Below, one piece after another: positions 1 through 64,000 of a stretch of DNA of 64,000 nt. Position numbers and translations under genes: made by a program. A model generated the notes under the pieces. That model had not been told where the DNA came from, did no database searches, and saw only the letters and a program-made list of their open reading frames with translations. The DNA is from Rhodococcus sp. Leaf278. Lineage in GTDB: Bacteria > Actinomycetota > Actinomycetes > Mycobacteriales > Mycobacteriaceae. Numbering within the stretch: position 1 is the stretch's first letter; each line of letters begins with the position of its first letter. The stretch spans positions 62,001 to 126,000 of the forward strand of contig NZ_LMRR01000041.1 in assembly GCF_001426085.1 (NCBI RefSeq), read 5' to 3'.

Positions 1-109
1 CGACGTCCGCCACGGCCGTCACGGTCGCGCCCGACACCACGGAATGCAGGTTCCTTATGTGGTCGGCCCCCATCACTCCGGCTCCGATTACTCCTACGCG
101 CACGCTCAT
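1..109 (-). CDS. Gfo/Idh/MocA-family dehydrogenase, probably inositol 2-dehydrogenase (partial)
   Basis: Only the first 36 codons lie in the window; the rest runs off the left edge. The readable N-terminus (starting MSVRVGVIGAGVMGADHIR) has the Rossmann dinucleotide-binding motif GVIGAGVMG followed by ADHIR. This is the usual start of inositol 2-dehydrogenases (IolG), which oxidise the ring hydroxyl with NAD. The ATG sits at 109, preceded by a GAGGG ribosome-binding site. The gene is divergent from the dehydrogenase at 188, and the 78-nt space between them carries a palindromic operator. Neighbouring dehydrogenases and an ABC importer support inositol or related polyol use. The family call is firm; the substrate is an inference. 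Confidence 0.75.
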   Translation of the reverse strand, partial: MSVRVGVIGAGVMGADHIRNLHSVVSGATVTAVADV

Positions 110-145
110 GGACCCTCGCTTTCGATCTCGATGAAAACATCCGAA

Positions 146-155
146 TGTCCGGACA
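146..155. promoter_or_regulatory. Palindromic operator TGTCCGGACA in divergent promoter
   Basis: A perfect 10-bp palindrome flanked by AA and TA lies in the intergenic space of the two divergent dehydrogenase genes. A near-identical site, TGTCTGGACA, lies upstream of the transporter operon at 1254-1263. As I recall it, the Corynebacterium IolR consensus (KGWCHTRACA) matches both at 9 of 10 positions. The shared site suggests one repressor controlling both transcription units. Confidence 0.5.
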
Positions 156-187
156 TATGTACAACACGAGATACTAGGGTGCGTGGC

Positions 188-1222
188 ATGACTTCGACCA
201 CGGAACTACTACTTCCACCCTCACGCGTCGCACCGCCTATCGATGCGCCTGCGCTTCGATGGGGCATCCTCGGACCGGGATGGATCGCAGCGCGGTTCGC
301 AGAGGCACTGCGCCACCACACTTCCCAGCAGATCACCGCCGTCGCCTCGAGAAACGCGCAGCGAGGCGCGGCCTTCGCTGCGGACTGGGGAATCCCGACC
401 GTCCACGGCAATTACGAGGATCTCGTTGCACGTTCCGATGTCGACGTCGTGTACATCGCCACCCCGCACACCCTCCACTTCGAGCACGCAAGCTTGGCAC
501 TCGACGCAGGTAAGCACGTCGTGGTGGAAAAACCCCTCGCTCTCGACGCCCACCAGGCTCGCGCTGTCGCCGAACTCGCCCGATCCAAGGGACTGTTCGC
601 GATGGAGGCCATGTGGTCTGCGTTTCTGCCGAAATTCGACGTGATCTCCCAGATCTTGACGCAGGGAATGCTCGGTGAGATCGGTACCGTCCTGGCCGAT
701 CACGGCGAGCACTTCGACACCGATCATCGAATCTACGACCCCGCACTGGCGGGCGGTCCCCTACTCGATCTGGGTACCTATGTCGTCTATTTCGCTCAAA
801 AGGCGCTGGGCCGACCGGCTGGTGTCACGGCGGTGAGACAGCAGGCAAACTCGGAGCTCAACGGTCAGATCTCGGCGGTCCTGACCTCGCCGACAGGTGC
901 TCACGCCGTTCTCAACACCACCATCCTGGCCGACACACCGAACCTCGGTGCGGTGTGCGGCACGGCGGGCATGCTCCGTACAGCGGACGTCTTCTATCGA
1001 CCAGGAGACTTCACGGTGACCCTGCGCGACGGACGATCAGCCCGGTTCGTCGACGACGTCAGCGGTTACCCCCGAGGACTCGCCTACGAGGCCGCGGAGG
1101 CCGCCCGTCGGATCGCAAGCGGGGAGCTCGAAAGCCCCTGCCACACAATGATCGACACCATCTCCACTCTCGAGACCCTCGACGAGCTGCGACGCCTCCT
1201 CGGCATCGTTTTTCCCTCCTGA
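188..1222 (+). CDS. Gfo/Idh/MocA-family oxidoreductase
   Basis: This 344-residue NAD(P)-dependent dehydrogenase of the Gfo/Idh/MocA family probably acts on a cyclic polyol or sugar in the cytoplasm. The Rossmann motif WGILGPGWIA is at residues 25-34 and the family EKP motif at about 114-116, followed by the GFO_IDH C-terminal alpha/beta domain (GGPLLDLGTY). The ATG at 188 is preferred because of the AGGG ribosome-binding site at 175-178; an in-frame upstream start would read back over the divergent gene and its operator. It opens a plus-strand run with the ABC importer that follows. The substrate is not determined by sequence; inositol or an aldose are both possible. Confidence 0.8.
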   Translation: MTSTTELLLPPSRVAPPIDAPALRWGILGPGWIAARFAEALRHHTSQQITAVASRNAQRGAAFAADWGIPTVHGNYEDLVARSDVDVVYIATPHTLHFEHASLALDAGKHVVVEKPLALDAHQARAVAELARSKGLFAMEAMWSAFLPKFDVISQILTQGMLGEIGTVLADHGEHFDTDHRIYDPALAGGPLLDLGTYVVYFAQKALGRPAGVTAVRQQANSELNGQISAVLTSPTGAHAVLNTTILADTPNLGAVCGTAGMLRTADVFYRPGDFTVTLRDGRSARFVDDVSGYPRGLAYEAAEAARRIASGELESPCHTMIDTISTLETLDELRRLLGIVFPS

Positions 1223-1253
1223 TTCGCAGTCTTCCATTTCCCTGCAGTCCTAA

Positions 1254-1295
1254 TGTCTGGACAAACTATTGACTTTTGAGTGTGACCGGTATTAC
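1254..1295 (+). promoter_or_regulatory. Transporter promoter with TGTCTGGACA operator
   Basis: The palindrome TGTCTGGACA (1254-1263) lies directly upstream of a -35-like TTGACT (1269-1274). A -10-like TATTAC follows at 1290-1295 with a short 15-bp spacer. The arrangement fits a repressor site abutting the -35 of the importer operon. The operator repeats the one at 146-155. Confidence 0.45.
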
Positions 1296-1362
1296 ATCTT
1301 CTAAGGCAGTACGCCAGGCCCGCATCAGCGGGTCGTCTGGTCATCGAGAGGATGTTTGGAAA

Positions 1363-2397
1363 ATGACGTCTCGTCTGGGTTCGGTAGCGGACAGGTCCCC
1401 AAAGAACCTGGGGCGCAAAACCATCGCACTGGCGATGGGGGTCGCGTTGGCGGCATCGGTCGCCGCGTGTTCGTCCTCGGGAGGCGCTCCCGAGGAGTCC
1501 GACTCCGGAAGCAATGCAGGAACGGCCGATACCCCGAAGGCAACCATCGCGATGATCACCCACGAGGTACCGGGCGACACGTTCTGGGATCTGATTCGCA
1601 AGGGTGCCGAGGCAGCGGCGGCGAAGGACAACATCGAACTGCGCTACTCCGCAGATCCCGAAGCGCCCAATCAGGCCAACCTGGTCCAGAGCGCAATCGA
1701 CTCGAAGGTCGACGGCATCGCGGTGACGCTGGCCAAGCCCGACGCCATGGCCCCCTCGGTGGAGGCCGCAGAAGCCGCCGGAATTCCGGTGGTGGCGTTC
1801 AACTCCGGATTCGACTCGTGGAAGGACATGGGAGTCGGCCAGTACTTCGGACAGGACGAGACCATTGCCGGCCAGGCCGCTGGTGCCCGCCTGACCGCGG
1901 ACGGTGCGAAGAAGACACTCTGCATCATCCAGGAGCAGGGCCAGGTGGCTCTCGAATCTCGCTGCGCTGGAGTCACATCCGGATTCACCGGTGGCAGCAC
2001 CGAGATCCTCAACGTCAACAGCAAGGACATGCCGTCGGTGGAGGCCACCATCACCGCGAAGTTGCAGCAGGATCCGTCGATCGATCACATAGTCGCGCTC
2101 GGAGCCCCGATCGCGCTGACGGCCGTGCAGTCCAAGGCCAACGCCGGTAGCAACGCCACCGTCGTCACGTTCGACACCAACGCCGCACTGGTCGACGCGA
2201 TCAAGTCCGGCGATGTCGAGTGGGCCATCGATCAGCAGCCGTACCTGCAGGGCTACCTGGCGATCGACTCGCTGTGGCTCTACCTCAACAACGGCAACAC
2301 CATCGGCGGAGGCACCCCGGTACTGACCGGACCCGCGTTCATCGACTCGACAAATATCGACGCCATCGCCGAGTACGCCCAGAACGGTACTCGCTGA
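1363..2397 (+). CDS. Sugar/polyol ABC transporter substrate-binding lipoprotein
   Basis: This is a 344-residue periplasmic-binding-protein-4 type (RbsB-like) receptor for an ABC importer, anchored outside the membrane as a lipoprotein. A basic N-region and hydrophobic stretch end in a VAAC lipobox with Cys36, followed by a Ser/Gly linker. The fold begins at ATIAMITHEVPGDTFW, and the mature protein carries the cluster-B motifs NQANLVQSAIDSKVDGIAV and VVAFNSG. The ATG at 1363 is chosen because it directly precedes the signal sequence; a purine-rich GAGAGG lies at 1346-1351. The permease and ATPase follow in the same direction. The ligand is likely a pentose, hexose or inositol; context with dehydrogenases favours inositol. 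Confidence 0.85.
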   Translation: MTSRLGSVADRSPKNLGRKTIALAMGVALAASVAACSSSGGAPEESDSGSNAGTADTPKATIAMITHEVPGDTFWDLIRKGAEAAAAKDNIELRYSADPEAPNQANLVQSAIDSKVDGIAVTLAKPDAMAPSVEAAEAAGIPVVAFNSGFDSWKDMGVGQYFGQDETIAGQAAGARLTADGAKKTLCIIQEQGQVALESRCAGVTSGFTGGSTEILNVNSKDMPSVEATITAKLQQDPSIDHIVALGAPIALTAVQSKANAGSNATVVTFDTNAALVDAIKSGDVEWAIDQQPYLQGYLAIDSLWLYLNNGNTIGGGTPVLTGPAFIDSTNIDAIAEYAQNGTR

Positions 2398-2463
2398 ACC
2401 CGACGCTCACCGGCACGCGGATCCCGCTGCCGGTGAGCGTCGTACCAGCAGGGAAGGAATACC

Positions 2464-3522
2464 ATGTCCACGCAGGCCGACCTGGATCTGTCCAAACACA
2501 CTGTCGTCGTCGATGAGCGGGTGAAGAAGCAGAAGCCGTTGCAGCGCTTGTTGATTCGCCCGGAGATCGGGGCTCTCTTCGGAGCGATCATCATCTTCGT
2601 GTTCTTCTGCATCGTCGCACCACCGTTCCGCTCCCCCGAGGCGCTCGCGACCGTCCTCTATGCGTCGTCGACGATCGGGATCATGGCCATCGGGGTCTCG
2701 TTGCTGATGATCGGCGGCGAGTTCGATCTGTCGACCGGCGTCGCAGTCACGTTCTCGTCCATCATGGCGTCGATGATTGCTTACAATCTGCACCTGAACG
2801 TGTGGATCGGATCGGCGTTGGCGTTGGTGCTGGCGCTCGCGGTCGGGTTCCTCAACGGATATCTGGTCATGAAGACCAAAATCCCGTCGTTCCTCATCAC
2901 ACTCGCAAGCTTCCTGATGCTCACCGGAATCAACCTCGCCGTCACCAAGTTGGTGACCGGACAGGTGGCAACACAGTCGATCTCGGACATGGACGGATTC
3001 GATTCCGCCAAAGCGGTGTTCTCGTCGTCGTTCTCGCTGTTCGGAGTCTCCATCCGCATCACCGTCGTGTGGTGGATCGTGTTCACTCTCGCAGCCACCT
3101 GGGTGTTGATGAAGACGCGGATCGGCAACTGGATCTTCGCCGTCGGCGGCAACCAGGACTCGGCCCGTGCGATCGGTGTACCGGTGACGAAGGTCAAGAT
3201 CGGCTTGTTCATGTTCGTCGGCTTCTGCGCCTGGTTCGTCGGTATGCACCTGCTGTTCGCGTTCAACACCGTTCAGTCCGGCCAAGGCGTCGGCAACGAG
3301 TTCCTCTACATCATCGCCGCAGTGATCGGCGGGTGTCTGCTCACCGGCGGGTTCGGAACTGCCATAGGCGCATTCATCGGCGCGTTCATTTTCGGCATGG
3401 CCAACCAGGGCATCGTCTACGCCGGCTGGAACCCCGACTGGTTCAAGTTCTTCCTCGGCGCGATGCTGCTGTTCGCCGTCATCGCCAACAACTCGTTCCG
3501 CACCTACGCTGCCAAGAGGTAA
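2464..3522 (+). CDS. Sugar/polyol ABC transporter permease (RbsC type)
   Basis: This 352-residue inner-membrane permease of the BPD_transp_2 (RbsC/AraH/FrcC) family forms the translocation path of the importer. A cytoplasmic N-terminal tail of about 35 residues precedes 8 to 10 hydrophobic helices. Family landmarks are the segment GVSLLMIGGEFDLSTG, the loop AVGGNQDSARAIGVPV that contacts the ATPase, and GGCLLTGGFGTAIGAFIGA. The ATG at 2464 is preceded by GGGAAGGAA, a good ribosome-binding site. It lies 66 nt after the receptor gene and 2 nt before the ATPase gene, so the three genes form one operon. Confidence 0.9.
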   Translation: MSTQADLDLSKHTVVVDERVKKQKPLQRLLIRPEIGALFGAIIIFVFFCIVAPPFRSPEALATVLYASSTIGIMAIGVSLLMIGGEFDLSTGVAVTFSSIMASMIAYNLHLNVWIGSALALVLALAVGFLNGYLVMKTKIPSFLITLASFLMLTGINLAVTKLVTGQVATQSISDMDGFDSAKAVFSSSFSLFGVSIRITVVWWIVFTLAATWVLMKTRIGNWIFAVGGNQDSARAIGVPVTKVKIGLFMFVGFCAWFVGMHLLFAFNTVQSGQGVGNEFLYIIAAVIGGCLLTGGFGTAIGAFIGAFIFGMANQGIVYAGWNPDWFKFFLGAMLLFAVIANNSFRTYAAKR

Positions 3523-3524
3523 TC

Positions 3525-4343
3525 ATGACCATTCACGCCGACACCCCCATCGAATCCGAACCTGCAGGCGGAGGCAAAACGCCCCTCATCGAACTGAAGA
3601 ACGTGGGCAAGAGCTACGGCAACATCATTGCGCTGCAGGGCATCAACCTACGCGTGGGTGCCGGTGAGGTCACCGGAGTCCTCGGCGACAACGGAGCCGG
3701 CAAGTCCACCTTGATCAAGATCATGGCCGGCCTGCATCAACAGAGCGAAGGAGAACTGCTCGTCGACGGCAAGGCGACCACGTTCGACTCCCCCAAGGAC
3801 GCGCTCAACCAAGGCATAGCGACGGTCTACCAGGACCTTGCTGTGGTCGCGTTGATGCCCGTGTGGCGCAACTTCTTTCTCGGTCAGGAGCTCCGCAAAG
3901 GCAGTGTGTTCAAGTCGCTCGACACCAATGCCATGCGCGCGACGACCATCGAGGAACTGCACAAGATGGGCATCGACCTACCCGACGTCGATGCACCCAT
4001 CGGGTCCCTCTCCGGTGGTCAGCGTCAGTGTGTTGCCATCGCCCGCGCCATCTTCTTCGGTGCGCGTGTACTGATCCTCGACGAACCGACCGCAGCCCTC
4101 GGCGTCAAGCAATCGGGAATGGTACTGCGCTACATCTCCGCAGCCAAAGAACAGGGCTTCGGCGTCGTCTTCATCACCCACAATCCGCATCACGCCTACA
4201 TGGTCGGAGATCACTTCGTCCTACTCAACCGTGGCCGACAGAAGCTCGATTGCAGCTACGAGGACATCTCGCTCGACGACCTCACGAAGGAAATGGCGGG
4301 CGGCGACGAGCTCGACACCCTCACCCACGAACTCCGGCGGTAA
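3525..4343 (+). CDS. Sugar/polyol ABC transporter ATPase, single-domain (FrcA type)
   Basis: The 272-residue ATPase drives the importer. It is a single nucleotide-binding domain, unlike the double-domain RbsA/MglA proteins usual in this family. Walker A GDNGAGKST spans residues 54-62, the Q-loop is Q103, LSGGQ is at 162-166, Walker B LILDEP at 183-188 and the switch histidine is H219. The D-loop reads ALGVKQ, as in FrcA-like fructose ATPases, rather than SALD. The start at 3525 lies 2 nt after the permease stop and gives the correct N-terminus; reading further upstream would enter permease sequence in the wrong frame. Confidence 0.9.
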   Translation: MTIHADTPIESEPAGGGKTPLIELKNVGKSYGNIIALQGINLRVGAGEVTGVLGDNGAGKSTLIKIMAGLHQQSEGELLVDGKATTFDSPKDALNQGIATVYQDLAVVALMPVWRNFFLGQELRKGSVFKSLDTNAMRATTIEELHKMGIDLPDVDAPIGSLSGGQRQCVAIARAIFFGARVLILDEPTAALGVKQSGMVLRYISAAKEQGFGVVFITHNPHHAYMVGDHFVLLNRGRQKLDCSYEDISLDDLTKEMAGGDELDTLTHELRR

Positions 4344-4370
4344 TTCGGGCTCGTCACCCACCTGCTGTAT

Positions 4371-4396
4371 CGGGCCGGTCCGATCGGACCGGCCCG
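4371..4396. repeat. 26-bp perfect palindrome, possible transcriptional attenuator
   Basis: A perfect 26-bp GC-rich palindrome (arms CGGGCCGGTCCGA and its complement) lies in the 79-nt gap between the ATPase gene and the next dehydrogenase. No T-tract follows, so it is not a classical terminator. As RNA it would form a stem that could stabilise the upstream transporter message or lower expression of the downstream gene. Confidence 0.5.
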
Positions 4397-4422
4397 CACA
4401 TCTTTCGAAAAGGGGTTTTGTT

Positions 4423-5586
4423 GTGCGATCGACTCGGTCGGTTCGTGTCGGAGTAGCTGGTTTCGGGTGGATGGGACGGGTGCACACGCAGGCGTATTCT
4501 CGGCTGACGCAACACTATCCAGACCTCGGCGTGCGCCCCGAGTTGGCCATGGTCGCGGACGAGCTCGAAAGCCGAGCAGACGACGCTGCCGACCAGTTCG
4601 GCTTCGCGGCGGCGACAACCGATTGGCACGAGATCCAATCCAACCCGACGATCGAGGCCGTGTCGATCACCGCGCCCAACTTCCTGCATCGCACCATCGG
4701 AACCGCAATGGTCGAGGCGGGAAAGCACATCTGGATCGAGAAGCCGGTCGGTCTCTCCGCCGACGACGCACGGGCAGTTGCGCTCGCTGCCGAGAAGGCG
4801 GGCGTACAGACGGCCGTCGGCTTCAATTACCGCAATGCTCCTGCGGTCGAGGAAGCCAAAGCTTTGGTGGAATCGGGCGAACTCGGGTCCATCACTCATG
4901 CTCGGTTCCGATTCTTCAGCGACTACGCAGCTCATCCCGACGGGGCGCTGAGCTGGCGATTCGAGCGGGCGCGTGGGGGCAACGGAGTTCTGGGCGATCT
5001 CGCCTCGCACGGAGCCGATCTAGTCTACTACCTGCTGGGCGACATCGAATCCCTGGTGGCAGACACCGCGATCTTCGTTCCCGAACGAACCAAGCCGAGC
5101 GGCTCCACCACCGGTCATGCTCTCGCGGCCGGAGGTGAACGCGGTGCCGTCGAGAACGAGGACTTCGTCAGCAGCCAACTCCGCCTGCACAGCGGAGCGC
5201 GCGTCGTGCTCGAGGCAAGTCGCGTGGCCGTCGGCGATCAGAACGCGTACGGATTCGAGATTCACGGCACCAAAGGTGCTGTGTCCTGGGACTTCCGGCG
5301 GATGGGCGAACTCTCTATCAGCACGGGTGACCGTTACCAGGATCAACCTGCATCGACCGTCTACGTCGGACCTTCGCACGGAGAATACGGCGCATTCCAA
5401 CCAGGTTCGGCGTCGTCCATGGGGTATGACGACCTCAAAGTCATCGAGGCCATGCGCTTCTTGAAGTCCATCGCAGACGGAAAGCCCTGCGGCGCAACGG
5501 TGCGAGACGCCGTCCGCAGTGCCGAAGTCCTCGATGCCATGACCGAATCGGTTACTTCGGGACGCTGGATCCAGCCTGGAACCTGA
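4423..5586 (+). CDS. Gfo/Idh/MocA-family oxidoreductase
   Basis: A 387-residue NAD(P)-dependent dehydrogenase, the third member of this family in the module. The Rossmann motif GVAGFGWMGRVH is at about residues 10-21 and EKP at 106-108, followed by the C-terminal domain with GGNGVLGDLASHGADL. The start is GTG at 4423, with the purine-rich AAAAGGGG ribosome-binding site just upstream; the in-frame extension to 4231 lies inside the ATPase gene and is not credible. It probably follows the importer in one transcription unit, separated by the 26-bp palindrome. It may oxidise the imported sugar or inositol isomer or its keto derivative. The substrate is unknown. Confidence 0.8.
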   Translation: MRSTRSVRVGVAGFGWMGRVHTQAYSRLTQHYPDLGVRPELAMVADELESRADDAADQFGFAAATTDWHEIQSNPTIEAVSITAPNFLHRTIGTAMVEAGKHIWIEKPVGLSADDARAVALAAEKAGVQTAVGFNYRNAPAVEEAKALVESGELGSITHARFRFFSDYAAHPDGALSWRFERARGGNGVLGDLASHGADLVYYLLGDIESLVADTAIFVPERTKPSGSTTGHALAAGGERGAVENEDFVSSQLRLHSGARVVLEASRVAVGDQNAYGFEIHGTKGAVSWDFRRMGELSISTGDRYQDQPASTVYVGPSHGEYGAFQPGSASSMGYDDLKVIEAMRFLKSIADGKPCGATVRDAVRSAEVLDAMTESVTSGRWIQPGT

Positions 5587-5644
5587 CGCAGGCCCGGAGC
5601 TGTCAGCTGCCCGACTCATGGACGGTGGACCACGGCGTGAGCAG

Positions 5645-5680
5645 TTGACTGCACATTGTATGAGCATTAATCTGCTCACA
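5645..5680 (+). promoter_or_regulatory. Probable leaderless promoter with TGAGCA-N6-TGCTCA operator
   Basis: A -35 TTGACT (5645-5650) and a -10 TAATCT (5668-5673) are separated by 17 bp. This places transcription start at or next to the A of the ATG at 5680, where no ribosome-binding site is visible. A perfect inverted repeat TGAGCA-N6-TGCTCA (5661-5678) covers the -10 and reaches the start codon. The XRE-cupin regulator two genes downstream is the obvious candidate ligand-responsive repressor. Confidence 0.5.
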
Positions 5681-6123
5681 TGGCTCCCGCAACCATCCCC
5701 CCTTTTCACCTGGCGATTCCGGTTCACGATATCGACGCTGCCCGGAAGTTCTACGGTGACGTGCTCGGATTCTCGCGCGGGCGCTCGTCGGAGAGATGGA
5801 CCGATTGGAATGTCCGCGGACACCAGGTCGTCACCCACCAGGTAGGCGACGGTTCCTCCGACGCACGGTCGCCGGTCGCCGGAACCAACCCCGTCGATGG
5901 GCACGAGGTTCCGGTGCCGCATTTCGGTTTGGTACTCGCGGTGGACGAATTCAAGGAACTCGCAGGCCGCCTCGAAGCCGCCGGCACGGACTTCGTCATC
6001 GAACCGTATGTGCGCTTCGCAGGCGAGCCGGGCGAGCAATGGACCATGTTCTTTCTCGATCCTTCCGGAAACGCTCTCGAGTTCAAAGCTTTTCGGAACA
6101 TCGATCAATTGTTTGCCGTGTGA
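5680..6123 (+). CDS. VOC-family (glyoxalase/dioxygenase superfamily) protein
   Basis: A 147-residue cytoplasmic protein of the vicinal-oxygen-chelate fold. The two paired beta-alpha-beta-beta-beta modules are recognisable: FHLAIPVHDIDAARKFYGDVLGF at the start and FFLDPSGNALEFKAF near the end. Candidate metal ligands are the His in FHLAI, the His in VPHFGLVL and the Glu in ALEFKA. Such proteins isomerise or cleave small substrates, or act as resistance proteins; the reaction cannot be named. Translation is probably leaderless. The regulator gene begins 4 nt after its stop, so the two are cotranscribed. Confidence 0.85.
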   Translation: MAPATIPPFHLAIPVHDIDAARKFYGDVLGFSRGRSSERWTDWNVRGHQVVTHQVGDGSSDARSPVAGTNPVDGHEVPVPHFGLVLAVDEFKELAGRLEAAGTDFVIEPYVRFAGEPGEQWTMFFLDPSGNALEFKAFRNIDQLFAV

Positions 6124-6127
6124 GATC

Positions 6128-6745
6128 GTGACACCTACTGGCCACGAACCCGAGGACGACGGTGCCGGTGACGGCGAACTCACCCGAGAGTTCCTGCAGC
6201 AGATCGGAGCGCGCATCCGCGTGCTTCGATCTCGGAGGTCTTTGACCGTGCAGCAGCTGGCCGACCTGTCGGATGTAAGCCGTCGCCTTCTCACTCAGAT
6301 CGAGCACGGGCAAGCCAATCCGAGCCTGGTCGCGGTAACCCGTATTGCCCGAAGCCTGGGAACCGACTTCACCGAGCTCGTCGGGGACTCGGTACCCGGC
6401 GACGTTGCGGTCGAACGGATCTCCGCATCCGCACACGTGCTGGTGTGGACCTCTCGACTGGGCAGCACCGCTTATCTGTTGGTGTCCACCCCTGGCATCC
6501 GAGTGGCCGATATGTGGCTCTGGTCGTTGGTATCGGGCGATCAGTACGGCGGCCGCCCCGACTCCCCAGGATCTGCCGAGCTGTTCCACGTGCTCACCGG
6601 CGAGCTGACCGTTCGAGCGGACGCGACAGAGGTCGTCATTTCGGCCGGCGAGTCCGGCCGCCTCCGCAGTGACCGCGTCTACCAGTACATCAACAACGGC
6701 CCGAAGCCCGTGACATTCCTGCGGACGGTCGCGCTCGCCCGCTGA
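6128..6745 (+). CDS. XRE-family transcriptional regulator with C-terminal cupin domain
   Basis: A 205-residue regulator starting at GTG 6128. Residues of about 22-78 form a helix-turn-helix of the HTH_3/XRE type (IGARIRVLRSRRSLTVQQLADLSDVSRRLLTQIEHGQANPS, described here in part). The C-terminal half is a cupin_2 small-molecule domain (ELFHVLTGELTVRA). Proteins of this layout sense a metabolite in the cupin and repress adjacent genes. It sits between the VOC gene and the SDR gene and probably acts on the palindrome upstream of the VOC gene. Confidence 0.85.
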   Translation: MTPTGHEPEDDGAGDGELTREFLQQIGARIRVLRSRRSLTVQQLADLSDVSRRLLTQIEHGQANPSLVAVTRIARSLGTDFTELVGDSVPGDVAVERISASAHVLVWTSRLGSTAYLLVSTPGIRVADMWLWSLVSGDQYGGRPDSPGSAELFHVLTGELTVRADATEVVISAGESGRLRSDRVYQYINNGPKPVTFLRTVALAR

Positions 6746-6765
6746 ACAAAAGCAAGGAGACACAC

Positions 6766-7440
6766 ATGAAGACCTTCATCATCGGTGCCGCAGGCGGCAT
6801 CGGCTCGAGACTCAGCACCATCCTCACCGGCCGCGGTGACACCGTTTCCGGAATGATCCGCAATCCCGATCATCGTGACCTGGTCGAATCAACCGGCGCA
6901 ACAGCCGTTTTCGGTGACCTCATCGACAACGACGTCGCCACGCTCGCAACGGCGTTCACGGGCCACGACGCCGTCGTCTTCAGTGCAGGCGCACATGGCA
7001 CCGGCATGGACAAGACAACACTGATCGACGGCAAGGGCCTGGAGAAGGCAGCCGACGCAGCACGCAGAGCCGGCGTCGATCGGTTCGTATTGGTCTCTGC
7101 GTTCCCCGAATCGGGCCGAAGCCAGCAGCCGTCCGAGGGATTCGAGCACTACATGGCCACCAAGAAGACGGCCGACGTCTACCTGACCCACACCGATCTG
7201 GACTGGCTGATCGTGCGACCGGGAGTTCTCCTCGACGAGCCGGGAGACGGCACTGTCACCGCCGGACTGGCCATCGAGCACGGTGACGTACGCCGCGACA
7301 ACGTTGCAGCGTTCATCGCCGCGGCACTTGCCGAACCGTCGTTGACTCGAACCATCGTCGAACTCACCGACGGCACAACGCCGGTCGCAGATGCCGTTCG
7401 CCAGGTGATCGATGGCTCCGGAGCACGCCGAACCGCCTGA
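6766..7440 (+). CDS. SDR-family NAD(P)H-binding protein
   Basis: A 224-residue atypical short-chain dehydrogenase (NAD(P)H-binding, NmrA/YwnB-like). It begins with a nucleotide-binding motif, GAAGGIGS at residues 8-15, and lacks a clear YxxxK catalytic pair; the nearest equivalent is HYMATKK. Many relatives are redox-sensing or epimerase-like proteins. An AAGGAG ribosome-binding site lies just upstream of the ATG. It follows the regulator by 20 nt and completes the VOC/XRE/SDR operon. Function beyond dinucleotide binding is not assignable. Confidence 0.85.
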   Translation: MKTFIIGAAGGIGSRLSTILTGRGDTVSGMIRNPDHRDLVESTGATAVFGDLIDNDVATLATAFTGHDAVVFSAGAHGTGMDKTTLIDGKGLEKAADAARRAGVDRFVLVSAFPESGRSQQPSEGFEHYMATKKTADVYLTHTDLDWLIVRPGVLLDEPGDGTVTAGLAIEHGDVRRDNVAAFIAAALAEPSLTRTIVELTDGTTPVADAVRQVIDGSGARRTA

Positions 7441-7452
7441 TCGATTCCGAGT

Positions 7453-7484
7453 CGGCCTGGCTTCGGTACGAACGCGCCAGGCCG
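7453..7484. terminator. Hairpin between convergent genes
   Basis: An inverted repeat CGGCCTGGC ... GCCAGGCCG (7453-7461 and 7476-7484) lies in the 59-nt gap between the SDR gene and the minus-strand gene ending at 7500. Its position suggests a shared terminator, although there is no strong T-tract. Confidence 0.45.
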
Positions 7485-7499
7485 GGTCGGTCGGGTGGT

Positions 7500-7922
7500 C
7501 TAGTTCTCGGCGAGACCTAGTGCTGCTGAGAGATATTCACGCGAATCTCGAAACGTTTGCGCTACGCCGCGTCCTGCGACGGCTCTGTACCGACCGAGCT
7601 GATCGTCATCGAGGAGGTCGAGCACGGTGCTGGAATCGGCGTGCATCCAACCGCCGTCGCGCACCAATTCGTGGGCGCGTTTACCCTGCAGGGCTGCAAT
7701 CCCCTCGACCCTGATTCCCTTCGGATCGGTCGACACTGCGATGTAGTAGGCCTTCTTTCCGGGGTAACCGGCCTTCACCTTCGAGCGCAGCCGCAAGACG
7801 GCAGCGACCGCGTCATCGATGGCTGACGACTGCTCGTCGGAGCCCGATTCGGCGTCGGATACCCGAGCAATCTCAGCATCCAGTGCAGCAACCAAAGTGG
7901 CCAGGTACTCGAGATCGCTCAT
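7500..7922 (-). CDS. Conserved hypothetical protein
   Basis: A 140-residue soluble protein that I do not recognise. It has an acidic helical N-terminal half (LEYLATLVAALDAEIARV) and a mixed C-terminal half with KKAYYIAVSTDPKG and GGWMHADSSTVLDLLDDD. There is no signal peptide or membrane helix. The ATG at 7922 is chosen; a 14-residue in-frame extension (to 7964) lacks support. It faces the SDR gene and is followed upstream by the tRNA gene. Low compositional bias and normal codon use argue that it is a real gene. Confidence 0.6.
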   Translation of the reverse strand: MSDLEYLATLVAALDAEIARVSDAESGSDEQSSAIDDAVAAVLRLRSKVKAGYPGKKAYYIAVSTDPKGIRVEGIAALQGKRAHELVRDGGWMHADSSTVLDLLDDDQLGRYRAVAGRGVAQTFRDSREYLSAALGLAEN

Positions 7923-8102
7923 CGACTCATGATGCCTTACGAGAGCGGGTTCTCGAACCAGCACCCGACGACGATCAACCTTCAGCTCCTCCGTTTCGGA
8001 TAACTGACTCCGATCGGCGTCGGGTATTCCAAACCGGGGAGCTGATGCGCCTCAAAATGGGCAAGAAAACGCTCCGACCCAACAGCGGGATCGGAGCAGT
8101 GG

Positions 8103-8174
8103 AGCCTCCTAACGGGATTGAACCGTTGACCGCTCGCTTACAAGGCGAGTGCTCTACCGCTGAGCTAAGGAGGC
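8103..8174 (-). tRNA. tRNA-Thr(TGT)
   Basis: A 72-nt cloverleaf on the minus strand. The acceptor stem is GCCTCCT/AGGAGGC, the D-arm contains GCTCAGCGGTAGAGC, the anticodon stem is CTCGC/GCGAG with loop CTTGTAA (anticodon TGT), and the T-arm is AACGG TTCAATC CCGTT. The discriminator is T, and CCA is encoded at 8102-8100. The TGT anticodon reads ACA and other ACN threonine codons. Confidence 0.95.
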
Positions 8175-8266
8175 AGTGAAGCGACGCAATCATATCCGTT
8201 CATCGGACGCTCAGTGTCAACAGGTACCTTGTCGGTGGATCACCCCAGCAACGTGTAAAGACGGAC

Positions 8267-9730
8267 ATGACTTTCCTGCAAGACCTGACGGCTTCGTTGA
8301 GCCGTCTCACCGGTGAGCGTCGGGCCACCATCGATACGCCGACTGCAGCACCGTCACCTCTACGCCCTATCGATCTGACCGACGATGCGTCGGTCGCCGA
8401 GGTGCTGGACCTCGCGGTTCGCGTCGGCGAGGTGTTGTTGGCCTCGGGCACTTCAGCGGTGGACACGGCGACGCAGGTCCAGTTCATCGCGGCGACATAC
8501 GGCCTCGCGCGCTGCGATGTCGACGTCACGTACAACTCGATCACTCTGAGCGCCCATCGTGGCCCGACACGTCCTCCGGCGTCGACGATGCGCATCGTGC
8601 ATTACCGCTCGATGGACTTCACGCGTCTGGCCGAGGTCGACCGTCTGATCCGCGCTGTACGCGTCAAGATGGTGCCGCCGAGTGCTGCGCTCGAGCGACT
8701 CGACGAGATCACCAAGGCCCCACACCCCTACAACCGGTGGATCGCGACTCTGGCGTGGGCCGGCATGGCTGCGGCCATCAGTGTGTTGCTCGGCGGTGGC
8801 GCTCTGGTCGCTGTGGTCAGCTTCCTGACGACGATGGTGATCGACCGCATCGGACGCGTCCTCAACCGCGCCGGTCTGCCGTTCTTCTTTCAGCAGGTGG
8901 TCGGCGGCTTCGTGGCGGCAACACCGGCGATCACGCTGTACAACTTCCAGGACCAGCTCAACATCGATATTTCGCCGTCTCAGGTCATCGCGGCCGGTGT
9001 GGTCGTGCTGCTGTCGGGTCTCTCGCTCGTCGGCTCGGTGCAGGACGCGATCACCGGTGCCCCGATCACGGCGTCGGCGAGGTTCTTCGAGGTGTTGATG
9101 ATGACCGGCGGCATCATCGCCGGCGTCGCCACGTCCCTGCGGATTGCAGCGTTGATCGGCAGCGATCTACCCCAGATCAGCAACTTGGCACCGCCGGACA
9201 TCCTGCAGGTCCCCACGAAGGTGCTCGCAGGCGCGGCAGCGTCGCTGTTCTATGCACTTGCCTGCTATGCCGAGCAACGTGCGCTGACGGCTGCCTTCAT
9301 GGGCGGTTTCGCGGGCTCGCTCGTCTACCTGCTGTCGCAGACGCTCAACGTGGGTCCGATCATCGCCTCGGCCATCGCTGCTGTCGTCGTCGGATTCGCC
9401 GGTGGTCTGCTGGCCCGTCGTGCGCTCATTCCGCCGTTGATCGTCGCCGTTGCGGGCATCACGCCGTTGCTGCCGGGCCTCTCTCTGTATCGCGGTCTCT
9501 ACGCGATCCTGAACGACCAACTACTGCTGGGAATCAGCTCTCTGTTCGCAGCATTCGGCGTCGGCTGCGGCCTGGCGGCAGGCGTCACCCTCGGTGAGTG
9601 GGGTGCCCGCACGCTACGACGACCGCGCATCCTGGCCCGTACCGAGGAAGTGCTGCGTCCGACGCTTCGTCGCATAGAAGTACCGCGCCGACCGACTGTT
9701 CGTCGGCGGCGCGGTACGGGTACTTCGTAG
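8267..9730 (+). CDS. thrE: Threonine/serine exporter family protein (ThrE type)
   Basis: A 487-residue membrane protein of the ThrE family, which exports threonine and serine by proton-driven transport. The N-terminal ThrE domain of about 160 residues (VLDLAVRVGEVLLASGTSAVDTA, quoted in part) is soluble and protease-like in family members. Ten or so hydrophobic helices follow, with landmarks ITLYNFQDQLNID, the repeated GGFAGSLVYLLS segment and ITPLLPGLSLYRGLY. The C-terminal tail is basic (RRPRILARTEEVLRPTLRR). It lies next to tRNA-Thr, transcribed the other way; that adjacency may be chance. Confidence 0.85.
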   Translation: MTFLQDLTASLSRLTGERRATIDTPTAAPSPLRPIDLTDDASVAEVLDLAVRVGEVLLASGTSAVDTATQVQFIAATYGLARCDVDVTYNSITLSAHRGPTRPPASTMRIVHYRSMDFTRLAEVDRLIRAVRVKMVPPSAALERLDEITKAPHPYNRWIATLAWAGMAAAISVLLGGGALVAVVSFLTTMVIDRIGRVLNRAGLPFFFQQVVGGFVAATPAITLYNFQDQLNIDISPSQVIAAGVVVLLSGLSLVGSVQDAITGAPITASARFFEVLMMTGGIIAGVATSLRIAALIGSDLPQISNLAPPDILQVPTKVLAGAAASLFYALACYAEQRALTAAFMGGFAGSLVYLLSQTLNVGPIIASAIAAVVVGFAGGLLARRALIPPLIVAVAGITPLLPGLSLYRGLYAILNDQLLLGISSLFAAFGVGCGLAAGVTLGEWGARTLRRPRILARTEEVLRPTLRRIEVPRRPTVRRRRGTGTS

Positions 9731-9738
9731 AGCGGAGC

Positions 9739-9999
9739 TCAGGCCTCGGCGCTGGGGGTTCCCTCGGCAGAGGCGCGTGCAGCAGCGTCGGCTTCCATGG
9801 CCTCACGCAGGCTACGCGGACGCATGTCGGTCCAGTTCTTCTCGACGTACTCCAGGCAAGCGGCGCGGGTGTCTTCACCGAAGACGACACGCCATCCCTG
9901 AGGGACCTCGGAGAACGTCGGCCACAGCGAATGCTGGTCTTCGTCGTTGACCAGCACGAAGAAGCGTCCGTCTTCGTCATCGAACGGGTTGGTACTCAT
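9739..9999 (-). CDS. mbtH: MbtH-family NRPS adenylation-domain partner
   Basis: An 86-residue MbtH-like protein, the small chaperone and activator of nonribosomal peptide synthetase adenylation domains. The conserved signature is complete: [29 protein letters not shown] and NWTDMRP, with the three characteristic tryptophans. The C-terminus is an Ala/Ser-rich extension of about 18 residues. No NRPS gene is present within the window, so it either serves a distant synthetase or is left over from a lost cluster. A CAAACGTTTG palindrome lies 16 nt upstream of the start. Confidence 0.9.
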
Positions 10000-10015
10000 C
10001 TCGCCTCACTCGTCG

Positions 10016-10025
10016 CAAACGTTTG
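10016..10025. promoter_or_regulatory. CAAACGTTTG palindrome upstream of mbtH
   Basis: A perfect 10-bp palindrome, embedded in GTCGCAAACGTTTGATT, lies 16 nt upstream of the mbtH ATG. It resembles a LacI- or TetR-type half-site pair and could be an operator overlapping the promoter. No cognate regulator is obvious nearby. Confidence 0.3.
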
Positions 10026-10090
10026 ATTGGTACGTGATGCACCGTGAAGTGCACCACGACCCTAGCAACGCGGGTGCTTACCCGGTGCCG

Positions 10091-10900
10091 TCAGGCCTTC
10101 AGAAAGCCGAGCAGTTCCGCATTGACTGCTTCGGGGCGCTCGAGATATCCGTAGTGCCCGGCATCTTCGATTTCGACGTACCGGGCACCTGGAATGGCGT
10201 CCGCCAGCTCCTTGCCCAGGTAGGCGGGGATCATCCGATCGTCGGCGAACCCGACCGACAGGCACGGCACGGAGACACCGCGGTAGGCCGAGGTGCGATC
10301 GAAATCGTCCTCCATCCCCAGCTGGGCGCGCACTCCGGCCGAGGGCGACGACGCCGAGAACTCGAACAGATCGAGCCAATCGCGCGCACCGCGCCCATCC
10401 CGCAACGTCGCAGGCGACAGATTCATCACTGCCGTGACCGCAGCCGAATACGTGCCGGGGAGCTCGACGCGCTTGTCGTACAACGCTCGCTCGCCCTGCG
10501 CGAGGGTCTTCTGGAACTCGTCGACTCGGGCGTGGCCGGCGAGGAACACGGCCTTGCGCACCAGGTCAGGCCGGGCCAAGGCCAATTCCTGCGCGACGCG
10601 TGAACCCATGGACGTTCCGACGACGAAGGCCTTCTCGTCCCCGTTGCGGACGAGTTCGATCAAGCCGGCGGTGTCGGCGACCATCGCCTCGATAGTGATG
10701 CCGTGAGCGCTCTCCGACGACGGCGCGATGCCGCGATTGTCGAACGTGCACACCCGGTACCCCGCTGCTGTGAGAGCGGGCACCTGATGCAGCTCCCACA
10801 CGCGGCCCGGGCTACCGGTACCCATAACGAGAACCACCAGGTCGCCACTGCCTTTGACCTGGTAATTGATGTCGATGCCGTTGATCTTGGCGATAGGCAT
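10091..10900 (-). CDS. Alpha/beta hydrolase
   Basis: A 269-residue alpha/beta hydrolase-fold enzyme. The oxyanion segment is VLVMGTGSPGRVW, the nucleophile elbow GTSMGS contains the catalytic Ser, the acid lies near VGFADDRMIPA, and the catalytic His is in IEDAGHYGYLERPE. The ATG at 10900 follows a strong GAGGAGACCT ribosome-binding site; an in-frame extension upstream has none. It is cytoplasmic, with no signal peptide. It is in the same orientation as mbtH, 91 nt upstream, and the pair may be linked to secondary metabolism. The substrate cannot be predicted. Confidence 0.8.
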   Translation of the reverse strand: MPIAKINGIDINYQVKGSGDLVVLVMGTGSPGRVWELHQVPALTAAGYRVCTFDNRGIAPSSESAHGITIEAMVADTAGLIELVRNGDEKAFVVGTSMGSRVAQELALARPDLVRKAVFLAGHARVDEFQKTLAQGERALYDKRVELPGTYSAAVTAVMNLSPATLRDGRGARDWLDLFEFSASSPSAGVRAQLGMEDDFDRTSAYRGVSVPCLSVGFADDRMIPAYLGKELADAIPGARYVEIEDAGHYGYLERPEAVNAELLGFLKA

Positions 10901-10992
10901 AGGTCTCCTCACTGCTGATACGTCCGTCGGCGATCGTATCGTTCGTGGTCGACACGGGGTTACTCGTACAGCCAGTGGGTACCTGCAGTGAC

Positions 10993-11520
10993 ATGACTGA
11001 CGAGAACGTAGCGGGCGAAGCACGCAAGGGATTGCTCGACGGAATCAAGGGCAAAGCCAAAGAGGTCGTGGGCGCGGTGACCGGCAACGATTCGTTGACT
11101 GCAGAAGGTCAGTTGCAGGCCGCGCAAGCCCGCGAACGCAAGGAAGCGCAGGCCACCGAGCGGGTAGCGGAGGCTCAGGCCACCGAAGCCGGCGAGGAGT
11201 TGGCCGACGTACGCACCGCCGCCGAGAGCCGGCGTGAAGCCGCGGAGAAGAACGCGGCGGTGACCGAGGCCAACGCGGATCGCGTACGCGAAACGCAGGC
11301 GGCTGCAGCCGAGCAGAACAAGCGAGAGACCGTGGCACAGGAGCGCGCAGCAGCGGAGGTCGATGCCACTGCCGAGCAGATCGAAGCCGACGAGGACCGA
11401 CGCATCGAGCAGGCTGCGGCGGACTCCGACGAGATGGTGGCTGCGCAGAAGCACCAGGAGGCACTTCGTCAGGCCGAGGCCGATCGCAAGAAGGCCGAAG
11501 AGCTCCGCAATCAAGCCTGA
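10993..11520 (+). CDS. CsbD-like N-terminal domain, coiled-coil protein
   Basis: A 175-residue soluble protein. Residues 1-40 (NVAGEARKGLLDGIKGKAKE, VVGAVTGNDSLTAEGQLQ) resemble the CsbD stress-protein family. The rest is an uninterrupted Ala/Glu/Arg-rich helix with heptad-like spacing, similar to microaggregate-binding-type proteins of Rhodococcus. The ATG at 10993 is preferred because it starts the CsbD-like segment; the ribosome-binding site is weak. It is followed 30 nt later by another coiled-coil gene, so the two are probably cotranscribed. General stress or envelope-associated roles are plausible but unproven. Confidence 0.65.
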   Translation: MTDENVAGEARKGLLDGIKGKAKEVVGAVTGNDSLTAEGQLQAAQARERKEAQATERVAEAQATEAGEELADVRTAAESRREAAEKNAAVTEANADRVRETQAAAAEQNKRETVAQERAAAEVDATAEQIEADEDRRIEQAAADSDEMVAAQKHQEALRQAEADRKKAEELRNQA

Positions 11521-11550
11521 TCCACTACTGCAAAACAGGAGTTTCGCTTT

Positions 11551-12204
11551 ATGAGTGTCCTAGCCATACCGATGACCATTCTTCGCATCCAGTACAAGAT
11601 CGCTCGAATTCCGTTGCAGCTCATCGAGACCAACGTCGTCGAGAAGATGAACGCGGAATCGCCGGCCCGTCTGGTGTACGAGCACACACTCGGATCATTG
11701 GACCGCGCCGTCGGAAACCTGTTGGGCGACAAAAGCCTTGCAGATCGCGGCGAGACATTGGTCGACAGCACCGAGAACCGCGCCGAAGCAGCTCGACTGG
11801 ACGCCGAAGCCCGTGCCAAGAAGGCCGCTGCGGACGACGAGTTGAAGGTTGCCCGCGAGACGGCCGAGAAGGACCGCCGAGCCGCGGACGCCGCTGCCCA
11901 GGAAGCAGCACGTGACGCACGCCAGGAAGCGGAGCAGCGCAAGCGTGAGGCGGCTCAGGAAGCTGAGCGCGAAGCCGCCGCAAAGAAGAAGAAGGCCGAC
12001 GAGCAGGCCGCCGCAGCGACAAAGGCAGCCGAGGATCGCAAGAAGGCGCAGCAGGCTCAGGTCGACAAGCAGGAGAAGCTGGCTGCAGCGCCGTCCGAGG
12101 CCGAACTGGCCGAAGCAGCAGAGCGTTCCGAGGAAGCCGACGCCAAGAAAGACGAAGCAGAGCGCATCGAGAAGCTGTTCATCGCGGAGAAGAACAAGGA
12201 CTGA
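11551..12204 (+). CDS. Alanine/glutamate/lysine-rich coiled-coil protein
   Basis: A 217-residue protein with a short hydrophobic N-terminus (MSVLAIPMTILRIQYKIARI) followed by about 150 residues of charged coiled coil, dominated by Ala, Glu, Lys and Arg. An AGGAG ribosome-binding site precedes the ATG. It shares composition and operon with the upstream CsbD-like gene, as if the pair were partners in one filament or scaffold. It resembles IF-2-like low-complexity annotations only by composition. No enzymatic motif is visible. Confidence 0.6.
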   Translation: MSVLAIPMTILRIQYKIARIPLQLIETNVVEKMNAESPARLVYEHTLGSLDRAVGNLLGDKSLADRGETLVDSTENRAEAARLDAEARAKKAAADDELKVARETAEKDRRAADAAAQEAARDARQEAEQRKREAAQEAEREAAAKKKKADEQAAAATKAAEDRKKAQQAQVDKQEKLAAAPSEAELAEAAERSEEADAKKDEAERIEKLFIAEKNKD

Positions 12205-12250
12205 CTTCGGTCCTGTCGGCGAATTACGTCGACTTGTCCGATCTCCGGGA

Positions 12251-12334
12251 GGACCTCACACCCTTTTTACCGACTGCGCGCCCCTACTCGCATCAGAGTA
12301 TGGGCGCGCAGTCGTCAATCGGGGCGCGCGGTCC
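12251..12334. repeat. Palindromic intergenic element, copy A
   Basis: An 84-bp imperfect palindrome between convergent genes. The inner arms are GACTGCGCGCCCCTACTC (12272-12289) and GAGTATGGGCGCGCAGTC (12296-12313), with one mismatch. The outer arm starts GGACCTCACACCC on the left, and on the right it has drifted to GGGGCGCGCGGTCC. Copies B and C lie at 51554 and 52639. In RNA it forms a long stem and could serve as a terminator in both directions. Confidence 0.85.
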
Positions 12335-12349
12335 CCGCCCATCTGTTGA

Positions 12350-12838
12350 TCAACCGAGAATGCGAGCGAGAAACGCACCGATGTTGTCTTCCACTGCTGC
12401 GGTACGTGTCTCGACATCGAAGTCCTCCTTGAACTGCCGGCCCAGCGCAGGGGTCTTCTTCTTACGCGCATAGAGCGAGCACGCAAGGTCCGAGCAGATG
12501 TAGGTACCCACGGTATTTCCACGCCTGCCGGATTCTCCGGCTTTCGCAGCAGCCATCAACGAGACCCCGCCGTTGGCGTGTGTGGTGAGACAGATGCTGC
12601 ACATCTGCGCCGTGCGCGGCCCTCCGGGCTTGAAGCGCAACGCGATTCCGCGCAGATCGTCGCCAGAAGGAACGACGATGTAGCTTCTTCCGGCGAGCTT
12701 CGGGTCCACCCAACCGAAGAAGTCGAGATCGTCCCACGGTACTGCGTCGAATGCCTCGGGAAGGGTGACCCGCTTGGCATCGCCCTTGGATGAATTGACG
12801 AACGACGACCTGATGTCGCGTTCGGAGATCGGTTTCAT
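12350..12838 (-). CDS. FBP/FusB-type treble-clef zinc-finger protein
   Basis: A 162-residue protein whose C-terminal half matches the FBP (FusB-like, EF-G-binding) treble-clef zinc finger. The likely zinc ligands are in MCSICLTTH and YICSDLACSLYARKK. The N-terminal half is helical (SERDIRSSFVNSSKGDAKRV), followed by DDLDFFGWVDPKLAGRSYIVV. FusB proteins bind elongation factor G and free it from fusidic-acid-stalled ribosomes; actinobacterial homologues are mostly uncharacterised. The start is 2 nt downstream of the TetR stop codon, so the pair is translationally coupled. Confidence 0.8.
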   Translation of the reverse strand: MKPISERDIRSSFVNSSKGDAKRVTLPEAFDAVPWDDLDFFGWVDPKLAGRSYIVVPSGDDLRGIALRFKPGGPRTAQMCSICLTTHANGGVSLMAAAKAGESGRRGNTVGTYICSDLACSLYARKKKTPALGRQFKEDFDVETRTAAVEDNIGAFLARILG

Positions 12839-12840
12839 CG

Positions 12841-13407
12841 TCACTGCCTCCACTGCTCCAAGAGAGCATCGATTCCGTCGAGAATGCGAACCCAGGACTC
12901 CTGCGAATCCGGCGCGCTGTGACTGAACGAGCCGGATGCGTCGAGGGTTGCGTAACCGTGAAAGACACTGCCCAACAATCGAACAGCGTGAACTTGGTCT
13001 GCCTCGCTCAGGTTGTACCCTCGCAGGATCGCCTTCATCATCGCCGAGTGACGCACTCCCGCACTCGCAAGAGCGGTCTCGTGATCGAGCGGAAACTGCG
13101 TCGCGGCATAGCGTCCCGGATACTCCCGCGAGTAGTCGAGATATGCGTTCGCGACGGCCACCAACGCGTCCTTGCCCGCTCGGCCCGCGAGAGCCTCCGA
13201 CACCCTGTCGGCCAGTTCCTCCAACGCCAGCAGCGCGATGCCGACGTTCAACTCGTGCGAGTTCTTCAGATGCGAATACAGGCTCGCCACCTTGACGCCG
13301 AAACGTCGCGCCAACTCGCTGGCAGTCACGCGATCGAAGCCGACCTCGTCGGCCAGATCCGCTCCTGCTGCCACGATGCGTTGCGTGGTCAATCCTGCGC
13401 GTGCCAT
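12841..13407 (-). CDS. TetR-family transcriptional regulator
   Basis: A 188-residue TetR-family regulator. The N-terminal helix-turn-helix is typical (TTQRIVAAGADLADEVGF, TASELARRFGVKVASLYSHLKN), and the C-terminal ligand domain matches the WHG/TetR_C_33 type, with FHGYATLDASGSF near the end. A GAGGAGGCC ribosome-binding site lies upstream of the ATG. It is the first gene of an operon with the FBP protein. The AT-rich site TAATAGCTATAG at 13448-13459 is a candidate autoregulatory operator. Confidence 0.9.
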   Translation of the reverse strand: MARAGLTTQRIVAAGADLADEVGFDRVTASELARRFGVKVASLYSHLKNSHELNVGIALLALEELADRVSEALAGRAGKDALVAVANAYLDYSREYPGRYAATQFPLDHETALASAGVRHSAMMKAILRGYNLSEADQVHAVRLLGSVFHGYATLDASGSFSHSAPDSQESWVRILDGIDALLEQWRQ

Positions 13408-13447
13408 GCCGGCCTCCTCGATCTGTCGAGGACACCGTATCCAAAAC

Positions 13448-13459
13448 TAATAGCTATAG
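13448..13459. promoter_or_regulatory. Candidate TetR operator/promoter TAATAGCTATAG
   Basis: This AT-rich element in the 69-nt gap upstream of the TetR gene contains the palindromic core ATAGCTAT. On the minus strand it reads CTATAGCTATTA and could include the -10. A one-mismatch version (TAATAGTTATAG) lies at 20261-20272, upstream of the MFS/MarR operon. Confidence 0.35.
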
Positions 13460-13476
13460 GCAAATTGCTAAACCAT

Positions 13477-15225
13477 TCAGCGGCCCTGCCACGCCTCCCA
13501 CAACTGTGCGTAGCGTCCACCGGCCGCGACGAGCTCCTCGTGCGGACCTTGCTCCAGTATCTGACCGTGCTCCAACACCACCACGCGGTCGGCCGCGGCG
13601 GCCTGTGTCAGACGATGCGCGACGATCAACGTGCTGCGTCCCTTCGTCGCGGCCTCGGCAGCAGCTTCGAGTTCGCGCGCACCGGAACTGCCGGCCTCTG
13701 CGGTGGCTTCGTCCAACACCGCGACGGCCGGGTCGGCGAGAACCATTCGCGCCAAGGCCAATTGCTGCGATTGTGCGGCGGTCAATTGGTGCCCGCCCTC
13801 GCCGACGGCGGTATCGAGTCCGTCGTCGAGTGCCTCGGCCCACCCCCATGCTCCGACGGTCCGCAACGCTGCTTCGACGTCGGCGCGTCCGGCGTCCGGC
13901 GCGGCCAACCGCACGTCGTCGATCAACCGGCCGGCGAAGACGTGCACTTCCTGACTGACGATTGCAACGTGTCGGCGCAAGCCCTCACTGCCCAGTGCGT
14001 CCAGGGTTGCGCCGCCGACGCGGACCGTGCCGGACGTCGACGCGATCGAACCGGCCGCGATGGCCGCGATGGTCGATTTGCCGGCACCGGTGGACCCGAC
14101 GAGCGCGACGGTCTCGCCCGCATCGACGCGCAGGTTCACTCCGTGCAACACCTCGTGGCCCTCCTCGTACGCGTGCCGTAGATCGACGACTTCCAGCGTG
14201 GAATCGGCAGGCACGGAACCGTCGCCTACCGGCCGTTCGTCAGGAATATCGACGACACCGACCAGGCGGGCCAACGATGCACCGGCAGACTGGATGTCGT
14301 CGAATGTGAACAGCAACGTGCCGATCGGATTGAACAGGCGATGGAACAGCAGGGCCGCGGCCGTCGTCTCACCGACGGTGACGTAATCGCCTCGTACGAG
14401 CAGGAACCCGGCCAGCAGGATCACCGACAGTCCCACGCATTCGGCGCGGTTGCTGCGCGAGCCGAACCGGGTGAAGAGTCGGAATACATCGAGGCCGATG
14501 TCTCGGGCCTTGGCCGACGACCGGTCGATGTCGCTCAGGTGGGCAGACTCGAGTCCGTACGCGCGCACTGTCTTTGCGCCCTGCATGCTGCTGACGAACG
14601 ACTGCGCACGCTCGCCCATCGCGACGCGTTCGGCCGCATACAGCGGAGCCGACCGCGGCAGATACCACCGCAGCGCCAGCACGTACATCGGCAACGCCAC
14701 CAGTCCGGCGAGGCCGAGACGCCAGTCGATTCCGAGCATCGTGATCATGCTTAGGCATACGAGCAGGAATGCCCCGACGAGCTGCGGAATCACTTCACCG
14801 ATCGACTTCGCCATCACGGCGACGTCGTCGCCCACTCGGGAGAGCAAGTCTCCCTTGCCTACTCGCTCCAACGTGGCCACCGGCAGATGCAGGGCGCGAC
14901 GAACGACGGCTTCGCGCAGCGAGGCCAGGATTCCCTCGCCGAGGGTGCTGATGAGATAGCCGCTGAATCCGGTGACGATTCCGCCGATCACCGCAGCCAC
15001 CGCTATCACCACGACGACACCGACGATCGTCGACGTGTCGGCTCCGTCCCGGACACGGTCGACCAGCACACCGAGCACGTATACCGGCACCAGCGACATT
15101 CCCGCAGCAATCGCGCCGAGGAGCAGCGTCACCGCCGTTCGTGCTTTTCGCAGGCGCAGCTGCTCCAGCAGCCACTTCCCGGACCGTGCCCCGGTGGCGA
15201 TCGGAAGTAGTTCGGGGGTCGTCAT
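13477..15225 (-). CDS. ABC exporter half-transporter, NBD with degenerate signature
   Basis: A 582-residue membrane ABC exporter subunit with an N-terminal six-helix domain (about residues 30-310) and a C-terminal ATPase domain. Walker A is GSTGAGKST, the Q-loop lies in VAIVSQEVHVFAG, Walker B is AVAVLDEATA with the catalytic Glu, and the switch His is in IVAHRLTQ. The signature is degenerate: LTAAQSQQ instead of LSGGQRQ. It overlaps the partner gene upstream by 4 nt (ATGA), so they form a heterodimer. The single canonical ATP site of the pair combines this Walker A with the partner's LSGGQ. The substrate is unknown; lipids or drugs are typical. Confidence 0.9.
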   Translation of the reverse strand: MTTPELLPIATGARSGKWLLEQLRLRKARTAVTLLLGAIAAGMSLVPVYVLGVLVDRVRDGADTSTIVGVVVVIAVAAVIGGIVTGFSGYLISTLGEGILASLREAVVRRALHLPVATLERVGKGDLLSRVGDDVAVMAKSIGEVIPQLVGAFLLVCLSMITMLGIDWRLGLAGLVALPMYVLALRWYLPRSAPLYAAERVAMGERAQSFVSSMQGAKTVRAYGLESAHLSDIDRSSAKARDIGLDVFRLFTRFGSRSNRAECVGLSVILLAGFLLVRGDYVTVGETTAAALLFHRLFNPIGTLLFTFDDIQSAGASLARLVGVVDIPDERPVGDGSVPADSTLEVVDLRHAYEEGHEVLHGVNLRVDAGETVALVGSTGAGKSTIAAIAAGSIASTSGTVRVGGATLDALGSEGLRRHVAIVSQEVHVFAGRLIDDVRLAAPDAGRADVEAALRTVGAWGWAEALDDGLDTAVGEGGHQLTAAQSQQLALARMVLADPAVAVLDEATAEAGSSGARELEAAAEAATKGRSTLIVAHRLTQAAAADRVVVLEHGQILEQGPHEELVAAGGRYAQLWEAWQGR

Positions 15226-16970
15226 CGAAGCACCGTGTTCTTGTACTGCGTGTCCGACGACGCGAGATCGTGGTGCGTTCCCTCGGCGACGACGCGTCCG
15301 TCGTCGACGACGAGGACGCGATGGGTCACCGACAGCAGCGCGGGGCTGGTGGTGATGAGAATGGTTGTTTGCGAGGCGCTTTCGGTGTGCCGAAGTTCGG
15401 CGATACCGCCAGCGATGGCGTGTTCGGTGACGGCATCGACGGCCGTCGTCGGGTCGTGCAGCACCAGCACCGGCGCATCGACCGACAGCGCCCGAGCCAG
15501 GGCGACCCGTTGACGTTGCCCGCCGGACAGGCTCGCTCCACGGTCGGTGACGGCGTGTTCGAGGCCGGCTTCGTGCAGTTCCACTACGTCGGTGGCTGCG
15601 GATGCCTGCAGCACTCGGGCGAGTTCGGCCTCGGGCCGCTCACGCCCGGCGGTGACGTTGCTCCGGACGGTGCCGGCGAAGAGGTCGGTCAGGTGCGGCT
15701 CGACGAGAACGGTCTCGCGGGCGCGTCGGAGATCGATCTGCCCGGCCGTTATGCCGCCGATGCGGACCGTTCCGGTGTAGTCGGACTCGGAGACCTGGCC
15801 GGACAGCAGTGCGGCGATCGCTTCGCCGTCCTGCGGCCGATAGGCCACCACACCGAGTAACTCACCTGGTGCGGCCCGGAAGGCGAGGCCGTCGAGCGAT
15901 CGGAATCGAACGTCGTCGACGGACAGTTCGGTCCCTACCGGAACCGCGGACTCCGACTGCGGTAGAACGTGTTCCGCACCGAGTACGAGGGCGAGCCGAT
16001 CGGCCGATCCACGCACCATGGCCACCACACCGGGGATTCTCGACAACCCGGTGAGTGGCTCGATGACGAATTGCGAGAGTCCGATGACGGTGATCAACTC
16101 GCCGACCGAAATTCGGCCCTGCAGCGCGAACCAGCCTGCGGTCCCGGCAATTCCGACGGCGAGCAGCGCGTTGACCGCCGCGGCAAGGCCTTGATAGATG
16201 TTGTTTGCGCGAGCCAATTTCAGCGTCGCAGCCAATGCTGTTCGGCTCGACGTCACGAACCGCTGCGTTGCCGCGTCCTCGGCACCGATACCGCGCAGCG
16301 GCCGCACGCCACTGACCAGGTCGGTAGCCATCCCCGATACCCCGGCGATCTCGGCTTGCTGCGCGGTAGCCGCACGAGTGAGCAGCGGGGCGAGGCGCTG
16401 GAGCGCAATCAGAATCACCGGAGTACCGATCACTACGGCCAGGCCGAGAGGAATGTCGATGATCAGCAACGCCACCGCCGACGCCACCACCGCCACGGCC
16501 GATGCGAAAACCCGGGCGATCAGATCGAGGATCCACGACTCCTTCTCGGCATCCGAGGTCGATACCGTCAGCAGCTCCCCCGACGACAGCTCGGTCCGCA
16601 GTCCCCGGGGATCGAGAACGCGTCCGGCAACCTCGATACGCACCAGGTACGCCTCCCGCTCGATCGCGACGACGATGATGCGAGCACCGATGCGCCACGC
16701 ATACGACAGCGTGACGAACAGGGCCGCCAGCCCGATCAGCGAGACGATCATCGCCGTGACGTCGCCGGTGTCGATGGCCCGCGAGACGATAAGCCCGATG
16801 GCCACCGGGACCATCGTTTCGCACAGTTGATGTACCCCGAACAGCATCGACGAGCCGATCAAGCGTGCGCGATGCCGCCGTACGGTGCGGCGCAGAATCG
16901 CGGAGCCGGTGGCCGGAGGAGGGCCCTCCAACACCGTTCGAGCATGGCGAAGCGGTACAGAATCGGTCAT
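15222..16970 (-). CDS. ABC exporter half-transporter with degenerate ATPase
   Basis: A 582-residue partner of the downstream exporter gene. Six helices are followed by an ATPase domain that has lost key residues. The Walker A position reads GVVAYRPQDGEA, with no GKS. Walker B ends in HDPTTA instead of DEATS, and the switch His position reads TTSPALLS. The signature LSGGQRQR is intact. It therefore contributes only its signature to the working site of the heterodimer. The ATG at 16970 removes a 15-residue in-frame extension that shows no ribosome-binding site. Confidence 0.9.
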   Translation of the reverse strand: MTDSVPLRHARTVLEGPPPATGSAILRRTVRRHRARLIGSSMLFGVHQLCETMVPVAIGLIVSRAIDTGDVTAMIVSLIGLAALFVTLSYAWRIGARIIVVAIEREAYLVRIEVAGRVLDPRGLRTELSSGELLTVSTSDAEKESWILDLIARVFASAVAVVASAVALLIIDIPLGLAVVIGTPVILIALQRLAPLLTRAATAQQAEIAGVSGMATDLVSGVRPLRGIGAEDAATQRFVTSSRTALAATLKLARANNIYQGLAAAVNALLAVGIAGTAGWFALQGRISVGELITVIGLSQFVIEPLTGLSRIPGVVAMVRGSADRLALVLGAEHVLPQSESAVPVGTELSVDDVRFRSLDGLAFRAAPGELLGVVAYRPQDGEAIAALLSGQVSESDYTGTVRIGGITAGQIDLRRARETVLVEPHLTDLFAGTVRSNVTAGRERPEAELARVLQASAATDVVELHEAGLEHAVTDRGASLSGGQRQRVALARALSVDAPVLVLHDPTTAVDAVTEHAIAGGIAELRHTESASQTTILITTSPALLSVTHRVLVVDDGRVVAEGTHHDLASSDTQYKNTVLR

Positions 16971-17074
16971 TTGCTGCAGCCTAAGGCATCGGGAACTGGC
17001 GATGGGGTGCCACATTTACATAGAGTCGTGGCCAGGAACACCACGTAAGTCCAGTAGAAAGTACGGAGAACACC

Positions 17075-17248
17075 ATGCCTGCGAAGACATCGACCGACAA
17101 CGACATCGCCGACGAAGACATCGTCCCACTCGAATACGAGACGGCCAGCCAGGCTCAGCGCGTCGTCGCGGCCTACGCCACCGATGCAGACGAATGCCGC
17201 ATGTTGTTGTCGATGCTGGGTATAGACCCCGTAGCGAAGACCGACTGA
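17075..17248 (+). CDS. Small conserved-looking acidic protein upstream of otsA
   Basis: A 57-residue ORF with GGAG (17065-17068) correctly placed before the ATG. The protein is acidic at the N-terminus ([16 protein letters not shown]) and ends in an amphipathic helix, [14 protein letters not shown], with one Cys. It has no signal peptide or known domain. It lies 52 nt upstream of otsA in the same direction and may be cotranscribed with it. Codon use is typical of coding DNA here, with a GC-rich third position. The function is unknown. Confidence 0.6.
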
Positions 17249-17300
17249 CAGGTTTTCGCAGGGCTGTTTCCCCAGGGATCTACAAGCGGATTGGACAGTT

Positions 17301-18752
17301 GTGGCTGACGCCTCGCAGGGTTCGGATTTTGTCGTCGTAGCCAACAGGTTGCCCGTCGATCTGGAAAAGCTTCCGGACGGAAGCACGCGATGGAAGCGAA
17401 GCCCCGGTGGGCTGGTCACCGCCCTCGAGCCGATCCTGCGCGCCAACAAGGGTGCCTGGGTGGGATGGGTCGGCGTATCCGACGTCGACGTCGAGCCGTT
17501 CGTCGAGGACGACCTGCAACTGCGACCGGTGCCGATCAGCGAGAAGGAGTACACCCAGTACTACGAGGGGTTCTCCAACGCCACCCTGTGGCCGCTCTAC
17601 CACGACGTGATCGTCAAACCGGAGTACGACCGCGACTGGTGGAACGCCTACGTCGAGGTCAATCGCCGCTTTGCCGAGAAGACATCCGAGGCGGCGGCAC
17701 AGGGAGCGACGGTCTGGATCCAGGACTACCAGCTCCAGCTCGTCCCGAAGATGCTGCGCATGTTGCGCCCCGATCTGACCATCGGGTTCTTCCTGCACAT
17801 CCCGTTCCCGCCGATCGAGCTGTTCATGCAGATGCCGTGGCGGACCGAGATCGTCGAAGGACTGCTCGGTGCCGACCTCATCGGCTTCCACCTGTCCGGC
17901 GGTGCTCAGAACTTCCTCTACCTTGCCCGACGCCTCGCCGGGGGAACCACATCTCGCGGCACCGTCGGAGTGCGGTCCAAGCTCGGCGTCGTGCAGGTCG
18001 GCTTCCGGACCGTGCGCGTCGGAGCCTTCCCCATCTCCATCGACTCGGGCGATCTCGACACCAAATCGCGTACGAAGGCAGTCCGTGATCGCGCGAAGCA
18101 ACTCCGCAAGGATCTGGGAAACCCGAAGCGCATCATGCTCGGTGTCGATCGACTCGATTACACCAAGGGAATCGACGTCCGGCTCAACGCTTTCCGCGAA
18201 TTGCTGGAAGAGGGCCGAGTCGACCCCGCCGAGAACGTCATCGTGCAGTTGGCCACGCCGAGCCGTGAACGCGTAGAAAGTTACGTCGCGATGCGCGGCG
18301 AGATCGAGCAGCAGGTGGGCCGCATCAACGGCGAGTACGGCCAGGTGGGCCATCCGGTGGTGCACTACCTGCACCGGCCGATCCCCCGCGACGACCTGCT
18401 CGCCTACTTCGTCGCCGCGGACGTCATGCTGGTCACCCCGTTGCGCGACGGTATGAACCTCGTCGCCAAGGAATACGTGGCCTGCCGCAGCGACCTCGGT
18501 GGCGCATTGGTACTCAGCGAATTCACCGGTGCCGCAGCAGAATTACGTCAGGCGTACCTGTGCAATCCACACGATCTGGACAGCGTCAAAGACGCAATCA
18601 TCGGTGCGCTGGAGCAGGAACCCGAGGCCGGAAAACGTCACATGCGCGCGATGCGTAGGCAGGTTCTCGCGCACGACGTCGACCGCTGGGCCCGATCCTT
18701 CCTGACCGCACTCGCACAACCTGCGGAGGGCTCGAGCCCCACACTGCGTTAA
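17301..18752 (+). CDS. otsA: Trehalose-6-phosphate synthase
   Basis: A 483-residue GT20 glycosyltransferase that makes trehalose-6-phosphate from a nucleotide-activated glucose and glucose-6-phosphate. Landmarks are [11 protein letters not shown] near the start, GGLVTAL, the HD-like segment [27 protein letters not shown], the acceptor loop [19 protein letters not shown] and [11 protein letters not shown]. The start is GTG at 17301. Trehalose is both an osmoprotectant and the carrier sugar of mycolates in this lineage. No otsB phosphatase is adjacent. An intrinsic terminator follows. Confidence 0.95.
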
Positions 18753-18767
18753 ATCACTTTTCTTCCG

Positions 18768-18808
18768 ACCGTCGACGGCTGTAGCTTTGCCGTCGACGGT
18801 TTCTTTCT
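18768..18808 (+). terminator. Intrinsic terminator after otsA
   Basis: A perfect stem ACCGTCGACGGC / GCCGTCGACGGT (18768-18779 and 18789-18800) with a 9-nt loop is followed by the T-rich run TTCTTTCT. This is a classical Rho-independent terminator for otsA. Confidence 0.85.
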
Positions 18809-18940
18809 ATGCGCTTCACACGTGAGGAGGTGGGCATCATGGCCACCTGGACGACAGCACCCTCGAGCCCTCGTTCCTCCTCCCCGAAGGATTTCGCATG
18901 TCTCCACTCGACCTTTACGGTCTCGATCAACACTGGCTGA
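18809..18940 (+). other. Possible leader ORF overlapping the rsgA start
   Basis: A 43-codon ORF begins at ATG 18809, with an internal ATG at 18839 that has a strong GAGGAGG ribosome-binding site. It ends inside rsgA, whose own start at 18898 has only AAGGATTT upstream. Translation of the leader could couple to rsgA. The encoded peptide (start MRFTREEVGIM) has no recognisable features, so this may be an accident. Confidence 0.25.
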
Positions 18941-19914
18941 CCGAATTCGAAAGGCATTCTCGGAACGCCATTCTCGCCCGCGTCGTTCGCGTCGACCGCG
19001 GTGAGTTCGACGCCGTCACCGACAGCGGCGTCGTCCGATGCACCGGCAGTAAAACCTGCACCGGAGATTGGGTGACGCTGGACGAGAACTCGTTCCGGCT
19101 GATCGCCATCCTGCCCCGCCGGACGGCCATCGAACGCGCCTCCGCCGGATCCACCTCCGAGACACAGCTTCTCGGAACCAACGTCGATACCGTTGTTGTC
19201 ACCGTCGCGTCGGACACGGCCCTCGACCTCGGTCGCGTCGAGCGCTACATCACCCTCGCCTGGGGCAGCGGCGGCGTCCCCGTTCTCGTGATCACCAAGA
19301 ACGACAGCGGCAGCGTGGACGAAGAACGAATACTGGCAGCCGCACCGGGTGTCGCTGTGTGCAGCACGAGCGCTGTGTCGAACCGCGGAATCGACTCACT
19401 GACAGCACATCTGCGAGGTACGGTCGCACTGATCGGGCCGTCGGGATCCGGAAAGTCGACGCTCGGCAACGCCCTTCTGAGCGGCTCGACTTTCGCCACC
19501 GGCGACACCCGCGACGCCGACGGCAAGGGCAGACACACGACGGTGCATCGGGACTTGGTGCCGATTCCGACGTCGGGCCTCGTTCTGCTGGACACACCGG
19601 GTCTGCGGTCGGTGGGCGTCCAGGGATCGGAAGATGCTGTGGCGAACGCCTTTTCCGACATCGAAGAACTGGCCGCACTGTGCCGGTTCGGTGACTGTGC
19701 CCACGAACGCGAGCCCGGCTGCGCAGTACTCGCCGCCGTCGACGCGGGCGATCTCACCGAACGCCGACTCGGTAACTACCGAAAGCTGCTGCGGGAGAAC
19801 GCCTGGGCCACCTCGCGGCATGACGCGCGAGCTCGCAGCGAGAAGCTGCGCGAGTACAAACAGATCTCGAAATCACTGCGCCGGAAATACGCAGCCGAAG
19901 GCAAGGTGAGGTAA
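18898..19914 (+). CDS. rsgA: Ribosome small-subunit-dependent GTPase A
   Basis: A 338-residue circularly permuted GTPase that helps late maturation of the 30S subunit. An N-terminal OB-fold-like domain precedes the GTPase, whose motifs occur in permuted order: G4 TKND at 133-136, G1 GPSGSGKS at 180-187 and G3 DTPG at 232-235. The C-terminal zinc motif uses C262, C267, H269 and C275 (CRFGDCAHEREPGC). The C-terminus is basic (KSLRRKYAAEGKVR). It stands alone, after the otsA terminator, and meets the next gene tail to tail. Confidence 0.9.
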   Translation: MSPLDLYGLDQHWLTEFERHSRNAILARVVRVDRGEFDAVTDSGVVRCTGSKTCTGDWVTLDENSFRLIAILPRRTAIERASAGSTSETQLLGTNVDTVVVTVASDTALDLGRVERYITLAWGSGGVPVLVITKNDSGSVDEERILAAAPGVAVCSTSAVSNRGIDSLTAHLRGTVALIGPSGSGKSTLGNALLSGSTFATGDTRDADGKGRHTTVHRDLVPIPTSGLVLLDTPGLRSVGVQGSEDAVANAFSDIEELAALCRFGDCAHEREPGCAVLAAVDAGDLTERRLGNYRKLLRENAWATSRHDARARSEKLREYKQISKSLRRKYAAEGKVR

Positions 19915-19915
19915 G

Positions 19916-20146
19916 TCAGCTCTCGTCGAACAGCGAGGGGCTCTCGCTCTCCGCCTCGGCCTGCGGACTCGACCCCCCGCTGTTCGACGCCTTGCGTACC
20001 ACCTCGACCGTGGTGGTACGCACCGACAACCGATGCCCATCGTGATGTTCGAGCAGCGCCAAACCTTGACGAATCTCGAGCACCTTCCACGGGCCGGCGT
20101 GCCCGGACGCCTGAACCAGGTCGCCTGGTGCGATCTCGGAAGCCAC
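19916..20146 (-). CDS. Small conserved hypothetical protein
   Basis: A 76-residue protein starting at GTG 20146, which has GGAG 8-11 nt upstream. The first 50 residues look like a small beta-barrel (PGDLVQASGHAGPWKVLEIR and LALLEHHDGHRLSV, quoted in part), reminiscent of KOW or SH3-like folds. An acidic, Ser-rich tail follows (SPQAEAESESPSLFDES). It lies tail to tail with rsgA, one base apart. I do not recognise the family with certainty. Confidence 0.55.
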   Translation of the reverse strand: MASEIAPGDLVQASGHAGPWKVLEIRQGLALLEHHDGHRLSVRTTTVEVVRKASNSGGSSPQAEAESESPSLFDES

Positions 20147-20260
20147 TGTTGTTCTCCATTCGGCGAGCGATCGGGTTCGAGCAAGTCTGTGACACACACC
20201 CTATCGGGCACGCACCTGGGCGCACACACTTGCTCGGTGAACAATTTAGGAGTACTCATG

Positions 20261-20272
20261 TAATAGTTATAG
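20261..20272. promoter_or_regulatory. AT-rich element TAATAGTTATAG upstream of MFS/MarR operon
   Basis: This lies in an AT-rich island (about 20255-20283) upstream of the drug transporter gene and could hold the -10 and a MarR operator. It matches the element before the TetR gene (13448-13459) at 11 of 12 positions. Confidence 0.35.
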
Positions 20273-20300
20273 ATATACAAGCATTGTCGCGGAGGTGGAC

Positions 20301-21716
20301 GTGGCCGAGTTGACTCGACGACACCGGTATCTCGTGCTCGGCATCTGCTGCCTGAGCCTGTTTCTCGTCAGCACCGACAACACGATCGTCAACGTTGCAC
20401 TGCCGTCGATGCGCGCCGACCTGAACGCATCGGTATCGGGCCTCCAGTGGATCATCGACGCATACACGCTGGTCGTGGCCTCACTGCTGATGCTCGGCGG
20501 TTCGATGGCCGACAAGTACGGCCGCAAGCGCTTCTTCCTGATCGGCACCGGAACGTTCGTCCTCGGCTCCCTGCTGTGCAGCGTCGCACCGTCGCTCGGC
20601 TGGCTCGTCGCCTTCCGCATGTTGCAGGCCGTCGGCGGCTCGATGATGAATCCGGTCGCCATGTCGATCATCACCAACACCTTCACCGACCCGAAAGAAC
20701 GTGCCGGGGCGATCGGAATGTGGGGTGCAGTCGTCGGGATCTCGATGTCCGCAGGCCCCGCACTCGGCGGCATCCTCGTCACGAGCGCCGGGTGGCAGTC
20801 CATCTTCTGGATCAACGTGCCGGTCGGCATCTTCGCCCTGCTGATGACGCTGAAATTCGTGCCCGAATCCAAAGCCGAACACGCACGAAAGTTCGACCCG
20901 GCCGGGCAGTTCCTCATCTTCGCGTTTCTGGCCTCGCTGGTGTTCACCATCATCGAAGGTCCCGCGAAGGGCTGGGGATCGCCGCTGATCGTGCTCACCG
21001 GTGCCATCGCACTCGGGTCCCTCGTCGGCTTGCTCGTGGTCGAGTCGAGGATCGAGGAACCGCTGATCCAACTGAAGTTCTTCCGCAGCGCACCGTTCAG
21101 CGGAGCGACGGTGATCGCGGTGTGTGCCTTCGCCTCCCTCGGTGGATTCCTCTTCCTCAACACCCTCTATCTCCAGGATGTGCGCGGGTATTCGCCGTTG
21201 CACGCCGGTCTCTACACTCTCCCGATGGCTTTGATGACGCTGATCTTCGCGCCGATCTCCGGCCGTATCGTCGGCACCCTGGGTGCGCGCATTCCGCTGC
21301 TCGTGGCCGGAATCGGATTCGTGACCTCGGCGCTGATGCTCACCCGACTCACTCCGACGACGTCGTTCGCGTGGCTGGCGGTTGCATACGTGATATTCGG
21401 AATATCCTTCGGCATGGTCAACGCACCGATCACCAACACAGCGGTGTCCGGAATGCCGCGCAGCCAGGCCGGAGTGGCGTCCGCCATCGCGTCGACCAGC
21501 AGGCAGGTGGGCCAGTCGCTGGGCGTGGCCGTCGTCGGTGCCATCGTGACTGCAGGCATCGTCGGTGAGATCTCCGACGGTTTCACCGCCGCCGCCGTGC
21601 CCGCGTGGTTCGTCATCGCAGGCGCAGGCGTGGTCGTCACCGCGCTCGCCTTGGTCACCACCGGCCGGTGGGCCCGCTCGACCGCCGAGAACATCGGCCG
21701 TCCGGTACTCGTATGA
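20301..21716 (+). CDS. MFS transporter, DHA2 drug-efflux type
   Basis: A 471-residue integral membrane efflux protein of the major facilitator superfamily, DHA2-like, using the proton gradient. Motif D1 (LFLVSTDNTIVNVALPSM) and motif A (GGSMADKYGRKRFF) are clear, as is motif C in GPALGGIL. About 14 hydrophobic segments can be counted. GTG 20301 has GGAGG at 20291-20295 and is preferred to the in-frame GTG at 20295. The stop overlaps the MarR start by 4 nt (ATGA). The substrate is probably a drug or toxic metabolite. Confidence 0.85.
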   Translation: MAELTRRHRYLVLGICCLSLFLVSTDNTIVNVALPSMRADLNASVSGLQWIIDAYTLVVASLLMLGGSMADKYGRKRFFLIGTGTFVLGSLLCSVAPSLGWLVAFRMLQAVGGSMMNPVAMSIITNTFTDPKERAGAIGMWGAVVGISMSAGPALGGILVTSAGWQSIFWINVPVGIFALLMTLKFVPESKAEHARKFDPAGQFLIFAFLASLVFTIIEGPAKGWGSPLIVLTGAIALGSLVGLLVVESRIEEPLIQLKFFRSAPFSGATVIAVCAFASLGGFLFLNTLYLQDVRGYSPLHAGLYTLPMALMTLIFAPISGRIVGTLGARIPLLVAGIGFVTSALMLTRLTPTTSFAWLAVAYVIFGISFGMVNAPITNTAVSGMPRSQAGVASAIASTSRQVGQSLGVAVVGAIVTAGIVGEISDGFTAAAVPAWFVIAGAGVVVTALALVTTGRWARSTAENIGRPVLV

Positions 21717-22114
21717 CCGCCGACGCAGCGCATGTCTGGCGCGAGATGCGCTCACTGATGCTCGAGAAACACGACACCCGACGGGCCGTCGCCGACGCCA
21801 CCGGTATGAGCTTTCTGCGGGCCAAATTGCTCACCAAATTGCTCGCAGGTGATCGGACGGTGACCGAGCTGGCCGAGATTCTTGCGTCCGATGCGCCGTA
21901 CGTCTCCCTCAACGTTCGCGAGCTCGAGAAGCGCGAATTGGTGGTGCGCACCGAAGATCCCGACGATCGCCGACGCCGCATCATCGGGCTCACCGATGCC
22001 GGCCGTCGCCTTGCCGAGAAAGCCAGAACAATCGCCGACGCCCCGCCGCCGGAATTCACGACGGTATCCGCGGCGGATCTGGCACATCTACGACGGATTC
22101 TGCAGCTGCCCTGA
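21713..22114 (+). CDS. MarR-family transcriptional regulator
   Basis: A 133-residue winged-helix regulator. The HTH and wing are readable: LTKLLAGDRTVTELAEILAS and SLNVRELEKRELVVRTEDPDDRRRRIIGLTDAGRRL, quoted in pieces. The length and the wing motif DPDDRR match the family. It is translationally coupled to the efflux gene upstream, so it probably represses this operon and is released by an exported compound. The AT-rich region at 20255-20283 is a likely target. Confidence 0.9.
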   Translation: MTADAAHVWREMRSLMLEKHDTRRAVADATGMSFLRAKLLTKLLAGDRTVTELAEILASDAPYVSLNVRELEKRELVVRTEDPDDRRRRIIGLTDAGRRLAEKARTIADAPPPEFTTVSAADLAHLRRILQLP

Positions 22115-22131
22115 TCTCGTGGGACAGCGTT

Positions 22132-22878
22132 TCAGCGGCGGATGGACTCAAGCGGGGTGCCGGTCTCGACCAGGGCACGCACGGTCGCCGCTTCCATTCC
22201 CGGGGATCCGCACACCAGAATTTGGCTGTCCAGGAATGGCCCCTGGGTGGCGACGACGTCGGCCATACTGCCTTCCCAACAATGCTCGGGCTCGAAGAAC
22301 GCGGTGGTGGAACCGATTTCGTCACGGATGCGGTCGTTCCATCGATCCGGAGCCCACGGCTCGTTCAGTTGATCAACGACGGGAACGACGGTCAACCACC
22401 GCAATTGCGACGCCATCAACCACAGCATGTCCCCGGCATACAGGTCGCGAGGCGATTTTCCGCCGACGAACAGCGTGACGTTGGGTGGCTGCTCCCAGCG
22501 CGTGAGATCGAGCAGAATTGCCCGCAACGGAGCGAGGCCGGTGCCGCCCGCGATCATCACGACGTCGCGACCCGAGTCGTCGACATGCAGACCGCCTTTC
22601 GGATCGCTGATCTGCCAGACATCCCCTGGCCGCGTCTCGTTGACGATCGACCCGCTCACCCATCCAGCGGGAACGGCTCGGACGTGAAATTCCAGTTTGC
22701 CGTCGAGCGAGGGCGGCAGCGCAGGTGAGTATCGCCGCGTCAGAGCTGAGTTCTGGGGAACTGTCACCGATACCGACTGGCCTGCCGTGAACGGAACCAC
22801 ATCACCCTCGAGTCTGATGACCGCGAGGTCGTTCCGAAGGCGGTGATACTGAACGACCGTCGAACTCCACGCCTGCAT
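22132..22878 (-). CDS. FAD/NAD(P)-binding oxidoreductase (ferredoxin-reductase type)
   Basis: A 248-residue flavin reductase module. The FAD-binding motif RRYSPALPP, the segment GWVSGSIVNETRPGDVW, the NAD(P)-binding GGTGLAPLRAILLD and the C-terminal CGSPGMEAATVRAL are in family order. It lacks the globin and the 2Fe-2S domain found in flavohaemoglobins or dioxygenase reductases. It would pass electrons from NAD(P)H to an unknown partner. It lies downstream of hspR in the same direction, separated by a 26-bp palindrome, and is probably a separate unit. Confidence 0.8.
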   Translation of the reverse strand: MQAWSSTVVQYHRLRNDLAVIRLEGDVVPFTAGQSVSVTVPQNSALTRRYSPALPPSLDGKLEFHVRAVPAGWVSGSIVNETRPGDVWQISDPKGGLHVDDSGRDVVMIAGGTGLAPLRAILLDLTRWEQPPNVTLFVGGKSPRDLYAGDMLWLMASQLRWLTVVPVVDQLNEPWAPDRWNDRIRDEIGSTTAFFEPEHCWEGSMADVVATQGPFLDSQILVCGSPGMEAATVRALVETGTPLESIRR

Positions 22879-22909
22879 GCCGACCAGGATAGGGGTCGGG
22901 GGCGGGTGT

Positions 22910-22935
22910 CTCGCAAACGCGCGCGCGTTTGCGAG
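22910..22935. repeat. 26-bp perfect palindrome downstream of hspR
   Basis: The arms CTCGCAAACGCGC and GCGCGTTTGCGAG form a perfect palindrome in the gap between hspR and the reductase gene. There is no T-tract. It could end the chaperone operon message or serve as an operator for the reductase gene. The GCAAACG core resembles the palindrome upstream of mbtH. Confidence 0.5.
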
Positions 22936-22955
22936 GAATCACGCGGGAGGCGAAC

Positions 22956-23372
22956 CTAGCGCTGGTGCTTCGGCTTCCAGACCACCAGGGCGTTGCGTTG
23001 AATCGGCACCAGGTCGCGGCGATAGCTGGCGTGCACGGCTGCCAGCTCCTGAGCCAGTTCGCTGATGCGTGACTGCAGAGCCTCGACCTGATTGGTGAGC
23101 TCGATGATGCGCTTGATGCCGGCGAGGTTGACGCCCTCGTCCTGCGAGAGTCGCTGCACTTCACGAAGGAGCGCAACGTCACGCGGGGAGTAGCGTCGCC
23201 CGCCGCCGGTGGTGCGATGCGGGGTGACCAGTCCGAGCCTGTCGTAGGTACGCAGCGTCTGCGCGTGCATACCGGCCAGCTGAGCCGCCACCGAGATCAC
23301 GAAGATCTGAGCGTCGGGATCAGCTTGTCCGCCACCGGCTTTCGCAGATCCGCTCTCGGGAGGGACCGACAT
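22956..23372 (-). CDS. hspR: Heat-shock repressor HspR
   Basis: A 138-residue MerR-type repressor of the dnaK operon. The HTH is in FVISVAAQLAGMHAQTLRTYDRLGLV (partly quoted) and the wing in TTGGGRRYSPRDVALLREV. A coiled coil follows (NQVEALQSRISELAQELAAV) with a basic C-terminus. HspR binds HAIR operators together with DnaK as corepressor. The ATG at 23372 shares its A with the dnaJ stop (TGATG), so the genes are coupled. The N-terminal 20 residues are Gly/Ser-rich. Confidence 0.95.
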   Translation of the reverse strand: MSVPPESGSAKAGGGQADPDAQIFVISVAAQLAGMHAQTLRTYDRLGLVTPHRTTGGGRRYSPRDVALLREVQRLSQDEGVNLAGIKRIIELTNQVEALQSRISELAQELAAVHASYRRDLVPIQRNALVVWKPKHQR

Positions 23373-24550
23373 CACACACCTGCCCACCCGGCCCGCGGGT
23401 CGAATCCGCTGGCCTTCTCGGCTTCCAGATAGTTCTTCAGAGCGTCGGTAGCAGCATCGTCCAGTTTCTGCGGCACGGCAACTTTGACGGTCACCATCAG
23501 GTCACCGGTACCGGATTTCTTCGGGATACCGCGTCCACGCACCCGCAGTACTCGGCCGTCGACGGTTCCCGGTGGAACCTTCACGCCGACGCGACCCTCG
23601 AGGGTGGGCACCGACAGCGTCGTACCGAGCACCAGTTCGCCGTAGCTCACCGGAACGGTCACCGTCAGATCGTCGTTGTTGCGGCCGAACACCTTGTCGG
23701 GCTTGACCCGTACCGTCACGAACAGGTCGCCCGACGGTGCTCCCCGCAGACCCGCTTCGCCTTGACCGGCGAGCCGAACCTTCTGCCCGTCGCTGATGCC
23801 GGCCGGTACACGCACGGTGATGGTGCGGGTGCGGTTCTGCACTCCGGTTCCACGGCAGTCCGCGCATGGGTCGTCGATGATGGACCCGCTGCCACGGCAG
23901 TCGTCACACGGCTCACTGAAGCCGAACGCGCCCTGGTTGCGGTTCACGACACCCTGGCCGTTGCATTTGGGGCACACACGCGGGCTGGTTCCCGGCTTCG
24001 CGCCGCTGCCGTGACACGTGGTGCACGAGGAGGGGCTGGTCAGCTTCAACGGGACCGTAACGCCCTGTGCCGCTTCACGGAACTGCAGCGAGGTCTCGGT
24101 CTCGACGTCGCTGCCGCGTCGGGGCCTGTTGCTCTGGGGGCGCTGCTGCGCGCCACCGCGATTGAACAGGCCTCCGAAGAGGTCGCCGATTCCGCCGTCG
24201 CCGCCGCCTTGACCGAAGATGTCGCCGACATCGAAGGTCTGACCGCCACCACCGAATCCGCCTGCGCCGGGCGAGAATCCACCGCCGCCACCGCGGCTAC
24301 CGAATCCGCCCGAGGCGAACAGCCGTCGTGCTTCGTCGTATTCCTTGCGCTTGGCCGGGTCGGCGAGGACGGCATGCGCCTCGCTGACCGCCTTGAACTT
24401 GTTCTCGGCCGAGGCGTTGCCGGGATTGGCATCGGGATGGTTGTCCCGAGCCAACTTTCGGTACGCCTTCTTGATTTCTTCTGCAGACGCGCTGGAGGAA
24501 ACGCCCAGCTCCTTGTAGAAGTCCTTCTCGATCCACTCCCGCTGGCTCAC
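23372..24550 (-). CDS. dnaJ: Chaperone DnaJ
   Basis: A 392-residue type-I Hsp40 cochaperone that delivers substrates to DnaK and stimulates its ATPase. A J-domain (residues of about 9-75) is followed by a long Gly/Phe region. Four zinc motifs are present ([32 protein letters not shown]), then the substrate-binding domains. The HPD motif reads as NHPDANPGN. The start is GTG at 24550 with an upstream GAGGAGG ribosome-binding site. It is the third gene of the dnaK operon, 31 nt after grpE. Confidence 0.95.
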
Positions 24551-24581
24551 CGGGCGTTTCCTCCTCTCGCGCTATGTCTGT

Positions 24582-25210
24582 TTACTGCTCCTCGGACGCA
24601 GGTGCATCCGATTCTTCTGTTGCACTGTCGACCACGCCGACCATTGCGGTCCGCAGCACGCGTTCGCCGAGCTTGTAGCCCGGACGCATCAGCGTTCCGA
24701 CTACCGGACTGCTGCCGTCGCCCTCGTGGGAGACGGCCTCGTGGATGGCTGGGTCGAAGGCGTCGCCCTCGGCTCCGAAGGTGGACAGGCCGATGTTCGA
24801 GAACACCCCTGCCAGCTTGTCTGCCACCGACTTGAGCGGTCCGGTTTCGAGATCACCGTGCTGGCGAGCTCGCTCGAGGTCGTCGAGAACCGGAAGAAGC
24901 TGCGAGACGACGGACGCCTTCGCGTTCTCCGCTCCGGTCTGCTTCTCACGGTCGGTACGACGCCGGTAGTTGGCGTACTCCGCCGACACGCGCTGTAGGT
25001 CTGCGGTGAGTTCGGCGACCTGCGTGTCACGCGGGTCTTCCACTACGTCACCCTCGACGGTCCCTTCGTCCACCGAGTCGGGCTGGGGCGCAGCCCCGGT
25101 GCCCACGAGGGGCTCCGGAACTGCGTCACCTTCCCGTACTTCACCGGTCTCGGGATCGATCTTTCGCTTGTCCACGAAAGTGACCGGTTCTTGCTCGGTG
25201 TTGTCCGACG

Positions 25211-25214
<4 letters not shown>
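24582..25214 (-). CDS. grpE: Nucleotide exchange factor GrpE
   Basis: A 210-residue dimeric exchange factor that removes ADP from DnaK. A long acidic, disordered N-terminus ([16 protein letters not shown]) precedes the coiled coil ([20 protein letters not shown]). The beta-domain follows with [33 protein letters not shown] and the acidic tail. The start overlaps the dnaK stop by 4 nt (ATGA), giving tight translational coupling. It is cytoplasmic and coregulated by HspR. Confidence 0.95.
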
Positions 25215-27055
<1,841 letters not shown>

Positions 27056-27111
27056 AATGTTTCCTCCTGTTAGTGCTGGGGTTCAGTCCCTGGGTGAGCG
27101 AACTCCGCTCA

Positions 27112-27168
27112 AGTTTGCACAACGCGATGTTTCGCGTCAACTTCCAACTTGAGCCTCATCCACTCAAG
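27112..27168 (-). promoter_or_regulatory. dnaK promoter with HAIR operator
   Basis: The HspR-associated inverted repeat consensus is CTTGAGT-N7-ACTCAAG. The plus strand has CTTGAGC (27148-27154), 7 nt, then ACTCAAG (27162-27168), one mismatch in 14. A minus-strand -35 TTGACG (27140-27135) lies just downstream of it, with a weak -10 near 27117-27112. A further CTCAAG half-site (27109-27114) overlaps the -10. Confidence 0.85.
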
Positions 27169-27214
27169 GCTGCTGACCTGCACAACGGAGGGTGTGGCGA
27201 ATTTGTTCCCGGGG

Positions 27215-27247
27215 GAGCGGCTGCGCCGCACGTGCATAGAAATTCGG
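27215..27247. repeat. Degenerate copy of the 58,965 palindromic element
   Basis: GAGCGGCTGCGCCGCA followed by CGTGCATAGAAATTCG matches the left half of the element at 58965 almost base for base. The right arm has been lost or diverged. It lies in the 340-nt gap between dnaK and the secreted-protein gene, which otherwise holds only the dnaK promoter and the hairpin at 27335. Confidence 0.6.
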
Positions 27248-27334
27248 TGCCTGCTACGAGGGCAGGAGTGGAGCCTGCGGAACGACCCGATAAGGCTTGC
27301 TGGTCACATGGGGCAAAGCCCCTCCACAGCAGTA

Positions 27335-27366
27335 CGCCGCGACGATCAGCAAGGATCGTCGCGGCG
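27335..27366 (-). terminator. 13-bp stem downstream of the secreted-protein gene
   Basis: A perfect stem CGCCGCGACGATC / GATCGTCGCGGCG with a 6-nt loop lies 30 nt beyond the stop of the minus-strand gene ending at 27396. It is a likely terminator or end-stabilising stem, although the T-tract is poor. Confidence 0.55.
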
Positions 27367-27395
27367 CAGCGGGGAGAAAGTAGTGCGGACGAGAA

Positions 27396-27896
27396 CTACT
27401 CGGCAGGCTCCTCGGCCGGCGCGGGGATGCAGCTGAAGCTGAGCAGCCCGGCCGTGATGTTGTTCATGAAGTCGGCGTCGAGGGCGCTGGCGAAGGCCGC
27501 GGCACCCGCGGGACGAGCGACCCATTCACGATCGACGGAGGGCACGGTGTACGTCGCCGCCTCGCCTGCCTTGATGGTCTTCTCGTTGTTCTGGCCCTGA
27601 ACTCCGGGCAGTGCACCGTAGTTGACGTTGACGTTCGACGCGTCGTCCTCACCCTTGTTGTCCACCTTCACCTGCAATGCGACGACGCCGCCCTCGGGTG
27701 CGTCCTTCACCGTGGTGTCGCAGACAGCGGCCATGGTGACCACCAGGTCGGGGCTTTCGAGGACTGCGGAGCCTAGGGGCATTGCGGGCTCGGTCTCGGG
27801 TTCGGCCGAGGCCATGGGCACGAGGACGACCGCACCGATGCCGGCGGCCAGGGCGGCCGTCGAGGCCAGGATCGATGTGCGGGCAAGACGTCGCAT
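27396..27896 (-). CDS. Secreted protein of unknown function
   Basis: A 166-residue exported protein. The N-terminus is a Sec signal peptide (RRLARTSILASTAALAAGIG, then cleavage near MASAEPE). The mature domain looks like an all-beta fold with VVALQVKVDNKGED and ATYTVPSVDREWVA, and two Cys near CDTTV and FSCIPAP could form a disulphide. An AGGAG ribosome-binding site precedes the ATG at 27896, which supports this start over an upstream in-frame one. No enzymatic motif is recognisable. It is divergent from the GH13 gene. Confidence 0.7.
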   Translation of the reverse strand: MRRLARTSILASTAALAAGIGAVVLVPMASAEPETEPAMPLGSAVLESPDLVVTMAAVCDTTVKDAPEGGVVALQVKVDNKGEDDASNVNVNYGALPGVQGQNNEKTIKAGEAATYTVPSVDREWVARPAGAAAFASALDADFMNNITAGLLSFSCIPAPAEEPAE

Positions 27897-28193
27897 GGAC
27901 AACTCCTGTAGCTGAGGGGATGTGACCCGTGAGTCTGATGTGACTGGAGGGACAGTTGGTACCTGACTCACTATGGCCTATCGGAATCAGACATTCCACA
28001 CCAGGCGGTCTCGATTCGATGACGTTCGCATATCAAAGGAAAACGCCCCCAACGAATTACATCCGTGTAGTTCGGCGTAGGTTTCAGCGGTCGACCGCCA
28101 AGGTTTCACCGTTCGGCGAACAGGGGAACCACAACCCTGCGGATCGGCCGCGCCCTACGTAGGGTTTCAAGAAAAGCGAGGCTACGGAGGCAC

Positions 28194-30374
28194 ATGGATC
28201 CCGAAGTGCAGCACGAACCGAGCGAGATCACCTACGACGAGAAGTTCTACCCGGCTCGGCCGAAACCACTTCGCCCCTCGGTGCGCCGCGCCAACCGGAG
28301 CAACAGCCCCACTCCCGACAGCGAACCGGTGGCGTCGAACCCGGAGTACGTGGACTGGCTCACCGAACAGTCGATGCTGCGCGACGCCAAGCTGATCGCC
28401 GAGCAACTCTCGGGTAAGGGCAGCATGTGGCAGAACCCGTATGCCGATCCCGATCCTCGCGCCGCCGTCGAGCGCGCACCGGTGTGGTTCACCGCGTATC
28501 CCATCTCGGTGATCAACGCCCCGCAGACGAGCTTTCTGAGCACCCTCGGCGACGAGAAGCTGTGGCAGGCGTTCTCCGAAATCGGTGTCACCGCAGTGCA
28601 TACCGGCCCCGTGAAGGTGGCAGGCGGTATCCACGGCTGGCGGCCGACCCCCTCGGTCGACGGCCACTTCGACCGCATCGGCATGCAGATCGACCCGGCG
28701 TTCGGATCGGAAGAAGAGTTCCGACGCCTGTGCGTGGTGGCCTCGGCATACGACGGCATCGTCATCGACGACATCGTGCCGGGACACACCGGCAAGGGTG
28801 CGGACTTCCGACTCGCCGAGATGGCCGTCGCCGACTACCCCGGTATCTACCACATGGTGGAGATCGAACCCCAGGACTGGCACCTACTGCCGCGAGTGCG
28901 CGCCGGTGCCGACTCACAGAACATCGACGCCGAGGCCGAGGCCAATCTGGCTCGCGCCGGTTACATCATCGGCCAGCTGCAGCGAGTGATCTTCTACGAG
29001 CTCGGTGTGAAGGAAACCAACTGGAGCGCAACACCTCCCGTCGTCGGCATCGATGGCGTCGAACGCCGCTGGGTGTACTTGCACTACTTCAAGGCCGGTC
29101 AGCCGTCGATCAACTGGCTCGACCCTTCTTTCGCCGGCATGCGTCTGGTGATCGGCGACGCGTGTCACTCCATCGCGGATCTCGGCGCGGGCGCACTACG
29201 CCTGGACGCCAACGGTTTTCTCGGCGTCGAGCGTCGAGCCGAAGGCCCGGGCTGGTCCGAGGGTCATCCTCTGTCAGAGGCCGCGAACCACCTGATCGCC
29301 AGCGTGGTGCGCAAGATGGGCGGGTTCACCTTCCAGGAGTTGAACCTGACGATCGACGACATCAAGGCCATGGGCACCAACGGGGCCGACCTGTCGTACG
29401 ACTTCATCAACCGCCCCGCGTATCAGCATGCGCTCGTCATGGGCAACACCGAATTCCTCAGGCTCACCATGACTTTGGCGCGCGACCACGGCGTCGACAC
29501 GGCATCTCTGGTGCATGCGCTGCAGAACCACGACGAGATGACGTTCGAGCTCATCCACTTCGCCACTCTGCACGCGGAGGACGAGTTCTCCTACGGCGGC
29601 GAGACGGTCAAGGGCTGCGACCTGGGCGATCGCATTCGCGGTGAACTCACCGATCGGCTCACCGGGCGTTGGGCACCGTACAACCGGACATTCACGACCA
29701 ACGGAATTGCTTGCACCACAGCAAGTGTCATCACCGCATCCCTCGGCATCCGCGATCTCGATCGGATGGACGAGGCCGACATCGAGACGGTCAAGCGAGC
29801 CCACCTGCTGTTGGCGATGTACAACGCATGGCAGCCGGGCGTGTTCGCCCTGTCGGGCTGGGATCTGCTGGGCATCCTGCCCATCGATGCCGCAGAGGTC
29901 GACGATCTCATTCGGGAAGGTGACACCCGGTGGATCAACCGTGGCGCTCACGATCTCATGGGATATTTCCCCGAGGCCGTCCGCTCGGAGTCCGGCATTC
30001 CGCGCGGACGCAGCCTGTACGGATCGCTCCCCGAGCAGCTGGCCGACCCGCAGTCGTTCGCACGGCAACTGGCGCGAATCATCGAGCTGCGCAAGCGGTA
30101 CGGTATCGCCACAGCGCAGCAGATCGATATTCCGACGGTCTCGCACAAGGGACTGCTCGTCATGGTGCACGAACTGAGCCAGGGAACGATTCAGGCCACG
30201 GTGCTCAACTTCTCGTCCGACGAGATCAGCGCAACCATTCAGTCCAAGCACCTCGTGCCCGGCACGTGTGCCATCGACGTGTACGACGACAACGAGATCG
30301 CAACGGTGGACGAGCTGAACAGCTTCCCGATGACACTGCGTCCGTACGAGGGCGTGGCGGTGGTGCTGCGCTGA
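28194..30374 (+). CDS. GH13 trehalose-synthase-like alpha-glucan enzyme
   Basis: A 726-residue cytoplasmic GH13 protein resembling maltose alpha-D-glucosyltransferase (TreS). The catalytic residues are present: nucleophile D338 in [10 protein letters not shown], acid/base E382 in FTFQELN, and D447 in LQNHDEMTF. The third-strand motif DDIVPGHTG (about 192-200) replaces the usual D..NH.S. An N-terminal extension of about 60 charged residues precedes the barrel, and a C-terminal beta domain ends it. TreS interconverts maltose and trehalose; this divergent member may have another alpha-glucan specificity. otsA lies 10 kb upstream, so it may join trehalose metabolism. Confidence 0.8.
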
Positions 30375-30414
30375 GGCAGCGGCTCAGCAGCCCGGCCCGA
30401 TAGACTCCTGCACC

Positions 30415-30975
30415 GTGGCCGAAGAACCGATGGACCCGATCTCGCGCAGACCTCGGCCTGCGCGTCCGCAACCGCCGCGGCCGGATGTTTCCGTCGAGCC
30501 TCTTCGGCCACGGCAGGAGCCCACGCCTTCGGTTCTCCCGAGGCTGGCGACTGCGCTGTGGACGCTTACTGCGGTACTGATCCTCGTATTGGCGGCAGTC
30601 ATCGCACTCAATTGGGAGCCCGTGCTGTCCGGTGTCGAAAGCGCTGTCTCACAGCAGGATTCGACGGCAAGCGCGGTCGACGTCCGTAACACGGCCTCGG
30701 CGACACTGTTGTCCAGCGGTGCCGCTGGAGCGGTGCTCGTACTGCTCGGATTCGTCGCACTGAATCTACTGCGCGGTGCAGCGACGTCATCCAAGGTCTT
30801 GATGGGCGCGGTCGGGCTCTTGACCATCGGTGCGGCCGTCACGTTCTCGACCTTCGTGTCCGACGCACCTGCACTGCTCGGCGGGGTTCTGCAGTGGGGA
30901 CCGTTCGTCGTTGCAGCTGCGGCAGGCGCGGCGACCGTCGTCGCGCTCCTCCCGCGTAGGGCATCGACACGATAG
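30415..30975 (+). CDS. Multi-spanning membrane protein of unknown function
   Basis: A 186-residue membrane protein starting at GTG. The N-terminal 45 residues are a Pro/Arg-rich cytoplasmic tail (RRPRPARPQPPRPDVSVEPL). About four hydrophobic segments follow: LATALWTLTAVLILVLAAVI, TLLSSGAAGAVLVLLGFVAL, VLMGAVGLLTIGAAVTF and the final FVVAAAAGAATVVALL. There is no known domain. It follows the GH13 gene by 40 nt and ends 3 nt before the end of iniC, which runs the other way. Confidence 0.6.
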   Translation: MAEEPMDPISRRPRPARPQPPRPDVSVEPLRPRQEPTPSVLPRLATALWTLTAVLILVLAAVIALNWEPVLSGVESAVSQQDSTASAVDVRNTASATLLSSGAAGAVLVLLGFVALNLLRGAATSSKVLMGAVGLLTIGAAVTFSTFVSDAPALLGGVLQWGPFVVAAAAGAATVVALLPRRASTR

Positions 30976-30978
30976 AAC

Positions 30979-32439
30979 TCAGGCCAGCGAGGCGAGTATC
31001 CCTTCGGCGCTACGGGCGGCGAGGGCACACGAGCCCGCAGTGAACCGATCCAGCAGCGGGTGCTCGGACAACCCACGCCACTTGTGTACTGCCGCCAGTG
31101 CGATCTCGCGTTGTTGACCGGGGCCGGCATCGGGCGGCAGGTTCAGACGTTCGGTGGCGGAAATACCGAAGCCGCCGATGATGCGCTGTAGGTCCTGCAG
31201 GGCTCCCTCGGGGAGTTTCGGTGTGGTGGAGCGTAATCGGCCGAGCAGCCGCAGTTCGGCAAAACCATGCACGTCCGCCAGCATCCGCCCGGCCTCGGTA
31301 CGCAGGGCATGCGATTCCGGCCGGAACTCCAGAATTCGCTGCAGCGCAACCAGAGCGGAGTGCAGTTTCAGTTGGTCGGCTCGCTGACCGAACTGCACGT
31401 CGATCACCGAACGCAGTTCGCTCAAGCCGCTGCGTTCGACCAGATCGGCAGCCAGCGTGGGCGAATCGCGTACCCCCAGCCGAATCAGAGTGACTGCCAT
31501 CCGAATTCCGAACAAACCGAAGCGGTCGACGATGCTGGCCCGCAGCGCGGCATCGACGGGCAGTGTGCTCTCGGGTCGCACGAAGCGATCAGCCGAGAGC
31601 ATCGCCAACTGCAGATCCTCGGTCGGTACCGTCGCCAGCATCTCGAACGCAGCGAACTCGTTCTGCCGCAACGTTTCCGCACCGAGTGCGAGCAGTCCCG
31701 CAACCGGAACCACTGCCTGGCACAAACCGGTGGCTTCGAGTTCGGATGCAAACCTCGCGGCGACCTCCTTGGCCGACATCATCGCGTCCATCCGGCCCGA
31801 GCCAACCTCGTCTGCTCGGGACACCACCCCGATGACGCCGAGAGGACCCGAATCGCCGCCCACGTGCGCGCCGATCTGTCCGAGAAACGACACGTCCGAC
31901 GCGTTGAGGGTGCGCAGCAGATACACGACGGCGTCGGCACCGGAGGACGAGTTCTCGGGGGTGAGCATGGCCAGCGTGCGCGCCGATACATCGCGCGAGA
32001 GCGACGACGTGCCCGGGGTGTCGATGATCGTCGTCTGCGCCAAAGTGCTGGCGGGCCATTCGACGTCCAGGCGATCGACCTGCGCGGCCGTCAACGACCC
32101 CAGATCGAAGGTCAGTCGGCCGTCCCGTCGCTGCACCGGCACGTTCGCCGCACGATCGCCGTCGTACCAGGCCGTGACAGCGGGCGTGACGCCGTTGCGA
32201 TACCACGTGACGACCTTGGTGCATTCGGTCGCATCGGTCGGCGCAATATCCTGTCCGACAAGCGAATTGAGCAGAGTTGATTTGCCGGCCTTGAGCGAGC
32301 CGGCCAACGCCACCCGCAGCGGCTCGTCCAGTCGGTACAGACATTCGTCGAGCATCCACGCGGCTTCTGCGTCCCCCGCGTACGTCGATCGAGCAGCCGA
32401 GATCAGGTCACGCGCCCGGTTCAGAGCCGTCGCGCTCAT
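30979..32439 (-). CDS. iniC: Dynamin-like GTPase IniC
   Basis: A 486-residue dynamin-superfamily GTPase, third gene of the iniBAC locus. The P-loop is GSLKAGKS (residues 47-54) and the switch II DTPG is at 140-143; a G4-like SRAD follows. Mycobacterial IniBAC is induced when cell-wall synthesis is inhibited, and IniA/IniC are membrane-remodelling GTPases. The start overlaps the iniA stop by 4 nt. Long helical regions follow the GTPase domain, as in bacterial dynamins. The product probably acts on the inner face of the plasma membrane. Confidence 0.9.
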   Translation of the reverse strand: MSATALNRARDLISAARSTYAGDAEAAWMLDECLYRLDEPLRVALAGSLKAGKSTLLNSLVGQDIAPTDATECTKVVTWYRNGVTPAVTAWYDGDRAANVPVQRRDGRLTFDLGSLTAAQVDRLDVEWPASTLAQTTIIDTPGTSSLSRDVSARTLAMLTPENSSSGADAVVYLLRTLNASDVSFLGQIGAHVGGDSGPLGVIGVVSRADEVGSGRMDAMMSAKEVAARFASELEATGLCQAVVPVAGLLALGAETLRQNEFAAFEMLATVPTEDLQLAMLSADRFVRPESTLPVDAALRASIVDRFGLFGIRMAVTLIRLGVRDSPTLAADLVERSGLSELRSVIDVQFGQRADQLKLHSALVALQRILEFRPESHALRTEAGRMLADVHGFAELRLLGRLRSTTPKLPEGALQDLQRIIGGFGISATERLNLPPDAGPGQQREIALAAVHKWRGLSEHPLLDRFTAGSCALAARSAEGILASLA

Positions 32440-34244
32440 ACCGCCTCGTCCTCGACGAGAGCACGTGCGCGGGCATTCAATTCCGAGGCCACGCGCAGAT
32501 CGTTCTCCAATTGCGCTATCCGCGAAGCACGGTCGGTGTTGTCGGCCGCGGCGGCTTCCTGCGCCGAGCGTAGTGATTCGTTCAGCGACCGCAGCGTCTG
32601 CTCGGCGATCGAGGTGAAGTGATCGCGCAGTACCCGCTGGATCTGCCGCAGACGGTCTTTGGACTCTTTGCCCACCTGAAAGCTGACGTCGTCGGTGAAG
32701 CGTCGGATCGCCATCTTGGCCTCGGAACGGCGCGCCTTGACGCGATTCTCCTTGTCCTCCTTGTAGGCCTTGGTGCCCAGCAGAACGCCCGCGCCGATCG
32801 AGATCGGGTTGAGCAGACTCAGCCCGACGAAGGTGGTGATCAGACCGAACATGAGCACGCCGCCGTAGGAGCCGCGCATTCCCACGAGGACTTTCTGGGT
32901 GATACCCACCCGACCGGATTCCAGCTCGGCCAACGACGAGACGGGTTCGAGAACGTTGTCCAGATCACCGAGATCGAGGTCGGGCAACGCTGCTGCTCCG
33001 GAGGAAGCGAAATGCTCGGCCACCAACTCCGAGAGCCACAGTGCCCGCTCGTGCGCCCAGACGAAGTTGTCGCCCACCGACGCGGCGATCTGCTCCTCCA
33101 GCCACTCGCCGAGTTGCGGCCAGTCCTTACCCGGATCCCCCTCGTCGACGGTCTCCTCCGCCTCGCGAGTGACGCGGCGCAACCGGTCGCGTAGATCGTG
33201 ATCGATATCGGACGCCAGATCGGCAATGCCGTCACCGAGGGTCTGCTGCCATTGCGACGAGCGTTTGTGCAACTCTTCGGCGGCGGATTTGGCGCGCTGC
33301 AGACCGGCGACGGCCGCGGCCGCCCGCTCCGGATCCTTCAGCGCCGCAAGCTCACTGCCGAAGGACAGGGAAAGGTGCTCGGTGACCGAGCGAACGTCGA
33401 GTGAGACCGACGCGCGAGCCAGTACGTCCGCACGGGCAACCACCTCGTCGCGAAGAAACGCGTAGAGCTGTTGAAAACCGGACTCGGCGTTGAGCTCTTC
33501 GTCGTTCAAACGCAGTGCGTGCGAGCGCAACAGCGACGACACCGGGAGCATCTGCACGTCGATGCCGGCCCGCTCGAGGTGCCCGCGATTGGCCTCGACG
33601 ATCTGTCGCCAGTGCGGATACAGATCGATCTTGGTGATCAGTACCGCCACGGCCGGGCAGAGGCCTTGCACCTGCCGGAGAAAGGACAGCTCGGGCTCGG
33701 TGAATTCGCGGGAGGCGTCGGAGACGACCAGTACAGCGTCGGCGGACGGAATGAGCCCCAATGTTCCTGCAGCGTGCGGATTTCCGTGCCCACCGACACC
33801 CGGCGTATCGACCAGGACCAGACCGTCGGCGAGCAATGGACTGGGCACTCCGATGTCCAGCCGCAGCACTTCACGACCCTGAGCCCGGGGACTCGCCGGG
33901 GTGACGGTGGTGACCTCGTCGGGCGGCACGTCGACGCGGATCGGCTCACTGCCCGGATCTGCGAGAACGAGCTGCGCGGAAAAGCTCTCGGCGTTCGACA
34001 CCACCGTCGGGATCGCGGTGGTCTCGTCGTCGCCGACCGAGCACACCGTCAGATTGAGCAGCGAATTCACGAATTGACTCTTGCCCTGCTTGAGCGGTCC
34101 GACCACGATGATGCGTCGGCGCGGATCCAAGACTCGCATTCTCGCTGCCTCGACTCGATCGACCAGATCGGATCTTCCCGCCGATGTCGCCACCTTCGCG
34201 GTGCGACTCAGCAGCTCGGCCAGCTCCGTTGTGTGCCCATCCAT
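32436..34244 (-). CDS. iniA: Dynamin-like GTPase IniA
   Basis: A 602-residue dynamin-like GTPase, partner of IniC. The P-loop is GPLKQGKS (49-56), DTPG is at 146-149 and the G4 motif TKID lies in VLITKIDLYP. A hydrophobic paddle or double membrane segment (GGVLMFGLITTFVGLSLL and ISIGAGVLLGTKAY) sits about 455-500, between helical bundles. In M. tuberculosis, IniA mediates membrane fission in vitro and tolerance to isoniazid and ethambutol. It lies 113 nt after iniB, the gap holding a strong hairpin. Confidence 0.92.
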   Translation of the reverse strand: MDGHTTELAELLSRTAKVATSAGRSDLVDRVEAARMRVLDPRRRIIVVGPLKQGKSQFVNSLLNLTVCSVGDDETTAIPTVVSNAESFSAQLVLADPGSEPIRVDVPPDEVTTVTPASPRAQGREVLRLDIGVPSPLLADGLVLVDTPGVGGHGNPHAAGTLGLIPSADAVLVVSDASREFTEPELSFLRQVQGLCPAVAVLITKIDLYPHWRQIVEANRGHLERAGIDVQMLPVSSLLRSHALRLNDEELNAESGFQQLYAFLRDEVVARADVLARASVSLDVRSVTEHLSLSFGSELAALKDPERAAAAVAGLQRAKSAAEELHKRSSQWQQTLGDGIADLASDIDHDLRDRLRRVTREAEETVDEGDPGKDWPQLGEWLEEQIAASVGDNFVWAHERALWLSELVAEHFASSGAAALPDLDLGDLDNVLEPVSSLAELESGRVGITQKVLVGMRGSYGGVLMFGLITTFVGLSLLNPISIGAGVLLGTKAYKEDKENRVKARRSEAKMAIRRFTDDVSFQVGKESKDRLRQIQRVLRDHFTSIAEQTLRSLNESLRSAQEAAAADNTDRASRIAQLENDLRVASELNARARALVEDEAV

Positions 34245-34300
34245 GCTCTTGCTTCACAACCCGTTCTCGTCGACGTCCCCGAGCAGAACTCTAGCGACGA

Positions 34301-34337
34301 CACGGCCCCGAGTGTGACGAACACACTCGGGGCCGTG
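34301..34337 (-). terminator. 16-bp perfect hairpin between iniB and iniA
   Basis: CACGGCCCCGAGTGTG (34301-34316) pairs perfectly with 34322-34337 across a 5-nt loop, ACGAA. There is no T-tract on the minus strand. It follows the iniB stop and precedes iniA. It could act as an attenuator or a 3' stabiliser, giving more iniB than iniA/iniC product. Confidence 0.65.
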
Positions 34338-34357
34338 CACTGGTGTCGCTGACCGAA

Positions 34358-36976
34358 TCAGGGGTGCAGCGGATCGATGTCGTGATCGACCGTCACTGCG
34401 TGGCCGAGAGAATCGGCCGCCGAGTCCACCGAGCCGTGCAGGCTGCCGTCGCTGAACAGACTCGAATCGCTCTCGGCCTGGCCGAACACGTCGGAGTCGA
34501 CGCTCGACCAGCCGGTGCCGGAAGAGGTTGCGCTGCTGTCGAAGGAGCTGGAGTGCTCGAACGATCCCGACGCTGCACCGTTCGCGGCCGAGGAAAGGCT
34601 GCCGCCTGCATTAGCCAGGCCCTCCGCACCGGATTCCAGACCGCCGGTGACACTGCCCGCTGCCTGGCCACCGATATCGGCAGCGGAATCAAACCCGCCG
34701 CCCACGGACCCCGCAGCGTCGACACCAGCATCCAAACCCCCGGTCACCGTCGAGGCGACTTCGCCGCCGAAAGAGCCGCCGGCCTCGAGCCCCCCTCCGA
34801 CGTTCGACGCGATCTCGCCGCCCACCGAGGTGCCGGCGTCGACCACTCCACCCGCAGCACCTTGGATGCCGCCGGCGACCGACCCTGCAGCACCGGCTGC
34901 ACCTTCGAGACCCGCGCCGGCCGATGCTGCCGCGTCCAGGCCGGTATCGACAGCACCGGTCGCGGTTCCCTGCAGACCTGCGCCGGCCGATGCTGCCGCG
35001 TCCAGTCCGGTATCGACGGCACCGGTCACGGTTCCCTGCAGACCTGCGCCAGCCGAAGCTGCGGCGTTGACGCTGCCGGCCACTCCGCCCGCAACTCCCC
35101 CGGCGATCCCGCCGCCCAGGCTGCCGAGACCGGCGAGTCCTCCGGTGAGTCCTGCGCCGGCGTCGGCCAGCCCCGAGAGACCTCCGGTGACGCCCGCGCC
35201 TGCATCGGCGACGGCTGCCAGCCCGCCGGTGACGTCTGCTCCCACATTTCCGACCGCAGCAAGTCCGCCTGTCACACCGTCGGCAGCGCCGCCGACACCG
35301 GCAAGTCCGCCCGTCACACCGCCACCGAGTCCACCGATACCGGCGAGACCACCGGTCACACCGCCACCGAGACCACCGATACCGGCAAGACCACCGGTGA
35401 CACCGCCACCCAGTCCACCGATACCGGCAAGACCACCGGAGAGGTCAGCGCCGACTCCGCCGACTCCACCCAGAGCGGCCTCGACGGTTCCCGTGAGATC
35501 GGCTCCTGCTGCCACCGCGGTATCGATCGCTCCGGTCAGTCCCGCGCTCAGGTCGGTTCCGGCACCGAGTACGGCTCCGAGGTCGAGTGCTGCACCGGTG
35601 TCGAGCACCGTCTCGAGAGCGGTGCCGAGCTGGGCTCCAGCCGCTCCGCCGACGCCGAATGCGGCTCCGAGGATGCCTTCGAGGTTTCCGGTGACTCCAC
35701 CTTCGATGCCGCCCATGACACCGCCTGCGAGGCCTCCGCCGATGCCTGCACCTGCGCCGATGACGCCGTCGACCGCGGTGTCGATGGCCGCCGTCAGGCT
35801 GCCGATCGCGCTGGTGTCCAGGTCGAGTGCCGTTCCGAGTGCGCCTCCGACGACAGCACCGATATTGCCTCCTGCGGCCAGCAGGCCGTCGACGTCGAGG
35901 TCTGCGAGCGCACCGGCGTCGAGGACGGCTCCGAGTGCGGATCCGATGGATCCGGCAATGGCACCGTCGGCGGCGAAGAGCCCGCCGAGGCTGCCGCCGA
36001 TGCCACCGGCGATGTCGCCGATCAGTGCGCCGCCGGCACCGACTGCGCCGTCGAGAGCAGCACCGACGTCGGTCGTGAGATCTGCACCGACGGTCCCGAG
36101 GCCCGCGAGTGCGCCGCCGATTCCGGCGGTCAGAGCGGCACCGAGGTCACCCGCGATGTCCAGTCCGGCTCCGGCACCGAGGGCGGCGTCGAAGACTCCA
36201 CCGAGCGCCGTGCCGAGCTCGGCTCCGACGGTTCCACCGACTCCGAAGATCGCGCCGAGCGCGCCGCCCAGTCCGCCCTGGATGTCGGCCAGTGCGCCGA
36301 GGTCGACGGCACCGGTCGCGCCGATAGCAGCGTCGAGTGCTGCCTGCAGCTGTGCGGCGATGTCGCCACTGATCTCGCCGCCGATGTCTGCACCTGCGCC
36401 GATCAGTCCGGTCAAGGCAGCGCCGAGACCGACGGTTCCGCCGAGCAGACCGTCGAGATCGAGATCCAGATTGCCTCCGAGTCCGCCGCCGATGCCTGCG
36501 CCCGCGCCGATCAGAGCGTCGAGGGCACCACCGAAGGCAGTGCCGAGCTCCAGACCGATCTGACCGCCGACGGCCAACGCTGCAGCGAGAGCAGCCTGCA
36601 GGGATGCCTCGATCTCACCCGTCACATCGATTCCGCCGGTCAAGCTGCCGCCTGCAGCGAGTCCGCCGCCGGCAACTGCGCCTGCAGCGAGTCCGAGTCC
36701 GGCAGACAATCCGCCGCCGAGGCTCGCCCCTCCGGCAAGTGCGCCCTCGAGGCCGGCCGATCCGCCTGCACCCAAGATGGCCGACAGCTGGCTGCCCGCT
36801 CCGGCGAACAGACCCGACTCGGCGACCAGCGGTGCTACGGCGACGATGTCTGCGTGGGTCACGTCGCCGAGGCCTGCGGCGGCCAACGTGGTCTCGGGGT
36901 TGGCGCAGTAGGCCGCCGCGGCCTGGTCGTCGCGCAGCAAGCCGAGAATGAAATCGAGTACGGCGTTGGTAGCCAT
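34358..36976 (-). CDS. iniB: IniB, Gly/Ala-rich repeat protein
   Basis: An 872-residue protein, first gene of the iniBAC operon. The N-terminal 50 residues (ATNAVLDFILGLLRDDQAA, and PETTLAAAGLGDVTHADI) form the small IniB N-terminal helical domain. The rest is a very repetitive Gly/Ala/Val/Leu sequence with blocks such as AGIGGLGGGVTGGL and DAAASAGAGLQGT. The last 70 residues are Ser-rich and acidic. It has no classical signal peptide. The ATG at 36976 has AAGGAGA upstream. Mycobacterial IniB is shorter; the size here comes from repeat expansion. Its role in the envelope is unknown. Confidence 0.85.
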   Translation of the reverse strand: MATNAVLDFILGLLRDDQAAAAYCANPETTLAAAGLGDVTHADIVAVAPLVAESGLFAGAGSQLSAILGAGGSAGLEGALAGGASLGGGLSAGLGLAAGAVAGGGLAAGGSLTGGIDVTGEIEASLQAALAAALAVGGQIGLELGTAFGGALDALIGAGAGIGGGLGGNLDLDLDGLLGGTVGLGAALTGLIGAGADIGGEISGDIAAQLQAALDAAIGATGAVDLGALADIQGGLGGALGAIFGVGGTVGAELGTALGGVFDAALGAGAGLDIAGDLGAALTAGIGGALAGLGTVGADLTTDVGAALDGAVGAGGALIGDIAGGIGGSLGGLFAADGAIAGSIGSALGAVLDAGALADLDVDGLLAAGGNIGAVVGGALGTALDLDTSAIGSLTAAIDTAVDGVIGAGAGIGGGLAGGVMGGIEGGVTGNLEGILGAAFGVGGAAGAQLGTALETVLDTGAALDLGAVLGAGTDLSAGLTGAIDTAVAAGADLTGTVEAALGGVGGVGADLSGGLAGIGGLGGGVTGGLAGIGGLGGGVTGGLAGIGGLGGGVTGGLAGVGGAADGVTGGLAAVGNVGADVTGGLAAVADAGAGVTGGLSGLADAGAGLTGGLAGLGSLGGGIAGGVAGGVAGSVNAAASAGAGLQGTVTGAVDTGLDAAASAGAGLQGTATGAVDTGLDAAASAGAGLEGAAGAAGSVAGGIQGAAGGVVDAGTSVGGEIASNVGGGLEAGGSFGGEVASTVTGGLDAGVDAAGSVGGGFDSAADIGGQAAGSVTGGLESGAEGLANAGGSLSSAANGAASGSFEHSSSFDSSATSSGTGWSSVDSDVFGQAESDSSLFSDGSLHGSVDSAADSLGHAVTVDHDIDPLHP
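35331..35456. repeat. Three 42-bp tandem repeats within iniB
   Basis: Three consecutive 42-bp units, each starting CCACCGATAC (35331, 35373, 35415), encode the 14-residue unit GGGVTGGLAGIGGL. The near-identity of the units points to recent duplication by slippage, so copy number may vary among strains. Confidence 0.85.
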
Positions 36977-37053
36977 CTGGGTCTCCTTGACGAGTGGTCG
37001 TTCGTGGTTGATCACAAAGCTATGCATCGGAGAGCCCCCGCCCAACGGGGCCG

Positions 37054-37118
37054 ATCCCCCTACTACCCCGGGGTCCGCCAGGGGGCTTTCGTTAGGGGAT
37101 CTGAGCGCTTTAGGGGAT
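37054..37118. promoter_or_regulatory. Divergent iniB / Hsp70-like promoter region with TTAGGGGAT boxes
   Basis: The 261-nt divergent region holds two direct copies of TTAGGGGAT (37092-37100 and 37110-37118), spaced exactly 18 bp apart. An inverted, slightly longer version ATCCCCCTA lies at 37054-37062. A regulator such as IniR, encoded downstream in the plus-strand operon, is the natural candidate to bind. Which start it serves is not determined. Confidence 0.4.
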
Positions 37119-37237
37119 TTCACTCGTTTCACGCTCTAACCTGCTGTGAGACGTAACGAACAACGGACGCGGTCCGACAGTGCGGGTGACGGCAGTACTA
37201 CTGACGGCTGAGGCGAGATGAAGGCGGCGACATCACT

Positions 37238-39043
37238 ATGAACGGCAAGAGTGCAGCCTGCGGAATGACCGGGACAGGGCTCGGCATACGTATCGGTTCG
37301 GTGACAGCGGCTGCTGCACTCGACACCGACCCCGTTACTTCCGTCGTCAAGCGTTCGGCACTCGATCTTCGCCCCGGCGCGGCTCCGAGCTTGGCCGAGC
37401 TGTGGGACGGATCGGGCCGCCATCTGATCAGCGGGTTCGCCGACCGAGTGGGCGACCCGGTGGAATTGATCGACGACGACGGCCGCAGTCACCGTGCCGA
37501 GGATCTGTACGCCACCGCCGCTCGCGCACTCGTGGCCGAGGTGTCCGCCGGAGCCGATTCCGCCCCCACGGTCGTCGTCGCCCACCCCACCCGCTGGACG
37601 GCGTACACGGCCGAGGTCCTCGGCGAGGCATTGGATCGCGCCGGCCTGGCCGACGCCACGCTGGTACCCGAGTCCGTTGCCACGATGCGCTGGCTCGAGG
37701 TGACTCGCGGACCACAGGCCGACGGCCTCGCCGTGATCTACGACCTGGGTGCCAGCGCCCTCGACGTGACCCTGATGCGGACCGGCACCGACGCAGGCGT
37801 CGTCGGCAGCGGCGTCCACTCGCAGGAATTCGGCGGCGCGCAGTTCGATCACGCGATCATGCAGTACGTCCTCGATACCGTCTCGGGAAGTCAATCGTTC
37901 GAGTTCGATCCGTTCGACCCCGACACCGTCGGTGCGCTGGTGGAACTGCGAGCACGGTGCGGCCAGGCCAAAGAACAACTCTCTTACGACACGTCCACCT
38001 CGCTCACCGTGGACCTGCCCGGTCTGCACACCGAGGTTCGCCTGGTGCGCTCCGAGATCGAGGAACTGGTACGCGCATCGCTGCTGGCGTCGGTCGGGGT
38101 CGTCCGTGACGCCGTGGCCGCCGCGGGGCTCGAGGTCACCGATATCGACCAGGTGGTGCTCGTCGGTGGCAGCTCGGCCATTCCCCTTGTTGCCGAACTC
38201 ATCTCGTCCGAACTGCGCGCCCCCGTGGTGGCCGGTCCGCGTCCGGAACTGACCGTTGCGATCGGAGCCGCGATACTCGGAAGCGACATCGCCGACGCCA
38301 CCGCCGCCGAAGATGCAGCCTCCCTGGCTGCGGTCCCGACCGCGTCCGTGGCTACCGCTGCCGCCGCCCCGATGCCTCGCCCCACCCCGAGACCGGCCCC
38401 GACGCCTACTGCGGTGGAATCCGACGCAGGGATGTCCGGCCGCAAGAAGGCCGGCCTCGTCGCCGGATCCGTTGTCGTCCTGGCTCTTCTCGCCGGCGGA
38501 GGCCTGTCGGTGGGTACCGCGTTGACCTCGGACAACACGGCACCGGCCGAGTCCAATGCCGACATCTCGAGCACCGAAACACCGGGAACCACCGCGGCTG
38601 TCGCGGACGCATCGACGACGACCACGACTACGGGCGAGAACGGCGCTGCTGCAGTCGGATCCGAGGGCGCTCCCACCACGGTCGTCAACGCCGACGGCAC
38701 CGTGACGCAGATCGATCCGGCCACCGGTGCCCCGGTTGCCGGTGCGCCCGCGGCGGGAGCACCCGCGCAGGCCCCTGCCGACAACGGCGCAGCAACCGTG
38801 CCGACCATCCCATCGGTCGCGGCTCCGACGGTGCCCAACTACCAACCACCGGCTGTGCAGGTGCCACAGGTTCCCAGCTACCAGCCACCTACGTACCAGG
38901 GCCCGACTCTCGGCGATGTCGGCCAAGGTGTGGGTCAAGGTCTCGGCGGCGTCGTGGGCGGAGTCGGTGACGGACTGGGCGGTGCGGTCGGTGGCGTCGG
39001 CGACGGTCTCGGCGGAGCCCTCGGCGGCCTGACCGGTCGATAA
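37238..39043 (+). CDS. Membrane-anchored Hsp70-like protein with outer repeat tail
   Basis: A 601-residue protein with an N-terminal actin/Hsp70-type ATPase fold of about 350 residues. Phosphate-1 is degenerate (LGIRIGSVT, where DnaK has GIDLGTTNS), while phosphate-2 (IYDLGASALDVTL) and the adenosine motif (VVLVGGSSAIPLV) are recognisable. There is no substrate-binding domain. One membrane helix (about 407-430) follows, then an extracytoplasmic Ala/Pro/Gly-rich tail ending in GGVVGGVGDGLGGAVGG-like repeats similar in style to IniB. It is divergent from iniB and stops 7 nt before iniR, so it is probably cotranscribed with the regulator. Confidence 0.8.
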   Translation: MNGKSAACGMTGTGLGIRIGSVTAAAALDTDPVTSVVKRSALDLRPGAAPSLAELWDGSGRHLISGFADRVGDPVELIDDDGRSHRAEDLYATAARALVAEVSAGADSAPTVVVAHPTRWTAYTAEVLGEALDRAGLADATLVPESVATMRWLEVTRGPQADGLAVIYDLGASALDVTLMRTGTDAGVVGSGVHSQEFGGAQFDHAIMQYVLDTVSGSQSFEFDPFDPDTVGALVELRARCGQAKEQLSYDTSTSLTVDLPGLHTEVRLVRSEIEELVRASLLASVGVVRDAVAAAGLEVTDIDQVVLVGGSSAIPLVAELISSELRAPVVAGPRPELTVAIGAAILGSDIADATAAEDAASLAAVPTASVATAAAAPMPRPTPRPAPTPTAVESDAGMSGRKKAGLVAGSVVVLALLAGGGLSVGTALTSDNTAPAESNADISSTETPGTTAAVADASTTTTTTGENGAAAVGSEGAPTTVVNADGTVTQIDPATGAPVAGAPAAGAPAQAPADNGAATVPTIPSVAAPTVPNYQPPAVQVPQVPSYQPPTYQGPTLGDVGQGVGQGLGGVVGGVGDGLGGAVGGVGDGLGGALGGLTGR

Positions 39044-39050
39044 GCCGACC

Positions 39051-41558
39051 GTGACCAGCATCCGGCCCTCCCTCGTCGGCGTCGAACGCGCCGATCGTTT
39101 CGTTCGTGATGCCCTCGCCACCACGGGGTTTCATGTTGTTGTCGGAGCGAACGGGTCCGGTCGCTCCGCAGTTCTCGACGCGATCGGCGCGGCGGTGGAT
39201 CCGCACCCGGGCAGCATTGCCGACGCCCCGTCCGGCTCGACGGTTCTCGTCGACGACGCCCATCTGCTGTCGGAACAACGGTTGGACGAAATTGCCGCGG
39301 CAGCAACGCGGTCGGACATCACGCTGATCGTGGCCACGGCTCCGCGCTTGTTCGATTCTCGGATCGAGAAGTTGATCGCGTCCGCCGGTTCCGGTCGACT
39401 GACTCTGGTTCCGTTGGACAAGACGTCGATCGCCGCACGGGCTGCCGCCACTGCACGGCCCATCTCGGCGGCACTGGCCACTGCCATTGCGAAGTCCACC
39501 GGGGGAATCCTCTCTGCCGTCGACGCCGCCCTTGCCGCGCTATCCGCAGAACTCGCCGACCCTTCACCCCTGCGAGCGGTGACCGAAGCCGTTGCGGCAC
39601 AGCATCGTCGGATGCTGCTCGACACCTCCGACGACACTCGGGCGCTGTTGCTCGCAGCTCGATTCGGCATAGCACCGGATCCCACGACGGCCGCGCAACT
39701 GATCGCGCGCACGAACGAAGTCGAATCTGTCGTCGATCTCGCCTGCAGCTCCGGCCTGCTCGACTCCACCGGCGCGTTGATTCCGGCCGCCGAGGTTCCC
39801 TTGACCGAGCTGATCGGTGATCGGCGCTGCCGCGTCCTGCTCCAGTCCGTCACCGACGTCGCATCCCGATCCCGCCTGCTCGACGCCACCGCCGCGCGTG
39901 CGCTGGCGCAGCGAGGCGTCGTCCATGTCGGTTTGGCCGATTTTCTTGTACAGCAAGCAGATTGGGCACCGGTCGAGGCAGCCGGCGCGCTGTACGATGC
40001 AGCTGTCGACGCCGGTTTCGATCCGATGGTGCTCGCCGCCCGTCGGTCCGAGGTCGCGGCCGCCACCGGCGACCTGGACGAGGCGGGGCGCTATGCCGAT
40101 GCGGTACTCGACAGCGCCGCCGTCTGTGATTCCGCGGATCTGCGGACCGCGGTGCGGGTCTCGGCCGCGATTGCCGCGCAGCGCGGAATGCTCTCCCGCA
40201 GTGCGCAACTGTTCGGATGGCTCGGCGAGAATCGACTCGGGCCCGACGGGGTGTGGGCCGCTCTGTCCGCTGCTGGAGCCGGCGATCGTGATGCTGCAGA
40301 CCGGTCGATGACCGCAGTGTCAGCACTTGCGCCGACGTCGAGCACTGCATCCGGCACCTTGCTGGTGGCCGGCGTCCTCGGGTCGATCGACTCCCGCAGC
40401 GCAGCCGGCTCGAGCGGTGCCGCGCACTCGCTGATGCGCGCACTGTCGTTGACCGGCAACGTATCCGACCGTTCGTGTGCCACCGACACCGCCGCGGCCG
40501 TCGCAGCCCTGCACGCCGTGCACTGCGGCGACCTCGCTCGCGTAGATTCCATTCTGGCCCGAGCCCTGCCCGAACAGCGTCCCGGATCCGAGGCGCACAC
40601 TCGACTGATCCTCCTCGGGGCATGGGCGTCGATGCTGCGGGGCGATGCCGCCGAGGCGAGTGTTGCGCTCGATGGACTGCGGATACCGTTGTCGCACATG
40701 CGCAATCAGCTCTTCCTGCACGCGATCCGGGTGGGCCTGGCTCGCAGGTCGGGTGACGCAGGGTCGTTGATTACCGCATGGACCGGCGCCCAGAACGTCA
40801 TCGCCGAATACTCGGCAGATCTGTTCGCGCTGCTCCCTCTGGGCGAATTGCTCTTGGCTGCAACCCGACTCGGCCAGGTCGACCGCGTCGAACACCTCGT
40901 CGCGCATGCCGCCGATCTGCTCGCAGCGCTCGGAGATCCGCCAGTCTGGGCGTCTGCGCTGAACTGGTACCAGGTCCAAGCGGCCATCGTGGCCCAGACT
41001 CCCGACGCGCTGGTGCCGCACGCCAAGGCCCTCGCGGCTGCCGCTCCCACCCACCCGTACAGCGCCGCCCTCGCCGCCGCCGGCCGCGCCTGGCTCGGGG
41101 TGTTGCAGGGCAGGCCCGATCCGGCCGATGTGGAGAACTCGGCACGGACGCTGACCGCGTTCGGGCTGCCCTGGGATGGAGCCAGACTGGCGAGCGAGGC
41201 CGCGCTGACCGTCTCCGATACCGCGACCGCCACCGCACTGCTGCACATCGCCAGGTCGCTGCGCCAATCCGGGTCGCAGCCGCCCACCGCGCACCGCCGC
41301 GAGAGTTCCGGAACCACGCCCACCCCGACCGGATCGTTGAGCGAGCGCGAGGCCGAGGTCGCCGAGCTGCTCGTACTCGGAGTCACGTACCGCGAGGTGG
41401 GTAGCCGCCTCTACATCTCCCCGAAGACCGTCGAACATCATGTGGCTCGCATACGGCGCAGGCTCGGGGCCGAGTCTCGCTCGGAGCTCATCTCGATGCT
41501 GCGCGCCATGGGATACGGAGGCTCCACCAGCACATCGAGCAGCAATGTAACTGTGTGA
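39051..41558 (+). CDS. iniR: LuxR-type regulator IniR of the ini locus
   Basis: An 835-residue cytoplasmic regulator, matching the length and position of M. tuberculosis Rv0339c (IniR). It has a large-LuxR layout: an N-terminal ATPase-like domain with a P-loop-like GANGSGRS (Arg instead of Lys) and VLVDDAHLL, a long helical TPR-like middle, and a C-terminal LuxR HTH (LSEREAEVAELLVLGVTYRE, TVEHHVARIRRRLGAESRSEL). The start is GTG at 39051. The regulator is known in mycobacteria to activate iniBAC. It lies 7 nt after the Hsp70-like gene. Confidence 0.82.
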   Translation: MTSIRPSLVGVERADRFVRDALATTGFHVVVGANGSGRSAVLDAIGAAVDPHPGSIADAPSGSTVLVDDAHLLSEQRLDEIAAAATRSDITLIVATAPRLFDSRIEKLIASAGSGRLTLVPLDKTSIAARAAATARPISAALATAIAKSTGGILSAVDAALAALSAELADPSPLRAVTEAVAAQHRRMLLDTSDDTRALLLAARFGIAPDPTTAAQLIARTNEVESVVDLACSSGLLDSTGALIPAAEVPLTELIGDRRCRVLLQSVTDVASRSRLLDATAARALAQRGVVHVGLADFLVQQADWAPVEAAGALYDAAVDAGFDPMVLAARRSEVAAATGDLDEAGRYADAVLDSAAVCDSADLRTAVRVSAAIAAQRGMLSRSAQLFGWLGENRLGPDGVWAALSAAGAGDRDAADRSMTAVSALAPTSSTASGTLLVAGVLGSIDSRSAAGSSGAAHSLMRALSLTGNVSDRSCATDTAAAVAALHAVHCGDLARVDSILARALPEQRPGSEAHTRLILLGAWASMLRGDAAEASVALDGLRIPLSHMRNQLFLHAIRVGLARRSGDAGSLITAWTGAQNVIAEYSADLFALLPLGELLLAATRLGQVDRVEHLVAHAADLLAALGDPPVWASALNWYQVQAAIVAQTPDALVPHAKALAAAAPTHPYSAALAAAGRAWLGVLQGRPDPADVENSARTLTAFGLPWDGARLASEAALTVSDTATATALLHIARSLRQSGSQPPTAHRRESSGTTPTPTGSLSEREAEVAELLVLGVTYREVGSRLYISPKTVEHHVARIRRRLGAESRSELISMLRAMGYGGSTSTSSSNVTV

Positions 41559-41617
41559 GGGCCGGAAGCGACATAACGACCGACCATCGGTAACCGATCA
41601 GAACAGGCAGCATCCCC

Positions 41618-42748
41618 ATGACCGAGCAGCCCGGCAGTGTGAGGATCGGCACGCCGGACGTCGGCCTCTATCTGGACGACGAACGTGCCGTGGCTGCGGT
41701 GTCGCATCCCATTGCGCCCGGCCCGTCACTGCACCTGGCGTCGCTGCACTCGACCGTGCTCAACACCCATCCCGACGGCACCGTCTCGCTCGGTGACACA
41801 CCCGGCGAGAAGTCGGAGGCGTACACCCACTTCCTCGACTCTCTCGCCGACGGCGTCGGCGTCACCGGCAGCAAGGGGACCGTCTTTCCCGCCGAGCAGC
41901 TGACGTCGATGGCGCTGTTGTGCCTGCTCACCGAGGTCGCGTCGTCGATCGATCTGCAACCAGGCGACCTCGCCGCGGCCGCCACCTACCCGGCCCGCTG
42001 GACGGCCGAGCAGGTCTTCGCATTGCGTTCGGCGATGAATGCGCACGGTCTCGCGCACGTATCGCTGGTGGCCGAAGCCGAGGCGCTCGCTGCGTGGAAC
42101 GCGTCGGTGCGGGCGACCCTTCAGAGCAAAGACTCGGCCGTCGCCGCGGCGCGTGGTGCTGCGATTCTGGCGTCTGAATTCCCCGTCGAAGCGGTCACCG
42201 AGCAAATAGCGGTACTGACCCCCACCCGTTCCGACCGTCGCCCGCTGTTCGCGGCGGCGGCGTTCGCCTCTGCGTTGATCGTCGGCGCGTCCCTGATCGC
42301 GCTGCAACTGGGTACCTCTTCCGACACGACGGTGCCCACCATCGGCAACGCGCAGCTGATTCCGCCGACAACGTCCTCCGGGACCGGTGCCGGCGGCCCG
42401 ATCCAGTTCCCCACCGTCGTCGTCGAACCGGCCGCCGAGATCGCGCCGGTCCAACCTCTTCCGCTGGAAACGACCGAAGAATCGACCCCGGCCGAGACCC
42501 CCGAGACCTCCGAGAACCCACGACGCAACGCGGACCCGACCGAGATCGACACCCGTCCCGCCGTAGAGACACCCGACATCCGCGACCGCGAGGACCCGCG
42601 TGAGACCGTCGATCCGGTCGACCCCGAACCAGTGGTCCCGGCCGACGAAGACACCGAGGACACCGGCGAGACGACCGACCCGGACACGACCGACCCGCAG
42701 TCCGACACCGAGCAGGCACGCGACGCAGGGACAGAGGGAACTCCATGA
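41618..42748 (+). CDS. Truncated Hsp70-like membrane protein
   Basis: A 376-residue protein that keeps only the N-terminal part of the Hsp70-like ATPase fold (about residues 1-170, with PDVGLYLDDERAVAAVS and AAATYPARWTAEQVFALRSA). The phosphate-2 and adenosine motifs are absent, so ATP hydrolysis is unlikely. It then has one membrane helix (about 208-231) and a 145-residue acidic Pro/Thr/Glu/Asp-rich outer tail. The 3' end overlaps the next Hsp70-like gene by 4 nt (ATGA), so the two are coupled and could form a complex. A 13-bp palindrome ATCGGTAACCGAT lies upstream at 41586-41598. Confidence 0.7.
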   Translation: MTEQPGSVRIGTPDVGLYLDDERAVAAVSHPIAPGPSLHLASLHSTVLNTHPDGTVSLGDTPGEKSEAYTHFLDSLADGVGVTGSKGTVFPAEQLTSMALLCLLTEVASSIDLQPGDLAAAATYPARWTAEQVFALRSAMNAHGLAHVSLVAEAEALAAWNASVRATLQSKDSAVAAARGAAILASEFPVEAVTEQIAVLTPTRSDRRPLFAAAAFASALIVGASLIALQLGTSSDTTVPTIGNAQLIPPTTSSGTGAGGPIQFPTVVVEPAAEIAPVQPLPLETTEESTPAETPETSENPRRNADPTEIDTRPAVETPDIRDREDPRETVDPVDPEPVVPADEDTEDTGETTDPDTTDPQSDTEQARDAGTEGTP

Positions 42749-44385
42749 GCGGTGCGGGCCATCTCGGAATCACCGTCGGTAACACCCGGTCGGTGGCAGT
42801 CCACCGCGTCCGCACCGACGACGAACCGACGGTCGTCGTAGTACCGACGACCCTGAGATTCGACGACGACGGCCGAGCTCATCTCGGCGAACCCGCCGAC
42901 ACAGCGCCCTTCACCCGGTTCGTGGACCTGGTCGGTCAGCAGGAGGACCTCGAACCCGACGCCGCCGCGTACCGCGCCGAGGATCTGATGGCGAACGCGG
43001 CCAACTGCCTGGTCACCATGATGTCCTCGGCAACCGAGTCGGCCGACGCACCCGTCACGACCATGACGTACCCGACGCGATGGCCGCGCGAGAGCGTTGC
43101 ACTGCTGCGCGATGCCCTCGATCACGCCGGCCTGACCGCAGTCGCCCTGGTGCCCGACGCAAAAGCCGCCAGCACCTTCGCGCAGCGCCACCCCGGCACG
43201 GCCGCCACGGTGATCGACATCGGCGCTACCGGCACCGACATCTCGACGTATCCCGGCGGCGGAACGGTTCGCACCACCGCCGTCAGCGGAGACGTCTTCA
43301 CCGATGCGCTGTTCGATCACGTGGTGACCGATCGAGACCACATCGATCTGTCCGACGCCGCAGTCCTGGCCGCTCTCGCCGGCGTCGTCGCGTCCTGCGA
43401 GGCAGCCAAACACGCACTCAGCACGGAAGAGAACGCCACCATCTCCGTCGATCTGCCGGGGCTGTCGCAGACCACGACCGTGACGCGATCGGAGTTCGCC
43501 GACCTGGTCGCGCCGTCGGTACGCACGCTCGACGTGCCGCAGACCGGCACCGTGGTGCTCACCGGCGGCAGCGCCGAACTGGAGTCGGTGGCCGCCGGGA
43601 TTGCCGAACGGACTTCGGGTGATCTAGTGGTCGAGCCACTGGCAGCACCCCGAGGCGCACTGCTGCTCGCCGAGGTCGACGATGTCGACGGCAACTCCCT
43701 GGTCACCGGCGCCGCGCCGATCGTCACCCGTAACGACGGCGCCGATTCGCTCGATACCGACGCCATTCCTGTTGTGCCACAAGAGAAGTCCCTTGCCTTC
43801 TCCGAGGCCATCCCAGCGGTGGCTCCGATGTTCGAGCCCTCGGAGTTTCGGTCCCATCCGGTCGAACCGGCCGAGGAGAACACGTCGAACACCGGTGCCG
43901 CACCGGCCGTGGCCCCCGTGGTCGCGTCGACGGATGCGACGAAGGAACGCAGCGAACGCTCGCGCACCATCACCACGATCATTGCCGGTGCCGCGGCGGG
44001 CGTGGTGATCGTGCTGGCGATCGCCGCGATCAGTGGCGTGTTCAGCAATTCGCCCGCTCCGACGCCCCCGGCCGTCACGGATGCAGGCTCGCCGGTCGTC
44101 ACCTCGACCCGCACGCCGCCGACCACAACCACCACTCCCGCTGCGGCCGTCGTCGCGCCGGAGGTGGTCGACGAACCGACGTACGAGCCGTACATCCCGC
44201 CCCAACCCGCGCCGCTGCCTGCGCCGCCACCCGCCCCGATCCCGACGCCCCCGCCCGTGGTCACCACCACCGTCCCGGTGCCGACGACGACCCCGGTGAC
44301 GACCACCCCGGCCGCGACGACCACAACGCCACCTACTACTACGTCTGCAACAACACCGACATCTTCCGACACTGCTACCCCCTGA
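42745..44385 (+). CDS. Membrane-anchored Hsp70-like protein with Pro/Thr-rich outer tail
   Basis: A 546-residue protein with a degenerate Hsp70 ATPase fold: phosphate-1 GITVGNTRSVAVH, phosphate-2 VIDIGATGTDIST and adenosine VVLTGGSAELESV. There is no substrate-binding domain. The membrane helix (about 408-433, IIAGAAAGVVIVLAIAAISG) is followed by an outer tail of about 110 residues rich in Pro and Thr (PTPPPVVTTTVPVPTT style). It is translationally coupled to the truncated paralogue upstream. Like its neighbours it is probably an inner-membrane protein with its ATPase fold inside and its tail in the periplasm. Confidence 0.8.
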   Translation: MSGAGHLGITVGNTRSVAVHRVRTDDEPTVVVVPTTLRFDDDGRAHLGEPADTAPFTRFVDLVGQQEDLEPDAAAYRAEDLMANAANCLVTMMSSATESADAPVTTMTYPTRWPRESVALLRDALDHAGLTAVALVPDAKAASTFAQRHPGTAATVIDIGATGTDISTYPGGGTVRTTAVSGDVFTDALFDHVVTDRDHIDLSDAAVLAALAGVVASCEAAKHALSTEENATISVDLPGLSQTTTVTRSEFADLVAPSVRTLDVPQTGTVVLTGGSAELESVAAGIAERTSGDLVVEPLAAPRGALLLAEVDDVDGNSLVTGAAPIVTRNDGADSLDTDAIPVVPQEKSLAFSEAIPAVAPMFEPSEFRSHPVEPAEENTSNTGAAPAVAPVVASTDATKERSERSRTITTIIAGAAAGVVIVLAIAAISGVFSNSPAPTPPAVTDAGSPVVTSTRTPPTTTTTPAAAVVAPEVVDEPTYEPYIPPQPAPLPAPPPAPIPTPPPVVTTTVPVPTTTPVTTTPAATTTTPPTTTSATTPTSSDTATP

Positions 44386-44460
44386 CCTGTGCAAACACTG
44401 GTTCAGCGGCTCATGCCCTAGGGTGGGGCGCTGATACCAAGCACCCGATGAAGGGATTTC

Positions 44461-45759
44461 ATGCGTAACACCGGGGCTCTGCGTACTGCAGTGCTGTGCT
44501 CGACGGCTTTCGTTCTGTTCGCTTCGTTCTCCGGGACAGCGGCCGCCGAGCCCGTTGTCCAATCTCCCGCCGATCGGCTTCCCGCAGAGCTCGTCGAGGC
44601 TGTGCAGCGCGATCTGAAGATCTCTCCGCAGGAGTATCTCGATCGGGCCGCTCGTGCGCAGGAATTGTCCGCCTACGCATCGGACTTCCGTGCCAGCCGC
44701 CCCGCTGATTTCGCCGGCGCATGGATCGGACCCGACGGCAACGCCGTCGTCGCAGTCACCTCCCCTGCTGCAGCACAGGCAGTGGCCAAGGACGGATACG
44801 CCACAGCTCAGTCGCCGGTGTCGGCGGACGGGCTCGAGAAATCTCTGGCCGATCTCAACGGATGGATCGCCGGCCTCCCCCGCGAGATCTCCGAGCAGAT
44901 CAACGGCACGGCGATCGACTTCATCGACAACCAGGTGGTCATCGACCTGGTGAACAGTCCGATCGGTAGCGCACTCAACCTGCCGACGTTGCTGGCCAAC
45001 ATCAAGGTCATCCTCTCCCCCGGTGGAAACAAGCCGGTCGACCCGGCTCCCATGGGTGGCGACACCTACGTCACCAGCACCGGGCCCATCGCCGACGCCC
45101 CGACCACCGACATCAGCGTCTGCTCGTTCGGGTTCAACGCCGTCGACTCCTCCGGCGACGCCGTCAATTTGACTGCCGGACATTGCAATCCGAACAAGGC
45201 CACCGGAGCCGGCGGCGCACCGGTCTACCTTCCCGATCCGTCGGACATCAAGCGCAGCACGCAGATCGGCTCGTTCGATCGGTCGAGCCTGGGCGCGCAG
45301 GACGGCCTCGACTGGTCGGTGATCGACCTGAACGACAGCGGTATTTCGTCCGGCCTCGACCGTCCCACCGTCCGCGGAGCCAACGGCAGCACCGTCACGA
45401 TCACCGGAACCGCAGCACCCGTGATCGGAGCGCCGGTCTGCAAGTCGGGTCAGTCCTCGTCGTTCACGTGTGGCGTTGTTGCCGCCGACCGCGTCGAGAC
45501 ACAGCTCTACATGGAGGACGGCACCTCCCGCACGGTCCGTGGATTCGCCAGCACCGCGTGCACTCTGGCCGGCGACAGCGGCGGTGCCATCGTGACCGGA
45601 ACACTCGCGCTCGGCATCACCAGCGGATCCAACAGTGGTGGCGCACCCGACTGCAACGAGGCAAATCTGGCATTGGCCCAGTACGGGGGCACTGCGAGTC
45701 TCGGTATTCCCATCGATCAGGTCATCGGCGCAACCGGAGCGACCCTACGAACCGAATGA
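44461..45759 (+). CDS. Secreted S1-family serine protease (alpha-lytic type)
   Basis: A 432-residue exported protease. The signal peptide cleaves near AAA-EP (about residue 29), followed by a helical pro-region of about 180 residues. The trypsin-like domain carries H241 in LTAGHC, D284 in DGLDWSVIDL and S373 in GDSGG, so the triad is intact. Disulphide-forming Cys flank the sites. It is the first of two tandem proteases, 75 nt after the Hsp70-like gene. Substrates are unknown; processing of envelope or secreted proteins is likely. Confidence 0.88.
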   Translation: MRNTGALRTAVLCSTAFVLFASFSGTAAAEPVVQSPADRLPAELVEAVQRDLKISPQEYLDRAARAQELSAYASDFRASRPADFAGAWIGPDGNAVVAVTSPAAAQAVAKDGYATAQSPVSADGLEKSLADLNGWIAGLPREISEQINGTAIDFIDNQVVIDLVNSPIGSALNLPTLLANIKVILSPGGNKPVDPAPMGGDTYVTSTGPIADAPTTDISVCSFGFNAVDSSGDAVNLTAGHCNPNKATGAGGAPVYLPDPSDIKRSTQIGSFDRSSLGAQDGLDWSVIDLNDSGISSGLDRPTVRGANGSTVTITGTAAPVIGAPVCKSGQSSSFTCGVVAADRVETQLYMEDGTSRTVRGFASTACTLAGDSGGAIVTGTLALGITSGSNSGGAPDCNEANLALAQYGGTASLGIPIDQVIGATGATLRTE

Positions 45760-45837
45760 GCCGGTAGGTCGACGCCTGCGCACCCCCTATAGTCAGTGAA
45801 CGGCATCACATCGTTGATGCCTCGGGGGAGGGGTTTC

Positions 45838-46956
45838 ATGCGTCGCCGTGGGCTGGGGTTGTCGATTGCCGTGTCATGCGTGATAGCGATGGCGGTGTTC
45901 GCGCCCGTTGCCACTGCCGCGCCCGCAGCGGGTACGGATCCGGTGCTGCCGCCCGAGCTGGTCGACGCCGTCGCCCGCGATCTCGGGCTCGATCCGCACC
46001 AGTTTCTCGAACGAGCCGACGCGGCAAGGCGTTTGGCGGAGTTCACTGCCGCTGTCGGTTCCGAGGCGATCACGGGTGCCTGGCTCGATACGGACGGTCG
46101 GCCCGTCGTCGCAGTGGCGGACGGCCACACCGATACCGAGGTGGCCGACGCCGCGTCGGCCAAGGGGTTCGCAACGGTTGCCTCCGGGATAGAGATTCCA
46201 CAGGCGGTGCACGACGCCGTCGACCCGCTGGTGGAGCTACTCCCCTTCGATGTCGCGCCCACGGCCGGTCCCATTCGGGCCAGTTCGTATCTCGGCGGAG
46301 ACAGCTTCCTTGCGGGCACTCCGGCCGGCCTCGGTCTGCGTTGCTCGCTCGGATTCAACGCCGTCGATCCCGCCCGCGGACCGGTCAACATCACTGCGGG
46401 CCACTGCGATCCGGCCGCCACCGGTTCCGCAGGGTCGACCGGCGCTTACCCGATGTACGGGAGTCTCGTCGGGTCGAAGTTCGGCTCTTTCTACCGAACC
46501 AGCCAGTCGCCCAACGATTACGCCCTGATCGAGATCGACGACGCCAACGTCGGAGAGTTCGAGAGCAATGCGGTGCGAGTGCCCGGCTCGGGACCGCTGC
46601 ACGTCACCGGAACGGTGGATCCCATCGTGGGTGCACCGGTCTGCAAGTCCGGTTCCAGGACCGGATTCAGTTGCGGCACAATCTTGTCCACGGGCCGGAA
46701 CGTCGCCATGGGTGAGGCCGTCATGGACCGAAGCTTCTCCACGTCCATCTGCGCTCTCCGCGGCGACAGCGGTGGCCCGATCGTCAGCGGCACCCTCGCC
46801 GTCGGCATCGCCAGCGCGTCGAATGTGGGCGATCAACCGTCCTGCGAAATCGCGATGGTGTTCAGCATGCTGCAGGGCCAACGACCCGAACTGTTCGCCA
46901 CCCCCATCAACGACGTGTTGGCCGAGAATCCCGGACTGACGGTCCGTACGTCGTAG
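45838..46956 (+). CDS. Secreted S1-family serine protease, second of a tandem pair
   Basis: A 372-residue paralogue of the preceding protease, with a signal peptide (cleavage near ATA-AP), a pro-region and the triad H189 (ITAGHC), D227 (NDYALIEID) and S311 (GDSGG). The pro-region is shorter than in the first copy. The ATG at 45838 has a strong GGGGGAGGGG ribosome-binding site, which decides against the upstream in-frame start at 45796. The pair arose by duplication and has since diverged. A bidirectional terminator follows. Confidence 0.88.
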   Translation: MRRRGLGLSIAVSCVIAMAVFAPVATAAPAAGTDPVLPPELVDAVARDLGLDPHQFLERADAARRLAEFTAAVGSEAITGAWLDTDGRPVVAVADGHTDTEVADAASAKGFATVASGIEIPQAVHDAVDPLVELLPFDVAPTAGPIRASSYLGGDSFLAGTPAGLGLRCSLGFNAVDPARGPVNITAGHCDPAATGSAGSTGAYPMYGSLVGSKFGSFYRTSQSPNDYALIEIDDANVGEFESNAVRVPGSGPLHVTGTVDPIVGAPVCKSGSRTGFSCGTILSTGRNVAMGEAVMDRSFSTSICALRGDSGGPIVSGTLAVGIASASNVGDQPSCEIAMVFSMLQGQRPELFATPINDVLAENPGLTVRTS

Positions 46957-46969
46957 CCACACGCAGCGC

Positions 46970-47010
46970 ACAAAAAACCCGCACCCTCGACGAGAGTGCG
47001 GGTTTTGTGT
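46970..47010. terminator. Bidirectional intrinsic terminator
   Basis: AAAACCCGCAC (46974-46984) pairs with GTGCGGGTTTT (46996-47006), with A-rich and T-rich flanks on the two sides. The stem is shared by the plus-strand protease gene and the minus-strand gene ending at 47021. Confidence 0.92.
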
Positions 47011-47020
47011 GGGACGTTGC

Positions 47021-47701
47021 TTACTTGGCGTACACCGTGGTGCCGGGTGCCGCGTTCAGCGTGTTGATCAAGTCGATGCCGGCGATCACAAGGGTCGGGC
47101 CGCCGACTGCGATCGTGCCGATCACAGCGCCAACAGTAGCGAAAGCGCCGATTGCGGGTATGGCCAGGATGCAAGCAGTCGTGGCGCAAGCAAGAGCCCC
47201 GCCCGTGATGCCGCCGACTACTGCACCGATCGCAGTACCGGTGAATCCACCGATTGCTGACGCGAGCCCGAGCTGGGACTGGAAGTTCTCTTGCGCCGCG
47301 AGGTTTTCCTCAGGCGATGCGACGGTCGTCGCACCGATGCTGCGTGAGTTCGCCGACGCCTTCGTGAAGTCGAGGTTCGGGATCAGGCGCAGGGTCTTGC
47401 CGTTGTCATCGACGTTCTGCTCGTACGGGAAGTTCAGTCCGCCGAGGTTGAACGAGAGCGGGAGGGTGACGAGGGTCTTGTCGGCGGCGTCGAGGACGTC
47501 GACCGTCTTGCCGTCGTCGGCAACCTTGAAGACGCCCGCATCGATGGTGGTGACGATGGTGCGGTCTTCCAGATCGACGGTGTAGTTGGTGTCGCCGGGG
47601 GCCGCCTGCTCAGTGGGGCCCTGTGCGTAGGCGGTACCGCTGGCCAAGCCCATCGCCACTGCGACGAAGGCCGAGGTAACGACCAGTTTGCTGAGTTTCA
47701 T
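47021..47701 (-). CDS. Secreted glycine-zipper protein of unknown function
   Basis: A 226-residue exported protein. The signal peptide (KLVVTSAFVAVAMGLASG, cleavage after AYAQ) is followed by a beta-rich domain (TIVTTIDAGVFKVADD, TLVTLPLSFNLGGLNFPYE). The C-terminal 80 residues are a hydrophobic glycine zipper (GGFTGTAIGAVVGGITGGAL), typical of membrane-inserting or pore-like segments. A Cys pair lies in ACATTACIL. The start at 47701 is set by the signal peptide; there is only a weak ribosome-binding site. No domain name can be given. It converges on the S1 protease gene. Confidence 0.7.
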   Translation of the reverse strand: MKLSKLVVTSAFVAVAMGLASGTAYAQGPTEQAAPGDTNYTVDLEDRTIVTTIDAGVFKVADDGKTVDVLDAADKTLVTLPLSFNLGGLNFPYEQNVDDNGKTLRLIPNLDFTKASANSRSIGATTVASPEENLAAQENFQSQLGLASAIGGFTGTAIGAVVGGITGGALACATTACILAIPAIGAFATVGAVIGTIAVGGPTLVIAGIDLINTLNAAPGTTVYAK

Positions 47702-48256
47702 GTGGAGTTCTGTTCCGTTTCTGTGATGTGCACGCTCTGCGGGACCAGGTCCGCTCGAGCTCAAAGCCACCCCGATGACCCTTTTGCGACGTTCGATGCG
47801 CCCGAAGTGTAGCGCACAAACCGGACCGTTCGTTGTCCTTTTGCAACTGTCCCGACGCCTATCAGTTATCAACTGTCACAAACATATTGAGTTTCTGCAG
47901 CACACAGAGTTGCAGTGCGTCAACATGCGGCGAAAATGCCATCCGAACGGTCGACTGCCGGGCCCGCTACTGCGGCGCACTCGATAGTGCAGAGGACAAG
48001 TAAGGACTGCCTTCTCGACAACCCCACCAGGCCATACGCCTAACGTGATCCACGAGACAACCTACCGACGAGTTCAGCCCACCCGTCGGATGGCCTCATT
48101 TCGACGCCCACCAGCGTCGCTTGCCGGAACGATGCTAAGTTACCCATCAGTACAGTCAATTAGCTACCGACGAGTAACATTGGCTGTCGTACAGTTCGAC
48201 GGGCTCGAACCAGCGGTAGCTTTTCCAGCCACCACCCCACAGCGAAAGGCCGCGAC
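47702..48256. promoter_or_regulatory. 555-nt divergent region; TAC-N6-GTA boxes before etfD
   Basis: No credible gene was seen in this stretch. TACCCATCAGTA (48141-48152) and TACCGACGAGTA (48165-48176) have the same TACC-N5-GTA layout (TAC and GTA ends form an inverted repeat), 24 bp apart, and a third near-copy TACCGACGAGTT is at 48063-48074. They lie close to the expected etfD promoter and resemble TetR-type operators of lipid-metabolism genes. The remaining sequence looks AT-richer than its surroundings and holds the promoter of the gene at 47701. Confidence 0.4.
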
Positions 48257-51200
48257 ATGAACGCCCTGACGATCACGTTGGGCACAGTCGGTGCTCTGCT
48301 CAGCCTCGTGTGTTGGTACGCCTTCATTCGTGGGGCCCTGCGCATGTTCAACATCGTGCGGCTGGGTCAGCCGGCACCCGACCGTTGGCGACCGATCGTC
48401 CCCCGCTTCAAGCAGATGGTGATCGAGTTCGCGGCCCACACCAAGATGGTCAAGTTCCGCACCGTCGGCTGGGCGCACTGGCTCGTCATGATCGGTTTCA
48501 TGGTCGGATCGGTGTTCTGGTTCGAGGCCTACGGCCAGACGTTCAACCCCGAGTTCCATTGGCCCATCGTCGGCGACACCGCCGTCTATCACCTGATGGA
48601 CGAGATTCTCGGGCTCGGCACCGTCATCGGCATCGTCACGCTGATCGTCATTCGCCAGCTCAACCACCCGCGTAAGCCCGAGCGCCAGTCGCGCTTCGCC
48701 GGCTCCGGGTTCAAGGCCGCCTACTTCGTCGAGGCCGTCGTGCTCATCGAGGGCCTGGGCATGGTGTTCGTCAAGGCGGGCAAGATCGCCACCTACGGAG
48801 ACGCGAACCCGTACACCGACTTCTTCACGATGCGCCTCGCCGAGCTGCTGCCGGCCAACTCCAACATGGTCTCGATCTTCGCTCTGATCAAGTTGATGTC
48901 CGGCATGATCTGGCTCTACATCGTGGGCACCCGCATCAACTGGGGCGTCGCGTGGCACCGTTTCACGGCCTTCCCCAACATCTACTTCAAGCGCATGGAC
49001 GACGGCACCGTCGCCCTCGGACCGGCCAAGCCGATGATGTCCGGCGGCAAGGTCCTCGAGATGGAAGAGGCCGACCCCGACGTCGACGCGTTCGGCGCAG
49101 GCAAGATCGAGGACTTCAGCTGGAAGGGCTGGCTCGACTTCACCACGTGCACCGAGTGCGGCCGCTGCCAGTCGCAGTGCCCCGCCTGGAACACCGGCAA
49201 GCCCCTCTCCCCCAAGCTGCTGATCATGTCGCTGCGCGACCACAGCCACGCCAAGGCCCCGTACCTGCTGGCCGGCGGCAAGAAGGACATGGCCGGCGAC
49301 GAGGTCGGACTCGTCGATGCAGAAGGCAACGTCGACCAGAAGGCGCTCGACGCCATTCCGCAGGCCGCTCGGGACGAGGCCGATCGCAAGCTCGTCGCCG
49401 ACGCCATCGAAGGCGGCATCATCGATCCCGAGGTGCTGTGGAGCTGCACCACCTGTGGTGCCTGCGTCGAGCAGTGCCCGGTGGACATCGAGCACGTCGA
49501 CCACATCATCGACATGCGCCGCTACCAGGTGTTGATCGAGTCCGAGTTCCCGTCCGAGCTCGCAGGTCTGTTCAAGAACCTGGAGAACAAGGGCAACCCG
49601 TGGGGCCAGAACTCCAAGGACCGGCTCAACTGGATCAACGAGATGGACTTCGACATCCCGGTCTTCGGCAAGGACGCCGATTCGTTCCAGGACTACGAGT
49701 ACCTCTTCTGGGTCGGCTGCGCCGGTGCCTACGAGGACCGGGCGAAGAAGACCACCAAGGCCGTCGCCGAGCTGCTCGCCACTGCAGGCGTGAAGTTCAT
49801 GGTGCTCGGTGCCGACGAGACCTGCACCGGCGACTCCGCTCGCCGCGCGGGCAACGAGTTCCTGTTCCAGCAGCTCGCGATGCAGAACATCGAAACGATC
49901 AACAACGTGTTCGACGGCGTGGAGCAGAAGAAGCGCAAGATCGTCGTCACCTGTGCGCACTGCTTCAACGCCCTCGGTAACGAGTACCCGCAGGTCGGCG
50001 GCGACTACGACGTGGTCCACCACACGCAGCTGCTCAACCGCCTCGTGCGGCAGAAGAAGCTTATTCCGGTGGCCTCGGTCAGCCAGGACATCACGTACCA
50101 CGATCCGTGCTACCTCGGCCGTCACAACAAGGTGTACGACGCTCCGCGTGAGCTGATGGCTGCGTCGGGCTCCAACCTCAAGGAGATGCCGCGTCACGGT
50201 GAGCGGTCCATGTGCTGTGGTGCCGGTGGCGCTCGCATGTGGATGGAAGAGAACATCGGCAAGCGCATCAACATCGACCGGGTCGACGAGGCGCTCGCGA
50301 CCAACCCGAAGAAGATCGCCACGGGCTGCCCGTTCTGCCGCGTCATGCTCACCGACGGTGTCACCGCACGGCAGGAAGGCGGCGCGCACGAGGGTGTCGA
50401 GGTCGTCGACGTCGCGCAGCTGATGCTCGAGTCGATCACCCGCGTCGAGTCCTCGGTACTGGCCGAGAACATCAAGGTCATCCCCCGCGAGCGGACAGCG
50501 GAGGAGGAGCTCGAGACCGAGAAGGCGATGGAGGTCGAAGAGGCCGAGCGCATCGCACCCGTCGAGGAGCCTGCCGAGGCGAAGACCGCTCCCGCAGCTC
50601 CCGCTCCGAAGGCCGGCGGCGGACTGAAGATGAAGGGTCTGGCCAAGGCACCGGGCGCGAAGGCACCGGGTTCGGCTGGAGCGACCGACACGGCCGACAC
50701 TGCCGAAGCCGAGGCAGCACCGAAGCCCAAGGGTCTCGGCATGGCCGGAGGCAAGGCACCCGGCGGCAAGGGTCTGCAGATGAAGGGCAAGGCTCCCGGC
50801 GCGAAGGCAGCTGCCCCTGCGCCTGCCGACGCTCCTGCTGAAGCTCCGTCTGCGGAGACCACCGAGGCCTCGGAATCGACTCCGTCCGTCAAGCCCAAGG
50901 GTCTGGCCGTGAAGTCGGGCTTCAAGAAGCCGGGAGCCAAGGCACCAGGAAATCCCGCCGAAGCTGCTCCGACTGCTGCTCCGGAGGCTGTCAGCGAATC
51001 TTCGGAATCAAGCGCTGCGGCAAGCGAATCCAAGCCGACCGTCCAGCCGAAGGGCCTGGCCGTGAAGTCCGGATTCAAGAAGCCGGGAGCGAAGACTGCG
51101 AGTGCCCCTGCTGCAACAGCTCCGGCTGCCGAGGCACCTGCCAGCGAAGCACCTGCTGCCGAGGCCCCGACTTCGGAGGCGCCCGCTGCCGCAGAATCCA

Positions 51201-51553
51201 AGCCGACCGTCCAGCCCAAGGGTCTGGCCGTGAAGTCCGGATTCAAGAAGCCAGGCGCACGGACACCGGGTGCGACTGCCGCTGCACCTGCCGCGCCGGA
51301 GAAGGCAGAGCCCGAGAAGGCCGAGCCGACACCGGAACCCGAAGCACCGAAGGCCGAAGCACCAGCGACCGAGGCACCGGCAGCTGAGACACCGGCTGCC
51401 GAGGCGACGGAAGCGGAGGCACCGAAGGCGGAAGCGTCGGACACTGCGGCCGATGCGACGTCCAACGGTTCGGATGATCGGACTCCGCCCAAGCCGAAGG
51501 CCGGTGGACTCGGATTCGCTCCGGGAGCCAAGGTTCCGGGTCGCCGGAAGTAA
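48257..51553 (+). CDS. etfD: Membrane iron-sulphur ETF dehydrogenase EtfD
   Basis: A 1098-residue protein corresponding to M. tuberculosis Rv0338c, which takes electrons from ETF (beta-oxidation) to the respiratory chain. The N-terminal 240 residues hold about five to six membrane helices. Two 4Fe-4S motifs follow (CTECGRCQSQCP and CTTCGACVEQCP), then two CCG-type heterodisulphide-reductase-like domains (HDPCYLGRHNKVYD, MCCGAGGARMWMEEN). The last ~330 residues are an unusual Ala/Pro/Lys/Glu tail with three copies of a KPKGLAVKSGFKKPGA-like unit. The mycobacterial protein is about 880 residues, so this tail is an extension. Confidence 0.9.
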   Translation: MNALTITLGTVGALLSLVCWYAFIRGALRMFNIVRLGQPAPDRWRPIVPRFKQMVIEFAAHTKMVKFRTVGWAHWLVMIGFMVGSVFWFEAYGQTFNPEFHWPIVGDTAVYHLMDEILGLGTVIGIVTLIVIRQLNHPRKPERQSRFAGSGFKAAYFVEAVVLIEGLGMVFVKAGKIATYGDANPYTDFFTMRLAELLPANSNMVSIFALIKLMSGMIWLYIVGTRINWGVAWHRFTAFPNIYFKRMDDGTVALGPAKPMMSGGKVLEMEEADPDVDAFGAGKIEDFSWKGWLDFTTCTECGRCQSQCPAWNTGKPLSPKLLIMSLRDHSHAKAPYLLAGGKKDMAGDEVGLVDAEGNVDQKALDAIPQAARDEADRKLVADAIEGGIIDPEVLWSCTTCGACVEQCPVDIEHVDHIIDMRRYQVLIESEFPSELAGLFKNLENKGNPWGQNSKDRLNWINEMDFDIPVFGKDADSFQDYEYLFWVGCAGAYEDRAKKTTKAVAELLATAGVKFMVLGADETCTGDSARRAGNEFLFQQLAMQNIETINNVFDGVEQKKRKIVVTCAHCFNALGNEYPQVGGDYDVVHHTQLLNRLVRQKKLIPVASVSQDITYHDPCYLGRHNKVYDAPRELMAASGSNLKEMPRHGERSMCCGAGGARMWMEENIGKRINIDRVDEALATNPKKIATGCPFCRVMLTDGVTARQEGGAHEGVEVVDVAQLMLESITRVESSVLAENIKVIPRERTAEEELETEKAMEVEEAERIAPVEEPAEAKTAPAAPAPKAGGGLKMKGLAKAPGAKAPGSAGATDTADTAEAEAAPKPKGLGMAGGKAPGGKGLQMKGKAPGAKAAAPAPADAPAEAPSAETTEASESTPSVKPKGLAVKSGFKKPGAKAPGNPAEAAPTAAPEAVSESSESSAAASESKPTVQPKGLAVKSGFKKPGAKTASAPAATAPAAEAPASEAPAAEAPTSEAPAAAESKPTVQPKGLAVKSGFKKPGARTPGATAAAPAAPEKAEPEKAEPTPEPEAPKAEAPATEAPAAETPAAEATEAEAPKAEASDTAADATSNGSDDRTPPKPKAGGLGFAPGAKVPGRRK

Positions 51554-51634
51554 CCTCACACCCTTTTTACCGACTGCGCGCCCCTGTTCACGTCAGAGCA
51601 GGGGCGCGCGGTCGTCAATAGGGGTGTGAGGTCC
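51554..51634. repeat. Palindromic intergenic element, copy B
   Basis: An 81-bp palindrome beginning one base after the etfD stop. The outer arms CCTCACACCC and GGGTGTGAGG are intact, and the inner arms are GACTGCGCGCCCCTG and CAGGGGCGCGCGGTC-like. It matches copies A and C. With copy C it brackets the nuclease-like gene. Confidence 0.9.
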
Positions 51635-51643
51635 CGCCCCGGT

Positions 51644-51670
51644 TTATCCACAGGCGACGAGTTATCCACA
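51644..51670. promoter_or_regulatory. Two perfect DnaA boxes
   Basis: Two exact copies of TTATCCACA (51644-51652 and 51662-51670), direct repeats 18 bp apart. They lie between repeat copy B and the start of the nuclease-like gene. There is no AT-rich unwinding region or dnaA/dnaN, so this is not an origin. The boxes might titrate DnaA or link the gene to replication. Confidence 0.75.
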
Positions 51671-51721
51671 ATCCGGCACACGGGGCTTGTCCAAAGCGAT
51701 TGCGCTGGAGAGCATTCCTTA

Positions 51722-52642
51722 ATGACCCGCATCGTCTCGCGATCCGACGCTCTCTCCCGTGGTACCTCTGATGCCGAATTGCAGCGCTACTGCCGAACGC
51801 GAGCGTGGCGTCGACTGCGACCCGGGCGGTTCGTCAGCCGGTCGCAATTCGACTCGCTCACAGCGGAAGAGAAGCACCGCGTCATCGCCGAGGCTGTGTT
51901 CGACGCGGCCACGGCACCCGACGCAGTCGTCAGTCATGTGAGCGCAGCCGTCTTTCATGGTCTCGATGTGTGGAATGCCGATCTGAGCCGAGTGCACATC
52001 ACCCGCAACCGTGCCCGTGGCGGTGGGCGCAGCAGTGGTCTCCGGAGACTGCACACGTCTCCTTACTCCGACGCGGACGTCGTCGACATCGATGGTGTGC
52101 GGGTCACGGCTTTGGCGCGAACCATCGCCGATTGCGCTCGGACACTCCCCTTCGAGACGGCAGTCTGTATTGCAGACGTCGCCGCGCGAACCCGGGGCCT
52201 GACCGTCGAACAGGTTGTCAAAGCACTGGATTCGTGTCCGAACCACCCGGGGAACCGAAAGGCACACACCGTCGCGAAGTTCATGGACGGCAGGTCCGAG
52301 AGTGTCGGAGAATCGCGCGCCCGGGTGTTGCTGCACAACCTGGGGTACACCCCACAGCTGCAAGTGACGATCACAGATGCCCGCGGATTCGTCGGGCGCG
52401 TGGATTTCGATCTGCCGGACATCGAGACCGTCCTCGAATTCGACGGCAAGGTGAAGTACGGACGCTACGTGCCGGAAGGACAGTCTGCGGCAGACGTGGT
52501 GTGGGAGGAGAAGCGTCGCGAGGATCGCATTCGTGGGAACGGACGCCAGGTTGTACGAATCGCCTGGGCGGACCTCGACAGTCCCGAATTGGTCGAACGG
52601 ATGATCCGCGAGGCTGCCGAGCGCGCCCGACACCGTAAGTGA
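51722..52642 (+). CDS. AbiEi-like / PD-(D/E)XK nuclease-like protein
   Basis: A 306-residue protein. The N-terminal half resembles the AbiEi-type HTH/antitoxin domain (CRTRAWRRLRPGRFVSRSQF, TAVCIADVAARTRGLTVEQV, quoted in parts). The C-terminal 110 residues look like a Vsr/DUF559-type nuclease fold, with GRVDFDLPDIETVLEFDGKVKYGR and EEKRREDRIRGNGRQVVRI giving candidate D-(D/E)-K residues. No AbiEii toxin gene is adjacent. The ATG at 51722 lacks a ribosome-binding site. The gene stops inside repeat copy C and is preceded by copy B and two DnaA boxes, as if it were a mobile cassette. Catalysis is unproven. Confidence 0.65.
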   Translation: MTRIVSRSDALSRGTSDAELQRYCRTRAWRRLRPGRFVSRSQFDSLTAEEKHRVIAEAVFDAATAPDAVVSHVSAAVFHGLDVWNADLSRVHITRNRARGGGRSSGLRRLHTSPYSDADVVDIDGVRVTALARTIADCARTLPFETAVCIADVAARTRGLTVEQVVKALDSCPNHPGNRKAHTVAKFMDGRSESVGESRARVLLHNLGYTPQLQVTITDARGFVGRVDFDLPDIETVLEFDGKVKYGRYVPEGQSAADVVWEEKRREDRIRGNGRQVVRIAWADLDSPELVERMIREAAERARHRK

Positions 52643-52715
52643 GCGCCCCTTTTACCGACTGCGCGCCCCCGCTCGCGTCAGAGCAGGGGCGCGCAGTCTG
52701 CAAAAAGGGTGTGAG
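52639..52715. repeat. Palindromic intergenic element, copy C
   Basis: A 77-bp palindrome overlapping the stop codon of the nuclease-like gene. The inner arms GACTGCGCGCCCCCGCTC (52657-52674) and GAGCAGGGGCGCGCAGTC (52681-52698) pair with one mismatch. The right outer arm AAAAAGGGTGTGAG is intact and the left is degenerate. It reads best in the opposite orientation to copy B. Confidence 0.88.
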
Positions 52716-52804
52716 CTTCCTTGCCACACCCCCGCGACGTGGACGAATCGGGCATCGTGAGTATGGTCGGAATCGCACGGCGTACCCGACGAGTAGGAGC
52801 AGGC

Positions 52805-53074
52805 ATGACCGACGACGCGGACAAGCTCTGGCGACGCTACGACGAGTGGTGGTCGGCGCTGACCCCCGACGACCGAGCGCATGTCGAGAAGTGTTGCGAG
52901 TCCGGCCGGACCGACGAGCGCCTGTGTACCCTCATCCGCGAACACGACGGCCCGTCGAAGGCCGCGTTCGAGGCAGGCAGCAAGTTGTCCGAAGGCAACA
53001 GCAAGTACTGCGCCATCCCCAGCGCGCTGCTCGAGTTTCTCGAGGCGAAGCGCGCACACCCACCACTCAGCTAG
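52805..53074 (+). CDS. Small hypothetical protein
   Basis: An 89-residue soluble protein, starting at ATG 52805 with an AGGAG ribosome-binding site. It is helical and charged (DKLWRRYDEWWSALTPDDRA), with two adjacent Cys in VEKCCESGR and a third Cys in RLCTLIREH. It has no known domain. Its 3' end overlaps the end of the S9 peptidase gene by 8 nt in the opposite orientation. Codon use fits coding DNA. No function can be offered. Confidence 0.55.
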   Translation: MTDDADKLWRRYDEWWSALTPDDRAHVEKCCESGRTDERLCTLIREHDGPSKAAFEAGSKLSEGNSKYCAIPSALLEFLEAKRAHPPLS

Positions 53075-54980
53075 CGGGACGCCACAGCTCCAGCTCGGGG
53101 ATTCCGGGCGGCGTGAATCCCATGACCTGGCCGTAGAAGGACAGTTCGGACTCTCGTGCGTTCACCTGAGTTTCGAGTTTGCGGAACCCATGCGATTCAC
53201 CTGCGTAGGCGAGGTAAGCGTGAGGTATCCCCTTCTCCACCATGGCATCTCGGAATCTCTCGGCCTGTGATAGCGGCACGATCGGGTCGTCCAATCCCTG
53301 CAGCAACAGCACCGGGCAGGACAGTCCGTCGACGTTGTTGACCGGTGCGCGGGTGCGGTACAGGTCGATGGCCTCGGGTAACGGTCCGATGAGCCCGTCG
53401 ATGTAACGGGATTCGAAGTCGTGGGTCTCCGCGACGAACAGCTCGAGCTCAGCGACACCGAAGTAGGAAGCCCCACAGGCGAATACATCCGACGACGTCA
53501 GCGCCGCCAGCACTGTCCAACCGCCTGCGGAGCCGCCTTCGATGGCCAACCGGCGGGGGTCGGCAAGACCGCTGTCGGCGAGCCCTTGCACCGCGGCAAT
53601 GGTGTCTTCCACGTCGACGACGCCCCACTGCCCGCGCAGACGATTGCGGTACTCGCGGCCGTATCCGCTCGACCCGCCGTAGTTCACGTCGACGACGCCG
53701 ATGCCCCGACTGGTGAAGTACGCGAACAGCGGGTTCAGCGCGGGTGCCACGTGCGCCGTCGGACCGCCATGAACGAACGCGACGTACGGCGGGAGTTCGC
53801 CGTCGAGCCCCTCGTAGGCCGGGTTGCGCGGCGCATAGGCGATGGCGTGCACCTCACGATCAGGTCCGTGGAACGTCACCTGACGCCCCTCCGGCAGATA
53901 CGCAGCATCGGGGACGGACTCGAAACCCGAACGGACAGGGGTGAGTTCACGAGTTCCGAGATCGAGTGCGAACAGTCCGCCCGCCACTTGTGCCCCACCG
54001 CCTTTGATCAACACTGTCGATCCGCGGCGCCCACCGAGACCTACCGACGTCACACCGTCGAGCGCGATGTCGTCCAGCGCGCCGGATAAAGGGTCGAGCA
54101 CTGCGAGGGTGTCGGTACCGACGGTCCGCACGGTCAGCAGCTTTCCGTCGTCGAGCACCTCGTACCAACTGGATCCGAGTCGCCACAGTGGAGCACCGAA
54201 ATCGGCATCGAGGGTCAGCAGAGGTGAAAGCGCTCCATCGAGCGTCGCCGAATACAGGTTCCACCAACCACTTCGGTCGCTGATGACGTACAGCGACCGG
54301 TCGTCGATCCACTCCGGCTGCATCACCGATTCCTCGGTCGAACCCAGCAGGACCGTCCAGGACGTGGGATCGGACAGCGATGCCACACGCAATTCCGTTC
54401 CATCCCAAGGCATTTGCGGGTGATTCCATGCGATCCAGGCGATGTGGGTGCCGTCGGGCGACAGGCGCGGGAACGCGAGAAAGTCCGATCCCGCCACCAA
54501 CGAGCGCACCCCGCCACCGCTCAGGTCGATCGCCACGATGTCTCTCGATACCGCTCCGGCGTCGTGCATCTCGCGGACTGCGATGACGTCGTTACCGACT
54601 ACCGAAAGTTCGGCGTACCGGATGCTCGACGCCACAGCCGGTTTCGGGGTCAGCGGCACAGGTGCGCCGCCCGGGGTGAGTCGATAGACGCGTTGATCGG
54701 AGAACCCGGCGAACACCAGGTCGCCGTCCGCTGTCGCGGTCCAAGCCCCTCCGCCGTATTCGTGGACTCGGGTGCGGGCGTTGAACGGTGCGGGCAGAAT
54801 CGGCTGCACTTCTCCGTCGACGTAGCGGCAGACAGCCGTCCGGCCCTGTTCGGCCGGTCTCAATTCCGACCACCAGATTTCGCCTCCCACGTAGCGACCG
54901 CCCTCGACGGGATGGCCCGCGGACGAGAGGTCCGCTGCGGTGATGGGCGAGGGCCAGGATCCGAAGGCGAGTGCAGTCAC
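53067..54980 (-). CDS. S9-family prolyl oligopeptidase-like peptidase
   Basis: A 637-residue cytoplasmic serine peptidase of the S9 (prolyl oligopeptidase) family. The N-terminal seven-bladed propeller-like region is followed by an alpha/beta hydrolase domain. The nucleophile Ser is in IEGGSAGGW, the Asp in LQGLDDPIVP and the His in AGESHGF. VNYGGSSGYGREYR is the family's pre-nucleophile segment. GTG at 54980 is favoured because GGTGGAG lies just upstream; in-frame extension to 55061 is unlikely. It trims short peptides. It stands alone on the minus strand. Confidence 0.85.
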   Translation of the reverse strand: MTALAFGSWPSPITAADLSSAGHPVEGGRYVGGEIWWSELRPAEQGRTAVCRYVDGEVQPILPAPFNARTRVHEYGGGAWTATADGDLVFAGFSDQRVYRLTPGGAPVPLTPKPAVASSIRYAELSVVGNDVIAVREMHDAGAVSRDIVAIDLSGGGVRSLVAGSDFLAFPRLSPDGTHIAWIAWNHPQMPWDGTELRVASLSDPTSWTVLLGSTEESVMQPEWIDDRSLYVISDRSGWWNLYSATLDGALSPLLTLDADFGAPLWRLGSSWYEVLDDGKLLTVRTVGTDTLAVLDPLSGALDDIALDGVTSVGLGGRRGSTVLIKGGGAQVAGGLFALDLGTRELTPVRSGFESVPDAAYLPEGRQVTFHGPDREVHAIAYAPRNPAYEGLDGELPPYVAFVHGGPTAHVAPALNPLFAYFTSRGIGVVDVNYGGSSGYGREYRNRLRGQWGVVDVEDTIAAVQGLADSGLADPRRLAIEGGSAGGWTVLAALTSSDVFACGASYFGVAELELFVAETHDFESRYIDGLIGPLPEAIDLYRTRAPVNNVDGLSCPVLLLQGLDDPIVPLSQAERFRDAMVEKGIPHAYLAYAGESHGFRKLETQVNARESELSFYGQVMGFTPPGIPELELWRPAS

Positions 54981-55081
54981 GATCTCCACCCTAGTGAACT
55001 GACGTGGCTGTAACGCGGTGTTCACCGGCCCTTCAACAGTGACCCGGATGATGGAACACAAGTACCAGTAGGGGGAACACC

Positions 55082-55309
55082 ATGCGCCGGACCACTACCC
55101 AATCGGTGGACCACGAAATTCTGACATTCGGCCGAACCTGGCAGGGCTACGGCGGCGGCAGCGACGAGGACATCTACGTCGCATTCGGCGTCGACGCACG
55201 TACCTACTTCGAGCGCTTGCGTCGTATTCTCGACTCGCCGGTGGCCGAGGAGCTGTCCCCCGACGAGCGGTCCGCAATTCTCGAGATCTGCCGGGCGAGA
55301 CTCACCTGA
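55082..55309 (+). CDS. DUF3263-like small protein
   Basis: A 75-residue protein with a GGGGGA ribosome-binding site. The pattern HEILTFGRTWQGYGG, DEDIYVAFGVDARTYFERLRR and PVAEELSPDERS (quoted in pieces) matches small actinobacterial proteins of the DUF3263 group, which look like helix-turn-helix domains. It is divergent from the S9 peptidase gene and converges on the YedK gene, 3 nt away. A DNA-binding role is possible but unproven. Confidence 0.6.
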   Translation: MRRTTTQSVDHEILTFGRTWQGYGGGSDEDIYVAFGVDARTYFERLRRILDSPVAEELSPDERSAILEICRARLT

Positions 55310-55312
55310 TCG

Positions 55313-56017
55313 TTACACCGGCGTCAACAGCTCCGGGCTGTTGTTCTTGACGCTGTTCACCGCCGTACTCACCTCGTAGGGCTCCAGACGTGGTTCGGGA
55401 ATTGCCGCCAACATCTCCTGCACCGCCCCCAGGTCGGTCACGGTCGGATCGAGCCAGCTCGCGCGGAGATCCGGTGGCAGCACGACTGGCGAGCGATCGT
55501 GAATGTGACCGAGCGCGTCGGCTGCAGGCGAGGTCAGCACCGTGACCGACCAGACCCACCTGTTCTCGTCGTCCTCGGCCTTGGTGGGATCTCGCCAGAG
55601 TTCGTACAAACCTGCCATCGCGAGCACGCCTTCCGTGTGAAGGAAGTAGGGCACCTTTGCGCCGTCGCGCTTCTCCCACTCGTAGTACCCGTCGGCGGGC
55701 ACGATGCAGCGTCGACGGCTCGCGGCCTTCTTGAACGACGGCTTCTCGGTGATGGTCTCCGACCTGGCGTTGATCAGCCGGGAACCGATTTTCGCGTCCT
55801 TTGCCCAGGAGGGGATCAGACCCCAGCGCACCGACCGCAGTTGCCGCACCGCGTCGGACTCCGGTTCGTCCTTGGGGGCGCGTTGAAGCACCGTCCGCAC
55901 CGTCTGTGTCGGGGCGACGTTGTACGACGGCGGCACCTCCTCGCCCACCGTTTCGGCGATGTCGAACACCGCCTGCAGGTCGCTGTCACTCCGGGTACTG
56001 GCATACCGTCCGCACAT
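55313..56017 (-). CDS. SOS response-associated peptidase (YedK/HMCES family)
   Basis: A 234-residue SRAP-domain protein that crosslinks to abasic sites in single-stranded DNA and protects them. Catalytic Cys2 is in MCGRYAS, the Asn is in SYNVAPTQ, the Glu in YYEWEK and the His in GHIHDRSPVV. The initiator Met must be removed to free Cys2, so the ATG at 56017 is the correct start. It is cytoplasmic. Divergent from the aminotransferase gene by 100 nt. Confidence 0.93.
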   Translation of the reverse strand: MCGRYASTRSDSDLQAVFDIAETVGEEVPPSYNVAPTQTVRTVLQRAPKDEPESDAVRQLRSVRWGLIPSWAKDAKIGSRLINARSETITEKPSFKKAASRRRCIVPADGYYEWEKRDGAKVPYFLHTEGVLAMAGLYELWRDPTKAEDDENRWVWSVTVLTSPAADALGHIHDRSPVVLPPDLRASWLDPTVTDLGAVQEMLAAIPEPRLEPYEVSTAVNSVKNNSPELLTPV

Positions 56018-56117
56018 AGCCCGATTGTTGCACTCGCCACCGACAACCCGGCCGAAACAACTTCTCGCGAAACAACCTCGTGGAAATCGAGACCGCCCGC
56101 CTGGCACGATGTGACGG

Positions 56118-57368
56118 GTGACCACTCCGCAGATCAACTCCCAGCCGCGTTATCGCACGTTGCAGCAGTCCACCAAGCTGCAGAACGTGCTGTACGAGAT
56201 CCGCGGACCGGTACACGCCCACGCCGCTCGACTCGAAGCCGAGGGGCACCGAATCCTCAAGCTCAACATCGGTAATCCGGCTCCGTTCGGCTTCGAGGCT
56301 CCGGATGTGATCGTGCGAGACATGATCGCCGCACTGCCCGTCGCCCAGGGCTACTCGGAGTCGAAGGGAATCCTGTCGGCGCGACGTGCCATCGTCACGC
56401 GCTACGAGCTCGAACCAGGCTTCCCCGAGCTCGACGTCGACGACATCTATCTCGGTAACGGGGTGTCCGAGCTCATCACGATGACGATGCAGGCGTTGCT
56501 CGACGACGGTGACGAGGTGCTGATCCCAGCCCCGGACTACCCACTCTGGACGGCGATGACGACGCTGTCGGGTGGCAAGGCCGTGCACTACATCTGCGAC
56601 GAGGAGAACGGCTGGAATCCCGATCTGGCCGACATCGAGTCGAAGATCACTCCGAAGACCGTCGCGCTGCTGGTGATCAACCCCAACAACCCGACCGGTG
56701 CGGTGTACTCGAAGGAAGTTCTGCAGGGCATCGTCGATCTGGCCCGCAAGTATCAGTTGCTGCTACTGGCCGACGAGATCTACGACCGGATCCTCTACGA
56801 CGACGCCCAGCACATCTCCCTGGCGAGCCTGGCTCCCGATCTGTTGTGCCTGACGTACAACGGACTGTCCAAGGCGTATCGAGTGGCCGGCTACCGCGCG
56901 GGGTGGCTGGCGATCACCGGGCCGAAGAAGCACGCAGCGGGATTCATCGAAGGCATCGACCTTCTCGCGTCGACGCGATTGTGCCCCAATGTTCCTGCGC
57001 AGCATGCCATTCAGGTCGCACTCGGCGGCTATCAGAGCATCGAGGATCTGATCCTGCCCGGCGGACGACTGCTCGAGCAGCGCGACGTCGCGTGGGAGAA
57101 ACTCAACGCGATCCACGGCGTCTCGTGCGTCAAACCTCGGGGCGCGTTGTACGCGTTTCCGCGACTGGACCCCGAAGTACACGAGATCTACGACGACGAA
57201 AAGCTGGTGCAGGATCTTCTGCTGCAGGAGAAAATCCTCGTCGTTCAGGGCACCGGCTTCAACTGGCCCGGCCACGATCACATCCGCATCGTGACTCTGC
57301 CCTGGGCGCGTGACCTGGCCGTGGCGATCGAAAGGTTCGGCAACTTTCTCGCGTCCTACAAGCAGTGA
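56118..57368 (+). CDS. alaA: Alanine/pyruvate aminotransferase (AlaA type)
   Basis: A 416-residue PLP aminotransferase, fold-type I. It aligns by eye with E. coli AlaA over its whole length: RGPVHAHAARLEAEG, LKLNIGNPAPFGF, AQGYSESKGIL and INPNNPTGAVYSKE. The PLP lysine lies in NGLSKAYRVAGYR, and the carboxylate-binding Arg is near HIRIVTLPW. It is the ortholog by position of M. tuberculosis Rv0337c. The enzyme exchanges amino groups between alanine and 2-oxoglutarate. The start is GTG at 56118. alanine dehydrogenase and its regulator lie 2 kb downstream. Confidence 0.9.
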   Translation: MTTPQINSQPRYRTLQQSTKLQNVLYEIRGPVHAHAARLEAEGHRILKLNIGNPAPFGFEAPDVIVRDMIAALPVAQGYSESKGILSARRAIVTRYELEPGFPELDVDDIYLGNGVSELITMTMQALLDDGDEVLIPAPDYPLWTAMTTLSGGKAVHYICDEENGWNPDLADIESKITPKTVALLVINPNNPTGAVYSKEVLQGIVDLARKYQLLLLADEIYDRILYDDAQHISLASLAPDLLCLTYNGLSKAYRVAGYRAGWLAITGPKKHAAGFIEGIDLLASTRLCPNVPAQHAIQVALGGYQSIEDLILPGGRLLEQRDVAWEKLNAIHGVSCVKPRGALYAFPRLDPEVHEIYDDEKLVQDLLLQEKILVVQGTGFNWPGHDHIRIVTLPWARDLAVAIERFGNFLASYKQ

Positions 57369-57597
57369 CGACAAAAGTTACGCGCGAGTAGTTGAAAGTG
57401 ACGCAAAAAACTCGGGTGGGAGCGCGCCCTGCGGCCGAATGGTCTGTAGATTGGCGGACGGCACTTCGGTGCCCGCGAGCCCTGGTCGGCCCCTCCCCCC
57501 CGGGTCGGTCAGGTGGTGGCGGGGGACGCCCCCCCTGCTCCCCGCCACCGAGCTCCTCGCATCGGCCACCGAGATGGCCCCGTACTAGCCTTGCACC
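57369..57597. repeat. Intergenic region with a 9-bp stem and C-runs
   Basis: No gene is seen here. GGTGGCGGG (57516-57524) can pair with CCCGCCACC (57541-57549), with long C-runs on either side. It is a possible stabilising stem ahead of the YibE/F gene. The first 40 nt hold short repeated TGACG...CAAAA motifs. Confidence 0.35.
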
Positions 57598-58965
57598 GTG
57601 GAACCACAAGGCAATCATCCCGACGGCACCAGGCCGGGCCTCGACTCCCATGTGGGCCACGGACACGGGCACGGACACAGCGACAGTCCAGCGCCGCTCG
57701 GCCCGGTAGCCGCCAAGGTCGTCATCGGACTGCTCGTCGCCATCGGCATAGCCGTCATCGCCGGGGCCTTCGCGCTCTGGCCGAGCAAACAGAGCGTCGA
57801 CATCCCGCTGCCGTTCCAGACCTCCGGCGGAGGTGCTGTGTCCACCGAGGCGGGCACCATCACCTCGCAGAGCATCGGTCCCTGCGGAAGCCCCGACGCC
57901 GGCCGAGCGTTCACCGGCAACCCGACCCCAGCGGTCAACGACTCGTACGAATGTCAGCGCAGCATCGTCGACATCACGACGGGCGAAGACGCGGGCAAGC
58001 GGACGGTACTCGAGATCGCACCGGGTCCCGGCCAACCGACGCTGAGCGCAGGCGAGGACATCCGGATGGTGTTGCAGACCGACCCGTCCGGTGGGGTTCG
58101 ATACTCGTTCAACGACTACTCCCGCGGGCTTCCGCTGGGGTTGATCGTCGGCGTGTTCGCCGTGGTCATCTGCGTCGTCGCTCGCTGGCGGGGATTCCGC
58201 GCACTGGTCGGCCTGCTCATCGCGTTCGCCGTGCTGGTGGTGTTCATGCTGCCGGCTCTGCTCGACGGCGCGCCCGCCATTCCGGTCGCCCTCGTCGCCG
58301 GTGCGGTGATCCTCTATGCCGTGCTGTATCTGGCGCACGGGGTCAATCTGCGCACCAGCTCGGCGCTACTGGGCACATTGACCTCGATGGGCCTGGCCGC
58401 AGTCCTGTCGTACATCGCAATTCGGATGACGCACCTGACCGGGTTGTCGGAGGAACAGAACACCGCCGTGCAGACGTACATCGGCAACGTCAGTGTCACC
58501 GGCCTGCTGTTGGCCGGTTTCATCATCGGCTCGCTCGGTGTACTCAACGACGTGACGATCACTCAAGCGTCGGCAGCCTTCGAGTTGGCATCGGTGGACG
58601 AGACGGCGTCGCGGCGCGAGATCTTCACCGCCGCGATGCGAGTGGGCCGCGATCACATCGCCAGTACCGTCTACACCCTCGTCCTCGCCTACGCCGGTGG
58701 CGCGCTGCCACTCCTACTGCTCTTCAGCGTCGCCGACCGGTCGATCCAGGACGTGTTGACCGGCGACGCCGTGTCGATCGAAATCGTCCGATCCTCCGTG
58801 GGCGGTGTAGCCCTCGCCCTGTCGGTGCCCCTCACCACGGCGATCGCCGTGCTGCTGGCCCGGCCGATCACCTCGTCTCGACCGGCCGACTCGTCCAAGA
58901 AAGGCGCGCCGTCAAGGGCACCCAAGCCCACGCGCTCGCGGGGCTCGGGTCGCCACAGTGCGTAG
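57598..58965 (+). CDS. YibE/F-family membrane protein
   Basis: A 455-residue integral membrane protein of the YibE/F family. A His-rich cytoplasmic N-terminus (SHVGHGHGHGHSDS) precedes a first helix, a soluble loop domain of about 100 residues and seven or so further helices. Landmarks are DYSRGLPLGLIVGVFAVVI, GLLLAGFIIGSLGVLNDVTI and REIFTAAMRVGRDHI. The C-terminus is basic. The His-rich stretch suggests metal binding, but the transported substrate is not established for the family. The start is GTG at 57598. Confidence 0.85.
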   Translation: MEPQGNHPDGTRPGLDSHVGHGHGHGHSDSPAPLGPVAAKVVIGLLVAIGIAVIAGAFALWPSKQSVDIPLPFQTSGGGAVSTEAGTITSQSIGPCGSPDAGRAFTGNPTPAVNDSYECQRSIVDITTGEDAGKRTVLEIAPGPGQPTLSAGEDIRMVLQTDPSGGVRYSFNDYSRGLPLGLIVGVFAVVICVVARWRGFRALVGLLIAFAVLVVFMLPALLDGAPAIPVALVAGAVILYAVLYLAHGVNLRTSSALLGTLTSMGLAAVLSYIAIRMTHLTGLSEEQNTAVQTYIGNVSVTGLLLAGFIIGSLGVLNDVTITQASAAFELASVDETASRREIFTAAMRVGRDHIASTVYTLVLAYAGGALPLLLLFSVADRSIQDVLTGDAVSIEIVRSSVGGVALALSVPLTTAIAVLLARPITSSRPADSSKKGAPSRAPKPTRSRGSGRHSA

Positions 58966-59038
58966 AGCGGCTGCGCCGCACGTGCACGAAAGTTCGTAGC
59001 GGACTACGAAGTTCTGCTCACATGCGGCGCAGCCGCTC
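58965..59038. repeat. Palindromic element between convergent genes (intact copy)
   Basis: Perfect 16-bp outer arms GAGCGGCTGCGCCGCA (58965-58980) and TGCGGCGCAGCCGCTC (59023-59038) enclose inner arms TTCGTAG / CTACGAA. It overlaps the last base of the YibE/F stop and ends 9 nt before the ald stop. It probably terminates both genes. A degenerate copy is at 27215. Confidence 0.9.
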
Positions 59039-59047
59039 ACCCGCTCC

Positions 59048-60130
59048 TCAGGCGAATGCAGCTGCGACGGTCTCCGACAGCAGGGCACCGTTGTGCGTGC
59101 TCAGTCCCGCCTTCAGACCCGCGTCTGCCTCGCAGGCAGCTTCCCAACCCTTGTCGGCGAGTGCGACGACGTACGGCAGGGTGGCGTTGGTGAGAGCGTA
59201 GGTGGACGTGCGCGGAACGGCTCCGGGCATGTTGGCGACGCAGTAGAACACCGACTCGTGCACCTTGTATGTGGGATCGGCATGGGTGGTGGCATGCGAA
59301 TCCTCGAAGCAGCCGCCCTGATCGATGGCGATGTCGACCAGAACCGAACCCGGCTTCATACGCTGAACCAGGCTGTTGGATACCAACTTCGGAGCTTTGG
59401 CTCCGGGTACCAACACCGCACCGATGACGAGATCGGCCGCGAGAACGGCCTGTTCGAGTTCGTACGCATTCGACACCAGAGTCTTGACGGCGCCGCGGTA
59501 CTGATCGTCGATGGCACGCAGAGCCTTCACATCGAGATCGAGAACGGTGACGTCGGCGTGCATACCGAAAGCGATTGCGGTGGCATTCTTTCCGGACACA
59601 CCGGCACCGATGACCACGACATTGGCGGGACGCACTCCGGGCACTCCGCCCATGAGAACCCCACGTCCACCTTCACTGGACATCAGGTGGTATGCACCGG
59701 CCTGGGGCGCGAGGCGTCCGGCAACTTCACTCATCGGCGCGAGTAGCGGCAGCGAACCGTCTGCGGCAGTGACTGTTTCGTAGGCAATGGCGGTGGTCCC
59801 CGAGTCCAGCAGCGCGTCGGTGCAGGCCTTGGACGCTGCGAGATGCAGGTAGGTGAACAGCACCTGCCCCTTACGGAGGCGTGAATACTCCTCGGCGATA
59901 GGTTCTTTGACCTTCAGCAGCAGCTCGGCCGTTTCCCAGACCTCGGCCGCATCGGTGAGGATCTGTGCACCCGCGGCTTTGTAGTCGGTGTCGGTGAACG
60001 ACGATCCGGCTCCTGCCTCGGTTTCGATGATCACTTCGTGTCCTCGCGAGACCAGTTCGTGCACGCCTGCCGGAGTGATGGCCACCCGGTATTCGTGGTT
60101 CTTGATCTCGCGTGGAATTCCGATCTTCAT
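59048..60130 (-). CDS. ald: Alanine dehydrogenase
   Basis: A 360-residue NAD-dependent enzyme that interconverts alanine with pyruvate and ammonia. The family start KIGIPREIKNHEYRVAITP is present, together with the catalytic Lys in LLKVKEP, the His in YLHLAAS, the nucleotide-binding GAGVSGKNAT and the final LSTHNGAL segment. It is cytoplasmic, usually hexameric and induced by alanine. The 116-nt divergent region separates it from aldR, its likely activator. GGAGGCCGCC lies upstream of the ATG. Confidence 0.95.
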   Translation of the reverse strand: MKIGIPREIKNHEYRVAITPAGVHELVSRGHEVIIETEAGAGSSFTDTDYKAAGAQILTDAAEVWETAELLLKVKEPIAEEYSRLRKGQVLFTYLHLAASKACTDALLDSGTTAIAYETVTAADGSLPLLAPMSEVAGRLAPQAGAYHLMSSEGGRGVLMGGVPGVRPANVVVIGAGVSGKNATAIAFGMHADVTVLDLDVKALRAIDDQYRGAVKTLVSNAYELEQAVLAADLVIGAVLVPGAKAPKLVSNSLVQRMKPGSVLVDIAIDQGGCFEDSHATTHADPTYKVHESVFYCVANMPGAVPRTSTYALTNATLPYVVALADKGWEAACEADAGLKAGLSTHNGALLSETVAAAFA

Positions 60131-60190
60131 GGCGGCCTCCTCGGTGGTGGGTGACGTGAAGCCGTGGCTTCATCCGTGTAGGGCAACTAT

Positions 60191-60232
60191 GAATTATCTA
60201 CGGAATAGCCGCAACGGAAGTGAATATAATTC
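60191..60232. promoter_or_regulatory. ald-aldR divergent regulatory region
   Basis: GAAT-N3-ATTC palindrome GAATATAATTC (60222-60232) and an AT-rich GAATTATC (60191-60198) lie between the divergent genes. Lrp/AsnC regulators bind such degenerate AT-rich sites in phased arrays. AldR is the expected ligand. Confidence 0.45.
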
Positions 60233-60246
60233 TGTAGCCTGGTCAG

Positions 60247-60771
60247 ATGGTGAGTAATAGTTCGTTCGAGACGGGTGGCGTGGGGTCCCAGCCGAAGGAT
60301 GTTCGGCCGATTCCGCTGGACCGAATCGATCACATCCTGCTCGACGAGCTCCGCCGCGACGCCCGCACACCCAACAACGCGCTTGCTGCCGCGGCCGGTG
60401 TCGCTCCGTCCACCGCACTGGCCCGGGTCCGCGCCCTCGTCGATCGTGGTGTCATCCGCGGCTTCCACGCCGACATCGATCCCGAGGCCCTCGGCCAAGG
60501 GATCCAAGCCATGATCTCGGTGCGGCTACAAGCAGATGCTCGACGGCGGATCAGCGAATTCGGATCGAAGATCGCCTCTCGAAAAGAAACCCTGAACATC
60601 TACTTCATTGCCGGTGCCGACGACTTCCTGGTGCACGTGGCAACCGTCGACACCGCCACGCTCCGCGATTTCGTCGTCGAAAATCTCAGTGCCGACCCTG
60701 CCGTCGCAGCGACCGAGACAATCCTGATCTTCGAGCACATCAGGCCGCGAAATACTCACGGCGAGAGTTGA
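60247..60771 (+). CDS. aldR: Lrp/AsnC-family regulator of ald
   Basis: A 174-residue Lrp/AsnC regulator. The N-terminal HTH (DRIDHILLDELRRDARTPNN and GVAPSTALARVRALVDRGVI) is followed by the RAM-type ligand domain (YFIAGADDFLVHVATVDTATL). It is divergent from ald, the classic arrangement of AldR, which senses alanine and activates ald. The first 22 residues form a disordered leader. The stop lies 6 nt before the end of the next, convergent gene. Confidence 0.9.
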   Translation: MVSNSSFETGGVGSQPKDVRPIPLDRIDHILLDELRRDARTPNNALAAAAGVAPSTALARVRALVDRGVIRGFHADIDPEALGQGIQAMISVRLQADARRRISEFGSKIASRKETLNIYFIAGADDFLVHVATVDTATLRDFVVENLSADPAVAATETILIFEHIRPRNTHGES

Positions 60772-60777
60772 ATCGAG

Positions 60778-62916
60778 TCAGGGGGCGGGCGGAGCGATCG
60801 GCGGGAACCCGGGCAGAGTGAAGTCCGGGAACGCCGGGAACAGCGGCGGCTGCTGCTGCGTCGTTGTCGGTGGAACGGACTCGACTGGTGGCGGCGGAGC
60901 GGGCTCGGCCGTGGTCGTCGTCGGCTCCGGAGTGACTGGCTCCTGAGTGACCGGCTCCTGGTAGACCTCGGTCTCGGGCGGCACGGTGGTCGGTTCGACG
61001 GTGGTCACCGGCGCGGGAGGCGGCAACACCGGAGCAGGTATCACCGACGTGGGCGGAACGGTCGTCGCGGCCGGGGCCTGAGTCTGAGTGCGACTCACCG
61101 ACGTGTCGACCACTTGCGGCGTGTTCTGGTGGGTGAGCATGAAACCGGACACGCCGACTACTGCGGCAAGGCCGAGGGCGAGCACACCACCGGTGCGAAG
61201 CTTGCGTCGAGCACGGGTTCGATCGTCCTCACCGTCGTCGTCGTCGTAGTCGGCGTCGAGCCAGTAGATGTTCTTCAGCTGGAAAGGAACCGGCTTACCG
61301 TCGTCGTCGTCGGTCGTCTCGGTATCGACTTGTTTCTCGGGAACCTGCGTAACACTCTGTGCCGCGACAGTTTCCGCTACGTCCGAGTCGTGGACTGCGC
61401 CTTCGACGGTGCCATCGCCGGCATCCGTGCTCAATGCAACGACCTCCCCGTCGACCTGCGCCCCCTGCACGTGGTCGTCGAGAACATCATCCGTCACGGC
61501 CGGAGGCGACTCCGGCTCGACAGCAAGAGAATGGGAAGAATCGACAACGGAATCGGTGAATCTCAAGGATTCGAACCCGCCGGCCGCGTTCGTGGCGTCG
61601 ACCGACGTGGTGTCCACCGGAACCTCGACCGACGTGGTGTCCACCGGAACCTCGACCGACGTGGTGTCCACCGGAGCCTCGGCCGATGTGCCGGCGATCG
61701 GAGCCGCCGCGACCCAGGGACGGGCGGGGACCGGACGCGTTGTGGAAGGCACCGGAGCCGACGCCGACGGTGCAGCGTGCAGCGACTCGGTGCGGGCCGG
61801 AATCGGCCGCACGGGGGCGGCCGTAGGTAGAGGTGGTTTCGGGGGCCGAGGGTTCGCCACACGCGACTGCGGCGGACGCGGCGGCGCAGGTCGGTGCTGA
61901 GGGGTCGGCGCAGATGTCGGTGTCGAGTCCACGCGAGTTACGGGGTCGACGAGGGCTGCCGGTTGCGGTGCCACCCGCCGGTTCGCGTCGGGATTGCGTC
62001 CCGGAGCGGTTCGAGAGCGCGAGTGCGGTCGCGCGGTCAGAGCAGCGCCACGCGCTGCGACGGTCTCCGGCTCGGTCGGCACGATCGACGGCAGTTCCAG
62101 CAGCGGTCCGACGCGATTCTGCACGATCGGCATCCGTGCGCCTCCGCCGATCAGCACAACGGCATCGATGGGCACGTTCGCCCCGATCAACACGTCGCGC
62201 GCGAACTCGACGGCCTCCTCGAGCAGATCGGTGATCAGCAGCTCGAAATTCTCGCGCGAGAGCAGAATCATCCCGCTCGCATCGGGCAGGCACACCGCAT
62301 CCTGAGTGGACAGGCGTTCCTTGGCGATTCGGCAGCGCTTCTCGAACAGTGCGATGTCCGGGTCCGTCATCTTCTTGCCGAGACGCTCGAGTTGGTTGTT
62401 GCGGACATAGGCGTCGAGCAGGTCGCCGCTGTATGCACCCGACCGCTGCGAGGCGGTGACGGTCCGCTGTACCAGGTCGACGACGCTGACCGTCAGTCCG
62501 GAACTACCGAGATCGAACAACGCGACCGATCTGTAGTCGCGGGCCTCGCCGGTGGCTGCCAGGTACTCGACGACGGCTTCCACCTCGTGCACCAGGTGGT
62601 AGTTGTGCAGATGGGCACCGGCGAGCGCGGCATGCAGCGCATCTGCCTGCCGAGGGTCGCGGTAGGCGACACCGGTGGCGAGTTCGGGCTCGGTTTCCAC
62701 GGCCGCACCGATCGATTCGGCGGCCAGATGCGGGAGATCGCCGCCCACGCTGTCGATGAGCTCGTTACGGAAGAACAGTGGCCGCTCGATGTCGGTGACC
62801 AGGCCGGACGCGTCGCCGACAGGAGCCTGGAACTGCTCGGCTCGGGGCTGCGCCGTACGCACAGCCCGGGTCCCCATGGACACCCCAAGCAGCACAGTCA
62901 CGGTTGTCGGCCTCAC
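60778..62916 (-). CDS. Membrane-anchored Hsp70-like protein, Pro-rich
   Basis: A 712-residue protein with an N-terminal Hsp70-like ATPase fold: LLGVSMGTRAVR near the start, phosphate-2 ALFDLGSSGLTVSVV and adenosine VVLIGGGARMPIV. A long Pro/Ser/Thr-rich cytoplasmic linker of about 290 residues follows, with tandem repeats at 61601-61681. One membrane helix (GGVLALGLAAVVGVSGFML) and a Pro/Thr-rich outer tail end the protein. The start is GTG 62916; an open frame continues far upstream but overlaps the next gene in another frame. It converges on aldR. Confidence 0.75.
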   Translation of the reverse strand: MRPTTVTVLLGVSMGTRAVRTAQPRAEQFQAPVGDASGLVTDIERPLFFRNELIDSVGGDLPHLAAESIGAAVETEPELATGVAYRDPRQADALHAALAGAHLHNYHLVHEVEAVVEYLAATGEARDYRSVALFDLGSSGLTVSVVDLVQRTVTASQRSGAYSGDLLDAYVRNNQLERLGKKMTDPDIALFEKRCRIAKERLSTQDAVCLPDASGMILLSRENFELLITDLLEEAVEFARDVLIGANVPIDAVVLIGGGARMPIVQNRVGPLLELPSIVPTEPETVAARGAALTARPHSRSRTAPGRNPDANRRVAPQPAALVDPVTRVDSTPTSAPTPQHRPAPPRPPQSRVANPRPPKPPLPTAAPVRPIPARTESLHAAPSASAPVPSTTRPVPARPWVAAAPIAGTSAEAPVDTTSVEVPVDTTSVEVPVDTTSVDATNAAGGFESLRFTDSVVDSSHSLAVEPESPPAVTDDVLDDHVQGAQVDGEVVALSTDAGDGTVEGAVHDSDVAETVAAQSVTQVPEKQVDTETTDDDDGKPVPFQLKNIYWLDADYDDDDGEDDRTRARRKLRTGGVLALGLAAVVGVSGFMLTHQNTPQVVDTSVSRTQTQAPAATTVPPTSVIPAPVLPPPAPVTTVEPTTVPPETEVYQEPVTQEPVTPEPTTTTAEPAPPPPVESVPPTTTQQQPPLFPAFPDFTLPGFPPIAPPAP
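61601..61681. repeat. Three 27-bp tandem repeats
   Basis: Three units beginning ACCGACGTGG (61601, 61628, 61655) lie in the linker-coding part of the Hsp70-like gene and encode repeats of EVPVDTTSV. One base differs in the third unit. They are protein repeats, with no spacers, and so not a CRISPR. Confidence 0.9.
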
Positions 62917-63074
62917 TTCGTTCGGCAGTAGCGGCGGACGCGGTACACCTCGTCCAGAGCGCCAGGCTACCGCCTCGACCGAAACTACGGGGCGCGCGCC
63001 CCAGAAGCAGCCGAGGCGGTATGCCGCAGAAGCGGTCGCGCTGCCCGTTCCAGCATCCCGCCCGGCCCTGCGGT

Positions 63075-64000
63075 CTATTCCGGCAGTTCCGTATCGACGA
63101 CAGGTTGGTACAGCTGGCCGTCGTAGGTGAAGGCTCGCTCGTACAGATCGGCGTCCGACAGGCGAACCGGCCCCTGGACGGGCAGCTCGGCCGGCCCAGT
63201 AGCTGCATCCTCGGCCGGCCCGGCAGCGTCGGCGAGGGCGGCAGCGAACCCCGCATCGACGGGAATCTGCTCGTCGATGAGCGGAGTGGGTGCCGGAGTG
63301 TTTCCGCGAGTGAACACCAGACCTGCCACCGCGACGATCACCAGGGCGACCGCCGCCAGAACCGACGCGTCGCGCACCGACCATCTCGCCGTGCGCCGCG
63401 TCGGCTGGGTGACGACACCGGGTTCGAGAACGTCGGGTTCGAGAACGTCGGGCTCCGCAACCGCGGGCGCGACCACCGCGGGCGCGATTGTCGAGGAGTC
63501 GGCAGCCGTGTCGAACACGGTCGAGGTGATCGCCAGTTCTTCGGTGGCGAGCTGATCGACGGTCAGGCCGTCGACCGTCCACTCGTCGACCGCACCGAAA
63601 TCCGTGGTCCCGGGCGCATCGAGAAGCTCGGACGCGTCGTCGGGCACCGTGACAAGTCCCACATCGGAATCCAGAACACCGGCGTCCAGAACATCGGCGT
63701 CCAGAACATCCGTGCCGACAGCGGCCTCGAGAACGGGCCTCTCGTCGAGTGCTGCCCCCTTGGCGATGGCCATCGCCGGCGCGTCGGGCACATAGACCGG
63801 GACACTCCACTTGTCCTCGATGATGGTGCGCACCGCGGGGATGCCTGCACCGCCGCCGATGAGCAGTACCGCGTCGGGAGCCTGCTTGGATGCCCAGTCC
63901 AGGGCGTCGGTTACGAGCGGGGTGATCTCGCGCTCGAATTCCTTGCGGCTGAGCAACATCGGGCCGCGGTTCGGTGCCCGGACACCCGCCGACGAACTGA
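63075..64000 (-). CDS. Membrane-anchored Hsp70-like protein (partial)
   Basis: The 5' end is beyond the window. The visible 308 residues hold the last part of an Hsp70-like ATPase fold (SRKEFEREITPLVTDAL, adenosine motif VLLIGGGAGIPAV and GAALDERPV). An acidic linker with VLDADVLDAGVLD-type repeats follows, then a membrane helix (VLAAVALVIVAVAGLVF) and an outer domain of about 75 residues ending TYDGQLYQPVVDTELPE. It is upstream of and in the same direction as the other Hsp70-like gene. It belongs to the same paralogous family as the genes at 37-44 kb. Confidence 0.75.
   Translation of the reverse strand, partial: SSSAGVRAPNRGPMLLSRKEFEREITPLVTDALDWASKQAPDAVLLIGGGAGIPAVRTIIEDKWSVPVYVPDAPAMAIAKGAALDERPVLEAAVGTDVLDADVLDAGVLDSDVGLVTVPDDASELLDAPGTTDFGAVDEWTVDGLTVDQLATEELAITSTVFDTAADSSTIAPAVVAPAVAEPDVLEPDVLEPGVVTQPTRRTARWSVRDASVLAAVALVIVAVAGLVFTRGNTPAPTPLIDEQIPVDAGFAAALADAAGPAEDAATGPAELPVQGPVRLSDADLYERAFTYDGQLYQPVVDTELPE

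Follow-up and report, generated by a model that had tools for sequence, protein, structure and literature searches.

Two adjacent genes of Rhodococcus sp. Leaf278 encode predicted membrane-spanning Hsp70-like proteins with a degenerate active site

The window analyzed here is a stretch of 64,000 nucleotides from Rhodococcus sp. Leaf278 (contig NZ_LMRR01000041.1). At its right-hand end lie two adjacent minus-strand genes, B and A, both of which encode Hsp70-like membrane proteins with the order NBD, linker, transmembrane (TM) helix and tail, as a first-pass annotation had proposed and as Pfam and profile matches supported (Table 1). The GTG start of B was picked by eye; longer frames of 1010–1073 aa run out of frame through gene A, the N-terminal half of which falls past the window end. 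Pfam HSP70 matched B with an E-value of 9.5e-15 over profile positions 142–373 of 599. On its own, the part of A inside the window stayed under the Pfam HSP70 cut-off, while the whole protein scored about 324–326 bits against a profile of seven NBDs from its own genome (A itself included). Neither iniR nor iniB directly adjoins the two genes, which lie next to ald/aldR and an ACP/acyl-CoA dehydrogenase cluster.

Table 1. Coordinates of the genes and protein parts discussed in the text (window numbering)
Feature	Position	Strand	Basis or remark
Gene B, transmembrane Hsp70-like protein, 707 aa	60778..62901	-	ORF and homology
B NBD, residues 1-292	62026..62901	-	AF2 model, Hsp70 fold
B linker, residues 293-540, Pro-rich then acidic, mostly weakly conserved	61282..62025	-	orthologue block identities 0.20-0.65 from residue 301
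B 27-bp repeat, VDTTSVEVP units, within linker	61598..61690	-	not conserved in orthologues
B juxtamembrane conserved motif QLKNIYWLDADYDDDDGEDD and residues after it	61213..61281	-	orthologue identity 0.93
B single predicted transmembrane helix, residues 571-589	61135..61191	-	hydropathy
B outer tail, Pro/Thr-rich, 118 aa, 29% Pro	60781..61134	-	block identities 0.58-0.86
B C-terminal conserved tip PPLFPAFPDFTLPGFPPIAPPAP	60781..60849	-	orthologue alignment
Gene A, transmembrane Hsp70-like protein, 481 aa	63075..64000 in window; whole gene 63075-64520 (L011:3076-4521)	-	ORF and homology
A NBD, C-terminal part (end approximate)	63729..64000	-	alignment/profile
A transmembrane helix, residues 385-403	63312..63368	-	hydropathy
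A semi-conserved C-terminal element DLYE..F.Y.GELYQP	63096..63152	-	orthologue alignment
IniB-like Gly/Ala-rich protein, neighbour of first group	34358..37132	-	IniB N-terminal domain, 77.5 bits vs cut-off 40
Hsp1 of iniR cluster: NBD, TM, Gly-rich tail	37238..39043	+	Pfam, profile, tree
IniR-like ATPase/LuxR regulator, neighbour of first group	39051..41558	+	455 bits, under equivalog cut-off 750
Hsp2, half-NBD membrane protein, conserved in a congener	41618..42748	+	profile; no Pfam match
Hsp3 of iniR cluster	42745..44385	+	Pfam, profile; tree place unsure

Another group of three such genes lies beside iniR/iniB at a distance of 16.4 kb, slightly less than the 17 kb given previously. The domain order of A and B recurs in Hsp1 and Hsp3; in Hsp2, the NBD is missing its second half. 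The count of at least five paralogues in 27 kb proved correct, and genome-wide the number rises to at least 12 members (including the very degenerate L030, at 46 bits, and Hsp2, matched by no family model) plus one ESX-4 Rv3446c-type relative. Two of the paralogues (P3 and L027) consist of an NBD only and have no helix, so membrane coupling is not universal in the family. According to PMC5760070, IniR controls the cell-wall-stress iniBAC operon, and in M. smegmatis a dnaK-like gene is located next to iniR. The iniR/iniB locus, which carries a family branch other than that of A and B, provides an envelope-stress context.

The AF2 model of the B NBD (pLDDT 85.9, pTM 0.84) showed the Hsp70 fold. 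Foldseek matched it at an E-value of 6.3e-17, and VIA aligned it with DnaK (2v7y; Z 25.9, 282 residues, rmsd 3.2) and with Ssz1 (4gni_A; Z 25.1, 269 residues, rmsd 2.5). The model of full-length B, with a pLDDT of 39, was too poor for showing how the parts interact. Actin and Hsp70 share a superfamily, and an NBD polymerizing or assembling as MreB, FtsA or PilM do, with the tail anchoring the polymer to the wall, would fit the MreB_Mbl matches to Hsp1 (5.5e-08, above cut-off), Hsp3 (0.0037) and the A piece (0.0011), the latter two below cut-off. However, B gave no MreB match, Hsp1 and Hsp3 matched HSP70 better, and the rows listed for B, 50 from Foldseek and 50 from VIA, were all of Hsp70 type, with no other fold among them; we regard such a scaffold as highly improbable, the least likely of the explanations weighed here.

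The active site of this fold is largely eroded. The phosphate-1 loop of B reads GVSMGT, with Ser replacing Asp, and is accompanied by a phosphate-2 motif (DLGSSGLT) and an adenosine motif (GGG). At the positions of DnaK D8, K70, E171, D194, T199 and D201, B carries S, no K, E, D, G and T, respectively, a reading that comes from sequence alignment at a structural identity between B and DnaK of about 20% and that leaves room for other residues to support hydrolysis. Among 90 family rows, not independent of one another since 13 orthologues each of A and B are included, the D8 equivalent was Asp in none and Ser in 75 (in L065, whose N-terminus is mis-delimited, this letter is meaningless). Gly replaced T199 in 87 rows, Asp was found at D201 in 5 and Lys at K70 in 2 (26 gaps), while D194 and the adenosine GG were each retained in 89. 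A set of 38 representatives under 60% identity gave no Asp at D8, Gly at T199 in 36 and Asp at D194 in 37. Since the phosphate-1 Asp is replaced by Ser and the K70, T199 and D201 equivalents are missing, the NBD should hydrolyse nucleotide very slowly or not at all; the nucleotide-binding glycines are retained, and it probably still binds its ligand.

No substrate-binding domain (SBD) was found in B, where the Pfam match ends at position 373 of 599 and the rest of the protein remained unmatched at E-values up to 0.1. A and B might nevertheless be chaperones tethered to the membrane, where they would fold proteins or hold them, with the tail or a partner replacing the SBD. Their NBD fold is that of Hsp70, homologues are annotated as 'Hsp70 family protein' or 'Chaperone protein hscA', and Ssz1, though atypical for an Hsp70, does work within a chaperone complex (PMC7083937). 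We consider this quite unlikely, as the Pfam HSP70 matches stop short of the SBD, the linker is a variable, low-complexity stretch, and the catalytic residues are mostly gone. The first-pass annotation did not mention the lost catalytic residues, the lack of an SBD or the setting of the first group beside iniB/iniR.

A hydrophobic helix followed the NBD in 84/88 rows, and 79 of these 84 had more Lys/Arg on its N side; in B, six basic residues flank the helix on this predicted inner side and one on the outer side. A and B thereby show the architecture of the iniR-linked clade, with an NBD, a linker, one TM helix that is basic on its N side and a tail of low complexity; like the fold, it is well supported by prediction. 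Orthologues of B were present at all 12 named Rhodococcus loci, which were located using its NBD, and in these the NBD, the juxtamembrane motif, the helix and the tip were conserved, with a fast-changing linker between. The conserved juxtamembrane YWLDADYDDDDGEDD motif is acidic-aromatic in character, and the tip is of the PxxPDFTLP type. This tip pattern was present in 21/21 B/P1-type rows and, by eye, in R. opacus L147, although it is loose and also matched 11/63 other helix-bearing rows. As the entire outer tail of B is fairly conserved, it is chiefly in the two orthologues most distant from B that the tip is conspicuous. The description of these parts as Pro-rich suits B and applies more weakly to A, whose tail has 13% Pro.

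The internal tandem repeats reported previously are real and comprise one 27-bp array (3.4 copies) in B and four 15-bp arrays (60922-60960, 63419-63452, 63449-63485 and 63661-63710). Block identity among orthologues was 0.20–0.25 at the 27-bp array, the lowest in B, 0.21–0.55 at the arrays of A and 0.58 at the 60922 array in the tail of B, so that the A arrays and the B tail array sit in blocks of intermediate conservation. A function for the repeats was rejected as unlikely, the longest array lying in the least conserved linker blocks. The proposal of diversified partners or outer ligands is compatible with our data because conservation of the outer tips holds inside a subfamily and not across subfamilies (the B/P1 tip vs. 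the C-terminal element of A); the repeats, however, lend no support to functional diversification.

A and B could also be decaying or dispensable products of the expansion that share no present role, as the catalytic decay, the loss of the phosphate-1 Gly in four A orthologues (GVAVES) and a congener in which A was not found up to 17 kb from B would suggest. Against this, both genes have open frames, are strongly conserved and keep their position at 12/12 named loci, which renders this explanation very unlikely.

In a careful maximum-likelihood tree of 50 rows of our choice, in which Hsp2, Hsp3 and L030 are absent, the 29 family rows tested formed one clade (support 100/99) that united the iniR-linked Hsp70-like proteins and the A/B-type NBDs apart from DnaK. 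Together with the 12 genome members, this bears out the earlier view of one expanded family, the conservation and phylogeny of which are also well supported by prediction. A quick tree, which does not include L034, L036, L037, L039, L040, L045, L065, L076 and L101, placed Hsp3 on an unsupported fork. In both trees A formed its own long stem and B stood beside P1, and an origin of the two as recent tandem duplicates was therefore rejected.

The clade devoid of the phosphate-1 Asp was nested among actinobacterial Hsp70-like proteins that mostly retain it, as judged from 20 outside-family loci picked by us, not at random, from the best listed matches (L144 has His and L139 no clear phosphate-1 motif). 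As to the suggested restriction to mycolic-acid-bearing genera, considered here by family, all sampled rows of this clade belonged either to f1, the family of the window, or to Rhodococcus records carrying a name; NBD-plus-helix Hsp70-like proteins retaining the Asp occur outside f1 too. Within f1, 9/30 genera had no match above E 1e-22. Tallies of 240/249 and 371/394 genomes were rejected as evidence of spread because the usual single match per genome (~1e-17 to 1e-22) was at the level of the genome's own DnaK (71 bits) and was taken as DnaK; at 140 bits or more, 7/249 and 6/394 genomes remained, all in f1. A phage or plasmid origin was likewise rejected, as the two phage-record matches were HscA and copies on large replicons leave the locus unexplained; such copies of the family occur in Rhodococcus and Nocardia in the plasmid collection. 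Already on record are the 'Hsp70 family protein' annotations and the dnaK-like gene by iniR in M. smegmatis, and among open-licence PMC full texts we recognized no paper on the family beyond the remark on that gene.

The family might instead work like Rv3446c of ESX-4, helping a type VII or other export machine. The Rv3446c-type N-terminus aligned with the iniR-group NBD in hhalign at 96% (score 75, against at most 20 over 100 column shuffles; in the Rv3446c alignment, a fallback rule set the reading frames for L016 and L121), the order of an NBD-like part, a TM helix and an outer part is alike, and TIGR03931 was found in 28/31 genomes of the window's family at E-values up to 1e-8, 26 of them above the curated cut-off. 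However, the link of Rv3446c to the A/B-type NBD profile was weak (28.8%, score 36 vs. a shuffle maximum of 23), TIGR03931 matched neither the A piece nor B at E-values up to 0.1, and a scan of ten neighbouring proteins, two of which had no match at all, brought up no ESX family. A secretion-accessory role is unlikely on this evidence.

We favour, with a probability of roughly 0.5, the reading of A and B as membrane-spanning, SBD-less and catalytically degenerate Hsp70-like proteins in which a nucleotide-binding, probably non-hydrolysing head is joined to an envelope-docked stalk, acting as a sensor or anchor rather than as a chaperone. Here we infer topology, nucleotide binding, absent hydrolysis, outer docking and signalling or anchoring alike. 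The cytosolic NBD would act as a nucleotide-gated switch or a protein-binding platform, and a disordered linker, in B together with the acidic-aromatic motif, would join it to the single helix with the N side in. The stalk, Pro-rich in B, would carry the conserved end outward into the cell wall or mycomembrane, with tails specialized between paralogues. The likely job would be envelope sensing or anchoring, through a coupling between the state of the wall, at the tip, and partners of the NBD in the cytosol.

More tentatively, and with more doubt than confidence, we suggest that a membrane-anchored Hsp70-like protein able to hydrolyse ATP was converted in f1 (taken as GTDB Mycobacteriaceae, the group with mycolic acids) into diversified wall-spanning pseudo-Hsp70s. 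Their NBD would read the state of nucleotide or partner in the cytosol, and their conserved tip would be docked in the outer envelope; the cell-wall-stress locus iniR/iniB and Rv3446c of ESX-4 would be two specialized offshoots. If true, this would be a common inside-to-outside coupling device of the mycolata. To our knowledge, it is an open question how the condition of the outer envelope becomes known in the cytosol of mycolic-acid bacteria, and iniBAC, as far as we know, reports wall-drug stress via an incompletely known path. The family offers a concrete and testable candidate, with an Hsp70-type head inside, a conserved tail end outside, a presence at the iniR locus and homology to ESX-4 via the iniR group, and many 'Hsp70 family protein' annotations in such genomes may not mean active chaperones.

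Among known systems, A and B resemble DnaK/Hsp70 (PF00012) in the NBD fold, the phosphate-2 Asp and the adenosine GG motif, and differ in that no SBD was found, a single TM helix and an outer tail are present, and the phosphate-1 Asp and most other catalytic residues are gone. The iniR-side dnaK-like gene of M. smegmatis (PMC5760070) is represented in this comparison by Hsp1, not by the M. smegmatis gene itself. Hsp1 belongs to the A/B clade and has the same architecture, whereas A and B have other tail ends, another locus and a shorter spacing between phosphate-1 and E171 (96 in B and 71 in A vs. 125 in Hsp1). Rv3446c shares the degenerate NBD-like N-terminus, the TM helix and an exported part, with homology for the iniR group, but its NBD is more decayed and its outer part matches the TIGR03931 model. 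Membrane-anchored Hsp70-like proteins of other actinobacteria (L141, L142, L130, L128 and others), several with an NBD followed by a TM helix and a Pro/Thr/Ser-rich tail, retain the phosphate-1 Asp and do not belong to the clade. Finally, Ssz1 of yeast, a non-canonical Hsp70 that binds ATP without hydrolysing it (PMC7083937), gave a similar structural Z and serves as a works-like comparison only, with no membership claimed; in contrast to A and B, it is eukaryotic and ribosome-associated, has an SBD-beta and pairs with Zuo1.

The window spans positions 62001-126000 of contig C41. The count of five paralogues within 27 kb made in the first-pass annotation was correct. Across the whole 5.7 Mb genome, searches with Pfam HSP70 and with A2, a profile from an alignment of seven of its own nucleotide-binding domains (NBDs), together with the window itself, gave 12 family members besides DnaK. 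Hsp3 was identified through the domain scan of the window, and Hsp2, matched by no model, was recognised by eye and by alignment. A 1010-aa open frame over the A/B stretch proved to be the B frame running on, out of frame, through A.

Coordinates of family members and associated features (L, fetched loci; C, contigs; G000, own genome; plain numbers, window positions)
Feature	Location	Strand	Description
Gene B	60778-62901	minus	707 aa
Gene A	63075-64520 (past window end)	minus	
IniB-like	34358-37132		divergent protein
Hsp1	37238-39043		family member, at iniR
Hsp2	41618-42748		family member, at iniR
Hsp3			family member, at iniR
Proteases	44461-45759, 45796-46956		putative secreted, trypsin-like serine type
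P1	~20 kb outside window		family member
A-to-P1 interval	L011:4772-14909, L012:241-4617		
P2	C44, L013:5274-6935		family member, with TM
P3	C44, L013:10162-11130		family member, NBD only
P4	C2, L014:5792-7504		family member
P5	C1		family member
NBD-only protein	C13		family member
Degenerate protein	C18		family member
L016	G000:C2:151929-152534		ESX-4 Rv3446c-type protein

Several members showed peculiarities. Hsp2 has the NBD start, TM and tail and is devoid of the stretch from the phosphate-2 to the adenosine motif; it is maintained, since the same short form has an orthologue in a congener (L101, 48-50% identity). The Hsp1 tail ends in Gly-rich repeats akin to those of the IniB-like protein (8e-10, blastp without composition correction), a likeness that may be compositional. 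P2 and P3 are separated by 3 kb, and a similar pair is present in a congener (L080); as a membrane/soluble pair, they might form heteromers. P4 adjoins putative groES/groEL and tsaD, named by eye.

Catalytic residues were compared with those of the genome's own DnaK (DnaK numbering) in 90 family rows, which are not independent as they include 13 A and 13 B orthologues. The phosphate-1 aspartate (D8) was retained in none, being replaced by Ser (75), Ala (5), Thr (4), Arg (3), Gly (2, one of them L065, a locus with a mis-delimited N-terminus) or Lys (1). Lys at K70 was found in two rows (26 gaps) and Asp at D201 in five, while T199 was Gly in 87 and E171 was Glu in 55 and Asp in 35. Both Asp at D194 and the adenosine GG were present in 89 rows, the sole exception being the truncated Hsp2. 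Among 38 representatives sharing <60% identity, the corresponding figures were 0 (D8 Asp), 0 (K70 Lys), 4 (D201 Asp), 36 (T199 Gly), 37 (D194 Asp) and 37 (GG). On this residue pattern, nucleotide binding looks retained and hydrolysis doubtful.

The kinship of the paralogues, as seen in the first-pass annotation, was supported when 50 NBDs were placed in a careful ML tree: 29 rows from the window's own family, Rhodococcus and R. opacus (L147) formed one clade (100/99), apart from DnaK and other outside proteins. Within it, A, B, P1-P5, the further paralogue L027 and relatives made up a 16-row subclade (100/99) separate from Hsp1 and the Mycobacterium-like rows; the sister of B was not A. The phosphate-1 Asp was present in 18 of 20 outside loci, three of which group with DnaK, the other two having His or no clear motif, and 13 of the 20 carried at least one helix past the NBD. 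These outside loci make it likely that the Asp was lost in an Hsp70-like ancestor already anchored in the membrane.

An AlphaFold2 model of the B NBD (23 rows; pLDDT 85.9, pTM 0.84) had DnaK 2v7y as its top Foldseek match (6.3e-17). In VIA, DnaK 2v7y (Z 25.9, rmsd 3.2, 282 residues aligned) was level with Ssz1 4gni_A (Z 25.1) and the RAC complex chain 5mb9_B (Z 25.6), which we take to be Ssz1. With a PDB sequence search in agreement (best match Ssb1, 2e-7), the Hsp70 kinship of the modelled domain is firm. No substrate-binding domain was matched by the Pfam scan past about residue 292 of B.

A hydrophobic helix followed the NBD in 84 of 88 rows, with a Lys/Arg excess on its N-side in 79 of these 84, which suggests that the NBD lies inside and the tail outside. 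Block identity among 13 B sequences was 0.68-0.97 in the NBD, 0.20-0.65 in the linker from residue 301, 0.93 in the juxtamembrane motif, 0.82-0.86 in the helix, 0.58-0.83 in the remainder of the tail and 0.79-0.81 at the C-terminal tip. The tip pattern P[GAQ][LFIV]P...P occurred in 14/14 B-type and 7/7 P1-type rows, and, being loose, also in 11 of 63 other helix-bearing rows; IPGLP or VPGLP lay close to the C-terminus in three Mycobacterium-like rows. Most A orthologues end differently, with a DLYE..F.Y.GELYQP element. The B/P1-like gene L147, whose product has a comparable tail end (VIPGLPQIQLPPLRLPPLPRLPGL), lies on the mobilizable plasmid pRoPD630_2 of R. opacus PD630, in the vicinity of glutamate-cysteine ligase and gas-vesicle gvpO genes.

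Identity of the B NBD was 86-96% in ten Rhodococcus/Rhodococcoides loci and 65-66% in two others, which identifies the genome as a Rhodococcus. The order 57598 gene-ald-aldR-B-A-acyl-CoA dehydrogenase-hydrolase was conserved in all 12 Rhodococcus loci found with this domain. alaT was seen in ten, the DNA of the other two stopping short of its position, and an ACP between A and acyl-CoA dehydrogenase in seven, a count made with a 100-aa frame floor that exceeds the 85-aa ACP. A distant congener retained aldR-B, with no match to A or the ACP cluster within 17 kb beyond B. The A-to-P1 interval holds ACP, acyl-CoA dehydrogenase, alpha/beta hydrolase and family-2 glycosyltransferase genes.

Hsp1-Hsp3 flank iniR (NF038181, 455 bits, below the equivalog cut-off of 750) and IniB genes. 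An Hsp70-like gene also adjoins iniR in two Mycobacterium-like loci (L098, L099), and alaT is nearby in L098 and L100. iniBAC is described as being under IniR control and responding to wall drugs and trehalose (PMC5760070). The two adjacent putative protease genes lie next to Hsp3; the product of the first resembles the Trypsin_2 and Rv1815-type families weakly, with scores under the cut-off.

The window's family was sampled at one genome per genus (30 genera, 31 genomes). Matches at E <=1e-22, above DnaK level, were obtained in 22 genomes and 21 genera, and none in the other nine genera; 12 genomes reached >=140 bits. Family copies were identified in Rhodococcus and in Nocardia farcinica (42.7% identity over 99% of the NBD).

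Topology, nucleotide binding, wall docking and signalling are inferred. We favour, at roughly even odds, an envelope sensor or anchor in which an Hsp70 head that binds nucleotide and probably does not hydrolyse it is coupled across the membrane to a wall-docked stalk.

PMC full-text searches of open-licence papers found no paper on the catalytic-residue loss, the conserved outer tail end or the relatedness of Rv3446c to the iniR group. Already on record are a dnaK-like gene at iniR in M. smegmatis (PMC5760070) and the annotation 'Hsp70 family protein', which, with 'Chaperone protein hscA', two R. opacus records give to a family gene. As to Rv3446c, the N-terminus of this type (20 loci plus L016) matched the iniR-group NBD in hhalign (96%, score 75; maximum 20 in 100 column shuffles, 21 reversed) and the A/B-type profile alone weakly (36 vs. 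a shuffle maximum of 23). At its N-terminus, L016 carries an NBD in an advanced state of decay that is homologous to those of the iniR-group Hsp70s. In the ancestral ESX-4 cluster, rv3446c is listed as one of the added genes (PMC4791881).
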